From assembly GCA_015178975.1 (NCBI GenBank), contig WHVD01000021.1:558001-622000 (forward strand): a stretch of DNA of 64,000 nt, read 5' to 3'. Source of the stretch: Hysterangium stoloniferum. Lineage: Eukaryota > Basidiomycota > Agaricomycetes > Hysterangiales > Hysterangiaceae. Under the pieces are notes generated by a model, which worked only from the letters and a program-made list of their open reading frames with translations, made no database searches and was not told the DNA's origin. Of this stretch, positions 1 to 64,000 are shown piece by piece. How positions within the stretch are numbered: position 1 is the stretch's first letter; the number at the start of each line of letters is the position of its first letter. The position numbers and the translations under genes are program-made.

Positions 1-640
1 GTCAGGGGGTTGATCTGACTAAAGTACAGTGCTCAGAAAAATCAGACAGCTGATTTGATCACAATGCAAGGCTTAGAACAAGGAATATAGTTGTCAGAGA
101 GTGTTCAGGAATATTTGGGGAATTATTCTGATTGCAAGACAATGCCCAGATCAATTGAGAAGGTGATCTGGTTGCAACACAAGGTTGAGATTAATGAGTG
201 ATCTGATGGCAATAGAAGGCTCATATTAATTAAGGGGCTGTTCTGGTTGCAACATAGGGTTCATATTGATTAAGGGGACGATCTGATGGGAGGAGAAGGC
301 TCAGATTAATTAAGGGGGTGATCTGGTGGCATGACAATGCCCAGATCAGTCAGGGGGTTGATCTGACTAAAGTACAGTGCTCAGAAAAATCAGGCAGCTG
401 ATTAGATTGCAATGCGAGGCTTAGAGCAAAGAATCTAGTTGTCAGAGAGTGTTCAGGAATATTTGGGGAATTATTCTGATTGCAGGACAATGCCCAGATC
501 AATTGAGAAGGTGATCTGCTGAGATTAATGAATAATCTGATGGCAATAGAAGGCTCAGATTAATTAAGGGGCTGATCTGATGGGAGTAGAAGGCCCATAT
601 TAATTAAGGGGCTGATCTGGTTGCATGACAGTGCTCAGGA
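1..640. repeat. Higher-order degenerate tandem repeat
   Basis: A block beginning GTCAGGGGGTTGATCTG at position 1 recurs at about 349, so the larger unit is about 348 bp. Inside it are shorter degenerate units built on GATCTG, TTGCAACA and AGATTAATTAAGGGG. There is no reading frame of note. It looks like decayed satellite or minisatellite DNA. The array is cut by the window start, so its full size is unknown. Confidence 0.75.
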
Positions 641-1200
641 GGATAACCCAAAACTTTAAAAATTATTTATCCACTAAAGTATATATATTTATATTTTTTG
701 TTGTAAAATTAATATTTAATCAAATTCAGTTGATTAGGTATCACTCTGAAGAATGCAAAAATATTTATATTTATCCTATATCTGACAAAATTTAGTCAAA
801 ACAATCATCTGTAGATTATTCTTTTGGAATAAATTGCACAATGGGGATTGGTACCCTAGATAGTTCTGGTTAACTCTCTAAACCAACTAAATTTAAATTA
901 TATGAAATATATTTGAAAGTTTGCTTGTATACAAGAGAATACATCATAACCCAAAGATTAAGTCATAACCCAAATAATCTTGTTTAACCCAAATAATCTA
1001 GGTTAACCCAAATAATTTTGTGTAACTATGTCATTTGTGCATATTTTAAAAGGGCATGCATACATATTTTAAAGATGAAATTTTAGGTAATTAAATATAA
1101 ACTCATAGAATAAGTTGTCATGGCCAGAAGGAATAGTCTCACTTGGAAAATATAAGGATTATTCAGTAAAATTTTGTATATTCAATAAAGTGTGACCATC
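641..1200. other. AT-rich spacer without recognisable gene
   Basis: The stretch is strongly AT-rich, with a few short AACCCAAATAATCT repeats near 950-1020. No ORF, RNA gene or element terminus is visible. Confidence 0.5.
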
Positions 1201-1204
1201 CTCC

Positions 1205-1365
1205 TCAGAGGTTGATCTGATTGTGGGATGATGCCCAGAACAATTTAACAGCTGATTGGATTGCAATGAAGTTGATCTGGTTGAGATAGAAGGGTTATAT
1301 TAATTAATTAAGGGGTTGATCTGGTTGCAACACATGACTCAGATTGATTAAGAAGATTGATCTGG
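1205..1365. repeat. Outlying copy of the GATCTG-type repeat
   Basis: GATCTGATTG, GATCTGGTTG and AATTAATTAAGGGG motifs reappear with the same order and spacing as in the 1-640 block. This suggests that one array was split by the AT-rich spacer. Confidence 0.55.
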
Positions 1366-1880
1366 GTCAAGGATTAGTGTGTGAAACCCAGGAATTGGGT
1401 GGATGATGGGAATGATAGGGTTCTGATGGGTATTACCCAGGAAATGGGATTTTGATGAGGGTGATGGACATTGACCAGGATTTTGGCATTGTGTGACCTG
1501 TGAGATTGAAAATGGACAGGGTCGAGACTGCTCATGTAATACAGATTATGTGATAGAGATTATATAAGCAGAGCTTGATAGAGTGAGATTAAGAAAATAT
1601 TTGTTTGTAGGACAATATGGTATATTTTCAAGTGGAACTTTGGCTTGTTAAATATTGTTAGATATGACAGAATATATTGAGATATTGTCTGTGATATAAT
1701 AAGGGCTTCTTGGAGGTAAAAACCTTTGTTTTTATTAAATATTTATAGGAAACTCAAAAGGGGATTTCTGTAAGTTCTTTAATTGATTTGGGCTGGAGTT
1801 TTTAAGCCCCCATTAGTGTTATTTAACACTATTATCAGGATTTAGGGATTGAGGATGATTGTTGTAATCTCCATGATTTA
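1366..1880. other. Unannotated spacer
   Basis: No gene or element end is recognised. The interval leads into the next repeat array. Confidence 0.4.
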
Positions 1881-3215
1881 ATATGGGGGTCTGGGGTGCC
1901 AACCCCAGGAATAGGAAATGCTTTGCTTAAGCTTGTCCTATGTATTGATGATTTAGACTGTTTTAGCAGAAATGCTCTGCCTAAACCTTGAATTTAGTTA
2001 GAGTTAGGGTGAGTAACATATGTTTACTATAGAAGTCAAGTATGTTTTCAAGTTATTAGCTTGTTCTTAAAGAATAGCTTTCCATCTCATTCATTTTAGA
2101 GTGTTTGATACTCTTGATAAAAATGATAGACCTTTTTTAAGGGTTAAAGTTTGGGGATCATTCATTCCTTTCTATCATTTAATAAGAGAGTCAGGGGGAA
2201 ACTCCCTGAGGGGTCTGGGATGCCAATCCTAGGAATAGGAAATGCTTTGCCTAAGCTTTTTCTATGTTGATGGTTTAGACTGTTTCTAGCAGAAATGTTC
2301 TGTATAAACCATGAATTTTGTTACAGTTAGGATGAGTAACATCTGTTTATTTTAGAAATCAAGTATGTTTTCAAGTTATTAGCTTGTTTTTTTCAAAAGA
2401 AAGGCTTTCCATCTCATGCTATTTGATTCATTTTAGATGCTCTTGATAGAATTGATAGCCCTTTTTAGGAGTTAAGGTTTGGGGATCATCCATTCCTTTC
2501 TATCATTTAAATTAGGGGTTAGAGGGAACCTCCTGGGGGGGTCTAGAGTAGCAACCCCAGGAATAGGAAGTGCTTTGCCTAGGCTTTTCCTATGTGTTGA
2601 TGATCTAGATTGTTTTAGTAGAGATACTCTGCCTAAGCTTTGAATAGAGATAGGATGAGTGATATCTGTTTATTTTAGAAGTCAAGTATGTTTTCAAGTT
2701 ATGAGCTTGTTTTTGAAGAAAAGCTTTCCATTTCATACTATTTGATTCATTTTAGAGTGTTTGATGCTCTTGATAGAGTTGGTAGCCCTTTTTAGAGTTC
2801 AGGATTTGGGGATCATCTATTCCTCTCTATCATTTAAGTTGGAGGTCTGGGGTGCCAACTCCAGGAATAAGAAATGCTCTGCCTAAGCTTGTTCTATGTA
2901 ATGATGATTTAGGTTGTTTTGGCAGAAATGCTGTGCCTAAACCTTGAATTTTTACATAAGTTATTAGCTTGTTTTACAAGAATAGCTTTACATCTTAGAC
3001 TATTTGATTTAATTTAGAGTCTTTGATGCTCATGATAGAGTTGTTAGCCCTATTTTAGGGTTCAGGGTTTGGGGATCATCCATTCCTCTCTATCATTTAA
3101 GTTGGGGGTCTGGGGTGCCACCCCAGGAATAGGAAATGCTTTGTCTAAGCTTGTCCTATGTGATTATAATTGAGACTGTTCAGGCAGAAATGCTCTGCTT
3201 AAACCTTGAATTTAG
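1881..3215. repeat. Five-unit degenerate tandem array, about 260-330 bp period
   Basis: A block starting GGTCTGGGGTGCCA, followed by an ACCCCAGGAATAGGAAATGC-like run, begins near 1889, 2213, 2541, 2845 and 3108. Spacings are therefore about 324, 328, 304 and 263 bp. Each unit also holds AGCTTGTCCTATG, a TTTAGACTGTTTTAGCAGAAATGC-like segment and TATCATTTAA. Units are diverged and coding-free. It is probably an old satellite-like amplification. Confidence 0.75.
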
Positions 3216-3561
3216 TTAGGATTTTATTACAAGTCTTAAAAGAGAGGCATAGCAGCTCAATGGAGCATATACAAAGATATGGAGGCCATGTAATATGTGG
3301 GGAAGAAAGCAAGAGAGAAAGTAACAAGATGTATGTTTCAGCTAAATAATTATCAGAATGCACTCACCTTTGCAGCAGAACCCCAGAAAACAAGGCAGCA
3401 GACCAGAGGAGAGGTGCAGAAGAGCACAGTGACATGGATGAAAGGGTAAAGCAAACAAGAGGTGAATAAGTGACGTGATAAATAAACAGAGGAATAGACA
3501 AAAAGAAGTTAAAATCAAAGTTGCCAATAAAGAAAATAATAGCTCCTCTTCACTGTGCAGT
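3216..3561. other. Unique flank at the copia insertion site
   Basis: No gene is recognised. The stretch ends with GAACT (3562-3566), which is one copy of the target-site duplication of the copia element. Reading frames here are short and run into the LTR repeats. Confidence 0.4.
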
Positions 3562-3597
3562 GAACTTGTTAAAACTGCCTCCACTGTCTCCAAGACC

Positions 3598-3650
3598 TTC
3601 TGGAACCTTCTAGAACCTTCTAGAAGCTTCCAGCATGTTCTAGAGTATTC
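3598..3650. promoter_or_regulatory. Heat-shock-element-like array in the copia 5' LTR
   Basis: From 3598 the sequence reads as TTC-nn-GAA-nn-TTC-nn-GAA-nn-TTC-nn-GAA-nn-TTC without interruption (seven triplets). It then continues in the same 5-bp register with imperfect triplets to about 3650. This is the consensus arrangement for heat shock factor trimers. The copy in the 3' LTR lies at about 19349-19401. Binding is inferred, not shown. Confidence 0.7.
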
Positions 3651-3667
3651 CCTGTTCATTTCCCATG

Positions 3668-3935
3668 ACAGCTGTCAATCAGCTGTCAGTTTGTATTCTA
3701 GCTGTCAATCAGCTGTCAGTTTGTATTCTAGCTGTCAATCAGCTGTCAGTTTGTATTCTAGCTGTCAATCAGCTGTCAGTTTGTATTCTAGCTGTCAATC
3801 AGCTGTCAGTTTGTATTCTAGCTGTCAATCAGCTGTCAGTTTGTATTCTAGCTGTCAATCAGCTGTCAGTTTGTATTCTAGCTGTCAATCAGCTGTCAGT
3901 TTCCATTCAAGCTGTCAATCAGCTGTCACTTCTGA
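3668..3935. repeat. 30-bp tandem repeats in the copia LTR
   Basis: The 30-bp unit contains two CAGCTG/CTGTCA-type palindromes followed by TTTGTATTCT. About seven perfect units plus two variants are present here, against about four in the 3' LTR. In U3 position such repeats are usually enhancer-like. Short ORFs reading through the array are by-products of the 30-bp period. Confidence 0.9.
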
Positions 3936-4089
3936 CAGCTGTCAACCAGCTGTCACTTTTGACAGCTGACAAGCCTACTGATGTACATATAACATATATA
4001 AGCTTGTAGTTAGTGACCTGAATAGTAACAACTTTCCTCAGACTTGTGTGTGTCACATGTCACAGTAAGTCACAGGTCACATTTAACAG

Positions 4090-4112
4090 GTTATGGGCCC
4101 CGCGCTCTAAGC
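4090..4112 (+). promoter_or_regulatory. Candidate primer-binding site matching half of initiator tRNA-Met
   Basis: One base after the 5' LTR the sequence reads GTTATGGGCCC followed by a GCGC-containing stretch. Its reverse complement matches the D-arm side and anticodon region (GGGCCCAUAAC) of eukaryotic initiator tRNA-Met. Drosophila copia and relatives prime from such an internally cleaved half tRNA. The match is from memory of the conserved tRNA, not from a search. Confidence 0.6.
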
Positions 4113-4315
4113 GCTCTAGTACAGTATAACATTTTGCAAACTCGCTTCTTTTGAGTAAGTTTCAGCCTATACTTTATATTCCCCTGCCAGGCCCAGCCTT
4201 ATTGCTGTTGCTAGTAGGGAGGAACTTGTATGCCACTAAGGCTGAGTTTTCCTCGAGACTACCGTCTGGACCTCGAGTTAAATACCTTTTTTCTTAACTT
4301 CTTTGCGAGTTTGCT

Positions 4316-4746
4316 GTGTCATACTACAATATGCCATCTTCCATTCCCCAATTCCCTAAAGTCAATCAGACTAAAGGGAAGAAGGCAAACAGCACTCAAG
4401 AGACAATGTCTCAGGGCAATGCACCCACTGCATTTCTCAAATGTACTTTCTGCTCCATGACCAACCATACTATGGACAAGTGTCATCGCTTCATCAAGAA
4501 GCAGCAGGAAGCACAGGAGAGTGTCCTTACCAATCGTGCTAAAGGGAAGAAGAAGCCAAATAGGCCTCAGAAGACAATGTCTCACAACAATGTTGAATAT
4601 ACTGGAAATGCACTTGCTTTCTCCTCATCCGATTCCTCCACCCTGCAGAATGGTTCTGACTATGATTGGCTTGCTGATACAGGTGCTAGTAGTCATATGA
4701 CTCCTCATAGTCATTGGCTGTGTAACTACAAACCATTATGTGTCCC
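4316..4746 (+). pseudogene. Copia gag zinc-knuckle and protease part
   Basis: The frame includes CTFCSMTNHTMDKCHRF, a CX2CX4HX4C-like knuckle, and then WLADTGASSHMT, the DTGAS active-site motif of an aspartic protease of the copia class. The nested gypsy element starts directly after it, so the protease part is separated from the rest of pol, which resumes after 16040. Little of the upstream gag is present. Fossil. Confidence 0.8.
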
Positions 4747-5388
4747 TGTAAAGGGTATGCATATATGCATAATTGGACTAAGGAATAATAGTTGGAATAT
4801 AGTATTTTATTATTTATCTTTTATTTTCTTTCTTTACATTCTTTCTATATTTCGAGCATACCTTTATTTTGTAGTTCGAAGCTTTGTGTATACATATGGG
4901 CGCTCTCGGTGCCAAAGGGATAGATAACTTTTACCCAGCAGACACCACCTTGTAATGACTCAGACGTCGAATAGCGAGAGGTGTCAAGGGTAGTATCTCA
5001 GCTACCATAAGGTAGTATTCTCTGGGCTACTAATAGCCTTTTGGACTCGAACCACTAAGGTCAAGTTCCGCCTTCAAGACTTTGCACTCATCGACACTAC
5101 AGTCGACTCGCACTACTATTACTCTATCCTAGATACTCAGTCTTTAGCTGAGTATCTTACTTATTTCTAGCTACTAGTTGTACCGTAAAAGGTCAACTCA
5201 TTATCTTACTGTTCTAAGCCATCGCAAGCAACTATACAGTTGCTCTTGAGGCGTGCAGTGCGTTCTTATACTAGTACTAACAGTCTAGTAGCCTATAGTA
5301 TTGTACTGATGGTCAATACTCTCTAATAGTAGTTGAATAAACACTATTCTTCGTATATTGAGTGGTCAGAATCTAACGACTCTTCACA
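4747..5388 (+). repeat. 5' LTR of gypsy A
   Basis: This is 642 bp, TGTAAAGGG...TCTTCACA, with a TATGCATATATGCATA palindrome close to its start. Immediately inside (5390 on) is TGGTGATCC, a plausible tRNA 3'-CCA-complementary primer site starting one base after the LTR. I cannot assign the tRNA. Confidence 0.93.
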
Positions 5389-5464
5389 GTGGTGATCCGG
5401 GCCGGACCGTTCTTTTCCTATGAGGAAAAACTTATTATTTGACTACTAAGACCTGAACACGCAA

Positions 5465-7507
5465 ATGACTACGGGCAAGAATCAAACATCTAGGCCTTCA
5501 TCAACGCCGGGTAGCTCCATGCCTCGTCAAAAATCTTTTAACCTAGAACCACCCCGTAACGTCACCTTGAGGAAGTCTTCGTCGACTTTTCAAGGATCCG
5601 CTCCTCCGGAGGATTCCCCCGGAGTAGTAGCTGGATCATCTACGAACATTCCCCAGCTTCCTCCAGGATCACCTCCTCCAGAGGATTCACCCGGAGTAGT
5701 AGCTGGATCGTCAATGAACATTCCCCCTAATCCACCTGAGGAACGCTCATTACTCGAGCAGTTGGACACCCCTGGAGTTAACATTGAGCCTAATCGAGCA
5801 CCCACGCCCTTGCTCAGGTTCCCTCCGAGACAAGTCATCCTTAAGCAGTTCCTCGGAGGCCATATGGTTTACGCTCAACCCATCGACTTGCAATGGAATA
5901 CGTATTACACTGATCGAATCTCCGAGGATCAGGTTACTCCCTTTGTAGAGGAGTACAAAACGGATTACTCCATTCTACCAGTAACGGTAGCAACTTGGTT
6001 AGGTCGTTATCAAGCGATCCTATCGGCACGGGATTTATTCACGCGACCAGGGAACCTTGAGGAGTTAACCCGATCGATCCCCGAATGGTCTAACGAGGTG
6101 ACAACCGTTGTGGAAGGAGGAAGAAGAATTCTCAACTGGGATGTGTTTTCTCTATTCCTCGAAGCACTTCGTACGCATGACGATGTGTTGCAGATCCTGC
6201 ACGTCCTGCTCGGCGGGGATCATGTTGTGCCTAAGATTGATTACCAGTACATGTACATCCGTATGTTGGAGGAGTCTCTCAACGGAGCCACACCAAATCT
6301 ACCATTTGCATACTTCACCTTAAGAGGTCGACTGAGGCGAAATCAAAGAAGACTTGATAAAATGGTCTTGGAGGTACTTCTCCCTTATAACGACTCGATT
6401 CAAGTCCCCGATTCGCCTGTCTCCACGACTAATTCGTTCGTTCGCAATCTAAATGGGTCTCCTGATACTCGTTTCCTATGTTCTCTCAACCGTCCTGTGA
6501 TACTGGAGGACTTTCCGCTGGACATGAGGACGCAGGTGATAGAACGTCTTCAGGAAAAGAGGATTGAGGTCTGCGCTTCCTTCCACCAACCTCAACCGCG
6601 TCGACTCCTGAACACGATCGAGATCGAAAGACAAATCGCGACGGAACCCGGTTCCACACCTTTTCAGGGAGATCATCGCTCTCGCGTCGCGTTCGAGGGA
6701 ATTTCCAACAGCCCTAACTTCGGGAACGAGGTGACCACTGCCAGACACCGATCAGTCACCAGCAAGGGTCGACCGTCCTTTTCTACGGCATTCACTGAGG
6801 GTATAGCTGGCCCTGTCGCTGGTCGAGGATCGCTGAACTCAGACGATCCCCGCCATTCTCTGCCAATTACCTTGAATCCCTTCTTGCCATCAGGAGGACC
6901 TCCCAGCGATTCATCTGGGAGTTCGAATACTTCAGACCGGGGAGGGAACTCAGGACGTGGGGGGTGCCACAATGGAGTGCCTAATACCCCTTTTTGAACT
7001 CCGATGCGGTCTCGAGCTAGCGCGCTTATTGAGGACTTACCTAAGGACAAGAAGGTCACTCTTAACACCAATGACCTTAAGCTCAAATGGTCTGATCTCC
7101 CTGAATATGACGGAGCTCAATCCGAAGCCCTGGACTATATCATGGATATCATGAGTCTCGCGGAGATATCAGACTCTATGAGTGCGATCTTAGGAGTTGC
7201 TCTGCCAAGACGACTCAAGGGGCACGCTAAGGTCTGGTGGAGCACCTTAGACTGTGAGCATCGTACTGAATTCAGTCAATCTCATGGGTCGTTCCTTTGG
7301 GGTATCGTGGAAGGATTGCTCGGAACTCGTTGGCGTGAATCCTTAGCCTTAGAATGGGAAGCTATGAAATTTCGACAGGCTGGTCACGATCGTGAGACAC
7401 CCGTCCACTATATCCAACGGAGAGTTAAACTTTATCATTTCCTGTACAGGTTCCACCAGGACAGAGGAGATGAGACACACAGACTCATTCTCACGCTGCC
7501 TACGTAA
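5465..7507 (+). pseudogene. Gypsy A gag region
   Basis: The first part encodes a 510-residue frame with a Pro/Ser-rich N terminus. That terminus holds a near-perfect internal repeat (PPEDSPGVVAGSS twice, about 30 residues apart). The second part (from about 7004) has the helical look of the gypsy gag domain (for example LPRRLKGHAKVWW). Product: structural core protein of the virus-like particle. The nucleocapsid zinc knuckle is encoded further on, at the start of the long pol frame. Fossil; not fully open across its length. Confidence 0.75.
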
Positions 7508-7562
7508 TGGCTCTATCTTCTTCAAGGACAACCCATCGACAATATCATGAGTTTGCAGACTT

Positions 7563-10500
7563 ATGTATGCTAATAACCTGCAAGAAGCTCTGATTAACGC
7601 TTGGGTCCAAACACACCGGGAATGTTACAGGTTCCAGAAACCGCGCGTAATGTTATCGGAGGGTCAAGAATTGGATTTTAGAGTCACCGGCGACTCCTCT
7701 TCACCTAATCATATTCTCGTTAGTGAGACTAACGAGAGAGGCTCGACGAGAAGGACCGTTCTGGACGTCGCTGATCCAAAACAGGGAAAGTGTCACGGAA
7801 AAATGTTCTTCGAGAGGAGTAACAAGAGGAGTTCGGTCAAACCCACCAAGGAATGTTGGATATGCGGAAGTCCGGAGCATTTTAAGATAGACTGCCCTCA
7901 AGCTGGCAAAATGTCTCATTATGTCTCTATCAACAAATGCTCTGCACAGGATATGTCGGAGGAAGCTGAGGAGCAAAGGTTATATGAAGCGGTTCATGGA
8001 CTATCTATACAAGGACAAGTAAATAATTCTGATGATGAATTGACTTTTGTTTCCATTTATTCACCCCATGTCGAAGACAAATTAGTGAGGGAGGAAAATC
8101 AAACGACTGGTGAAGCTCTTCTGTCTGAAGCTTATGTATCCATACTCGCCGCAGATTTCTTCGAAAAAGGAGACTGGCTGAGTGCTCATCGGCAGGACCT
8201 TGAAGGCCTGACCGAGGACTACTGTCAGACTGGAGATTCTCACGAACAAATCAGTTCGAATTCGCTCTGTTCACCTGGAGCTGATGTTGACACGTTCCCA
8301 TTTGATCCCGGGAACCCCCCCGATTTACTACCATACGAGAACTCGGATTCGGAGGACAGCGACAATGATCCAGTATTGGATTCCCCTTCGAAGCATGTTT
8401 CTTGCCGAAGTGAACGCAGGAATGTAATCTTGTCCCTGCGCAAGGAAAGTAAGAGGCCTCGAATCCAATACCCTCGTCCCAGTCGTCTGATGAAGGAGGA
8501 TACTATGATCCTTTATCGAAAACGGGATCCTCCCAGCAGTTACTCTAGCATAGGAGTTGCAGCGCTCCATGTTTTCGGTCATGTAGGAACTCCCGATTCA
8601 CCTGAACACGTTAAAATTCGAATGGACACGGGAGCGGATCTTTCCCTTATATCGGAGGAATTCTACAAGGAGCTGCAGGGCATATATAAATTGAAACAAG
8701 GACTCAAGTTACGTCTAATCCAGCTCACGGGAAACGCTAAGGTTATCGGATATGTTAATATTCCCATTTACCTGGAGGACGACAGTGGAACGTTACTGAA
8801 GTTCGCGGCAGAAACTTATGTCGTTAGAGGAATGACGGTGCCAATTCTTTTAGGAGAAGACTTCCATATTAATTATGAAATTGGTACTCTAAGAGATCAG
8901 CCATTGGGATCTAGACTTATTCTCCCGGGACGACAGGGTTTTATTCCAGCCAGTTCTTCTAAGGAACCTCAACCTTTGACCTTCACCGTCAATAAGGCCC
9001 CTTTCGGGAAGCATGAGAAAGAGTCATCCAAACTCACCTCTCTCCCCGATAAAGGTGTGTGTACTGAAAGAGTCGCGCGAGCCTTGGAGGATTGCACTAT
9101 CGATCCAGAGTCAGCCAGATTAGTGCCTATCTTTGTTGAAGATCTAAAGGGCGAGGAATGGATTGTTGAGGGAATCGTACTGCAAAACGAGGACGGTTCT
9201 ATATTAGCCACACCGATCACGGCAATTTCAAGGAATAGTGCGGCAGTACCTTTAGCCAATCCATCGCTAACCCCTAAGACTATCCGACGAGGGGAGACAA
9301 TAGGGATAATTCATGACCCCGCTCGTTGGGCTCACAAGCCCAGGTCACTCGAGGAGAAAGGTTTAATGGTAGCAGGCGCGACCAAGATCGCACACCTTAT
9401 CGAAAGTCTCTCTCAACTTGAGGAGGACCGTCAAGTCGCCTCGGAAAGGCCTAAACCACCTGTTGAACCAGAGATTGCAGACGATTTCGAACCGCCTGGT
9501 CCTAAGACGGCTGCAGTGGCTGATAATGAGAAATTTGTCTCAGAGGATCTTCACAGGTTAGTCAATTTGGGACCGGATATACCAACAGAGGTCCTGCCAC
9601 GTCTCAGATCAGTGTTGACTGAGAACGTTAAGGCTTTCGGAGTCGACGGACGGTTAGGGCAAGTGGAATGTAGAGTCCCTGTCCCCTTGAAAGAGGGAGC
9701 CCAGCCCATATCCATGCCTATGTTTCCTTCATCCCCTGCCAATAGGAGAGTTATAGACGAGCAAATGGATACCTGGTTCGAACAGGGTGTCATTGAGCCA
9801 TCTAAAAGCCCCTGGGGAGTGCCAGCCTTTGTAGTATATCACAACGGTAAACTGCGGGTGGTCATCGACTATCGGAAACTTAATCATCTCACTGTTCCAG
9901 ACGAATTCCCTTTACCACGTCAATTGGAGATTATGCAGGCACTGTCGGGGTCAAATGTTCTTTCTTCTTTCGATGCGCTAGCCGGGTTTACTCAATTAGA
10001 AATGTTGGAGGACGATAAGCCCAAAACAGCCTTTAGATCCCATAGAGGGCTGTGGCAATTTAAAAGGATGCCATTTGGGCTCAGAAACGGCCCCTCCACA
10101 TTTCAGCGCATCATGCAAACAGTTTTAGCACCCTACTTGTGGATTTTTTGTTTAGTCTACATCAATGACATAGTCATATTCTCTAAGAACTGGGATGATC
10201 ATTTGCTTCACATGAATCAGGTGCTTGGCGCTATCACTTCGGCCGGTATCACTCTCTCTCCCAAGAAATGTTTTATCGGATATAATCCAATATTGTTATT
10301 GGGTCATAAGGTATCTAGGCTGGGTTTTTCAACTCACCAAGAAAAAGTTCGCGCTATATTGGAATTGGCCCCACCCACCAAGGTTTCTGATCTACAACGG
10401 TTCCTTGGAATGGTCCTTTACTTTTCAGCATATATACCATTCTATTCATGGATGGTGTCCCCTTTATTCTCGCTCCTAAAAAAGGGAACACCTTGGATGT

Positions 10501-12344
10501 GGACTGCTGAACATGTCCGAGCTTATGAGGATGTTAAAACCACATTAGGATCAGCTCCAGTGCTGGGACATCCAGTTAGTGGGATGCCCTACCGATTGTA
10601 TACGGACGCTTCGGATTTTGCCTTGGGTTGTTGCCTCCAACAAGTCCAGAAGATGGCTTTAGGAGACTTAGTGGACACTAAAATCTATGCCCAAGCCAAA
10701 TTGGCTTTTGACCGTGCGCAGGACATGCCATCCTTCATTCATCGGTACAAAACCAAACTGCCCGAGATTGAGTGGTCGGATTCGTGGGGATCCACTTTTG
10801 AGGCGACTGAAGTTACTGTTGAACGAGTCATTGCATATTGGAGTCGCACGCTGAAAAGTGCTGAGCGTAACTATTCTGCTACTGAACGGGAAGCATTAGC
10901 AGCAAAGGAGGGACTAGTCCACTTTCAACCTTTCATTGAAGGTGAACATGTCCTGCTCATTACGGACCATGCAGCTCTGCAATGGGCTAGATCTTACGAG
11001 AACACTAATCATCGACTAGCCGCATGGGGGGCGATATACGCTGCATTTCCAGGTCTCGAGATTTTGCATCAAGCAGGGAGAGCTCACAGCAACGTGGATC
11101 CACTGTCCAGACTCCCTTGGGTACCAGCCTTCATGAGCCCTATTAGAGATGATTTTCAGGCTATCACCTCGACCTCTCTGGACAAGAGTACTGAGGAAAA
11201 ATTATGGAAGGACGAACCCGCTAAGAAAGCGGTCTTCTCTACCATACTCGATTCTATGGAACCTTTCGGAGTAACTCAAAAGGTCCGACGGTCAGGATGG
11301 GATTCTCATAACGCAATAAGGAACGACCAGGAAGACGAGTCTGACTTCGCATTGCGTCATCCTCAGCTACTAATCAGCATCGAGGAGGGATATATAAAGA
11401 AATTTCTAGAGGGTTATTCAAGGGACCCAGTTTTCAGGAACCTCTACGCTTTAGATACCCCTTCACCCAACACGGTTGTTACTCCTTCTCACTATTTCGT
11501 GGGAGCAAACCGACTCCTGTACTTTCGCGACTCGGACTGGAAAAGTCGAGTCTGTGTACCCAGAACCAGGATTAACTCGATTCTAAGGTTGGTACATGAT
11601 AACCCTTTTGAGGGAGCACACGGCGGAGGCCAGCGGTTGTTCAACCTGATGAAAGACCGGTTCTTTTGGCCAAGAATGCTACAGGATTGCGTGTCATACG
11701 CACGTACCTGCAATATCTGCCAAAAAACCAAAGTCGATCGCACCACTCATCAAGGAGCCCTCAGACCGGCTGACGTACCTTTTAGGCCATTCGAGGTAGT
11801 TTCTATGGACTTAATCACTGGACTACCCGATTCAGGAAAGGATTCGTATTCTGCAGTCTTCGTCGCCGTTGATAAATTGATGCGTTACGCTATTACAATA
11901 CCTACCTTTTCGAACCTTACGGCTGAAGGATTCGCACGAATATTTGTCAAACAGGTAGCAAGCCCCTTCGGACTGCCCTCTCGAATAATCTGTGACTGGG
12001 ATAAGAGATGGACCTGCAGGTTTTGGCGGGAAGTCTGTAAGATCTATGGTACCACCCTTGCGGTATCTTCGGCTCATCATCCTCAAATGGATGGGCAAAC
12101 GGAGAATATGAATGCAACCATAGAACAGATGCTTCAAGCCTATTGTGCCTCTGCTAAGGAAAGCTGGTCCCAGTGGATTGAGGTAGTTGTTCACGCATAC
12201 AACTCGACTGTTCACAGTTCCACAAACTACGCTCCGGCCTTCTTATTAATGGGATACCTCCCAAGAGGAATGTCTCGAGTCCTAGGAGGTGACGAACCCC
12301 TAGTTCCTAGAGAACTATCAGACAGCCCTATGGCAGACCAATGA
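7563..12344 (+). CDS. Gypsy A pol: nucleocapsid knuckle, protease, RT, RNase H, integrase
   Basis: A 1593-residue frame. A zinc knuckle CWICGSPEHFKIDC is at residues about 98-111. The protease motif MDTGADLSLIS is near 353. Reverse transcriptase spans about 725-905, including VVIDYRKLNHL near 764 and PFGLRNGPSTFQR. RNase H starts near 1012 (YTDASDFALGCC). The integrase HHCC zinc finger is at about 1346-1386 (HDNPFEGAHGGG ... CNICQ). The integrase core is at about 1405-1560, ending with HHPQMDGQTE. The RT-RNase H-integrase order is that of Ty3/gypsy. The enzymes would copy element RNA into DNA in particles and insert it. It is unusually well preserved compared with other pol regions in this window, but still a fossil copy. 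Confidence 0.93.
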   Translation: MYANNLQEALINAWVQTHRECYRFQKPRVMLSEGQELDFRVTGDSSSPNHILVSETNERGSTRRTVLDVADPKQGKCHGKMFFERSNKRSSVKPTKECWICGSPEHFKIDCPQAGKMSHYVSINKCSAQDMSEEAEEQRLYEAVHGLSIQGQVNNSDDELTFVSIYSPHVEDKLVREENQTTGEALLSEAYVSILAADFFEKGDWLSAHRQDLEGLTEDYCQTGDSHEQISSNSLCSPGADVDTFPFDPGNPPDLLPYENSDSEDSDNDPVLDSPSKHVSCRSERRNVILSLRKESKRPRIQYPRPSRLMKEDTMILYRKRDPPSSYSSIGVAALHVFGHVGTPDSPEHVKIRMDTGADLSLISEEFYKELQGIYKLKQGLKLRLIQLTGNAKVIGYVNIPIYLEDDSGTLLKFAAETYVVRGMTVPILLGEDFHINYEIGTLRDQPLGSRLILPGRQGFIPASSSKEPQPLTFTVNKAPFGKHEKESSKLTSLPDKGVCTERVARALEDCTIDPESARLVPIFVEDLKGEEWIVEGIVLQNEDGSILATPITAISRNSAAVPLANPSLTPKTIRRGETIGIIHDPARWAHKPRSLEEKGLMVAGATKIAHLIESLSQLEEDRQVASERPKPPVEPEIADDFEPPGPKTAAVADNEKFVSEDLHRLVNLGPDIPTEVLPRLRSVLTENVKAFGVDGRLGQVECRVPVPLKEGAQPISMPMFPSSPANRRVIDEQMDTWFEQGVIEPSKSPWGVPAFVVYHNGKLRVVIDYRKLNHLTVPDEFPLPRQLEIMQALSGSNVLSSFDALAGFTQLEMLEDDKPKTAFRSHRGLWQFKRMPFGLRNGPSTFQRIMQTVLAPYLWIFCLVYINDIVIFSKNWDDHLLHMNQVLGAITSAGITLSPKKCFIGYNPILLLGHKVSRLGFSTHQEKVRAILELAPPTKVSDLQRFLGMVLYFSAYIPFYSWMVSPLFSLLKKGTPWMWTAEHVRAYEDVKTTLGSAPVLGHPVSGMPYRLYTDASDFALGCCLQQVQKMALGDLVDTKIYAQAKLAFDRAQDMPSFIHRYKTKLPEIEWSDSWGSTFEATEVTVERVIAYWSRTLKSAERNYSATEREALAAKEGLVHFQPFIEGEHVLLITDHAALQWARSYENTNHRLAAWGAIYAAFPGLEILHQAGRAHSNVDPLSRLPWVPAFMSPIRDDFQAITSTSLDKSTEEKLWKDEPAKKAVFSTILDSMEPFGVTQKVRRSGWDSHNAIRNDQEDESDFALRHPQLLISIEEGYIKKFLEGYSRDPVFRNLYALDTPSPNTVVTPSHYFVGANRLLYFRDSDWKSRVCVPRTRINSILRLVHDNPFEGAHGGGQRLFNLMKDRFFWPRMLQDCVSYARTCNICQKTKVDRTTHQGALRPADVPFRPFEVVSMDLITGLPDSGKDSYSAVFVAVDKLMRYAITIPTFSNLTAEGFARIFVKQVASPFGLPSRIICDWDKRWTCRFWREVCKIYGTTLAVSSAHHPQMDGQTENMNATIEQMLQAYCASAKESWSQWIEVVVHAYNSTVHSSTNYAPAFLLMGYLPRGMSRVLGGDEPLVPRELSDSPMADQ

Positions 12345-12371
12345 ATCCTCGAGCTAGAAAATCATCGGCAG

Positions 12372-12890
12372 ATGGCACGAGATTCAATTGCTCGAGCCCA
12401 AGAGATTCAAGCACGAGCGTATAACAAGAAGCAAAGACCTGTAGAAGATATCTCTGAGGGAGACTTTGTATTGGTGAACCCCCACTCCCTCGAACTGGTG
12501 GAAGTTAAGGGAACAGGGAAGAAACTAATACAAAGACGGATTGGACCATTCGAGGTCCTTGAGAAATTGAACTCTCAAGTATTTAGGCTTAAGATTCCCC
12601 CGGAGTATCCTATGCATCCAGTCATTAATCGGGATCATCTGCGGAAATATCAACCCTCTCCTTCCAAGCTAGGTCCGAGACCCCAACTTGAGAACCTAAG
12701 AGAGTTGAAATCAGATCATGAAGAATATGAAGTCGAAGCTATTGTTGGACATAGGAAACAGCGAAATCGTCTGCTATTTAGGGTGCGCTGGAAAGGTTAT
12801 GGACCCGAGGAGGATTCGTGGTTAAGCAGCACTGACCTTAGAAATGCCCTGGCACTTCTGAGGGCGTACAAGGCGCTGTTCAACATTTAA
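12372..12890 (+). pseudogene. Gypsy A integrase C-terminal part with chromodomain
   Basis: The frame covers the integrase C-terminal segment (GDFVLVNP ... RRIGPFEVLEKL ... HPVINRDHLRKY). It ends in a chromodomain (YEVEAIVGHRKQRNRLLFRVRWKGYGPEEDSW), typical of chromoviruses. The chromodomain is thought to direct integration to heterochromatin marked by histone H3 methylation, which fits the dense nesting here. Confidence 0.85.
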
Positions 12891-13110
12891 TGGGATATAT
12901 GTGCTCAAGGAATCATCTATTCCATCTCTTTTGTAACTTCCTTTCAGAAATATCTCAGTTATTCAGTGAGCCATCTCATTGGCTTTTATTCTTTTCATTT
13001 TTCCATCCCTTCGGTCGATTGGGACAACCATTAATTGGCAGCGGACACATTTCCCCAAAAACCCGGCCACAATTAATGAATTTTATTTAACGACCAACTG
13101 AGCGGAGTTT

Positions 13111-13131
13111 CAATTCAATATATATAAAAAA
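13111..13131 (+). promoter_or_regulatory. TATA-like run upstream of the gypsy A extra coding region
   Basis: TATATATAAAAAAG lies about 110 bp upstream of the ATG at 13237, in a 340-bp gap after the chromodomain part. The intervening sequence is pyrimidine-rich, as in many fungal leaders. It could be an internal promoter for the third coding region. This is inference only. Confidence 0.4.
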
Positions 13132-13236
13132 GTACACGTAAATTCGCATAAATTTTCTTTATCTTTCACACCACGTCCTTCACCTATCTACAGCCCTTCC
13201 CTCTAGCTTTAACTTTACCACTTTTATCGTGCTATA

Positions 13237-15156
13237 ATGCTCCCTTTCCAACAAAACAAGCAAGTCCTCCCTAAGTTCAAAAAGGTCCCACGAGCCCCGA
13301 CAGCCAGTACATCCACGACCAGCGGGGGATTCATCACCCACATGCCTCGTACAGACAATGTCGAGAGCAATTGGGGTACCCAAGAATCAACCCCCCTGTC
13401 GACTTTCTCCTTTGGTGATGAGCCGGGGAAAAATACCGGTACGGATTGGAGCAAGCCGTTAGGCCCCTCCGTCAGACCGTCATCTGAGGAAGTCGCTGCT
13501 ATCATGCGGAAGCAGGAAATGTTTATGGAAGAACACAACGCAAGGAGGCTCACCCGCAAAAGAGAAAGGCGCGCTGAGTATAGAAGTCAACAGGAGGCGA
13601 GGGGAGCAAGAGAAGGAGTCCCCTCCAAGTGACAGCGGCGTGAGTACAGAGAGCAATGCGGAAACAGAGCTTCCGCGCCAATCCTTCCCCCCCTAGGAGA
13701 GAAATGGGCCGACTTCGCAGAGACTGATGATAGTGAGGGTGGGACGCCTTGCATTAGGATGACGGGAACCAAGAGCTGGAAGGAGAAGGAGGGTATCATC
13801 TTTTATGACTGGGAGCTACTTCGACGCATTAAGTTGCAACGCATAGTTCTTACCCGAGGGGACGGTCAAATGTTGCCCCAACGAGAAAAAGGATACCGTA
13901 GGGGACCAATTGAGTTCTCCTCGGATGAGGATGAGGAGGAGGACGAGAACGGGAAAGGTGTGTATAGCATCCAATCTCTGGGAGAGGATTGCCATGAAGG
14001 GTTCCTTCTCCCGTCTAAAGTTCGCTTCGTAACCAGCGACCCCAACCAAAGACAAACGTGGAGACCGTCATCCAGAGTATGGAGGGGTCACCACCCTAGT
14101 CAACAGTCACTGGAATGCAAACCTTCCACGATTCCGGTCCCACATCTCTTGTCAACGTCGAGGCCCCTTCCCATCATTCACCCTACACACACTCCCTCAG
14201 CCCCGATTCTAACGCCTCATTTACCTCCCTCTTCAAAAGCTATACCGGTACCGACCCAACTTCCGCCGTCACCGGGTATCCCTCCCGACTCTCCGTATTC
14301 ATATTCCGTGTCCTTGGGTAGCCCTATCCAGGACCTTCCACCAGAGCAAATGGATGTCGATTTGGACCCCCCTACACCGGACGTCATCGATCCCATGGCA
14401 AGCAGAAAGGCGAAGGAGAAGCAGAAAGCCACCACTCCTCTCTGAGAACAATCCCCTATTCCCATCCCTGACAGCCCGGTTCCCCTCACTGAGCCCGTAT
14501 CCACAACTTTCTGGATGCGAGTAGCTGTCAACTACCCTTCCGAACAGTTTCCTGTCAGAAGGGTGCTATCGCAGCTCGTGCCAGTACTTCAGCAACCGGT
14601 CCTTCAAGGGAGCCTCAAGGGTTGTCGCGGTCTGGCTCCATTGTCGGAGAAAATGGAGGATTTCTATCTCTCCTTCGAGGATCTCACAGAAGGGAAGAAC
14701 TTTGCACGAGCAGCACAGGAGATTAAACTCTCTATGTTCCGGCACATCATAGTGGAGCTTCACCGTCTGCCCCCAGACTCAGCGAATGTCCTCTCTATTG
14801 CTGGCTTAGTAGATTTACTCGAGGCCCTCGTCCTGACGCCTCTCACAGAGACCACTATGCAGCCACACGTTCCTGCCCCACTGCCCACGTCTTCGTTTCC
14901 CCTCCCCAATGCTCCTCTTCTCACGCGGATTTCCGCTCCACCAGTTAGTGTCCGCACAGTCGTTCGTTGCAGAGAGAAAGCCTACAGACAATGGGCCGAC
15001 TCCTTGTACAGGAATTCTAGTGATTTGGCTCAGGCGAGAATAGCTGCATCCTTCAGAGTAAAAAGGGAACGATGGGGAAATATCATTTTGGACCTTGGGG
15101 GATCCTCACAGGAAGCTTGGGGTGGCATCCCAGATGCTCTTCGACACCTTGTATAG
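13237..15156 (+). pseudogene. Gypsy A extra coding region downstream of pol (third ORF)
   Basis: About 1.9 kb of mostly open sequence on the element's sense strand, between the chromodomain and the 3' LTR. The encoded segments include a basic helix-like stretch (ARRLTRKRERRAEYR), an acidic patch (SSDEDEEEDENG), a long Pro-rich stretch and a more globular last part. That last part contains EDFYLSFEDLTEGKNFARAAQEIK and ends near 15156, only about 25 bp before the 3' LTR. I recognise no family: no envelope-like signal or membrane segment, no zinc finger. Base composition resembles gag and pol of the same element, so it seems native to it. It could be a second gag-like or regulatory protein. Broken in a few places. 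Confidence 0.55.
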
Positions 15157-15181
15157 CACATCCCTTCGAACTGGGGGGCAC

Positions 15182-16035
15182 TGTAAAGGGTATGCATATA
15201 TGCATAATTGGACTAAGGAATAATAGTTGGAATATAGTATTTTATTATTTATCTTTTATTTTCTTTCTTTACATTCTTTCTATATTTCGAGCATACCTTT
15301 ATTTTGTAGTTCGAAGCTTTGTGTATACGTATGGGCGCTCTCAGCGCCAAAGGGATAGATAACTTTTACCCAGCAGACACCACCTCGTAACGACTCAGAC
15401 GTTGAATAGCGAGAGGTGTCAAGGGTAGTATCTCAGCTACCATAAGGTGTTGGAATGTGTACATCATGAACAACATATTCCGAAGATCAGATCTATTTTT
15501 GGGACAACAAAGGAGTTGTGTCACTTACCCTTTCCTTTGTTCCACTGCTAATTGTTCTCACTGTTTCATTGTTCTACCAAAGATATATAAGCAGTAGATA
15601 GTATTTGACTGTACTTTAGTCTATTATACAATATTTAGGTCTTACTTTCCAACATAAGGTAGTATTCTCTGGGCTACTAATAGCCTTTTGGACTCGAACC
15701 GCTAAGGTCAAGTTCCGCCTTCAAGACTTTGCGCTCATCGACACTACAGTCGACGAGCGCTACTATTACTCTATCCTAGATACTCAGTCTTTAGCTGAGT
15801 ATCTTACTTATTTCTAGCTACTAGTTGTACCGTAAAAGGTCAACTCATTATCTTACTGTTCTAAGCCGTCGCGAGCAACTATACAGTTGCTCTTGAGGCG
15901 TGCAGTGCGTTCTTATACTAGTACTAACAGTCTAGTAGCCTATAGTATTGTACTGACGGTCAATACTCTCTAATAGTAGTTGAATAAACACTATTCTTCG
16001 TATATCGAGCGGTCAGAATCTAACGACTCTTCACA
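15182..16035 (+). repeat. 3' LTR of gypsy A, with a solo LTR inside
   Basis: It matches the 5' LTR from TGTAAAGGG to TCTTCACA, but is longer by 212 bp because of the insertion at 15448-15654 plus its 5-bp duplication. A purine run (GGGGGG, 15174-15179) lies just upstream. Flanked outside by GTCCC. Confidence 0.93.
15448..15654. mobile_element. 207-bp solo LTR inside the gypsy A 3' LTR
   Basis: It begins TGTTGGAATG and ends CTTTCCAACA. The 5-bp duplication TAAGG flanks it (15443-15447 and 15655-15659). It has a TATATAAGC TATA-like motif. Size and termini suggest a copia-type LTR left by recombination between the ends of a complete element. It is the third layer of this nest. Confidence 0.88.
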
Positions 16036-16040
16036 GTCCC

Positions 16041-19000
16041 AATCAAGTTAGCAGACCATACTGTTATCTACTCTGCAGGAGTTGGTTCTGTGGTATTCAA
16101 CCCAGTTATAAATGGAAGGAAATCGCGATCTGTGGAGCTTACAAGAGTTTTGCATGTACCACAACTGCGCAGTAACCTACTGTCTTGTCTTTATCTCACA
16201 AGGCACAAAGGACTACTCATACACATTGATCGAACAACAATGCATTTCAAACTCTCTGGCCAGACTTTGTTTACAGCCAGAGTTACTGCACAGAATGCAG
16301 GCATCCTAAATGGTGCCACTGCACCTATTATTGAGAAAGCTGGTGCTGCCTCCACTCTTCCCTTTGATATCAATCTCTGGCATCACCGTCTTGGACACCA
16401 CAGCTATGCTGATGTCCAGAAGATGATCAGAGAAGGATTGGTGGTTGGCTTAAACCTTGACTCAAAGGAACAGCCTGATCCCATCTGTGAACCTTGCCTT
16501 GCTGGCAAAATGACTGCCAGTCCATTTCCTACCTCACCAAGTCATTCTCAGACACCACTTGAACTTATTCATAGTGACCTACATGGACCTCTTCCTGTAC
16601 AAACAACTGAGGGATACCACTACTGAATAACCTTCATTGATGATTGCACCAAATTGCGAGCTGTTCTGTTCTTAAAACGGAAGAGTGATGCATTTGAAGC
16701 ATTCAGGAGATACAAAGCTTATGCTGAGAATCTTCTGGGTTGCAAGGTCAAAGCTCTGCAGGATGACAAAGGGGGGGAATACATGTCAAATGCCTTTATC
16801 AAATTCACAGATGAATGTGGAATAGCACGCCATCATACCACTCGCAATCACCCTCAACAGAATGGAGTTGCAGAACGAGCCAATTGTACCTTGGCTGATC
16901 ATGTCACTGCCATGATGCATGAAGCGTGTATGCCTGCCTCTTTCTGGAATCATGCTGTGGCATCTTATGTTTATGTATGGAACCGTCTGCCTACTGCACC
17001 ATTGCCCAAAACTACACCCTATGAGCAATGGTACAAGCAGAAACCAGATGTGAGCAACTTGCGAGTATGGGGATGTACTGCCTATGTTTACATTCAAAGG
17101 GATAAAAGGAAGTCACTTCAGTCACACATGGAGAAATGCCTCTTTCTAGGCTATCCTGTGGGATACAAAGGTTGGCAATTCTACAACCCTGTTACAAAGA
17201 AGTTTATCATCTCTGAACGGGCTGTATTTGATGAACGCCATTTTCCTGGTCTATCTACTACTGGACCAATGCCTAATATCAGGCTTTTCCCAAATACACC
17301 AAACTCTGACATTTCTTCATTTGTGCCAGAAGTAGAGAGGGATAATGATATTTCTGTCCCTCCTACTCATATTCCTGCACCTCCTGCTCATATTCCTATA
17401 CCTCCTGTTCATGTTCCTGCACCTCCTGCTCAGATTCCTGCACTTCCTGAACCACCTTTGCCTCCTCCTGGTGTTGAAGAACCTATTCAACTACCTCCTC
17501 CACCTGCACCAGAACCACAGCTTCGTTGCTCTCAGTGTGTTTCAAAGCAACCTGGTGAATGGTGGAAGGTACAACCAGCTCCAGCTCCAGCTGAGGATGA
17601 TGATGAGGACATTGGTTATGAGGAAGTACAGTTTGTTGGAACAGCTTCAACTGCTGATCCGCAAAATTACAAGCAGGCTATGAAAGGTGATGATGCAGAT
17701 AAATGGCAAGAAGCTATCAATGCAGAGTACAATACACTGGTAGAAAACAAGACATGGGAACTTGTTGACCTTCCAGTTGGTGCAAAGGCAATTGGTTCTG
17801 GTTGGGTGTTTAAAGTCAAACACAATGCAGATGGCACCATTGAGCGTTATAAAGCTCGTCTTGTTGCCAAAGGATACTCACAATGTCCTGGCATTGACTA
17901 CAATGAAGTGTTTGCACCTACTTTTAGACCTGCCACTCTGCGTTTGATTCTGGCCCTAGCTGCCATTGAAGACATGGACTTGCGCTCTGTTGATATTTCT
18001 GCTGCTTTCACTCATGGTGACCTTGATGAGACAATTTATATGAGACAACCTGAAGGCTTCCATCAAGGAGGTCCTAATAAGGTTCTCAGACTCTTGAAAT
18101 CACTCTATGGTCTCAAGCAGTCATCTCGTCAATGGAACATCAAATTGCATGGTGCACTTACTGAAATGGACTTCAAACGAATTGAATCTGATACCTCTGT
18201 TTACATTTATTCAAATGGAGAGGTCAAGATCTTTGTGCCCATTTACATTGATGATATTACATTTGCATCCAAGTCCACTCTTGCCATTGACAAAGCTGTC
18301 AAGCAATTGTCTCTGCATTTTAAATGCCGTGATCTTGGACCCACTGTTTATTTACTTGGTGTGGGAGTTGGTAGAGATCGCTCTAAGCGACTCCTTACTC
18401 TTGATCAGCGACAGTTTATTCTCAACATGCTTGAGCGTTATAACATGTCTGACTGTCATCCAGTTCTCACACCTATGACACCTGGTACATCCCTTTCCAA
18501 AGAAATGGGTCCTGAGAATGCTGCAGAGGTGGATTTCATGCATAGTGTTCCTTATCTCAGTGCTGTTGGGTCTTTACAATACCTGGCTACTATGACCTGT
18601 CCAGATATTGCTTATACTGTGTCCTACTTGGCACGTTTTAATGGCAATCCTGGACCAAAGCATTGGACAGCAGTAAAGCACTTGTTCAGATACCTAAAGG
18701 GTACACTGGAATACAAGTTGCATTACTCTGGTAAAAGTGGCTCTGAATTATTCACCACATATACTGATGCTGCTCATGGTGATTGCATTGATTCTGGAAG
18801 ATCCACTGGGGGTTATGTAACTATGATGGCTGGAGGTGCTGTTGCCTGGAGTAGCAAACTCCAAAGTATTGTCACACTTTCTACAACTGAAGCAGAATTT
18901 GTCTCTGCTGTAGAAGCTGGCAAGGAGATTGCCTGGATGTGAAAAATCCTAGGTGAATTTGGCTACCAAGTTAATCAACCCTCCACTCTACACATTGACA

Positions 19001-19215
19001 ACCAGTCTGCCATCAGTGTTGCTAAGAACCCTGAGCATCATGGGAGGATGAAACATCTTGATCTTCGCTACTATTGGCTTAGGGATGCTGTAAATGCCAA
19101 GTGTATTACTCCTTCCTATATTCCTACTGCAGAACAAATTGCAGATATTCTAACCAAGCCTCTATCCTCTCCTAAGGTTCAATTTTGCCATGATGGAATG
19201 GGCATTAGAACTTAG
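16041..19215 (+). pseudogene. Copia pol: integrase, reverse transcriptase, RNase H
   Basis: The pol of the outer copia element resumes here. A pre-integrase/zinc segment (LWHHRLGHHSYADV ... CEPCLAGKM) is followed by an integrase core (HTTRNHPQQNGVAERAN near 16834). The longest open stretch is 16654-18942. After the integrase comes a Pro-rich linker of repeated HIPAPPA-like units (about 17340-17480). Then comes reverse transcriptase (WVFKVKHNADGTIERYKARLVAKGY; YIDDITF near 18244) and RNase H (YTDAAHGDCIDSGRSTGGY; STTEAEF; ending near 19210). This order is diagnostic of Ty1/copia. Broken in a small number of places. Confidence 0.9.
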
Positions 19216-19317
19216 TTCCATTCTCTCTTGTCTTACTCTCTGTAGTTTAGCAAAGTCTCTCTTTCTCTCTCTCTCTCTGTTTCTTTTTCTTTGGAGACAT
19301 GTGAGATCAGGGGGGTC

Positions 19318-19734
19318 TGTTAAAACTGCCTCCACTGTCTCCAAGACCTTCTGGAACCTTCTAGAACCTTCTAGAAGCTTCCAGCATGTTCCAGAGTATT
19401 CCCTGTTCATTTCCCATGACAGCTGTCAATCAGCTGTCAGTTTGTATTCTAGCTGTCAATCAGCTGTCAGTTTGTATTCTAGCTGTCAATCAGCTGTCAG
19501 TTTGTATTCTAGCTGTCAATCAGCTGTCAGTTTGTATTCTAGCTGTCAGTTTCCATTCAAGCTGTCAATCAGCTGTCACTTCTGACAGCTGTCAACCAGC
19601 TGTCACTTTTGACAGCTGACAAGCCTACTGATGTATAACATATATAAGCTTGTAGTTAGTGACCTGAATAGTAACAACTTTCCTCAGACTTGCGTGTGTC
19701 ACATGTCACAGTAAGTCACAGGTCACATTTAACA
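19318..19734 (+). repeat. 3' LTR of the copia element
   Basis: 417 bp, TGTTAAAAC...TTTAACA. It is preceded by the polypurine run AGATCAGGGGGG and followed by GAACT. It carries the same heat-shock-element-like array (about 19349-19401) and about four 30-bp repeats. Confidence 0.92.
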
Positions 19735-19739
19735 GAACT

Positions 19740-20181
19740 ACCACAAACTGATGACAGAATGTGGTAGATGGGATGAGGAGCTACATCTCAATATAAGACA
19801 TCAAGATGATTGGAGAAAGCACTGAGGCTAGAGAGGTGATATAAGACCTGATTGAAGTCAGGATGAGGAAAAGGGGTGGTGGGACCCCCTCCTTATATAT
19901 GTTTCTGGGTGGTTGTGCACAGACCATGGAGCTCAAACCTTGTTGACTTCCTAAAAAGGAAATTGTTTGAAACAACAAGGTTAAAAATGATTAAAAGTAA
20001 GAGATAAATAGGATAAGACTAGTCATTGATAAATAGAGTGATTCCAAGTGATTTTGGCTTTATTAAAAATGGTTTAGAGCCATTAAAAATTCCCTAGGTA
20101 TATTCTCCCCTGAGGTGGACAGTCTACATTTTTGTAGAAGACTCCAAACCAGTTTTCTTAGAAGACTCCACCATTTTCATA
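19740..20181. other. Spacer between the copia element and gypsy B copy 1
   Basis: No gene is visible. From about 20092 it contains one arm of an imperfect inverted repeat whose partner lies beyond copy 1 (31743-31806). GTAGAAGACTCC-type short repeats also continue on the far side, showing that copy 1 inserted into this repeat. Confidence 0.5.
20092..20150. repeat. Left arm of an imperfect inverted repeat interrupted by gypsy B copy 1
   Basis: About 58 bp that align (roughly four in five bases by eye) with the reverse complement of 31743-31806. Shared core parts are TATATTC, CCCCTGAG and TTGTAGAAGA. Without copy 1 the arms would be about 300 bp apart. It may be a MITE-like foldback, or two copia 3' ends facing each other, since each arm has a purine run. 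Confidence 0.5.
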
Positions 20182-20186
20182 CAATA

Positions 20187-21010
20187 TGTTACGACTGGAC
20201 AATCCCACCAGACTCCGGGCACTAACCCATATGCCCCCACACCCTACACACACCAATCATCTGTTTATAGGATTTCCTGCCTGGACTCCATACATCAAGA
20301 CTTGTTACATTCGACCTCATTACGACACATATCAGTCACCGGACTTCCCCCGGACTCCGTCTCTGTCTATGTCTGTCTTTGTCCCACGCATCAGTCACCG
20401 GACCCCACTCAGAATCCCGTCACCACTCTAATCAAGCCCCGTTCCCATTTTAGTCAAATGACCTGTCACAAGTTAGGACTCCGCTCCCGCTCTGTTTCCC
20501 GTTATCGGTTATGCTTTGTCACGATTCGGACTCCACTCCATTCCATCCCGTTCCTAACACCAATTTGGTGTTTACTATTCCCGTTTTATGTTTTGCTCAT
20601 TTTGTTTCATTATTACTGGATTCGGTATGACATTTACTCCACGGTCTATTTAAACTGGCAGATGTTGTACATACAATCCAGTCAGAAAATTAGCTTAGAT
20701 TCCCCCCAGTAATCTAATCCATTTTCCGCTCTAAACCCTTGCTTGATTCACACCACTCACACTAGTCGGAGCCCACAGGCTCCAGCACATCTATCTCTCT
20801 CAACTATCTCGACTCACGATTCACGACCTCCAACCTACAACCTACAACCTACAACCCACGAACCCCGCCCAGACTCCCCGGGATTCCCATCTGCCTGTTC
20901 GAAATTGGACAACACGATTTAGCGAGGGTGCAGCCTATAAGCTGAAGCCAAGTCCTACCAGATATCCCGCGGGTTTCTCTGGAGACTTGCCCTGTGTGTG
21001 TATCCTAACA
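20187..21010 (+). repeat. 5' LTR of gypsy B copy 1
   Basis: 824 bp. A TATTTAAA box (20647-20654) lies about 33 bp upstream of a CA dinucleotide at 20679-20680, the likely transcription start. It ends TATCCTAACA. Confidence 0.92.
20680..20690 (+). promoter_or_regulatory. Predicted transcript 5' end complementary to the priming site
   Basis: AGTCAGAAAAT at the predicted transcription start is the exact reverse complement of ATTTTCTGACT at 21013-21023, two bases inside the 5' LTR. In Tf1/sushi elements the first 11 nt of the RNA fold back and prime reverse transcription in just this arrangement. The same pair is present in copy 2 (46132-46142 with 45806-45816) and copy 3 (48378-48388 with 48725-48735). 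Confidence 0.65.
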
Positions 21011-21012
21011 GT

Positions 21013-21023
21013 ATTTTCTGACT
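21013..21023 (+). promoter_or_regulatory. Self-priming-type primer-binding site of gypsy B copy 1
   Basis: ATTTTCTGACT sits directly after the 5' LTR. There is no TGG start as for tRNA-primed elements. The perfect 11-nt complementarity to 20680-20690 supports self-priming. Confidence 0.65.
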
Positions 21024-21046
21024 AACACTCGCAGATTGTTTTCATT

Positions 21047-22340
21047 ATGCCACCAAGAAGAAATACAAGCACACAGGCATCATTACCTGGACTGTCGACT
21101 CTTCATTCCCCATTAACTCTGTATACCAGCCAGACGCTTGTGAACCAGTCAGAACCCATGGAAGAAGCCCATATCGAGGAAGTCCCAGAAAATCAGGACA
21201 ACTCTGAGCACGAGGATGAATCCGTGGCCCCCGACAAGGGCAAAGGTGTCGAAAATCCTCCGCCTAGTCAACAACTGCACTTGGGGGATCCTACTTCTGA
21301 ATTTTTAGCAGGTACTATAGATAAATTCATGACGCACCTGCTTGAAGAATGAAAGAAAAAGGAACAAGAACCTCCACGGTCAAAAGTCAATGCTCTGGAA
21401 CCCTTCACGGGTTCCAACCCAAACAAGCTCTCTACTTTCCTCATGCAATGTCGCTTCAATTTCCATGATCGATCTGCTGCATTCTCCACGGACTCCTGAA
21501 AAGTCAACTATGCACTTTCATACTTGTCAGGATCCGCGCTGAAATGGTTCGAACTGGCTTTTAGCGGAATGTCTGAGGAAGAGCTGCTTTGGCTCGAAAA
21601 TTGGGATGCTTTTGTTGAGGAGCTTGAAACCAACTTTGGCCCGTATGATCCGACAGGAGAAACCGAGAACAGTCTCACAAATCTTCGTATGAAGGACATG
21701 CAGCGCATCACGGACTACATCGTCCAATTCAACAATCTTGCAGCTCATTGTCAGTGGGGCGATCCTGCTCTCCGCCACCAATTCTACGCCAGTCTGCCGT
21801 CCCACCTTAAAGACGAAGTCTCGAAAGGAGAAGATGGCAAGCCAAAAACCCTGTCCCGTATGTGCCTCAAAGCTCAAAACGTGGACGCATGTTATTGGGA
21901 ATGTTGTGCGGAAGTTGCCCGTGAGACCTCCGTGGACAAAGTGAACAAGTCCATGGCCAATAAAAACAACAACAACTCGTCAACCAGCAACCAGAACTCC
22001 ATGCAATCTGACAAGAAGAATGATAAAAAGTCTTCAAACAACAACAACAACAATAACAACAAGGACAATAACAAGGGTCAACAGTCTGGCAAGCAAGCTG
22101 GAAAACCCGACCTCTCAGGCAAACTCGGACCCGATGGCAAATTGACCCCACAGGAAAGACATCGTCGCATGGACAATAACGTCTGTCTCTTGTGCGGGAA
22201 ACCTGGTCATCGAGTCCCGGAATGTCTGCTGGCAAAAGCAAACTCTTCAAAGGGTCAAACAGCCAAGGCCTCCACAGAAGCCTCGTCGAAGGACAAACCG
22301 GCTTCTGACTCAAAAAAAAGAGTAAGCAACCCTGCGGACT
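21047..22340 (+). pseudogene. Gypsy B copy 1 gag region
   Basis: Starts with MPPRRNTSTQ at 21047, in the same place as MPPRRSTRAQ in copy 3. It contains the gag domain (SGSALKWFELAFSGMSEEE ... YIVQFNNLAAHCQWGD), then a linker rich in Asn, Lys and Ser, and a zinc knuckle CLLCGKPGHRVPEC at about 22183-22224. Product: particle core and nucleic-acid-binding protein. Part of it is continuous with the pol frame. Fossil. Confidence 0.85.
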
Positions 22341-22379
22341 CCGCGCGGGTTGGGGGTTGCGTTGCCTCTCCACGCAATC

Positions 22380-25300
22380 AAGAGTTTACTCACCTCAACG
22401 CATCCGCTCTTTCACATTCTGATTCATTTTTCGTTAAACTTATGTCTAATATGATCCCGAAATTCGTTTTTTCAGCTCTCATAGATTCCAGCTCGACTCA
22501 TTGTTTTTTAGATACAAAATTCATGCAAAAAAATATGTTGTCAACTTATTCAATAAAGCCCGTCGGCCTCCGCCTCTTCGATGGCACAAGTAATTCTGTT
22601 GTTACCCAAGCTTGTGATTTATCCATCTGTTTCCCGTGTGGAACATCTCAATTGGTCACTTTCTATGTGACCCAGTTAGACTCAAGTTGCTCGGTGGTCC
22701 TAGGACATAACTGGCTTACCCACTACAATCTGTTGATTGACTGGATAGCTAACAGTATAACATTCCGGACTCCTGCAGCAGCCGAGGAAACTGCACCCAT
22801 CCTGGCCTCCACGGCACCCATGGCCTTCCCGGCACCTGCAGTCTCAAGGACTCCTGTGATCCCTACGGCACCCATAGCTTCCCCGGAACCCACGACACCT
22901 CCGTCTATTTCTCTGATTAATGCTGCAGCTTTTATTAGGGCTTCAAAAATGGACGGGTCCCAGGTGTTCACTATCAACTTGAAAATTGATGAAGCAACTG
23001 GATGTTTTTCAACCCCGGTATCTGAATCTGAGCAAGCCGCTGACCTAGAAGGCATCCCGGAGAAATATCATGACTTTGCAGATGTTTTTAGCAAGCGGAA
23101 AGCTGACCGGCTTCTGCCTCACAGAGAATACGACTTAAAAATCAATCTCGAAGATGGCCCCCAGCCACCCCTAGGACATATTTACCCGCTCTCATCCACG
23201 GACCTTTCCGCAATCCGCGATTTCCTGGATGAACATTTGTCCATAGGCTTTATCAGACCCTCAAAGTCTCCTTTTGGAGCACCTGTTCTGTTTGTCAGAA
23301 AAAAGGATGGATCTCTTAGACTATGTGTTGATTTCAGAGGCCTCAATGCTGTCACCAAAAAGGATAAATATCCACTCCCACTCATATCTGATCTGCTCGA
23401 TGCTCTGCGGAACGCCTGGATTTACACCAAAATTGATCTCAAACACGCCTATCATTTGGTCTGGATCGCCGCGGGTGATGAATGGAAAACCACTTTTAAA
23501 ACCCGCTATGGGGCCTTCGAGTGGTTGGCGATGCCCTTTGGACTCACCAATGCTTTGTCTGTTTTTCAGCATTTTATCAACGACATTTTCTCCGACATGC
23601 TTGATGTATGCGTCATTGTTTACTTGGATGACATTCTTATCTACTCTGAGAATCCTGCGGAACATGACAAACAAGTCCATGAAGTTCTCTGGAGACTCAG
23701 ACAACATGGTTTATTCACGAATGGTAAAAAATGTACTTTTGACACAGACTCTGTGGAATACCTGGGTTTCATGATGGGACCCAATGGACTCCACATGGAC
23801 GAAACTAAAGTGCAAGTCATCAAAGATTGGCCTGAACCCCGAAAAGTCAAAGATATACAATCCTTTCTCGGCTTTGCCAATTTTTACCAACGGTTTATCT
23901 GTGGATATTCCGACATCACAGTACCCCTTACCCATCTTACGCATAAGGGTACTCCGTGGAATTTCAATGATAAGTGTCAAAAAGCTTTCAATCTTTTAAA
24001 AAATTCTTTTTCTTCAGCTCCTATTCTGTCGCATTGGAAACTGGACTTCCCGCTCATTGTTGAAACGGATGCCTCCGATTATGCACTTGGAGGCATTCTG
24101 TCTATCCAGGACTCCAATGGAGAAGTCCACCCCATGGCCTTTCTGTCCCGGACTTTCACCAGAGCAGAGTTCAACTACAATGTTCATGATAAAGAACTCC
24201 TGGCAATCTTTTCAGCTTTCAAAGCGTGGTGACACTATTTGGAAGGCTCGGGAACTCCTATTGATGTTGGAACAGATCACAAAAACCTGGAATACTTTTC
24301 TACTACAAAAAGTTTGACCTGCCGGCAGGCCTGCTGGTCTGAATATCTATCTGCCTTCAATATGATTATCTGTTTTCGACCCAGCCATCTCGGCGGCAAA
24401 CCCGACGCTTTAACTAGACGATGGGACGTCTATCCTAAAGAGGGGAGCAATGACTATGCCACGGTAAACCCGCACAACCTGAAACCTATTTTCACGAATC
24501 AACAACTTACCACATCGGTCCACACAACTTTCCTTGTTGTAACAGATCACAAAAACCTGGAATACCTTTCTACCACAAAACCTTTGACCCATCAGCAGGC
24601 CCGCTGGTCTGAATATCTATCTGCCTCAACATGATTATCCGCTTTCAACCTGGCCATCTCAGTGGCAAACCCGATGCTTTAACTAGACGATGGGACCTCT
24701 ATCCTAAAGAGGGGAGCAATGACTATACCACGGTAAATCCACACAACCTGAAACCTATTTTCACGAATCAACAACTTACCGCATCAGTCCGCGCAACTTT
24801 CCTCATCAATCCCATTGTCTGTGGAATTATCATTATGGATATCGAGAAGTTACATCAAGATATTCTATCGGCAATTCCGCTAGACCCGATAACTAAAGCT
24901 CACCTTGACAATCCCGTGGACCCCGATCAACCTTGGTGGTCTCTTGATCAGCATGGTTTCATTAGACTTGACGATCGCATCTATGTACCGGACTCCGACG
25001 GCCTCTGCCTCAGGATCCTTCAATACAAACATGATCATCCACTCTCAGGACATTTCGGGTACAACAAAACTCTATCATTAATAAGAAGAGAATACACTTG
25101 GCCCAGACTCTGTGGATTCATTAAGCACTATTGTAAATCTTGCACTACTTGTCCCCACTCGAAATCTCAGTGACACAAGCCATATGGCCTTTTGAAACAG
25201 CTCCCGGTACCGGAACACCCATGGAATTCTATCTCTATGGATTTCATTGAACACCTACTGGATTCCGAAGGCTTTTCCGCCATTCTAGTCATTGTTGACA

Positions 25301-26319
25301 GATTCTCAAAACAAGGTATATTCATCCCTACATATAATACAATTACCTCCGTGCAGTTAGCAGAACCTTTCATTATCCACGTATTTTCCAAGCATGGAGT
25401 TCCATCCCACGTGACTTCCAATTGAGGATCAGAGTTTGTGTCTCACTTCTTTAGATCTCTCAGAAAATCCTTGGACATGAAATTACATTTCACGTCTGGA
25501 CATCACCTGGAAGGTGACAGACAAACTGAACACATCAACCAGACATTGGAACAATATCTCCACGTATATTGCAATTATCAACAGGACAATTGGAAATCCT
25601 TGTTACCACTTGCAGAATTTGCTTACAACAATGCACCCTCAGCCACTACTGGTGTTTCCCCATTCTTTGCAAATAAAGGATATAATCCAAATATTACAGT
25701 ACATCTAGAACGAAATCTTGCCTCTGCTCGCACTCAAGAGTTCACCACAGACCTCCATGAGCTCCATGAGGAACTCCGGACTGCAATTAAGTCCGCCCAA
25801 GAGCAATACCAACTTTCAGTGGACAGACACTGGATCCCACCACCCAACTTCAAGATTGGCGACCGTGTTTATGTCAAAGCTCAATTCTTCCGGACTACCC
25901 ATCCATCGAAAAAGCTTGCTGAAAAATATTTAGGTCCATTTGAAATTATTGCACAAGTAGGTTCAGTCTCTTGGACACTACGGCTTCCATATACCATGTG
26001 CGCGGTACACGCGGTATTTCATGTTTCTATGTTAGAACCTTGTACTGCTAACACTATCCCGGATCGTGTGCAATCTCCGCCTCCTCCAGTCATTATTGAC
26101 GGAGAACCCGAGTTTGAAATCTCACAGATTTTAGATTCAAAAATTGACAAGCATCGATGCACTTGTAAACTGCTTTACTTGGTCAAGTGGGTGGGTTACA
26201 AGGGCACCGATGAAGAAACCTCATGGATTTTGGCCACGGAACTCGGTAATGCCACAGAAATCATTACTGACTTTCATACAGCTTACCCACTCACACCTGG
26301 ACCACTATCGTCTGTCTGA
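22380..26319 (+). pseudogene. Gypsy B copy 1 pol: protease, RT, RNase H, integrase, chromodomain
   Basis: The protease region (FSALIDSSSTHCFLDT) is near 22470. Reverse transcriptase is at about 23240-23800 ([28 protein letters not shown] near 23620; [11 protein letters not shown]). RNase H is near 24060 (VETDASDYALGGIL). The integrase zinc finger is at about 25030-25165 (HDHPLSGHFGYNKT ... CTTCP) and the core at about 25210-25720. The C-terminal GDRVYVKAQFF part is followed by a chromodomain near 26100-26290 (LLYLVKWVGYKGTDEETSWI). The close similarity to copies 2, 3 and 5 defines the family. Several breaks. Confidence 0.9.
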
Positions 26320-26521
26320 CCGCATCCCGCAGACCCCGTGTTACGTTTGGACTCATTTTCATTATTCCCTGTCACCCTATGTCTCTCTTTGCTTTTACAG
26401 GTTCTGACATGTCTGTCAAGTCCTCAAGCAGATTTTCCGGCAGACTTTGACTTTGATTTTAATTTTTATGTTTTTCACGCTTTACTTTTATGTTCAATTA
26501 TATTTTATTCTATGTTACTTT
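26320..26521. other. Spacer between pol end and antisense gene end
   Basis: About 200 bp between converging coding regions. It is AT- and T-rich (TTTGATTTTAATTTTTATG), and is similar in copies 3 and 5. It may hold 3' ends of both transcripts. No specific signal can be proved. Confidence 0.4.
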
Positions 26522-27473
26522 TCAGTCTACATTTATGGGACTGTGTTTTTTCCCTGCCTCCTCAGCTACCTCCTCAGGAAGCTCCACGACCTCCGCGGCA
26601 ACCCCGTCCTCATCTGACCCGGCATCCTCGGAACTCCCGACTTGCGGCTCTTCATACACATAGCCACCATACTCCGCCAGGAACTTCCAAAACTCCTCGC
26701 AGAGTGCACACAGTTCCTTCGCCACCACTATGTGGACCTTGTTGCTCTTCCAGAGCAACTTGTTTTGGGCCTCTGCCTTCGGCGATCCGTCCCAGGACCT
26801 CGTCCAACCCGGAAAACCCATCTGACCTGCTGATGTCCCACACCCTGGACCCCATGGCCTGCTCATGAACAAGTGAGCACCTCGCTTTGAGGTGTGCACA
26901 TTGGAAGCAGCCCGGACCCCGGCTGGATTTTCGGTTGCATTCAGTGTTCTGGTTATTACAACTGGAACACTGCGGGTCATTCCATGTGGGTAGGTGGGCT
27001 GGTGCCACCTTCCTTGCTTTCTGTTGATATGGTTAGTTCCACGGTATATCCCATGGACCCATTGCTTACCTTTTGGGGGCTCTCTGGCTCCCCCTCAGAC
27101 TCAGACTCGACCTCTGTCACCTTGCACTGAAAATAACAAGTCAGTGATATATAAAAAAAAAAAATGACAAGTCAAAGTTGGGACTTACCTTTCCCGTGAC
27201 AATTGTGGCTCTGTCTGCAGCCACCCGCGCAGCCTCCTCCTCATCCTTCTTCCTCTGCCTCTCAGCCTCTTCCTCCACAGCCAATGCTGCCTGGTACTCC
27301 TTGTCCAAAGCCTCTTCAGCCTCTCTGGCCTCCCTCTCTGCTTCTTCACATAGTCGGCGCTGCTCTTCTCACCACGCCAAAGGTTGGGCCGTGCTCCAAG
27401 GTGCCCGATATGGAGTGCCTGTGGAGGGCCCAGCAGTTGGCATCGCCCGTCTTGGTGTTGGCTTTGGTCCCAT
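26522..27473 (-). CDS. Antisense accessory gene of gypsy B copy 1, zinc-cluster pattern
   Basis: Minus-strand gene between pol and the 3' LTR. Reading starts with an ATG at 27473 (MGPKP). Exon-like intervals are separated by intron-like stretches at 27127-27188 (GTAAGT...CAG) and 27021-27069 (GTAAGC...CAG, with a CTAAC branch-like site). The first part is A/E/K/R-rich and helical-looking. The last part has CSSCNNQNTEC, nine residues, then CFQCAHLKARC, which is exactly C-X2-C-X6-C-X9-C-X2-C-X6-C as in fungal Zn2Cys6 DNA-binding domains. It ends with an acidic SSEDAGSDEDG segment. A TATA-like box lies about 55 bp upstream (27525-27532). Function unknown; a DNA- or RNA-binding regulator is inferred. 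As part of a fossil element it need not be functional in this copy. Confidence 0.6.
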
Positions 27474-27524
27474 TTTTTCGATGATGGGGGTAATAAAGAA
27501 GAAGAAATTTCTATTTTTTCAAAT

Positions 27525-27532
27525 TTATATAT
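27525..27532 (-). promoter_or_regulatory. TATA-like box of the antisense gene, copy 1
   Basis: Minus-strand TATATAAA about 55 bp upstream of the antisense ATG, outside the LTR. Equivalent boxes occur in copy 3 (near 54958-54973) and copy 5 (62214-62220, TATAAAA, ATG at 62271). Confidence 0.5.
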
Positions 27533-28773
27533 AGGCTCATCGTGTTTGAACCTTTCCTTCCAGATCACATGACTCTTTGACACATACGTGTAACCGACAT
27601 GACTTTTGACACATGCACATAGCCGACAAGAACTTATCTAGGCCTAGAGCCTCTTTGGGACTTCAGCATAAAGGGAGGGTACTGTTACGACCGGACAATC
27701 CCACCAGACTCCGGGCACTAACCCGTACGCCCCCACACCCTACATGCACCAATCGTCTGTTTATAGGATTTCCCACCCGGACTCTGTACGTCAAGACTTG
27801 TTACATTCAACCTCATTACGACACATATCAGTCACCGGACTTCCCCCGGCCTCCATCTCTGTCTATGTCCATCTTCATCCCACGCATCAGTCACCAGACC
27901 CCACTCAGAATCCTGTCGCCGCTCTAATCAAGCCCCATTCCCATTTTAGTCAAATGACCTGTCACAATTTAGGACTCCGCTCCCACTCTGTTTCCTGTTA
28001 TGGGTTATGCTTTGTCACAATTCAGACTCTGCTCTGTTCCGTCCCATTCCTAACACCAATTTGGTGTTTACTATTCCCGTTTTATGTTTTGCTCATTTTG
28101 TTTCATTATTACTGGATTCGGTATGACATTTACTCCACGGTCTATTTAAACTGGCAGATGTTGTACATATGTACAATCCAGTCAGAAAATTAGCTGAGAT
28201 TCCCCCCAGTAATCTAATCCACTTTCCGCTCTAAACCCTTGCTTGATTCACACCGCTCACACTAGTCGGAGCCCATGGGCTCCGGCGCATCTGTTATGTA
28301 TTTCTAAGCCTTTTTTTATTTTTTAAACCAATCTCCCCTAACAAATTGCGAAAATGAATAAATAAATGTAATTATATTGTGACGATAAAATTGTACAATA
28401 TTTGTTTAATTTATCTTGAATTTATACAATTTATTTTGTATTTTTATCTTATAAATTGAGCAAGTTGTTGAATTTTTACCTTTTTATTCTTTTTTGATTA
28501 ATATGTCGGCGACTCAGCGCTTATTCACAACGCGTGAGTAATCATGTGACATTCACATGACATTTCCAACTCCGACGCCGACAAAACGCGATTTGAAATA
28601 CTCGTGCATTATCAAGGTAAAATATATATTTATATATTATTATAATAAAATTATTATATTTATAATTGACTAAAAGTAAATATAATAATTATATAATAGT
28701 ATAAAGCCGGCCACCTGGTGCTTATTACATGGCGTGCGGGAAACTCGTCACAATGAGTGACACCATCGCAACA

Positions 28774-29091
28774 TGTGACAGTTGTCACAAGGGTGCGGGA
28801 TGGTCACAAAGGTGCGGGATGGTCACAGAGGTGCGCGACAGTCACAGAGGCGCGTGACAGTCACAGAGGCGCGTGACAGTCACAGAGGCGCGTGACAGTC
28901 ACAGAGGCGCGTGACAGTCACAGAGGCGCGTGACAGTCACAGAGGCGCGTCGACAGTCACAGAGGCGCGCGACAGTCACAGAGGCGCGCGACAGTCACAG
29001 AGGCGCGCGACAGTCACAGAGGCGCGCGACAGTCACAGAGGCGCGCGACAGTCACAGAGGTGCGCGACAGTCACAACGTGTGACAGTCACA
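28774..29091. repeat. 19-bp GC-rich tandem array in element C
   Basis: The unit GACAGTCACAGAGGCGCGT is repeated about 14-15 times, with variants at both ends. It is very rich in CpG (GCGCG) compared with the surrounding AT-rich DNA. Short ORFs through it (TVTEARDSHRGA repeats) are by-products of the period. Confidence 0.9.
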
Positions 29092-29219
29092 AGATGCGAA
29101 GGGTGTCATGCGCACGCACAGGTGCGAGAGCATTATGTCATCATATATGCTACTGCAACAAAAACAGGAAACTCTCTAAAACATTCCAGTAGCTTCTAAT
29201 GGAATAGTAGTTAATAGGT

Positions 29220-29412
29220 ACTAATAATAGATAGAATATTGTAGAATATTCTATAAGTTTCCAGAATGTTCTATTATGCCAAGAATATTCTATAGTGTCT
29301 TAGAAGTAGTTAGAACTTTCCACAATGCTCTAGAAAATTCTAGAAAATTCTAAATGACATCATTCCTTCCAGAATGACATCATTCAATCTTCTAGAATCT
29401 TCTAAATGTCTC
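29220..29412. promoter_or_regulatory. Heat-shock-element-like cluster upstream of the element C TATA box
   Basis: Many GAAnnTTC and TTCnnGAA half-site pairs (GAATATTC, GAATGTTC, TTCTAGAA) are packed into about 190 bp. At 29330-29350 alternating GAA/TTC triplets run in 5-bp register. The TATA box follows at 29422. Arrangement as for heat shock factor sites; activity is inferred. Confidence 0.5.
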
Positions 29413-29421
29413 AGACTAAAA

Positions 29422-29432
29422 TGTATATAAGG
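29422..29432 (+). promoter_or_regulatory. TATA box of element C
   Basis: TGTATATAAGG directly downstream of the GAA/TTC cluster. It implies a plus-strand transcript starting near 29455-29465. Confidence 0.5.
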
Positions 29433-29559
29433 AGCTCAGCTCCAGCCTTGAATATAATCTAAATCAATCTTTACTACATTTTATCAACCACATCAGTGTG
29501 CCACTGCAGCAAGCAGTTTATTCCACCCCTTGTTGGGCTGTTGGACAAATAAATACAAA

Positions 29560-29935
29560 TACTTAGTCACCTCTAGTTGAGCTGCTGACCTAAGTTATCT
29601 CAGGATTCCCTTTGTCACCTCTTGTTGAGCTTCTGACAATAGTCCTAACCCCCCTGGTCACTCTTCTGACCAATCAGGATTCCCTGCCACCTCTTGTTGA
29701 GTTTCTGGTATTAATCCTTTATACTATAGTCACCTCTTAATTGAGTATTGATTATTAGTTTCTTTACATTGTTATTTGTAGTTTAAAGCTTCAGTCACCT
29801 CTTGTTGAGTAATTTGACTGATTATCATCACATTGCAAATAATCCTTGTTACATTTCTTGTTATTTGTAATCTAAAACTTCAGTCACCTCTTGTTGAGTA
29901 ATTTGACTGATTATTACAGTACAAATAATCCCTGT
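29560..29935. repeat. GTCACCTCTTGTTGAG repeats in element C
   Basis: About six copies of GTCACCTCTTGTTGAG or close variants at irregular 40-80 bp spacing. The last two are extended (AATTTGACTGATTAT). They lie downstream of the predicted transcription start, so they may be in the transcribed part. Confidence 0.7.
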
Positions 29936-30317
29936 TCCCTTGCTCATTTATTGTGAATCAGTAAAGCATATTCACATAAATAAATACTGAGAATATCCTT
30001 GCAAGATCCTAAGACTACATTAAGATCCTGATAAGTTAGTATCACAGTAGACCCTGTAGGTTAGTGTAAATAAAGCATATATTAGCCAAATAGTGTTTTA
30101 TTCTATATCTAATCTTTTGACCTGGCTAGCATTGAAGTTAAATCTAGCTTTGGAATCAGTAAATTGTTATTCTTATTTTAGTAGTTGTTATCACAGAAAA
30201 AGAACAAGCTTGCACAAGCAGCTCTCAAAACCTTCTTTGCGAAGTAGGGTGCATATATTCAAGTAAACTCTTGACTTCAGGGGTTCTAAGTCTATTTAGG
30301 CTGCCACTGATTAATAT

Positions 30318-31136
30318 TGTTACGACCGGACAATCCTGCCGGACTCCGGGCACTAACTCGTATGCCCCCACACGCTACAAGCACCAATCGTCTGTTTATA
30401 GGATTTCCCGCCCGGACTCCGTTACGTCAAGACTCGTTACGTTCGACCTCATTAAGACACATATCAGTCACCGGACTTCCCCCGGACCCCGTCTCTGTCT
30501 ATGTCCGTCTTCGTCCCACACATCAGTCACCGGTCCCCGCTTAGAATCCCGTCACTGCTCTAATCGAGCCCCATTCCCGTTTTAGTCAAATGACCTGTCA
30601 CGATTTAGGACTCCGCTCCCGCTCCATTTCCCGTTATGGGTTATGCTTTGTCATGATTCAGACTCTGCTCCGTTCCATCCCGTTCCTAACACCAATTTGG
30701 TGTTTACTATTCCCGTTTTATGTTTTGCTCGTTTCGTCTCATTATTACTGGATTCGGTATGTCATGCATTCCACAGTCTATATAAACTGGCAGATGTTGT
30801 ACATACAATCCAGTCAGAAAATTAGCTTAGATTCCCCCCAGTGATCTAATACATTTTCCTCTCTAAACCCCACTCTTATCAGACTGCTCACACTAGTCAG
30901 AGCCCACGGGCTCCGACGCATCTAAACTCTCTCGACCATCTCGACTCACAACTCACAACTCACGACCTACAACCTACAACCCATGAACCCCTGCCCGGAC
31001 TCCCCGGGACTCCCGTCCGCCTGTCTGAAATTGGACAACACGATCTAGCGAGGGCGCAGCCTATAAGCTGAAGCCAAGTCCTACCGGATATCCCGCGGGT
31101 TTCTCCGGAAACCCGCCCTGTGTGTGTATCCTAACA
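30318..31136 (+). mobile_element. Gypsy B solo LTR inside element C
   Basis: 819 bp, TGTTACGACC...TATCCTAACA, with the 5-bp duplication AATAT (30313-30317 and 31137-31141). It belongs to the same family as the element that hosts C, so family B moved both before and after C inserted. Confidence 0.93.
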
Positions 31137-31481
31137 AATATCAAATACTTAAATTATTTTACCTTGCAGTGAATTGAGTATTTGCACACTTTGATAGAGC
31201 ATTGGACTCCTTTTTCCAGAAAATAATATTAAAATCAGCCTAATACATTACAGCATCTATCTCTCTCAACTATCTTGACTCACGACCCACGACCTCCGAC
31301 CTACAACCTACAACCTACAACCCATGAACCCCGCCCAGACTCCCCGGGATTCCCATCCGCCTGTTCGAAATTGGACAACACGATTTAGCGAGGGTACAGC
31401 CTATAAGCTGAAGCCAAGTCCTACCGGATATCCCACAGGTTTCTCTGGAGACCTGCCCTGTGTGTGTATCCTAACACAATA

Positions 31482-32160
31482 CTCCCACAGTTTTTGTAGA
31501 AGACTCCACAGTTTCTGTAGAAGACTCCAACATTTCTGTAGAAGACTCCACAGTTTTCATAGAAAGCTCCACCTTAGCCAGAAAGAAGACTGGCAGTTTA
31601 GTGAGGGCAGAGATGTCTGGCAGTTTAGATGCTGGCCCCACATACATCCACATACCCACACATGCACACAACTTTAACCACCTGTCTCTCTTTGATTTTT
31701 TCCTGCAAAAACATTAGGACTTAGTCCAAATTTAAAATTAAAACCCTTTGGACTCTTCTACAAACAAGGTGGACCCTGCATCTCAGGGGGGAATATATTA
31801 GAACCCATCAAATTATATGTCTACCCTTTCTATATTATATTTATTATTTCCACACATGCACACGAAAAACCAGTCTTTTTTTCCACAAATTAGGATTTAT
31901 CCAAAAGCCCCTTCCACCAAACTATATGTTTAAGCCTTGTATATATATATATATTATGTATACATCTTTACTGTAGAGTCAATAATAATAAATATTATAT
32001 TATATTCATCTTCTCCTTCAAAACAACATCCAATGGAGGGGTGCAGATATCTGGCAGTTTAGTTTAGATGCCAGCCCCCCACATACATCCACATATCCAT
32101 ACATTGACCCAACTTTTACCTGTCTTTTTTTTCCAGCAAAAATTAAGACTTGGCCTGTGG
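31482..32160. repeat. Degenerate direct repeats next to gypsy B copy 1
   Basis: GTAGAAGACTCC-type units repeat about four times (31495-31570). A larger segment of about 120 bp (TCTGGCAGTTTAG, CACATACATCCACAT) at about 31605-31735 recurs at about 32040-32155. The right arm of the interrupted inverted repeat lies at 31743-31806. No gene. Confidence 0.6.
31743..31806. repeat. Right arm of the imperfect inverted repeat
   Basis: The reverse complement aligns with 20092-20150. It includes CTCAGGGGGGAATATATTAGAA, which resembles a polypurine tract followed by an LTR start. Confidence 0.45.
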
Positions 32161-32312
32161 ATAAGAAGTTGTGATGCCCGCTCTAGAAAATGAACCCCCT
32201 CTGAGATGGGCGTCAATGCAGGGCCTGTCCTAGCGCCCAATTTCTAAATATACTTCTAAAGGTTCCGCGTTTCGTGCCCAGGGGGTATCAGTTCGCAAAG
32301 AGGAGTATATTG

Positions 32313-32356
32313 TGTTGGAAACCACTAAGCCAACGTTGGCTTTGTGGTTTCCAACA
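32313..32356. repeat. 44-bp near-perfect palindrome
   Basis: TGTTGGAAACCAC at one end and GTGGTTTCCAACA at the other, with AAGCCAACGTTGGCTT in the centre. The arms pair with one mismatch and no loop. The outer TGTTGGAA/TTCCAACA ends resemble those of the solo LTR at 15448-15654, but the interior is different. Confidence 0.8.
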
Positions 32357-32659
32357 TAAAGTAAACTCCGATACTCCGAAGACCCCACAAGGTCGTGAGT
32401 TCAATCCCCGCCCATACCAATAGTTTCAAGCCCAAAAAATAAGTGGCAAAAATAACTTATAAGTGGCATTAAGAGGGATAAAAATTACTTAATATATATG
32501 TTGGCCCACACAATGTTGGCTACCGGCCTTAAAACAAGTCATAGGGGAGTTACTACTGACTTTTAAAATTTAAGACCCATATTATGAGGGAGTCATGGAT
32601 AAGTATTATCGACTGCTTGTAACTATACAGTAGTTGCCTCATTTATATACGTTTTCTCG

Positions 32660-33205
32660 ATTATGTAGGCGCTGGGGGAGTCGGGGTGATATGCCCGAGA
32701 ACAAAGGGCGGAAGAACCTTTATGTCTCAGGTCATATTGCCCCCTGATCGGGAAAAGCAGAACGGTGTTTTCTTCGCCTTCCAACATATTGAAGTAGACG
32801 GGGCTACACGTACATCCCATGGAATCCTTACGAGGTTGTTGAGTGAGGTGGAAGGACTTTTGCATCTCAAACGGGACACATATGTTTGAGTCGGAAAGAC
32901 AAAACAACAAAGTTCATATATTGTTTTTGAAATTTTCGAGTTTATTTCATACATTACTGCAAGAATTTTACGTGTCCTCTTTCCCAAATACTTGACTTTG
33001 TGCACAGACTGTGAAAGCGGAGGACAAGGAATGCGAGAAAGTTGGCAGCGTATTCGTATCTCAGAATCATATAGCTATACGTGACGGAAAATTGTTCCAC
33101 GAATCTAATTTATTCGAGTTTAATCCTCCTCCCATATACACCTGGGTAGCTGTAAATACTTCTCCATATACCTTATTAAAAGACATTAATCGGATTAAAT
33201 AAGGA
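32660..33205 (+). pseudogene. Possible host coding remnant, unidentified
   Basis: Two short open stretches with protein-like composition (32686-32889, e.g. SQVILPPDREKQNGVFFAFQHIEV; 33011-33202, e.g. GSVFVSQNHIAIRDGKLF) lie close together on the plus strand with AT-rich sequence between. No family is recognised and no start, intron or promoter is convincing. It could be an old gene fragment or chance. Confidence 0.2.
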
Positions 33206-33351
33206 CAACATCGCAATGGCGTGCCCGGCCACGCTGCGTCATCGATATAACTGGACTCTACGTCCGACTCCTGCATCCAACTGGGCTCCGCATCATAAGA
33301 AGTACGCAATAGTACATCCAGGATAGGTCCAGGATAGGTCCAGGATAAGCC

Positions 33352-33465
33352 CCTCAAGCGACAGTGTTATTGGTATTCAGATATGGTCATGAGGGTGCTG
33401 GAAATAGGGGGGGTTTCCAACACCCTCATGATCATATCTGAGTACCAGTAGCATTGCCGCTTGAG
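33352..33465. repeat. Long hairpin with 52-bp arms
   Basis: Arms 33352-33403 and 33414-33465 are inverted copies (CCTCAAGCG ... GAGGGTG.TGGAA) with about seven or eight differences and a 10-bp G-rich loop. Short GTCCAGGATA direct repeats precede it (33316-33346). It is a foldback or MITE-like remnant, or a source of hairpin RNA. Confidence 0.8.
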
Positions 33466-33570
33466 GAGCGTATATTGGGTGTTGACTATCCAAGCGGCTA
33501 TGGCAAAGTCGAGGGGGATGACATTGGTGTTTTTAACGTCGACTTTTTCAAGCAGCTTGTTGCCGATTGG

Positions 33571-33762
33571 TCATCCACCCACCGTGGATAACTGGTCTTT
33601 AACTAGACACTCATTCAATGAGTCGAACGACGCCGGGGATCGTTGGCTGATGTTAGGAGTAATGTAGTCTCCGCCAAACTGCTCTATACGAATATAGCGA
33701 GTGGTGCCGTCAGTATGGAGAATCATAGCAATAAAGTACTCATGCTCCGACTTCCTATCCAA
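33571..33762 (-). pseudogene. Possible host coding remnant, minus strand
   Basis: A 63-residue frame contains SEHEYFIAMILHTDGTTRYIRIEQFGG. It has the look of small basidiomycete hypothetical proteins with an EHE..L.....DG....RI.R pattern, as I remember them. There is no full-length gene around it. Weak evidence. Confidence 0.25.
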
Positions 33763-33822
33763 TTTGCTTCATCCGCCGTAACCCCAGTGCTTTCGTATTG
33801 GCGACAAGGGGACCGCGCTCTA

Positions 33823-33881
33823 CTGTACTGACATAATCACAGATTTGCAGTGTAAGCAAATATGTGATTATGCCAGTACAG
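33823..33881. repeat. Hairpin with 26-bp arms
   Basis: CTGTACTGACATAATCACA... and its inverted copy ending ...CCAGTACAG, with two mismatches and a loop of about 7 bp. It may be a tiny foldback element. Confidence 0.75.
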
Positions 33882-36330
33882 GTGGCACCAGGGACTCAAC
33901 ATCAATAGTGTGGGGGCACTCTTGAGATGTGATGGTTCGACCATGTGAAGAAGGACAGGGATAAAAGACTTGGTAAAGGATGTTGGTGAGAATTGCGAGC
34001 TTCCCTGGGCTTTTGACGGCCTCATTATCACCAACTGTGAACTACTTATAGTTATGCGATCGATCGATACAGCCACGATGATAACTACTTGCCTGCCCAA
34101 TGACAATCCAACGTGCGTTTGGCGGATTAGTTTGCAGTGAAAGCAGAGTGCCCAAAGTAGAATCAGAATTGAATTTCATTGGGGAAAGGGCCGTGTCACC
34201 ACACCAACGAAGTCATTATCCTAACGATGTTACGCAAGGTGACACAAACGAGGTCCAAGGAAAAGAACCCCCTTCCACATTTAGAAGCCTGACTTAAATT
34301 AAACTCCAGTAATTGTCGCATATTATTTTAAAAATACGATCACTGCTATTGATTGCTTACAAGGAAAAATTGAATATGTATATTAGTTACTTTTTATAAT
34401 ATTGATTTCATAACGCGCCACACATTGTCAATTTCAGTACTAGATGAGCATAAAAATTGATGTTTCGTCGGAATCACTGATAAAACAATATGAGCCATAT
34501 ATATTTATTTGTGAAGTGAGGACTCGTATCTCAAGAAACGAAATCATATTTACAACGCATTCTAACTGAAGCTGGTACGTACTGCTCACTTATGTCTTCT
34601 GATGTTTCCTTTGATCGCAGACAGATGCTGAGTCGTTTGGGTTATGTCTGCTATCAGAGATGCTGCAACCTATGAGTATAAATTTTCTACCTCAGGCTTA
34701 TTGTTCCTTAATTTGGACCCTGACCATGGGAACTGTTGAAATCAAATCTCGAAGCTCACAAGAATAACAATACATCCGGTGTACCTCTATCTCATAGAAG
34801 GCAAACAATAGGGTACATACATGAAAATCACGCTACTCACTATCGACTCAGAGCAGGTGCCAGATGTGGTAAGCTAAAGGTCAAATCGGGGTGATTAAAT
34901 GTGTAGCGCCTTGTGCCCGCATAACCATAATATATTCTAACGGGAGCCATATTCACAGTTCAATCACTCCTACCAACTCGCTAACGCCGAAATCTAGCAT
35001 ACATCCCAGTCTTAGTCTCCTACAATCAAGAACTGTACCAGGAATATTCGGAACATTCAACAGGGTATCAGCCACAAGAGACGAAACGGACATCCACAAC
35101 ATTACTCATACTTGATTCCATGGCCTTTCCAGTCCCACGAAATTGACGGAACCTTTCTTACTCGAATAATTCGTCGCTTCATTTCTTCGTGTCCCCCACG
35201 ATAGCACAGTGATTTCAATTCACCTATGGCTTTACACTGGGAAGACTGAATAATAGTGCTAAAGCCCTTTCGATCTGCGCTAACTCTGATCGATAGGAAC
35301 GTCTGACCTGGGGTTAGAACAGACTGCTAGGTAAGGATAGGACAATAATCAGGGGTATGACGTTGATTAATGGATGGTTCTTGAAGAACGTTGAAGCAGG
35401 CTAATCTTACTCCCTCTTCAGACCCTCTTGGAATGATCGACTACACAGATCAACCAAATGAGCTTCCGTCATTGTATCGGACGCGGAGAAATAGCGACGT
35501 TTCATCAGAGACAATCATTAAATGGAATGTTTAGAAATCCTCTGATATGGATCATCTGTGTAGAAGTTGATTAATTAGGCGGTGGAATCTCGTTGTCAAT
35601 GAGATCACTGGTGGTCACACGAATTGACAGGACCACGGTGTATTGTCTAGAACCGAGACGGGATACAGGAGGTTACAGCGTACAGTAAGGTAAGAGAAAG
35701 GAAAACTACCTAGGCTTATATGTGCTGTGATCACGTGCTAGAACAAAAGAGGTGGCACAAAAGAGTGAAACAAAAGGAGAATGCGTAAGACTGGGGCGCC
35801 AGGCTTACAGGCGGCCTCACTTCGAATATCCCTCCTTGGATGTTTGCGCGCATAAGTTGGTTCAAAGCTGGGGAAGGAAGCCAGATCGAAGCTCTTCTCA
35901 GAAAACACGGTTTCTGGCTGTCATAAGGTGAGGTTTTCCCAATTCTCTTCCAAAAATAGGCTCACTTATCATTTTATGTTATTCGCCTTTCTAGTACAAC
36001 CCTGTTTCCTGTGATGCTCAGCTATTACTTCCCTTGTCTCTAGTTTCCTCTGACTCTCCAACTAGATTGTACCTCATCATTGGGCCCATTTGCTTATGTT
36101 GACCTGGATCGGATTTTCTCAGTAATTGTCCAAGGATGATTGAAGGACTTTGATATTTTCGAGTACGTAGCTCACATCTGGACCGCCTCAAGCATTTATA
36201 TATCAACACCACGTATCGACTCAAAGCAGATGGAGTTCTTCAGATGACCAAGATAATTTGTTCTTGTATAACAGCTGAATAATTCTGAGACAAATTTTTC
36301 GCTGAAGTGGTTGGTCAGTAGTTTTTGTAT
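33882..36330. other. Low-repeat stretch without recognised gene
   Basis: Frames are short (the longest is about 96 residues), and none has a recognised motif. A segment near 34618-34660 (CAGACAGATGCTGAGTCGTTTGG) resembles one near 37380-37420, hinting at an old internal duplication. This is one of the few parts without LTR-element sequence. Confidence 0.4.
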
Positions 36331-36332
36331 CT

Positions 36333-37228
36333 TTGCTTGCACCGAAAGTTTGGAAGGCGGAATTCGGACATTTCAGTGACTCAAAGCGCATGGAATCAGC
36401 GTTACCGTTGTTGACACCATGTCCTATTGAAACATTGGATGATACCGTCGGTGACTTGAGCCTTTCATATTCTAATTTTGTACCGATAGTACAGAGTTCG
36501 GGCACGGGCAAATCTTGGATGGTTGATCAATTTGTAACGATTGTCTTTACATTGCCATTCGATTTGAGATCTGATTCTGATACGTCAGGTTTGCTTCGCC
36601 ATCTTACACTCACTATAGTCCTACTTCACTTTTTACCAGGCTATCCTCGCGTTGATAACCAGATTCGGGATTATCTATCAATAGGCAAACAACTGGACAC
36701 GAGAAATTGTCTCAGAGGTCGCGCTACCTTTTGTTTGTGGGGGCTTTATTCACTCGCATTTATGAGATAATTCACGAATGGCCCATTCACAAAGATAGGA
36801 CAACGTTGGCACCAAAATGGCCTGAACACTTGAATGGTCAAGGCAAGCGTAGGGAGATATATAACGAGGTCATTCGGATATACAAGATAGTGAGTCTTTT
36901 TTTTTCACAATGCGAAAGCCTTTTCTCAGCCGCCTATTTAGACAATGGTGCAGGACTCATCATTTGGCAAGTGGGTTTGGTTCATTTGCCGTTACTTCTC
37001 ACCCTCATCAACTTTGACATATCATCTATGGACGAATACAGAGACGATTGGAATGGCGACTCAATACCTGAACGACACTGCTCAAAAGACACTGAATGCC
37101 GCACGGAATTAGATCGTCGAAATTAGGAGGGCGGGGAGTACTCCAACTACAACTCTTCCCAGCACTCCGGTGGACGTGGTGCTTTATTTTGACGAGAGCC
37201 ATGGTTTAACAACACAGAAAACATCAGA
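36333..37228 (+). pseudogene. P-loop NTPase gene remnant (host multicopy family)
   Basis: On the plus strand, VPIVQSSGTGKSWMVDQFVTIVFTLPFDLR at about 36480-36570 holds a Walker A-like SSGTGKS. A further stretch (36707-37126) reads YLLFVGALFTRIYEIIHEWP. At about 37170-37205 VDVVLYFDESHGLT looks like a Walker B segment. I recall this order (QSSGxGKSRMVDE...FTLPFNLR...YFDEAH) from large agaricomycete families of uncharacterised P-loop proteins, but could not search. The open segments are in different frames. An in-frame stop separates the Walker B stretch from its upstream context, and another follows it (TAG ending at about 37244). No start or end of a full gene is visible, so it appears to be a decayed gene. 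Confidence 0.5.
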
Positions 37229-37691
37229 TAGAACGGAGGTGTAGTTAGCAGACAATGACATGCGTACTGCGTATCAATATTTTGCTGGGCTCTGATGGTT
37301 TGCATGATGGAGCAAAGCCTACTATTAGTGCCATAATTATCAGAGGGACATCGGCCTGGTTATCCCTGTTTTATGCGATGACAGACAGACCTTGAGTCGT
37401 TTTGTCATGTCTGCAATCTTAATCCAGCTCAAGAATCGCGATAAGGCGCAAGCTGTAAATATCAGTGCCTCGGCACTACACTATTTTTCACCCGGAAACT
37501 GAGAGCAAAATTCTCGACCATATATCACAATCCTCGTGGAGCTTGGCCTGAAACGGCAGCCGCCATTCGCACAGCCAAAATGGACAGGCTATTCAGCTCC
37601 GGCATGTGGAACACCTTCTAAGATTGCTGTACAATAATGGGCGAAAACCACTTCGAAGAAGGCTAAACTCGTATCACCCCGTTGTTCTTTT

Positions 37692-37982
37692 TTGGTAATA
37701 GGATGTTCGGAGAGCGTTTACAGAGTGATTCCACGCGACCAACGGGAGATTTACAAAGGGCTTCTAGCCTCTCACTCTTTGCTGGAGGAACATCCTGGAT
37801 GGGATGGGGATCATCTCGACGCTGTCTTGCAGATGAAACCTATTGGACGAAAGAGGGCTTTAGGTGGGCGAAGTCGTCGAAAGCAGACATGGGGATGGGG
37901 AGTGGTGTCGCGACCAATTGAGCTTGATGACGGTGTAATGGCAGGACTATTCCCTGATTTCTCCGATGAGGAGAATGATTGA
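37692..37982 (+). CDS. Unidentified 96-residue ORF, possible terminal exon
   Basis: A continuous frame contains PRDQREIYKGLLASHSLLEEHPGWDGDHLDAVLQMKP, a basic stretch (GRKRALGGRSRRKQTWGW) and an acidic end (LFPDFSDEEND). Composition is coding-like, and a TAG-containing sequence upstream could be an acceptor side. It lies 450 bp after the P-loop remnant but I cannot link them. Family not recognised. Confidence 0.35.
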   Translation: MVIGCSESVYRVIPRDQREIYKGLLASHSLLEEHPGWDGDHLDAVLQMKPIGRKRALGGRSRRKQTWGWGVVSRPIELDDGVMAGLFPDFSDEEND

Positions 37983-38172
37983 TTGAATTCGCTTGCGAAT
38001 GAGGGTTCTTATGGTCGTTAGACTAATCTTTCTGTAGAATAATGACAAATAGTCTACACATTTTCTAACAATGATTACACTCATATCACACTACTTTTAC
38101 ATTTGAGTTGCCCCCCTTTACGCTCGGGTCCTAGGCTGGCAGTGTAGCCGAAATTGTTTATATACCCCCGTT

Positions 38173-38718
38173 TCAAAAAACCATCCAGCTCATCTCTTCG
38201 ACCATGAGCACTATCACTACCCAACCCTCACACACGCAAGACTCTAGGGGGTAAGCAACAGTTTTGTCTCATTCATTAGTTGGCTCCCTAATATGACATA
38301 TTTATCTCTTCAGATATGAGAATGGAACTCACCTGTGTCGTTTCAAGTGAGTGATAGGACTGACACCTGATTTTCTTCTCACTGATGTTTATCAAGGGCA
38401 CTGACACTGAATACCCAAGTGCATGTTTGGACAGTTCCCATATTGTTCAAAAAACCATCCAGCTCATCTCTTTGATGATGAGCACTACTAGCACGACCAC
38501 AAGACTCTAGGAGTAAGCAACAGTTTTGTCTCATTAGTTGACTCCCTAATATGATACATTTATCTCTTCAGATCTGAGAATGAAACTCACCCGTGTCATT
38601 TCAAGTGAGTGATAGGATTGATTTTTGATTTTCTTCTCACTGACGTAAAACATAGTCTGCCAAGGGTACTGACACCCTGGATATCCAAGCGTGCGTGTTT
38701 GGACGGTTCTCATGTTAT
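38173..38718 (+). repeat. 273-bp tandem duplication with small spliced-gene look
   Basis: Two units, 38173-38446 and 38447-38718, share TCAAAAAACCATCCAGCTC and much else. In unit 1, an ATG at 38204 (MSTITTQPSHTQDSRG) is followed by an intron-like 38251-38313 (GTAAGC...CAG), a short exon-like piece (YENGTHLCRFK) and a second intron-like interval near 38347-38396 (GTGAGT...AAG). Unit 2 retains the same layout, but its start region is less open. It could be the 5' part of a host gene duplicated in tandem. Confidence 0.45.
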
Positions 38719-39590
38719 CATTCCATGGTCACAGGCCCATATTTGGAATTGGTATGTGATATTTTTCAATTGTGCTGACCAGAAGACTTTATTGACACCG
38801 TTCAACTAGGGTTAAGGACCTGAATGAACTTAAGGTATTCAAGATATGATTGTGAGGTTCACCCTGTGTACCCCAACAATTTCATAATACTGGAAGACCA
38901 GTGGGACGATGAGGTGGTGGGGTGGGTATGGGAGGCAAGGTGCTAATGTGTGGAAAAGATCTGCCCTCAGACATAATGTATTAAAAGCTCAATATCCTGA
39001 TCTCTGCTTTGATGGACCATTCATGAACATTTTCTTTGCATATTTCATCCACCAATTACCCCCTTGAGGCTTAGAAATGATACACAATAACTTTTGTTGC
39101 ATACTTCAATTAATAAAATGCACAAAGGGAACATCTTTAACCAATTAATTGGAGTGCCGTTTTTAAAGTCCGAAGTTTGTGCACACCCCAACTGTTGTCA
39201 ATACTCATGGCCGACACAAGACCAATAATGCCTCCTCACAGACAGATGGTCTGAGTCCTGCTATACAAAGCACGCCCTTGGTATGCTGCATGTAAGCCTA
39301 ATATCTTGGGGTTCATGCAGACACATTTAACCAAGGAGGGAGACTCAACCCAATAACTTGTTGGAGAAACACCCGGGAGATGTTGATGCCCTTCACAGGG
39401 GCGAGATCTGGCACTGAACAGCACGAATGATACACAATATCTTGAAGAATGTGAAGTTGTCAATTTGGCCGAGGCTTTCTTTTATTTAAACCAAAACTCT
39501 TGAGGCACCTGGCTGGCTTCTGGTTCTCAGGCTGAGTATAGACAACAAGGATCTACGTGGGGGAAGTTGTCCCCATCATTTGGATAAATG
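38719..39590. other. Unannotated stretch upstream of gypsy B copy 2
   Basis: No gene, repeat or element terminus is recognised. Confidence 0.35.
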
Positions 39591-39659
39591 AGCACTTTCA
39601 ATAGCATGGATGTAAATGTCAATGAATTTAGAAGGATCATGCTTGATATGATGGAAATC

Positions 39660-42600
39660 CTCAAGCCATAGAGTCCAAGAAACTGAACCTACTTGTGCTA
39701 TTATTTCAAACAGACCTAAATATTTTTCAGCAAGCTTTTTTGATGGATGGGTAGTCCAGAAGAATTGAGCTTTGACAAAAACACGATCACCAATTTTGAA
39801 GTTGGATGGCGGAATCTGGTGTTTGTCCACTGAATGCTGATATTGCTCTTGGGCAGACATTATTGCAGTCTGGAGTTCCTCATGGAGCTCATGGAGGTCC
39901 GTGATGAACTCTTGAGCATGGGCAGAGGTGAGATTTCTTTCTAGGTGTACTGTAATATTTGGATTGTACCCTTTATTTGCAAAGAATGGGGAAACACCAG
40001 TGGTGGCCAAAGGTGCATTGTTGTAAGCAAATTCTGCAAGTGGTAACAGGGATTTCCAATTGTCCTGTTGATAGTTGCAATATACACAGAGGTATTGTTC
40101 CAATGTCTGATTGATGTGTTCAGTTTGTCTGTTGCCTTCCAGGTGATGTCCAGACGTGAAGTGTAATTTCATGTCCAAGGATTTCCTGAGGGATCTAAAG
40201 AAGTGAGATATGAACTCTGATCCTCAATCAGAAGTTACATGGGACGGAACTCCATGGTTGGAAAATACATGGATAATAAAAAGTTCCACTAATTGCATGG
40301 ACGTAATGATATCATGTGTGGGAATGAATATACCTTGTTTTGAGAATCTGTCAACAACAACTAGAATGGCAGAAAAGCCTTTGGAGTCCAGTAGGTGTTC
40401 AATGAAATCCATAGAGATGGAATTCCACGGGTATTCTGGTACCAGGAGTTGTTTCAAAAGGCCATATGGCTTGTGTCACTGTGATTTAGAGTGTGGACAA
40501 GTAGTGCAAGATTTACAATAGTGCTTAATGAATCCTCAGAGTCCAGGCCAAGTGTATTCTCTTCTTATTATTGATAGAGTTTTGTTGAACCTGAAATGTC
40601 CCAAGAGTGGATGGTCATGTTTGTACTGAAGGATCCTGAGGTGGAAGCCATCGGAGTCTGGTACATAGATGCAATCATCAAGTCTAATGAAACCATGCTG
40701 GTCGAGAGACCACTGGGGTTGACCGGGGTCCACAGGATTGTCAAGGTGTGCTTTAGTTATTGGTTTAGTGGAATTGCTGATAGACTATCTTGATGTAGCT
40801 TCTTAATATCCATAATAATAATTCCACGGACAATGGGATGGATGAGGAAAGTTGTGTGGACTGATGTGGTAAGTTGCTGATTCATGAAAATGGGTTTCAA
40901 GTTGTGTGGGTTTACCATGGCATAGTTGTTGCTCCCTTCTTTAGGATAGACATCCTATCATTTAGTTAAAGCATTGGGTTTGCCATTGAGATGGCCAGGT
41001 TGAAAGTGGATAATCATGTTAAAGGCTGATAGGTAGAAAAGTTTTGTAGTAGAAAAGTATTCCAGGTTTTTGTGATCCGTTACAATGTTAATTGGAATCC
41101 CAAGCCTTCCAAATAGTGTCACCACGTTTTGAAAGCTGAAAAAATTCCCAGGAGTTCCTTATCGTGAACATCATAATTGAGCTCTGCTCCAGTGAAAGCC
41201 TGGGACAGAAAAGCCATGGGGTGGACTTCTCTGTCAGACTCCTGGATAGACAGATTAGCTCCAAGTGCATAATCTGAGGTGTCCATTTCAACAATGAGCA
41301 GGAAGTCCAGTTTCTAATGTGACAGAATAGGAGCTGGTGAAAAAGAATCTTTTAAAAGATTGAAAGCTTTTTGACACTTATAATTAAAATTCCACAGAGT
41401 ATCCTTATGCATAAGATGGGTAAGGGGAACTGTGATATCAGAGTATCCATGGATAAACCATTGGGAAAAATTGGCAAAGCCAAGGAAAGATTGTATATCT
41501 TTGACTTTTCTGGGTTCTGGCCAATCTTTGATGACTTGTACTTGTTTCATCCATGTGGAGTCCATCGGGTCCCATTATGAAACTCAGGTATTCCATGGAG
41601 TCTGTGTCAAAATTACATTTTTTACCATTTGCAAATAAACCATGTTGTCTAAGTCTCTGGAGAACTTCACAGACTTGTTTGTTGTGTTCTGTAGGGTCCT
41701 CAGAGTAGATAAGAATGTTGTCCAAGTAAACAATGACACATGTATTGAGCATGTCAGAGAAAATGACATTGATAAAATGTTGAAAAACAGACGGAGCATT
41801 GGTGAGTCCAAAGGACATCACCAACTACTCAAAGGCCCCGTAATGGGTTTTGAAAGTGGTTTTCCATTCATCTCCCATGGAGATCCAGACCAAATGGTAG
41901 GCGTGTTTAAGGTCTATTTTGGTATAAATCCAGACATTCTGTGGAGCATCAAGGAGATCAGATATAAGTGAAAGTGGATACCTATCCTTTTTTGTGACAG
42001 CATTGAGTCCTCTGAAATCAACACATAGTCTAAGGGATCCATCCTTTTTCTTGACAAACAGAACAGGTGCTCCAAAAGGAGACTTAGAGGGTCTGATAAA
42101 ACCTATGGACAAATGTTCATCCAGGAAATTGCAGATTGTGGAAAGTTCTGTGGAGGAAAGTGGGTAAATATGTCCAAGGGGTGGCTGGGTGCCTTCTTCA
42201 AGGTTGATTTTTAAGTCACACTCTCTGTGTGGTGGAAGCTGGTCAGCTTTTTGCTTACTAAAAACATCTGCAAAGTCGTGATATTTCTCTGGGATGCCTT
42301 CTAGGTCAGTAGTTTGCTCAGATGCAGATACTGGAGTTGAGAAACAACTGGTTGCTTCATCAATTTTCAAATTGATAGTGAACGCCTGGGACTCATCCAT
42401 TTTTGTAGCCCTAATAAATGCTGCAGCATTAATAAGAGAAATAGATGGAGGTGCTGTGGGTTCTGGGGAAGCCATGGGTGCTGTAGGGATCACAGGAGTC
42501 CTCAAGACTGCAGGTGCCAGGAAGGCCATGGGCACCGTGGAGGCTGTTTGGGGTACAGTTTTCTCAGAAGCCACAGGTGTCTGGAAAGTTATGCTGTTTG

Positions 42601-43000
42601 CTACCCAGTCAATCAACGGATTGTAGCAGGTAAGCCAGTTATGTCCTAGGACAACTGAGCAACTTGAGTCTAACTGGGTCATATAGAAAGTGACCAACTG
42701 GGATGTTCCACATGGGAAACAGATGGATAAATCACAAGCTTGGGTGACAACTGAATTGCTTGTGCCATCAAAAAGTCAGAGGCTGACTGGATTTATCAGA
42801 TAAGTTGAGAACAGATTATTTTGCATGAATTTTGTATCTAAAAAACAATGAGTCAAACCAGAATCTATGAGTGCTGAAAAAATGAATTTTGGAATCATAT
42901 TAGACATAAGTTTAATAAAAAACAAGTTGGAGTGCAAAAGAGTGGATGCATTGAGACAGGTAAACTCTTGAATGCGCAGAGAGGCAACACAACCCCTAAC
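39660..43000 (-). pseudogene. Gypsy B copy 2 pol region
   Basis: On the minus strand: protease (FSALIDSGLTHCFLDT, about 42860), reverse transcriptase ([19 protein letters not shown], about 42010; YLDNILIY, about 41720), RNase H, integrase (MKQLLVPEYPWNSISMDFIEH, about 40440; HLEGNRQTEHINQTLEQYL, about 40130) and the GDRVFVKAQFFW segment (about 39780). It is similar throughout to copies 1 and 3. Heavily decayed. Confidence 0.85.
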
Positions 43001-43257
43001 CCACATGGAGTCTGTGGGGTTGCTTACTCTTTTTTTGAGTTGGAAGCCAGTTTGTCCTTTGGTGGGGATTCCATGGAAGAAGTCTTGGCTGTTCGACCTT
43101 TGCAGAGTTTGCTTTTGTCAGTGGACATTCTGGAACTCAATGACTGGGTTTTCTGCTGTAGAGAGTTCAATCGGAAAGAGACTAATATGGCTATAGTTTC
43201 AAGTCACGTCACAGCAAAAATTCTTATATATACTTTGGCACTCAAGATGACTTCTAC

Positions 43258-43773
43258 ATGCCAAATCAGTTTCATCAAACAGACGACCAAAACTCCATCA
43301 TGTTCAACACTGCATCGTCCTCCAAAGTAACCCTCAGTTCCTACTTGAAACCGACTCTTCACTCCCAAATAGAACTCCAGCCAATAACATCTCGCTTCTC
43401 CTCATCCTCAGACATCATTTCCAAGCCCCTACCAGCCCACTCATGCTCCTCCAAGAAATACCATTGTTTCCTCTGTCGACAAGGTATTCGACTCCCATAT
43501 GCTCCAGACGATCCTGTCTTCATTCGTATAGAGCACTATGATGGCTCCTCCGAAATCCTCCACTATCGATTCGATCGAGTGTTCAAGCAGGACTGTTCCC
43601 CACCATCATCAGGAATCTATTCCATGGCAACGTTCACTCCAATAGGAGATCACAGAGGACCCAAGTTATTCAGGACCCCAGTTCCAGAGGGAAGTCAAGT
43701 AGAGCCTCGTCAAGGTCATTGTCATTTCATGTTCCTTGCGTGGTTGTGGAGCCTACTCACCACCTGGTTCTAA
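43258..43773 (+). other. Unidentified ORF inside the 1.4-kb insertion
   Basis: A 171-residue frame. It has a Ser/Thr-rich N terminus, then HCFLCRQGIRLPYAPDDPVFIRIEHYDGSSEILHY and a less structured end. I recognise no family. It is the longest frame of the insertion and ends well before its TATA box. It may be chance or a captured fragment. Confidence 0.3.
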
Positions 43774-44499
43774 AATGGTGATTGATTGTGTCCCCTCCTT
43801 ATACTGCAAAACTAGGAACACAATACGTCCAATCTCAGTCCATCGATTGGTAATATTGTCAAGATTTTGAAATCAAGCATAGCATTTGAGGGTGACACAT
43901 TATCATGGGATTCTTGTGTTTCTGACTCATATCATTGATGTTTCATCAGCCATCACTTCTATTACTCCATCATCCCTATTGTCTGACTCACTTCCCCTAT
44001 TGTTCTATTGTGTTTCCCCATTTATCCGTATCACATGTCTGATCTCATCTTTTGTTTGTCATTCTCTTATTGTTCAGCGCAGCCTCCCCCTATTATTGTT
44101 CACAGCTTTACTAACACTCCTATTGTGATAACTCAGAGATGACTCACACCATATCACATCATTATTGTGTCGTTGTTTGTAGATGTTTAATTTGACCTGT
44201 GCTCTCTCATGTATATAAGGGCCTCTCTTTTGCCCACTATTGAACAAGCAATTTTGTTGTATCTCATTTCGAAGCTCATTCTTAAGGACAATCTCTTAAG
44301 TCTTACTCTCAGTCTCACTCCTATGGCCAGTAAGGGATACTATAGTGTCTCTTATTGTTGAAGTTCTACACTCCTCGACATTGGGCTTACATCAGCCTTT
44401 TGTATTCATCTTCATTTACGTCATCCAAGGTCCGATCTCTAGCCTCTCGCTCCGAGTGTGTTTGGTTATAGACTGGTTTCAAGAACGACTGTGTTAGTG

Positions 44500-45790
<1,291 letters not shown>

Positions 45791-45818
45791 CAATCTGCGA
45801 GTCTTAGTCAGAAAATAC

Positions 45819-46636
45819 TGTTAATTTGCATGCACAGAGCTTATTGGAGGGTTTCCAGAGAATCCCACAGGAAAGCCAGTAGGACTTGGCTTCAGCTTAT
45901 AGGCTGTGCCCTCATGAGATCATCTTGTCTAATTTCAAATGGGCAGATGGGAATCCCAGGGAGTCTGGGCAGGGTTCGTGGGTTGAGAGGTTGGGGAGTT
46001 GAGATAGATAAGTCAGAGGTCAAGTGATAGATGGGTCAGAGCCTGTAGGCTCCGACGAGTAAGAGTGGTGTGTTTCAAAGAGGAGATTAGAGTGGGAAAT
46101 ATACTAAGATTACTGGGGAGAATCTAAGCTGATTTTCTGACTGGATTGTATGTACAACATCTGCCAGACTATATAGACTGTGGAATGAACAACATACTAA
46201 ATCCAGTAATAATGAAAACTAAACTAGCAAACATGAAACAAGATAAATAAACACCAAACTTGGTGTTAGGAAGGGAATGGAGCAGAGCAGAGTCTGAATT
46301 GTGACAGGTTATAAAACCATAACAGGAATGGGGCAGGAGCAGAGTCTGAATTGTGACAGGTCATTTGACCATAATGGGAATGAGGCTCAGTTAGAGAGCT
46401 GACAGGTTTTCTGAGTGGGGTCTGGTGACTGGTGCATGGGACAGGGTCAGAGATAGACAGGAGTGGAGTCTGGTGGGTATTCTGGTGACTGATACATGAA
46501 GTAACGAAGGTCAAGCATGGACAGGTCTGATGTACGGAGTCTGGTGGGTTTTCCGGTAAACTGATAATTGGTGCATGTAGGGTGTGGGTGTGTATAAGTT
46601 AGTGCCCAGAGTCTGGTGGGATTTCCAGTCATAACA
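45819..46636 (-). repeat. 5' LTR of gypsy B copy 2
   Basis: 818 bp. On the minus strand it begins TGTTATGACTGG (a decayed form of TGTTACGACCGG), and its inner end abuts the priming site. Many family CpG sites are TG or CA here. Confidence 0.88.
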
Positions 46637-46849
46637 TATAGCATATAGTGAGCTATCTGAGAGAAACCCCTAAATACATTACAGCTGGTTGTGAGTTGGC
46701 ACATTTTTATCATCCATCAGTAAGGGGATGTTTCTATGTGTTTCTACATGGGAAACATGACATAATTCAATATTATCTAACAATTCCTTCTGGATGTCTT
46801 TAGAGAAACTAGTTGAAGTGACACTATGCTTGTGACTGTCATCCTATGG

Positions 46850-47062
46850 TGTTAGGGCTCATCTGACGACTATGAGATATAAACCAAAAACCAAAGTCAA
46901 TATCAAGACTGGGGAGCTACTCCCCCAGTCCACTATGTATATATACATGTATGAGTGCCTTCACAGGCCAAATACAGTAGTAGTCAGATCTTCCCAGATC
47001 CATCAATATCATCAGAAGACACTAAATCTAAACTTAGATCATTGAGATAGGAATCTTCTAAC
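46850..47062. mobile_element. 213-bp solo LTR
   Basis: It starts TGTTAGGGCTC and ends CTTCTAAC. TATGG flanks it on both sides (46845-46849 and 47063-47067). An AT-rich TATGTATATATACATG promoter-like core lies in the middle. Size and ends suggest a copia-type LTR. Confidence 0.65.
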
Positions 47063-47067
47063 TATGG

Positions 47068-47836
47068 AGCACACAACTACTAAGAATAATGAGGGTCACA
47101 GAAGTCCATTAATAGTCACATTAATGGATGGTGGTAGCACGATCTATGTGCTCTGACATATGGGGTTTGGCCACACTGTTACAGTTTGGTGTGGGCACCT
47201 ACCATCCCACTGCTATTTGCTGCTGCCAAGTATACTGTATGTAGCTAATGGTTACACTCTTGTCTCCCATGACCCTTATATTATAGCACTTTGCATTATG
47301 TAAGGCACATGCTAGATTTGTAGAAATATTGTACGAAAATTGTGAACCTCACAGCTCTCTCAGAAATTGACCAATTGCCTTGTAACTTCATATATGTGTT
47401 TTACTACTACTGTATATACATATCTAGTATATGTATATATATGTTATAACTCCAAATATTGACCTACAGCATATTTCCCAAAATCCCGATCCATTTGAGC
47501 TTGTGAACTCATTTGTGAGCCAACCACTGCACCAAACTGAATGACCTTTTAATATGTTATTTTACATGTATTTATGTAGTATGAAATGACTGCTCCCAGC
47601 TTTTATAGTCCAAATACCTATTAAAACAGTTGAATAACTCTTTACAGATACCCTGTGAGTGATGAAAGTAAAGACTAAGTATATTCAACTGTAACATAAC
47701 TACATATCTGTGAGTGTGATGAAAGTAAACACTAAGGAGACTTTCTCACACCCAGAGTGGAGTATCTACTGGGTGCTTACATAAGCACCTATCACCAGTT
47801 ACTGTTGAAGCAGTTGAATAACCCTTTGCAGAACAC
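47068..47836. other. Spacer and LTR-type repeats of copia element D
   Basis: The first part has no recognised content. From about 47620 there are tandem segments (GTTGAATAAC, CCTGTGAGTG, AAAGTAAACACTAAGGAGAC, GGTGCTTA...TAAGCACCTAT) that recur at 57345-57450. They probably form one LTR of the minus-strand copia element D, later split by the gypsy A-type LTR. Confidence 0.5.
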
Positions 47837-47885
47837 CCCTGTGTGAGGAGTATGCTTTTACCACAGTTTCATTGTAGTAAAACAC

Positions 47886-48722
47886 TGTTACAACCGGACA
47901 ATCCCGCCAGACTCCGGGCACTAACCTGTACGCCACCATGCCCTACATGCACCAAATGTCTGTTTATAGGATTTCCCGCCCGGACTCCGTACGTCAAGAC
48001 TTGTTACATTTGACCTCATTATGACACATATCAATCACCGGACTTCTCCTGGACTCCGTCTCTGTCTATGTCCATCTTCATCCTATGCATCAGTCACTGG
48101 ACCCCACTCAGAATCCCGTCACCGCTCTAATTGAGCCCCATTCCTGTTTTAGTCAAATGACCTGTCATGATTTGTACTCCACTCCCACTCCATTTCCCGT
48201 TATGGGTTATGCTTTGTCACGATTCGGACTCCACTGCATTCCATCCCGTTCCTAACACCAAACTTGGTGTTTATTATTCCGTTTTATGTTTTGTTAGTTT
48301 TGTTTCATCATTACTGGATTTGGTATGTCATTCACTCCACAGTCTATACAAACTGGCAGATGTTGTACATACAATCCAGTCAGAAAATTAGCTTAGATTC
48401 CCCCCAGTAATCTAATTCATTTTCCGCTCTAAACCCTTGCTTGATTCACATCGCTCTCACTAGTCGGAGCCCACAGGCTCCGGCATATCTATCTCTCTCA
48501 CCAGTCTCGACTCACGACCCACAACCTCCAACTCACGACCCACAATCTCCGACTTATGACTCACGACCCATGACCCCTGCCCGGACTCCCCAGGATTCCC
48601 GTCTGCCTGTCTGAAATTGGACAACACGATCTAGCGAGGGTGCAGCCTATAAGCTGAAGCCAAGTCCTACCAGATATCCCGTGGGTTTCTCCGGAGACCT
48701 GGCCTGTGTGTGTATCCTAACA
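47886..48722 (+). repeat. 5' LTR of gypsy B copy 3
   Basis: 837 bp, beginning TGTTACAACCGG and ending TATCCTAACA. The predicted transcript start AGTCAGAAAAT is at 48378-48388. Confidence 0.92.
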
Positions 48723-48758
48723 GTATTTTCTGACTAACACTTGCAGATTGTTTTCATT

Positions 48759-50040
48759 ATGCCACCAAGAAGAAGTACACGCGCACAGTCATCAATACCT
48801 GGACCGTCGACTCTTCATTCCCCATTAACTCTGTATACAAGTCAGACGCTTGCGAACCAGTTGGAAACCACGGAAGAAGCCCATATCGAAGAAGTCCCAG
48901 AAAACCAGGATGAATCTGAGCACGAGGACGAATCCGTGGCCCCCGACAAGGGCAAAGGTGTTGAAACTCCTCCACCTATCGAACGACCGCACTCGAGGGA
49001 TCCTACTTCTGAATTTTTAGCAGGTACTATAGATAAATTCATGACACACCTGCTCAAAGAATGAAAGAAAAAGGAACAAGAACCTCCACGGTCAAAAGTC
49101 AATGCTCTGGAACCCTTCACAGGTTCCAACCCAAACAAACTCTCTACTTTCCTCATGCAATGTTGCGTCAATTTCCTTGATCGTTCCACTGCATTCTCCA
49201 CGGACTCCTGAAAAGTCAACTACGCACTTTCATATTTGTTGGGATCTGCATTGAAATAGTTCGAACCGGCTTTTAGCGGGATTTCTGAGGAAGAGCCGCT
49301 CTGGCTCTAAAATTGGGAGGCTTTTGTTGAGGAGCTTGAAACCAACTTCGGCCCGTATGACCCGACAGGAGAAGCCGAAAATAGTCTCACAAATCTTCAT
49401 ATGAAGGACACGCAGCGCATCACGGACTACATTGTCCAATTCAATAATCTTGCAGCTCATTGTCAGTGGGGCGATCCCACTCTCTACCATCAATTCTACA
49501 CCGGTCTGCTGTACCACCTTAAAGACGAAGTCTCGAAAGGAGAAGATGGCAAGCCAAAAACCCTGTCCCGTATGTGCCTCAAAGCTCAAAATGCGGACAC
49601 ACGCTATTGGGAATGTCGCGCAGAAGTTCCCCATGAGACCTCCATGGACAAAGTAAACAAGTCCACGGCCAATAAAAACAACAACAATAATTCGTCAACC
49701 AGCAACCAGAACTCCACGCAATCCGACAAGAAGAATGATAAAAAGTCTTCAAACAACAACAACAACAAGGACAACAAGGACAATAACAAGGGTCAACAGT
49801 CCGGCAAGCAAGCCGGAAAACCTGACCTCTCAGGCAAACTCGGACCTGATGGCAAATTGACCCCACAGGAAAGACAACATCATATGGACAACAACCTCTG
49901 TCTCTTGTGTGGGAAACCTGGTAATCGAGTCCTAGAATGTCCGCTGGCAAAAGCAAACTCTTCAAAGGGTCAAACAGCCAAGGCCTCCACGGAAACCCCG
50001 TCGAAGGACAAACCGGCTTCCGATTCAAAAAATGAGTAAG
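48759..50040 (+). pseudogene. Gypsy B copy 3 gag region
   Basis: Begins MPPRRSTRAQSSIPGPSTLHS. It contains the gag domain (IVQFNNLAAHCQWGD), an Asn/Lys/Ser linker with two KDN repeats, and a zinc-knuckle region (CLLCGKPGNRVLECP) near 49910. Fossil. Confidence 0.83.
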
Positions 50041-50049
50041 CAACCCCGT

Positions 50050-53000
50050 GGACTCAGCACGGGTTGGGGGTTGCATTGCCTCTCTGCGCATTCAAGAGTT
50101 TACTCATCTCAACACATCCGCTCTTTCACATTCTGATTCATTTTTCGTTAAACTTATGTCTAATATGATTCCGAAATTCATTTTTTCAGCTCTTATAGAT
50201 TCAGGCTCGACTCATTGTTTTTTAGATACAAAATTCACGCAAAAAATTCTTTGTCAACTTATTCGATAAATCCCGTCGGTCTCTGCCTCTTCGATGGCAC
50301 AAGTAATTCGGTTGTTACCCAAGCTTGTGATTTACCCATCTGTTTCCCGTGTGGAACATCTCAATTGGTCACTTTCTATGTGACCCAGTTATACTCAAGT
50401 TGCTCGGTGGTCCTAGGACACAACTGGCTTACCCGCTACAATCTGTTAATTGACTGGATAGCTAACAGTATAACATTCCAGACCCCCGTGGCAGCCAAGG
50501 AAATTGCACCTGTCTTGGCCTCCACGGCACCCATGGCCTTCCCGGCACCTGTAGTCTTGAGGACTCCTGTGATCCCTACGGCACCAATGGCTTCCCCGGA
50601 CCCCACGGCACCTCCGTCCATTTCTCTGATTAATGCTGCAGCTTTTATTAGGGCTTCAAAGATGGATGGGCCCCAGGTGTTCACTATCAACTTAAAAATT
50701 GATGAAGCAACTGGATGTTTTTCAACCCCGGTATCTGAATCTGAGCAAGCCACTGACCTAGAAGGCGTCCCGGAGAAATATCATGACTTTGCGGATGTTT
50801 TTAGCAAGTGAAAAGCTGACCGGCCTCCGCCTCACAGAGAATACGACTTAAAAATCGATCTTGAAGATGGCCCCCAGCCACCCCTAGGACATATTTACCC
50901 GCTCTCGTCCATGGAACTCTCCGCAATCCGCAATTTCCTGGATGAACATTTGTCCATAGGTTTTATCCGACCCACAAAGTCTCCTTTTGGAGCACCTGTT
51001 CTGTTTGTCAGAAAAAAGGATGGATCCCTTTGACTATGTGTTGATTTTAGAGGACTCAATGCTGTCACCCAAAAGGATAAATATCCACTCCCACTTATAT
51101 CTGATCTGCTCGATGCTCCACAGAATGCCCAGAGTTACACCAAAATAGATCTCAAACATGCCTATCATTTGGTCCAGATTGCTGCGGGTGACAAATGGAA
51201 AACCACTTTTAGAACCCGTTATGGGGCCTTCGAGTGGTTGGTGATCCCCTTTGGACTCACCAATGCTCTGTCTGTTTTTCAGCATTTTATCAACGACATT
51301 TTCTCTGACATGCTCGATGTATGTGTCATTGTTTACTTGGATGACATTCTTATCTACTCCGAGAATCCCATGGAACACAACAAACAAGTCCATGAAGTTC
51401 TCCGGAGACTCAGAAAACATGGTTTATTTGCAAATGGTAAAAAATGTACTTTTGACACGGACTCCATGGAATACCTGGGTTTCATAATGGGACCCGATGG
51501 ACTCCATATGGATGAAACAAGTACAAGTCATCAAAGATTGGCCAGAACCCAGAAAAGTCAAAGATATACAATCCTTCCTCGGCTTTGCCAATTTTTACAG
51601 ACGGTTTATCCGTGGATATTCCGACATCACGGTACCCCTTACCCATCTTACGTGTAAGGGTACTCCGTGGAATTTTAATGATAAGTGTCAAAAAGCTTTC
51701 AATCTTTTAAAAAATTCTTTTTCTACAGCTCCTATTCTGTCGCATTGGAAACCGGACTTCCCACTCATTGTTGAAATGGATGCCTCGGATTATGTGCTTG
51801 GAGCCATTCTGTCTATCCAGGACTCTGACGGAGAAGTCCACCCCGTGGCTTTTCTGTCCCGGACTTTTACCGGAGCAGAGCTCAACTATGATGTTCATGA
51901 TAAAGAACTCCTCGCAATCTTTTCAGCTTTCAAAGTGTGGCGACACTATTTGGAAGGTTCAGGAGCTCCTATTGATGTTGTAACAGATCACAAAAACCTG
52001 GAATACTTTTCTACCACAAAACGTTTGACCTGCCAGCAGGCCCACTGGTCTGAATATCTATCTGCTTTCAATATGATTATCCGTTTTCAACCCAGCCATC
52101 TCGGCAGCAAACCCAACACTTTAACTAGACGATGGGATGTCTATCCTAAAGAGGGGAGCAACGACTATGCAACGGTAAATCTGCACAACCTGAAACCTAT
52201 TTTCACGAATCAACAACTTACTGCATCGGTCCATGCAACTTTGCTCATCAATCCCATTGTCCATGGAATTATCATTATGGATATTGAGACGTTACATCAA
52301 GATATTCTATTGGCGACTCTGCTAGACCCAATTACTAAAGCTCACCTTGACAATCCCATGGACCCCGGTCAACCCTGGTGGTCTCTTGATCAACATGGTT
52401 TCATTAGACTTGACAATTGTATCTATGTACCAGACTCCAATGGCCTCCGCCTCAGGATCCTTCAATACAAACATGATCATCCACTTTCAGGACATTTCGG
52501 GTACAACAAAACTCTATCATTAATAAGAAGAGAATATACTTGGCCCGGACTCCGTGGATTCATTAAGCACTATTGTAAATCTTGCACTACTTGTCCCCGC
52601 TCGAAATCTCAGCGACACAAGCCATATGGCCTTTTGAAACAACTCCCAGTACTGGAGCACCATGGAATTCTATCTCTATGGATTTCATTGAACACCTACC
52701 GGATTCCGAAGCCTTTTCTGCTAGTATAGTCGTTGTTGACAGATTTTCAAAACAAGGTATATTCATCCCTACATATGTATGACACAATTACATCCATGCA
52801 GTTAGTGGAACATTTCATTATCCACGTATTTTCCAAGCACGGAGTTCCATCCCATGTGACTGCTGATCAAGGATCAGAGTTCGTGTCTCACTTCTTTAGA
52901 TCCCTCAGAAAATCCTTGGACATGACATTACATTTCACGTCCAGACATCACCCGGAAGGTGACGGACAAACCGAACATGTCAACCAGACATTGGAACAAT

Positions 53001-53780
53001 ACCTCCACATATATTGCAACTACCAACAGGACAATTGGAAATCCTTGTTACCACTTGCAGAGTTTGCTTACAACAATGCACCCTTGGCCACTACTGGTGT
53101 TTCCCCATTCTTTGCAAATAAAGGATATAATCCAAATATTACAGTACATCCAGAACAAAATCTCATATCTGCTCATGCCAAGAGTTCACCATGGACCTCC
53201 ACGAGCTCCACGAGAAACTCCAGACTGCAATATTGTCCGCCCAAGAGCAATACCAACATTCAGCAGACAAACACCAGATCCCGCCACCAAACTTCAAGAT
53301 TGGTGACTGTGTTTATGTCAAAGCTCATTTCTTCTGGACTACCAGTCCATCAAAGAAGCTTGCTGAAAAATATTTAGGTCCGTTTGAAATTATCGCACAA
53401 GTAGGTTCAGTCTCTTGGACTCTACAGCTTCTGGATAGCATGTGCGTGGTACACCTGGTATTTCATGTTTCTATGTTAGAACCTTGTACTGCTAACACTA
53501 TCCTGGATCACATGCAATCTCCACCTCCTCCAGTCATTATTGATAGAGAACCTGAGTTTGAAATCTCACAGATTTTAGATTCAAAAATTGACAAGCGTTG
53601 ATGCACTTGTAAACTGCTTTACTTGGTCAAGTGGGTGGGTTACAAGGGCACCAATGAAGAAACCTCATGGATTTTGGCCACGGAACTCGGTAATGCCACG
53701 GAAATCGTTACTGACTTTCATACAGTTACCTGCTCAAGCCTGGACCACTATCTTCTCTCTGACCGCACTCCGCAGACCCC
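50050..53780 (+). pseudogene. Gypsy B copy 3 pol region
   Basis: Protease (FSALIDSGSTHCFLDT, near 50190), reverse transcriptase (about 50930-51600, YLDDILIY near 51335), RNase H (about 51770-52100), integrase (zinc finger about 52460-52600, HHPEGDGQTEHVNQTLEQYL near 52945) and chromodomain (MVKWVGYKGTNEETSWILATEL near 53623). Same layout as copy 1. Many breaks. Confidence 0.87.
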
Positions 53781-53955
53781 ATGTTACCTTTGGACTCATT
53801 TTCATTATTCCCTGTCGCCCTATGTCTCTCTTTGCTTTTACAGGTTCTGACATGTTTCTTCAAGTCCTTAAGCAGTTTCTCCACGGACTTTGACTTTTAT
53901 ACTTTTCACACTTTACTTTTATGATTCAAATTATTCTTTATTCTATATTACTTTT

Positions 53956-54915
53956 TCAGTCTACATTTATGGGACTGTGTTTTTTCCCCGCCTCCTCAGC
54001 TACCTCCTCAGGAAGCTCCGTGACCTCCATGGCAACCCCGTCCTCATCTGACCCGGCATCCTTGGAACTCCCGATTTGCGGCTCTTCATACACATAGCCA
54101 CCATACTCTGCCAGGAACCTCCAAAATTCCTCGTGGAGTCCACACAGTTCCTTCACCACCACTATGTGAACCTTGTTGCTCTTCCGGAGCAACTCATTTT
54201 GGGCCTCAATGCCCTTGGCGATCCATCCCAGGATTTCATCCAATCTGGAAAATCCATCCGACCCGCTTATGTCTCATGCCCCGGACCCCATGGCCTGCTT
54301 GTGAACTAGTGAGCACCTCACCTTGAGGTGCACGCATTGGTAGCAGCCCAGACCCTGGCCAGACTTTCGATTACACTCTGTGTTCTGGTCATTGCAACCG
54401 GAACACTGCAGATCATTCCGCATCGGAAGACGGACTGGTGCCGCCTTCCTTGCCTTCTGTTGTTATGGTCAGTTCCACAGTTATCCCACGGACATGAGGC
54501 TTACCTTTTGGGGGCTCTCTGGCTCCCCCTCAAACTCAGACTCCACCTCTGTTGCCTTGCGCTGAAAATGCCAAGTCAAAAGAAAACGACAAGTTGGAAT
54601 ATTGGGACTTACCTTTCCTGCGAAAATCACAGCTCTGTCCACAGCCACCTGTGCCTTCTCCGTGGCCACCCGTGCAGCCTCCTCCTCATCTCTCTATCTC
54701 TGCCTCTCAGCCTCCTCCATGGCCAATGCTGCCTGGTACTCCCTGTCTAAGGCCTCCTTGGCCTCCCTGGCTTCCCTGGCTGCTTCTTCATGAAGCTGGC
54801 ATTGCTCTTCTCACCATGCCAAGAGTTGGGCCACACTCCAAGTTGCCTGATGCACAGTACCCGTGGAAGGCCCGGTGGTTGGCATCACCCATCTCGGTGT
54901 TGGCTTTGGTCCCAT
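53956..54915 (-). CDS. Antisense accessory gene of gypsy B copy 3, zinc-cluster pattern
   Basis: Same position and orientation as in copy 1. ATG at 54915 (MGPKP), an A/E/K-rich first part, splice-like ACTTAC/CTGAAA borders on the plus strand near 54607-54615 and 54563, then a last part. The last part holds six cysteines in the C-X2-C-X6-C-X9-C-X2-C-X6-C pattern (CSGCNDQNTEC and CYQCVHLKVRC, about 54310-54415). It ends acidic, and the C-terminal HSPINVD is identical to copies 1 and 5. The strongest conservation is in the cysteine part and the C terminus. Function unknown. Confidence 0.55.
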
Positions 54916-55125
54916 TTTGTCGATGATGGGGGTAATAAAGAAGAAGAAATTTCTATTTTTTCAAATTTATATATAGGCTCGTTGCATTTGAACCTTACCT
55001 TCCAGATCACATGACTCTTTGACACATTCATGTAACCGACATGACTTTTGACACATGCGCATAGCCGACAAGAACCTTATCTAGGTCTAGAGCCTCTTTG
55101 GGACTTCGGCATAAAGGGAGGGTAC

Positions 55126-55932
55126 TGTTACGACCAGACAATCCTGCCGGACTCCAGGCACTAACCTGTATGCCACCATACCCTACATGCACCAAATGTC
55201 TGTTTATAGGATTTCCTGCCCAGACTCCGTGCATCAAGACTTGTTACGTTCGACCTCATTACGACACATATCAGTCACCGGACTTCCCCCGGACTCCGTC
55301 TCTGTCTATGTCCGTCTTTGTCCCACGCATCAGTCACTGGACACCACTCAGAATCCCATCACCGCTCTAATTGAGCCCCGTTCCCATTTTAGTCAAATGA
55401 CCTGTCATGATTTGTACTCCACTCCCACTCTGTTTCCTGTTATGGGTTATGCTTTGTCATGATTCGGACTCTGCTCCGTTCCGTCCCATTCCTAACACCA
55501 AACTTGGTGTTTATTATTCCGTTTTATGTTTTGTTAGTTTTGTTTCATCATTACTGGATTTGGTATGTCATTCACTCCACAGTCTATACAAACTGGCAGA
55601 TGTTGTACATACAATCCAGTCAGAAAATTAGCTTAGATTCCTCCCAGTAATCTAATCCATTTTCCGCTCTAAACCCTTGCTTGATTCACATTGCTCTCAC
55701 TAGTTGGAGCCCACGGGCTCTGGTGTATCTATCTCTCTCACCAGTCTCGACTCACGACCCACGACCTCCGACTTACGACCCATGACCCCCACCTGGACTC
55801 CCTGGGATTCCTGTCCACCTGTCTGAAATTGGACAACACGATCTAGTGAGGGTGCAGCCTATAAGCTGAAGCCAAGTCCTACTGGATATTCCATGGGTTT
55901 CTCCAGAGACCCACCCTGTACGTATCCTAACA
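55126..55932 (+). repeat. 3' LTR of gypsy B copy 3
   Basis: 807 bp, preceded by the purine run AAAGGGAGGG and ending TATCCTAACA, followed by AACAC. Confidence 0.92.
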
Positions 55933-56401
55933 AACACTCCTTTTATTTCATTTATATTTTACATATTTTACTCACATTTTCCTATCTTTTACATTCTTTG
56001 ACTATTGCACCATTTCATTAGTTCGAAGCTCTGTGTATACTTGTGGGTGCTCTCAGTGCCAAATAGAAGTCACTTTTTACCCAATTGACACCACCTTGTA
56101 ACGACTCAGAACGTCGAACAGTGAGAGGTGTCCAGGGTGACATCTCAGCTACTAAGCCAGTAGCATTACTAACGAACTGCTAGCTTCAGGACTCGAATCA
56201 CGAAGGTTGAGTCCCTTACTCTGCTACTGCACTCATCGATACCACTACTGATTTGTGCTACTCTTACTCTTGCTCAGATAACCGATACCTCATTGATTAT
56301 CTTTCCCTTCTCAGTCTGTGAGTTGTACCAGGATGGTCAACTCACCTATTTTCTTCACTAGCCATCGCAAGCAACTACACAATTGCTCTAGTGACACATA
56401 T

Positions 56402-57206
56402 TGTTACGACTGGAATTCCCACCATACTCTGGGCAGTAACTTATACGCACCCATTGTCAGTTTACCGGAATTCCCACCGGACTCCATACGTCAGACTTGT
56501 CTACATTCAACTTCATTACATTGTGTATCAGTCACTGGAATACCCACTGGACTCTGTCCCTGTCTATGTCTGACCTCGTCCCATGCATCAGTCACCAGAC
56601 CCCACTCGGAAAACCCATCATCCCTCTAACAGAGCCCCGTTCCCATTTTAGTCAAATGACCTGTCACAATTTGGACTCTGCTCCCACTCCATTTCCCATT
56701 ATGGTTTATGATTTGTCATGATTCAGACTCCACTCCATTCTGTCCCGTATCTAACACCAAATTTGATGTTTACTATTCTTGTTTTATGTTTTGCTACTTT
56801 CATTTCATTATTACTGGATTTGGTATGTCACTCATTCCACAGTCTATATAGTCTGGCAGATGTTGTACATACAATCCAGTCAGAAAATCGGCTTAGATTC
56901 CCCCCAGTAATCTAATACATTTTCCACTCTAAACTCCTACTTGAATTACACTGCTCATGCTAGTTGGAGCTCACAGGCTCCGGCACATCTATCTCTTATT
57001 TATCTCAACTCCTGACCTCTTGACCCATGACCTCCAACCTACGTCCCCTTGACTCACAAATCCCACCCAGACTCCCTGGGATTCCCATCTACCTGTCTGA
57101 AATTGGATGACACAATCTCGCGAGGGTGCAGCCTATAAGCTGAAGCCAAGTCCTACCAGATATCCTGCAGGTTTCTCCAGAAACCCACCATGTACATACC
57201 CTAACA
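56402..57206 (+). mobile_element. Gypsy B solo LTR in the gypsy A-type LTR
   Basis: 805 bp, TGTTACGACTGG...ACCCTAACA, duplication CATAT (56397-56401 and 57207-57211). Diverged from the copy 3 LTRs, so it is an independent insertion. Confidence 0.92.
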
Positions 57207-57342
57207 CATATCATGTCTTCTTACTAGTACTATTAGTCTAGTAAGCTCTAGTATCGTACTTGATAGTCGATATTTGCTTGTCGTGCTTAAATAGTCAATA
57301 TTCTTCGTATATTGAGCAGTCAGAATCCAGCAACTCTTCACA

Positions 57343-58080
57343 CCCTGTGAGTGTGATTGGAAAGTAAACACTAAGGAGACTTTCCCACACCCACAGTGGA
57401 CTATACTACTAGGTGCTTATCTAAGCACCTATACAGGAGGTACTGATCTACATAAGGTAACTCACTCAATACTGCACCTACAGTGCTGGGAAAAATACTA
57501 CAAATATCAGAAAAATATGGAGGTCATAATAGACTATGTTAGAGCTGTAGTATCATACTCTAACACTCCCACCTGATGAGACAGCTCTATGCTAGTCCCA
57601 ATAGATTTCTCAAATATTCCACCTTTGGCTTAACCAATGGTTTGGTTAATAAATCTGCAGGCATCTCTGAAGTAGGTAGATGAACCACTTTAATCTTCCC
57701 ACTATCAACTTCCTGCCTTAACCAATATGTCCTCAAATCAAGATGCTTCATTCAACCATGGTGTTCAGGATCTCTGGCAACTGCCATAGCAGATTGGTTG
57801 TCAAGGTACAATGTGGATGCAGTCTTTTGAGGATATCCCAATTCCTCAAACAAGTTCTGCAACCATAATACCTCTGCACTTGCTGATACTGCTGAAATAT
57901 ACTCTGCTTCAGTAGTAGATAGAGTAACAATAGTTTGCAGTTTACTCTGCCAGCTAATGGCTCCAGTACCCATTTTAACCAGTAGATTTTCCAGTAGATT
58001 TATCACCTCCATGATCAGCATCTGAATAGGACTGTAAGGTACTTCGTACTGTAAGTGCAAAGTATCTTAATGGGGGAAGA
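57343..58080 (-). mobile_element. Copia element D, 3' part on the minus strand
   Basis: The minus-strand frame at 57752-58060 reads GAISWQSKLQTIVTLSTTEAEYISAVSASAEVLWLQNLFEEL...LDNQSAMAVARDPEHHG, which is the RNase H end of a copia pol. To its left, on the minus strand, a purine run (AGGTGGGAG) precedes TGTTAGAGTATG at about 57564, the likely start of its 3' LTR. That LTR continues down to 57348 and, beyond the nested elements, into 47.6-47.84 kb. Only this fragment is recognisable. Confidence 0.75.
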
Positions 58081-58151
58081 TGTGTACAAACTGATTTCTT
58101 GTTTTTTTGAGAACTTTTGAGAGCCTTATATACATAAGAAAGGAACTGAGA

Positions 58152-58296
58152 GTGGTATGATCTATGCAAGTGGTATGATCTATGCAAGTGGTATGATCTA
58201 TGTGAGTGGTATGATCTATGCGAGTGGTATGATCTATGTGAGTGGTACGATCTAGGTGAATGGTACAATCTATGCGAGTGGTATGATCTACACAAA
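58152..58296. repeat. 18-bp tandem repeat, about eight units
   Basis: The unit GTGGTATGATCTATGCGA with small variations. On the minus strand it reads as repeated YHSHRS. It adjoins the copia D remnant. Confidence 0.9.
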
Positions 58297-58299
58297 TGG

Positions 58300-58641
58300 T
58301 TGACAATAGACACGTGACATCTTAGATATTGATGACAAGATTGCCGTGTAGGGAGTCTCACTCCCTTACACCTCCCAGGCACTCGAATATCGACTGTCCC
58401 CAGTCGATCTCCATGTTATGTTGCTGTGACAATGGAACTGCTCTGATCATGCATTGAAGTGTGGAGGATGTTGATTGGAGATGCAAAGGATGTAGTGCCC
58501 AATAAGACAATAGAAGAGATGCAAGTTCACACCCAAGTGAAGAGCCAGACATTGAAAGGGATCTCGCAGGATAGTGGATGTTATTGCAGACATGATAAGT
58601 GTGCTGAGGGATGGACAGATGTGGTGAGTGTAGGGGCGAGT
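58300..58641. other. Spacer between copia D and the gypsy F remnant
   Basis: Two small inverted repeats (GGGAGTCTCACTCCC near 58349 and GACTGTCCCCAGTC near 58393) are visible, but no gene. Confidence 0.4.
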
Positions 58642-60235
58642 CTACTTGTCAGAGTTTGAAGGGCAAACATCATCATATAGAATATCTTTGGGATTGACAA
58701 CTGGAATGATTGTACGAGAGTGTGGGTAGTATGGAATAAGGCAGAACACAGCATAGGGTTGTTTGCTAACTGTGCCATCCAGCTCAGCTAAGATATAGGC
58801 CCTGTTTTGAGTCTGACGAACAATGATAAGTGGACCCAAGTAGTGCGGTTTTGTTTTGCATGATAATTCTGTGTCAACATGCAAGTTCCTTACTAGCACG
58901 AGTGAGCCCTCCTTAAAATCGTAGTCAACTATGAGGTGTTCATGGTCTTTCTTGAACTGGGCGATAGATGCATAACAGGACTTCAGGACTTGTTCTTTGA
59001 TAGCAGCAAGATCCACTGGTCGTTTTTCAAGTTGTTGAGCATGGAGGGCAACAAGTTCACTGGTTGGAAGAGGGGTGTCAATTTTTGGCACAAGGTAAGT
59101 TGCTTCGACAACGTCAAAAGGGAGAATTGGCTCAATGCCATGGGCCAAGTAAAATGGCGAATAACCTGTATCCTTCTTGACAGTGACATGATTGGCACAA
59201 AAAACGTGAGACACAATTTCTGGCAATGAGAGAGGTTACCTTTGCAAGCTTTAATTAGGGATTCATGAATGGTATGATGGTTGCATTCAACAATGCCATT
59301 AGCTTGTTTATTGTATGCAGAAATGTGAATGTGGTGGATGTGATATTTCGAGGCAAGCCAGTCCAATGCTGCAATGAAAGGAGTGCCATTGTTTGTAATG
59401 ATTTCTGAAAGGGCACCCCAGTGACAGAATATTGTTAAATATGAATTTTCCCAATGTTACTGCAGTTTTGTGTGCCAGTATCTTGAACTCCAGATATGAA
59501 GTAAGAGAACAGTGGCCCTGAACAATGTATTGTAAACCTGATGCCTTTGGCATGTGCATAGTGTCGAGATGTGCACATTGAAAGAGTGAGGTGGGGGTGG
59601 TGACCATAGGAGGAATAAAAACACATTGTGTGCTATGGAGTTGGCATTCATGACATGTCTTGACAAACCATTCTACATTGCTGTCAAGTCCTGGCCACCA
59701 AAAGTGATCCAACAAATTTTTTCACATCAAAAATGCCTGTTTGTGTCCCAGTTAATCATGTGCCTGTGAAATGAGAGAAAGATGTTTGTTCAGATCAAGA
59801 ATTACAAGGTGATGCATGCCTGAGTTGCTAGGGTGCCAGAGTTTACTGTTTTTGACAAAAAAGTGCAGAGATCTTCGAATAAATTGTTTTGTTGCTGCTT
59901 CAGACAGTCCAGGCAGTTTTTGAGTGGTTGAAAGAGTGGTTGAAAGAAAGTTGAAAATGAGGGGCAGTTGGGAATCCATGAAAATGTTGTCTTGAGTGCG
60001 GGGAATGTCACTTTGAAGAGAGCTGGTCACATTATTAAGGGAGAATGCCGAAAATGGGGAAGAAGAGGCAGAGTCGAGGGCATTGTTTGTGAGGTATCCA
60101 TTGTGATCTGTCCAACTATTAATCCATACCCCTAAACCTAAAACATCATCAATCCATCCATCGTCCATATCCTCCATCTGTCAGTCAACCATTTTAATCA
60201 TCATTAAATCTGTACCTCCTGCACTGCCGAATTTT
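58642..60235 (-). mobile_element. Gypsy remnant of a third lineage (F): integrase region
   Basis: On the minus strand from right to left: a segment ending VILDLNKHLSLISQAHD (about 59752-60177); the integrase zinc-finger region FWWPGLDSNVEWFVKTCHECQ (about 59630-59700); core end HIHISAYNKQANGIVECNHHTIHESLIKAC (about 59250-59340); and the C-terminal part GYSPFYLAHGIEPILPFDVVEATYLVP...KPHYLGPLIIVRQTQNRAYILAELDGT (58642-59226). The motifs differ from families A and B, so this is a separate clade. No LTRs, RT or chromodomain are seen. Old, with many breaks. Confidence 0.8.
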
Positions 60236-61130
60236 GACTTCTTGCTTTCTAGCTTCTTTGCCTCACAGACACTGCTGAATTTTGACTTCTTGCTTTATAG
60301 CTTCTTTGTCTCATGGAGCCAGGATAAGTGATGAGAGAAATGAGGATTTTGAGAGGCTTGTGTAAGATGCAATGGGTTGTAGGTGGACAGGACAGTTGGA
60401 ACAGAGCTGGTGAAATGTGGATGGGGTGTAGGACTGACAAAAGGTGCACTGATGAACAAGGCAGATCATGAATGTGTGCCAATAGAAAGGAACAGATGTG
60501 GGATGTGCTGGTAAACAAGAGTGCTGTGAATGAGGGGGTGTTGATGTGGACATGCGCTGGGGAATGAGACTGACACAATTGTGCAGGCTGAGAGAAAGGA
60601 ACAGATGCGGTGATGTGCTAATGGATGAGAGTGATAGGGCCTTGACATGAATGTGTGGTGTGCAGGGTGTGCAGTGGCGTGGATGTGTGCACATGGGAGG
60701 GTGTGTGGTGGTATATTGCACCAAAATGGAGTCGTTGAATGTTCAAAGGGATCTTGAAGGGTGGTCGATGTGATTTTGCACTGAAATGGAGTTGTTAAAC
60801 ATTCGAAGTGATCTTGAATGGTGGGAGACATGATGGCAAGCATGATTGAGTGCATTGAGGAAAGGACAGATGTGACAGGAGTAATAATGCACTGAAGTAG
60901 AACAGATGTGATGATACCAAAGTGGGACAGGTGGTTGAAAGGGGTGTTGAAGGATGGCAGATGGGACTGACGTGACGCTGGTGCCGATATAGAAGCAGAT
61001 GATGACATAAATAAGATGATGTGTGGCTGATAAGACTGACACAATACTGGCACCAATAGGGAGCGAGAAAAAGGCTCTTAATCTTAAGTGCAGGGTTCAA
61101 CAAAGAGTGGGGCTCCACTATGTAAGGTAC
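60236..61130. repeat. Low-complexity degenerate repeats
   Basis: GCTGAATTTTGACTTCTTGC is duplicated at 60224 and 60270. The rest consists of diffuse variants of ACAGATGTG, GATGTGCTG and CTGAAATGGAGT. Long-looking minus-strand frames here are Ser/His/Pro-rich, with no recognised family. Confidence 0.5.
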
Positions 61131-61135
61131 TTTGT

Positions 61136-62062
61136 TGTTAGGGTACATACATGGTGGGTTTCCGGAGAAACCCACGGGATATCCAGTAGGACTTGGCTTC
61201 AGCTTATTGGCTGCACCCTCATGAGATAGTGTTGTCCAATTTCAGACAGGTGGATGGGAATCCCAGGGAGTCTGGGCAGGGTTCGTGGGTCGAGGGGTTG
61301 TAGGTCATAGGTTGTGGGTTGAGAGGTTGGGAGTCAAGATAAATAAGAGAGATAGATGCGCTGGAGCCCATGGGCTCTGACTAGCATGAGCGGTGTAATT
61401 CAAGTAGGAGTTTAGAGTGGAAAATGTATTAGATTACTGGGGGGAATCTAAGCCAATTTTCTGACTGGATTGTATGTACAACATCTGCCAGACTATATAG
61501 ACCATGGAATGAATGACATACCAAATCCAGTAATGATGAAATGAAACTAGCAAAACATGAAACGAGAATAGAGAACACCAAATTTGGTGTTAGGAACGGG
61601 ATGGAATGGAGCAGAGTCCAAATCGTGACAAATCATAAACCATAACGGGAAATGGAGCGGGAGCAGAGTCTGAATCATGACAAATCATAAACTATAATGG
61701 GAAATGGAGCAGGAGTGGAGTCTGAATCATGACAGGTCAAAACCCATAATGGGAACAGAGTGGGAGTGGAGTCCAAATCGTGACAGGTCATTTGACTATA
61801 ACAGGAATGGGGCTCAGTTAGAGGGATGATGGGTTTTTTGAGCAGGGTCCAGTGACTGATGCGTGGGACAGAGTTGGACATAGACAGGGACAAAGTCCGG
61901 TGGGTATTCCGGTGACTGATACATGAAGTAACAAAGTCAAGTGTGGACAAGTCTGACGTACAGAGTCCGGCGGGAATTCTGGTAAACTGACAATTGGTGC
62001 GTATAGGGTGCGGGTGCATATAAGTTAGTGCCCAGAGTCCAGCGGGAATTCTGGTTGTAACA
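61136..62062 (-). repeat. 3' LTR of gypsy B copy 5
   Basis: 927 bp, about 100 bp longer than other family B LTRs. The extra length is explained by three to four imperfect copies of a segment of about 58 bp (AATGGAGC, GGAGCAGAGTC, AATCATGACAAATCATAAAC) at about 61612-61800. The inner end reads TTGTAACA on the plus strand. Confidence 0.88.
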
Positions 62063-62213
62063 GTACCCTCCCTTTATGCTGAAGTCCCAAAGAGGCTCTA
62101 GACCTTGATAAGGTTTTGTTGGCTATGTGCCTGTGTCAAAAGTCATGTCAGTTACATGTATGTGTCATAAAGTCACATGATCTGGAAGGTAAGGTTCAGA
62201 TGTGACGAGCCAA

Positions 62214-62220
62214 TATAAAA
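62214..62220 (+). promoter_or_regulatory. TATA-like box of the antisense gene, copy 5
   Basis: TATAAAA 51 bp before the ATG at 62271. It is the positional equivalent of the boxes in copies 1 and 3. Confidence 0.5.
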
Positions 62221-62270
62221 AATTGAAAAAATGAATTTTCTTCTTCTTTATTACCTCCATCATCGACACC

Positions 62271-63199
62271 ATGGGACCAAAGCCAATGCCAAGAAGACCA
62301 CCATATTAGGCACCTCTCACTGTGGCCCAAATACTGGCTCAGTGAGAGGAGCAGTGCCGACAATGAGAAGAGGTGGAAAGGGAGGCCAAGGAGGTTGAGG
62401 AGGATTTGGACAGGGAATATCAGGTGGCATTGGCTGTGGAGAAAGCGGCTGAGGAGCAGAGGAAGAAGGATGAGGAGGAGGCTGCATGGGTTGCCATGGA
62501 GAAAGCCTGGGCGGCTGCAGATTGGGCCATGGTTGCTGTGGGCAAAGTAAGTCCCATAGATATAACATGTCATTTTAACTGACTTGGTATTTTCAGTGCA
62601 AGGCAACAGAGGTCGAGTCCAAGTCCAAGGGGGAGCCGGAGAGCCCCCAGAAGGTAAGTCTCAGGTCCATGGGAATTCCAGGAAGCTAACCACAGCAACA
62701 GAAGTCCATGAAAGTGGCACCAGTCCAACTACCTACGAGGAATGACCCACAGTGTTCCGGTTGTAATGGCTGGAACACTGATTGCAATCAAAAGTCTAGG
62801 CAGGGACCAGGCTGTTTCCAGTGCATGCACCTCAAAGTGAGGTGCTCACTCATTCATGAGCAGCCCATGGGGTCCATGGCATGGGAAACAAGTGGGTCAG
62901 ATGGGATTTTGGGACTGGATGAGGTTTTGGGGTGGATCGCTGAGGGCATAGAGGCCCAAAACAGGTTGCTGAGGAAGAGCAACAAGGTGCAAATAGTAGT
63001 GGCCAATGAGCTCCATGGGCTCCATGATGAGTTTTGGAAATTCCTCGTGGAGTATGGTGGCTATGTGTATGAAGAGCCACAGATCAGAAGTTCTGAGGAT
63101 GCTGGGTCAGATGAGGATGGGGTGCCTGCGGAGATAGCGGAGCTCCCTCAGGAGATGGCTGAGGTGGGGAAAAAACACAGTCCTATAAATGTAGACTGA
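62271..63199 (+). CDS. Antisense accessory gene of gypsy B copy 5, zinc-cluster pattern
   Basis: The clearest copy. ATG at 62271; an A/E/K-rich helical first part (EREAKEVEEDLDREYQVALA and so on). Intron-like intervals follow at 62547-62596 (GTAAGT...CAG, 50 bp, with CTGAC branch-like) and 62654-62701 (GTAAGT...CAG, 48 bp, with GCTAAC branch-like). The three exon-like intervals are each a multiple of three long. The last contains CSGCNGWNTDC, nine residues, CFQCMHLKVRC (about 62754-62845), a middle helix-rich part (ANELHGLHDEFWKFLVEYGGY) and an acidic end, stopping at 63199. The pattern matches fungal Zn2Cys6 zinc clusters. Role unknown; regulation of element or host transcription is inferred. 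It may not be functional in this old copy. Confidence 0.62.
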
Positions 63200-63303
63200 A
63201 TAAAATCAAACTTGATAATGATTTTTTTGAAAATAAAAGTAAAGCATGAAAAACATAAGAATCAAAGTCCGTGGAAAATCTGCTTAAGGACTTGAAAAAC
63301 ATG

Positions 63304-64000
63304 TCAGATCCTATAAAAGCAAAGAGAGACATAGGGTGACAGGGAATAATGAGAATGAGTCCAAATGTAACATGGGGTCCGTGGAGTGCGGTCAGAGAGA
63401 AGATAGTGGTCCAGGCTTGAGCAGGTAACTGTATGAAAGTCAGTAATGATTTCTGTGGCATTACTGAGTTCCATGGCCAAAATCCATGAAGTCTCTTCAT
63501 TGGTGCCCTTGTAACCCGCCCACCTGACCAAGTAAAGCAGTTTACAAGTGTGTCGACACTTGTCAATTTTTGAATCTAAAATTTGTGAGATTTCAAACTC
63601 AGGTTCTCCATCAATAATGACCAGAGGGGGCAGAGATTGCACATGATCTGGGATCGTGTTAGCAGTACAAGGTTCTAACATAGAAATATGAAATACTGGG
63701 TGTACTGCATGCATGCTATCTGGAAGCCGTAGGGTCCAAGAGACTGAACCTACTTGTGCTATTATTTCAAATGGACCTAAATATTTTTCAGCAAGCTTTT
63801 TTGATGGACAGGGAGTCCAAAAGAATTGAGCTTTGACAAAAACACGATCGCCAATCTTCAAGTTGGGTGGCGGAATCCAGTGTTTGTCTGCTGAACATTG
63901 ATATTGCTCTTGGGTGGACTTTATTGCAGTCTGGAGTTCCTTGTGAAGCTCGTGGAGGTCCATGGTGAACTCTTGAGTGCAGGCAGAGTGAGATTTCATT
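63304..64000 (-). pseudogene. Gypsy B copy 5 integrase end and chromodomain
   Basis: On the minus strand: GDRVFVKAQFFW (about 63840), KYLGPFEIIAQVGSVSWTLRLPDSM (about 63730), HISMLEPCTANTIPDHVQS, and then the chromodomain LLYLVRWAGYKGTNEETSWILAMEL (about 63480-63550). This matches copies 1 and 3. Cut by the window end. Confidence 0.85.

Follow-up and report, generated by a model that had tools for sequence, protein, structure and literature searches.

An intron-containing antisense gene with a zinc-cluster-like cysteine module in a chromovirus family of Hysterangium stoloniferum

Genes that lie between pol and the 3' LTR and are read from the opposite strand have been described in several LTR retrotransposons, namely Grande (gene23), RIRE2, Retand (TRP28), PvRetro13 and Boty (PMC7264820, PMC11963269, available parts). 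In Retand, 97% of the recently active clusters encode the antisense TRP28 protein, which is predicted to bind DNA (PMC11963269, available part). The gene that we describe here, borne by a gypsy family (family B) of the basidiomycete Hysterangium stoloniferum, resembles these plant antisense ORFs in its place and strand, its occurrence in most copies, a promoter upstream of the gene (as reported for gene23) and a suspected nuclear or DNA-binding role; the plant ORFs differ in their hosts and in their TRP28 or SMC domains, and the available parts of their descriptions mention neither a zinc cluster nor introns (PMC7264820, PMC11963269). A fungal gypsy example exists as well, the Boty-like elements of Botrytis cinerea, found also in Sclerotinia, which carry the antisense gene brtn at the same position (PMC7264820, PMC8365987, available parts), and so the original prediction of the family B gene, which knew of no such description in fungal gypsy elements, does not stand on this point. 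The host of brtn is an ascomycete, and the likeness to brtn is one of position and strand, by description alone, in the parts of these papers that were available.

The window analysed is a stretch of 64,000 nucleotides, in which three copies of the antisense gene were located: copy 1 at 27473-26522 on the minus strand, lying opposite gag-pol, and two further broken copies at 53956..54915 on the minus strand (copy 2) and 62271..63199 on the plus strand (copy 3). The coordinates first proposed for the three were confirmed, as was the site of the gene in family B elements, between pol and the 3' LTR on the strand opposite gag-pol, which is the arrangement of the antisense ORFs described above. 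The element bearing copy 1 is flanked by a 5' LTR that spans at least 20187..20792 and a 3' LTR that spans at least 27683..28292, both on the plus strand and recognized by comparing them with each other (they share two stretches, with identities of 92% and 94%). A polypurine tract (27666..27682, plus strand) adjoins the 3' LTR; its edges are approximate, with the LTR edge taken from a comparison with L067, a copy elsewhere in the genome. The end of pol (25438..26319, plus strand) encodes an SH3_Tf2-1 domain and a chromodomain (Pfam Chromo, 28.3 bits against a cut-off of 25.1), and family B is therefore a chromovirus. From the end of this chromodomain ORF, at 26319, to the antisense gene of copy 1 there is a gap of ~200 bp.

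Several other features of the window were recorded. In the element that bears copy 1, ~270 bp of pol are tandemly duplicated (24265-24803, 89-90% identical). Another chromovirus, with LTR parts that are 98% identical, occupies 4746-15952; between its chromodomain ORF and its 3' LTR it holds two sense ORFs, of 228 aa (13759-14445) and 213 aa (14515-15156), neither of which matched a Pfam family at E<=0.01. Near element edges, at 3610-3969, 19391-19589 and 28746-29113, there are short arrays of 30-bp and 19-bp tandem units.

The antisense gene consists of three exons, given here for copy 1, on the minus strand. Exon 1 (27189..27473) begins with MGPKP, is rich in E and A, is probably helical and contains an in-frame stop in this copy. 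It is followed by intron 1 (27127..27188, GTAAGT...TTTTCAG), the acidic exon 2 (27070..27126, EVESESEGEPESPQK) and intron 2 (27021..27069, GTAAGC...CAACAG), both introns being in phase 0 and bounded by GT-AG signals. Exon 3 (26522..27020) encodes a basic KARK, the cysteine module, a probably helical region (EAQN..FLAEYGGYVYEEP), an acidic tail and the terminal HSPINVD; in copy 1 it is frameshifted, such that the cysteine part and HSPINVD fall in different frames. The start MGPKP, the cysteine spacing, the acidic stretch and HSPINVD were seen in all three window copies, as had been proposed, and the three share one exon-intron layout with two GT-AG phase-0 introns each. All three are pseudogenes with in-frame stops. 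Across 61 copies read in the genome, the intron 1 pattern was recovered in 57, with a branch-like CTRAC motif near the 3' site in 42 of these, and the intron 2 pattern in 56, of which 55 had CTRAC. Open copies are predicted to encode proteins of 286-309 aa from the three exons.

These 61 copies comprise the three of the window, the 38 best DNA matches and 20 picked for an open exon 3. They were drawn from searches of the 111.1 Mb genome, one at the DNA level, in which the best 40 of 801 candidates were scored (matches of 79-100% identity), and one at the protein level with exon 3, in which the best 150 of 1273 candidates were scored. The gene was open over its full length in 16 of the 61. Of these, 14 belong to the 20 copies selected on exon 3 and two to the 41 window and DNA-match copies, 10 of which had a start or splice site unmatched by the pattern and were not judged for openness. 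Among the best 150 protein matches, exon 3 was stop-free in 104 by our own count, and 42 of the remaining 46 contained TGA stops only, as CpG decay of CGA would yield. When copies were compared with their closest open relative, 1033 of 5850 differences were CpG transitions, suggesting that the element is methylated by its host. Part of the wide differences between copies that had been noted outside the shared motifs is thus CpG decay.

An identical score of 308.3 bits, with no stop, was common to 20 of the best 150 matches. This points to a recent burst of elements bearing the antisense gene. One of these is L067, whose LTRs (821 bp) are identical and whose gag (431 aa), pol (1275 aa) and antisense gene are all open; a target-site duplication, GCTGA, was read from its flanks. 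By eye, the sequence just inside its 5' LTR (L067 7760-7770) does not start with TGG, and its primer site may be unusual. Presence of the gene was also assessed from the pol side, by a search with the pol end in which the best 40 of 1634 candidates were scored, 39 of them without the window's own. An exon-3 match lay beside 21 of these 39 pol ends, and the gene was found in all five fetched of the other 18 (26 of the 39 ends checked); like the antisense ORFs described above, it is present in most copies of its family and conserved. Beyond this genome, a word-based search of ~5.8 billion proteins, part of which scored the ~8000 top word-sharing candidates and which would miss repeat-masked genes and distant relatives, returned only three H. 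stoloniferum fragments, and in IMG/VR there were 11 pattern matches and no relatives.

Selection on the gene was measured with an omega-like ratio, in which missense and synonymous changes are set against the expectation from the same trinucleotide changes. Among the 16 open copies this ratio was 0.48 for 97 pairs and 0.53 for six disjoint pairs, bearing out the anticipated selection between copies, and codon-level neutrality was not seen; in the other frames it was 1.4-1.7, save for one sense frame to which we return below. With one set of older copies (34 of 38) used for both, the ratio was 0.53 for the antisense gene and 0.42 for pol; L038, L011, L014 and L018 were excluded (the pol of L038 was misaligned). 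Between deep classes, represented by L073 and L074 against four open genes at 25-29% nucleotide divergence, it was 0.46-0.63. Decayed copies compared with their nearest open copy gave 0.60, with stops at 0.88 of expectation, a ratio that mixes both phases and is a poor neutral control, because even the closest open copies have diverged too far. Divergence at non-CpG sites, calculated from 200 random pairs of 41 copies, was 0.069 at positions 1 and 2 and 0.189 at position 3 of exon 1, 0.036 and 0.154 in exon 3, and 0.174 and 0.114 in the two introns, compared to 0.020 and 0.056 in pol, 0.064 in the LTR and ~0.05 in the promoter; the exons are therefore constrained and the introns evolve like third positions. 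Distances in different segments correlated poorly (Spearman 0.07-0.31). To summarize, the antisense gene is coding and under purifying selection in active lineages; these substitution patterns, together with its many DNA and protein matches in the genome, set it apart from a reading frame due to chance.

The gene and the element around it differ in their divergence. The block that contains it (L067 1519-2712) shows a neutral divergence ~3x that of pol or the LTR in the same elements. Grouping 60 copies by their gene at 0.07 gave 13 clusters, with pol differing by 0.029 within and 0.032 between them, and the gene by 0.046 and 0.094. Of five elements picked for a pol end 93-94% like that of copy 1, three carried genes that are only 73-74% identical to L050. 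In 40 older copies the association with gene class fades into pol (ratios of 1.15, 1.12 and 1.07; p of 0.008, 0.08 and 0.15) and persists in the LTR (ratios of 1.13-1.50; p of 0.002-0.024). These data show that old gene classes are largely uncoupled from a nearly uniform pol, most simply explained by recombination that separates the gene from pol. The depth of the classes could reflect either maintained classes or a local excess of mutation, and the association with the LTR could stem from plain linkage via U3, which also predicts it.

Having established that the gene is coding, we turn to its cysteine module, C-X2-C-X6-C-X9-C-X2-C-X6-C in the window copies (26877..26969 in copy 1, minus strand). 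Its 2-6-9-2-6 spacing fits the rule for Zn2Cys6 proteins, C-X2-C-X6-C-X5-12-C-X2-C-X6-8-C. Among readable copies, retention was 98-100% for each of the six cysteines and complete for K173, though the open copy L038 is without the second cysteine. Between the deep classes the module was the best-kept part of exon 3 (identity of 0.77-0.90 versus 0.56-0.67). Within the family, residue retention was 0.86 in the module versus 0.85 after it, with a non-CpG codon mean of 0.89 and many other residues at 1.00, and the omega-like ratio was 0.57 in the module versus 0.54-0.72 in other segments. Nine of 10 sequences matched the Pfam family Zn_clus (PF00172) at E<=10, with a best E of 0.0095, and the scores shown, 7.6-16.9 bits, lay below its gathering cut-off of 21; the full-length protein of L038 had no Pfam match. 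The four alignments shown place the module's first triad of cysteines at profile positions 16-34, in the second half, and when the halves were scanned separately one of five pieces matched. Zn2Cys6 proteins carry basic residues between the second and third cysteines of the first triad. This feature was not found in the antisense module, where the first triad (CSGCNDRNTEC) has one Arg and a Lys/Arg pair lies in the second (HLKARC). A swap of the two halves is plausible from the alignments, the cluster being pseudo-symmetric.

Compared to Zn2Cys6 proteins, therefore, the antisense protein is alike in its six cysteines within the spacing range and in having a basic patch and a probable helix close by, and unlike in that its module is mid-protein, scores below the cut-off and has seemingly swapped halves. 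Because of these scores and the apparent swap we do not claim membership of PF00172. The Zn2Cys6 domain that had been predicted is weakly indicated, a label half earned: the spacing holds, and the profile cut-off was not reached. A profile search of the PDB retrieved no solved zinc-cluster protein and only a talin fragment (E 0.79), and a structure model built from six rows was unusable (pLDDT 41). A match of the E/A-rich exon 1 of L015 to LprI, below threshold (19.2 bits, cut-off 22), was set aside as an effect of composition. The same genome holds repeated genes in which Zn2Cys6-like modules stand in tandem, several to a gene (L069 ~3940-4600, L070 ~3135-3800 and further PF00172 matches). 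As a source of the antisense gene, such host-type tandem genes showed no clear relation by eye.

Upstream of the gene we found a TATA-type box, TATATATAAA (27524..27533, minus strand), the presumed antisense promoter, 51-60 bp before the start and followed by a CT-rich tract. The box lies within the element and outside the LTR, and it is present in the copies inspected except L042 and L045, which are truncated at the 5' end. Just upstream of it are the 27-bp direct repeats of L067, which were then read in the window (27576..27628, minus strand) as a pair spaced by 29 bp, both containing the triplet CGG (TGTCGGYTAC....ATGTGTCAAA), the usual half-site of Zn2Cys6 factors. A scan of L067 for further copies of the 27-bp repeat found none, and hence gave no target in the LTR. 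The 200 bp that precede the start are strongly conserved, which invites a reading as promoter constraint; this reading was dropped because, with CpG sites removed, the region equals the LTR and pol position 3. At non-CpG sites the promoter and its repeats (~0.05) showed no extra conservation relative to the LTR (0.064) or pol position 3 (0.056). Since their conservation is not above LTR level, the repeats are candidate binding sites only.

What the protein does can be approached from this anatomy. Tentatively, we place first, as a possibility somewhat short of an even chance, that it is a nuclear DNA-binding regulator of its own element, an activator or anti-silencer rather than a repressor. 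Family B is a chromovirus that bears a third gene, on the back strand, with a presumed internal TATA-type promoter of its own and two introns. The genomic RNA that is reverse-transcribed would be the sense strand, in which the antisense introns are retained, and the gene would be copied along with it; copying of sense-strand RNA is the established logic by which a spliced antisense gene can persist through retrotransposition. Judging by its acidic and basic patches, its zinc-cluster-like module and a probably helical segment, the protein may enter the nucleus and dimerise. It might then bind DNA of the element itself, perhaps at the CGG-bearing direct repeats near the promoter and at LTR sites, and keep the element expressed against CpG methylation by the host. 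We infer each of these steps, from transcription, nuclear entry, dimerisation and DNA binding to the target and the direction of regulation. In favour of this reading are the open copies, the intact element L067 and the apparent burst, the purifying selection, the retained cysteines and K173, the occurrence at the pol ends checked, the link of gene class with the LTR and the CpG decay. Against it stand the sub-threshold Zn_clus scores, the lack of a relative among solved structures, a module that within the family is constrained no more than its neighbours, and a promoter and repeats whose conservation is unremarkable.

The direction could be the reverse. An unlikely reading, though one to be weighed seriously, is that the gene is a self-limiting repressor that lowers the activity of its own element as copy number grows, giving class-specific immunity with an outcome like that of Ty1, by another mechanism. 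Antisense transcription would by its placement oppose sense transcription, and the sharing of one pol by diverged gene classes recalls Ty1 and Ty1', whose gag is divergent and whose restriction is class-specific (PMC7055915, available part). Selection within the element would be weaker for a repressor than for a helper. The acidic segments also look more like activation regions. Anti-silencing or activation is thus our first choice and self-limitation the second, because the CpG decay would point to methylation by the host.

Quite unlikely, too, is a replication helper with no transcriptional role, acting in nuclear import, as an integration tether or as a chaperone of Gag or nucleic acid, its cysteines forming a structural zinc site. 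The sub-threshold Zn_clus scores and a constraint near that of pol would suit such a protein; the gag of L067, however, already shows a CCHC motif by eye, pol has a chromodomain for targeting, and a separately promoted antisense gene better suits a regulator. That the antisense transcript rather than a protein acts, through dsRNA or transcriptional interference, has been considered for other antisense ORFs (PMC7264820, available part) and is very unlikely here, where missense changes are about half of those expected, frame and cysteines are kept and the introns vary like third positions. Even less probable is a recently captured host gene riding as a neutral passenger, for although introns and a promoter of its own look host-gene-like, the classes are many and deep with selection between them, and the gene was present at all 26 pol ends checked of 39. 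Finally, it is scarcely credible that the antisense frame is incidental, the mirror of a sense-strand coding feature. In its favour, a sense frame that shares the wobble position is nearly as low as the gene frame (0.53), the third-position test separates the strands poorly (1.10 versus 0.98), and a second sense frame, the one in register, lacks stops in 10 of the 16 copies with an open gene. Yet the first of these frames has 1-6 stops in every one of the 16 (spliced sequence), the second has a ratio of 1.44 rather than below 1, the chromodomain ORF stops short of the gene, and the GT-AG introns and TATA box match the antisense strand, in keeping with the original prediction that the motif is more than such a mirror.

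The regulator that we favour has counterparts among elements of other kinds. HBZ of HTLV-1 is a bZIP factor encoded by a spliced antisense gene of a reverse-transcribing element. The HBZ antisense promoter lies in the 3' LTR (PMC7264820, available part), unlike the internal promoter of family B, whose protein is zinc-cluster-like. Among the Pfam matches of the antisense proteins there was no bZIP family, and the HBZ pairing of bZIP protein and 3' LTR promoter was not found. VANDAL elements are DNA transposons. Their VANC protein in Arabidopsis is likewise encoded by an element and acts on the DNA of related elements, at targets that are often tandem repeats and vary between related elements (PMC5735166, available part); the element is of another kind, the host is a plant, and the likeness is by description alone. 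Ty1 copy-number control shares with the repressor reading a self-encoded control and diverged classes, its factor being gag-derived (PMC7055915, available part). A bolder proposal, which we hold to be doubtful, would join these strands: the LTR, antisense promoter and antisense zinc-cluster protein as an exchangeable cassette, with many old specificity classes on a nearly uniform pol, encoding a sequence-specific regulator with a half-swapped Zn2Cys6 module whose diversity of specificity is maintained by selection. Such a regulator would be the counterpart, in fungi, of anti-silencing by VANC or of a copy-number control that is specific to each class.

A literature search, in which brtn (Zhao et al. 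2011) was covered through the later papers cited above, brought up no fungal zinc-cluster antisense gene. The question of whether LTR retrotransposons of plants and fungi obtain functional proteins from their antisense genes can be put directly to family B, which offers 150 or more scored copies, what looks like a recent burst with open genes, introns as internal neutral yardsticks and old classes on a nearly uniform pol; if the protein does regulate, fungal retrotransposons would carry zinc-cluster-like transcription factors of their own. Set beside the known systems, the gene is of a kind already described, and what is new, so far as we searched, is its zinc-cluster-like protein, its two introns, its basidiomycete host and the combination of old gene classes with an almost uniform pol.
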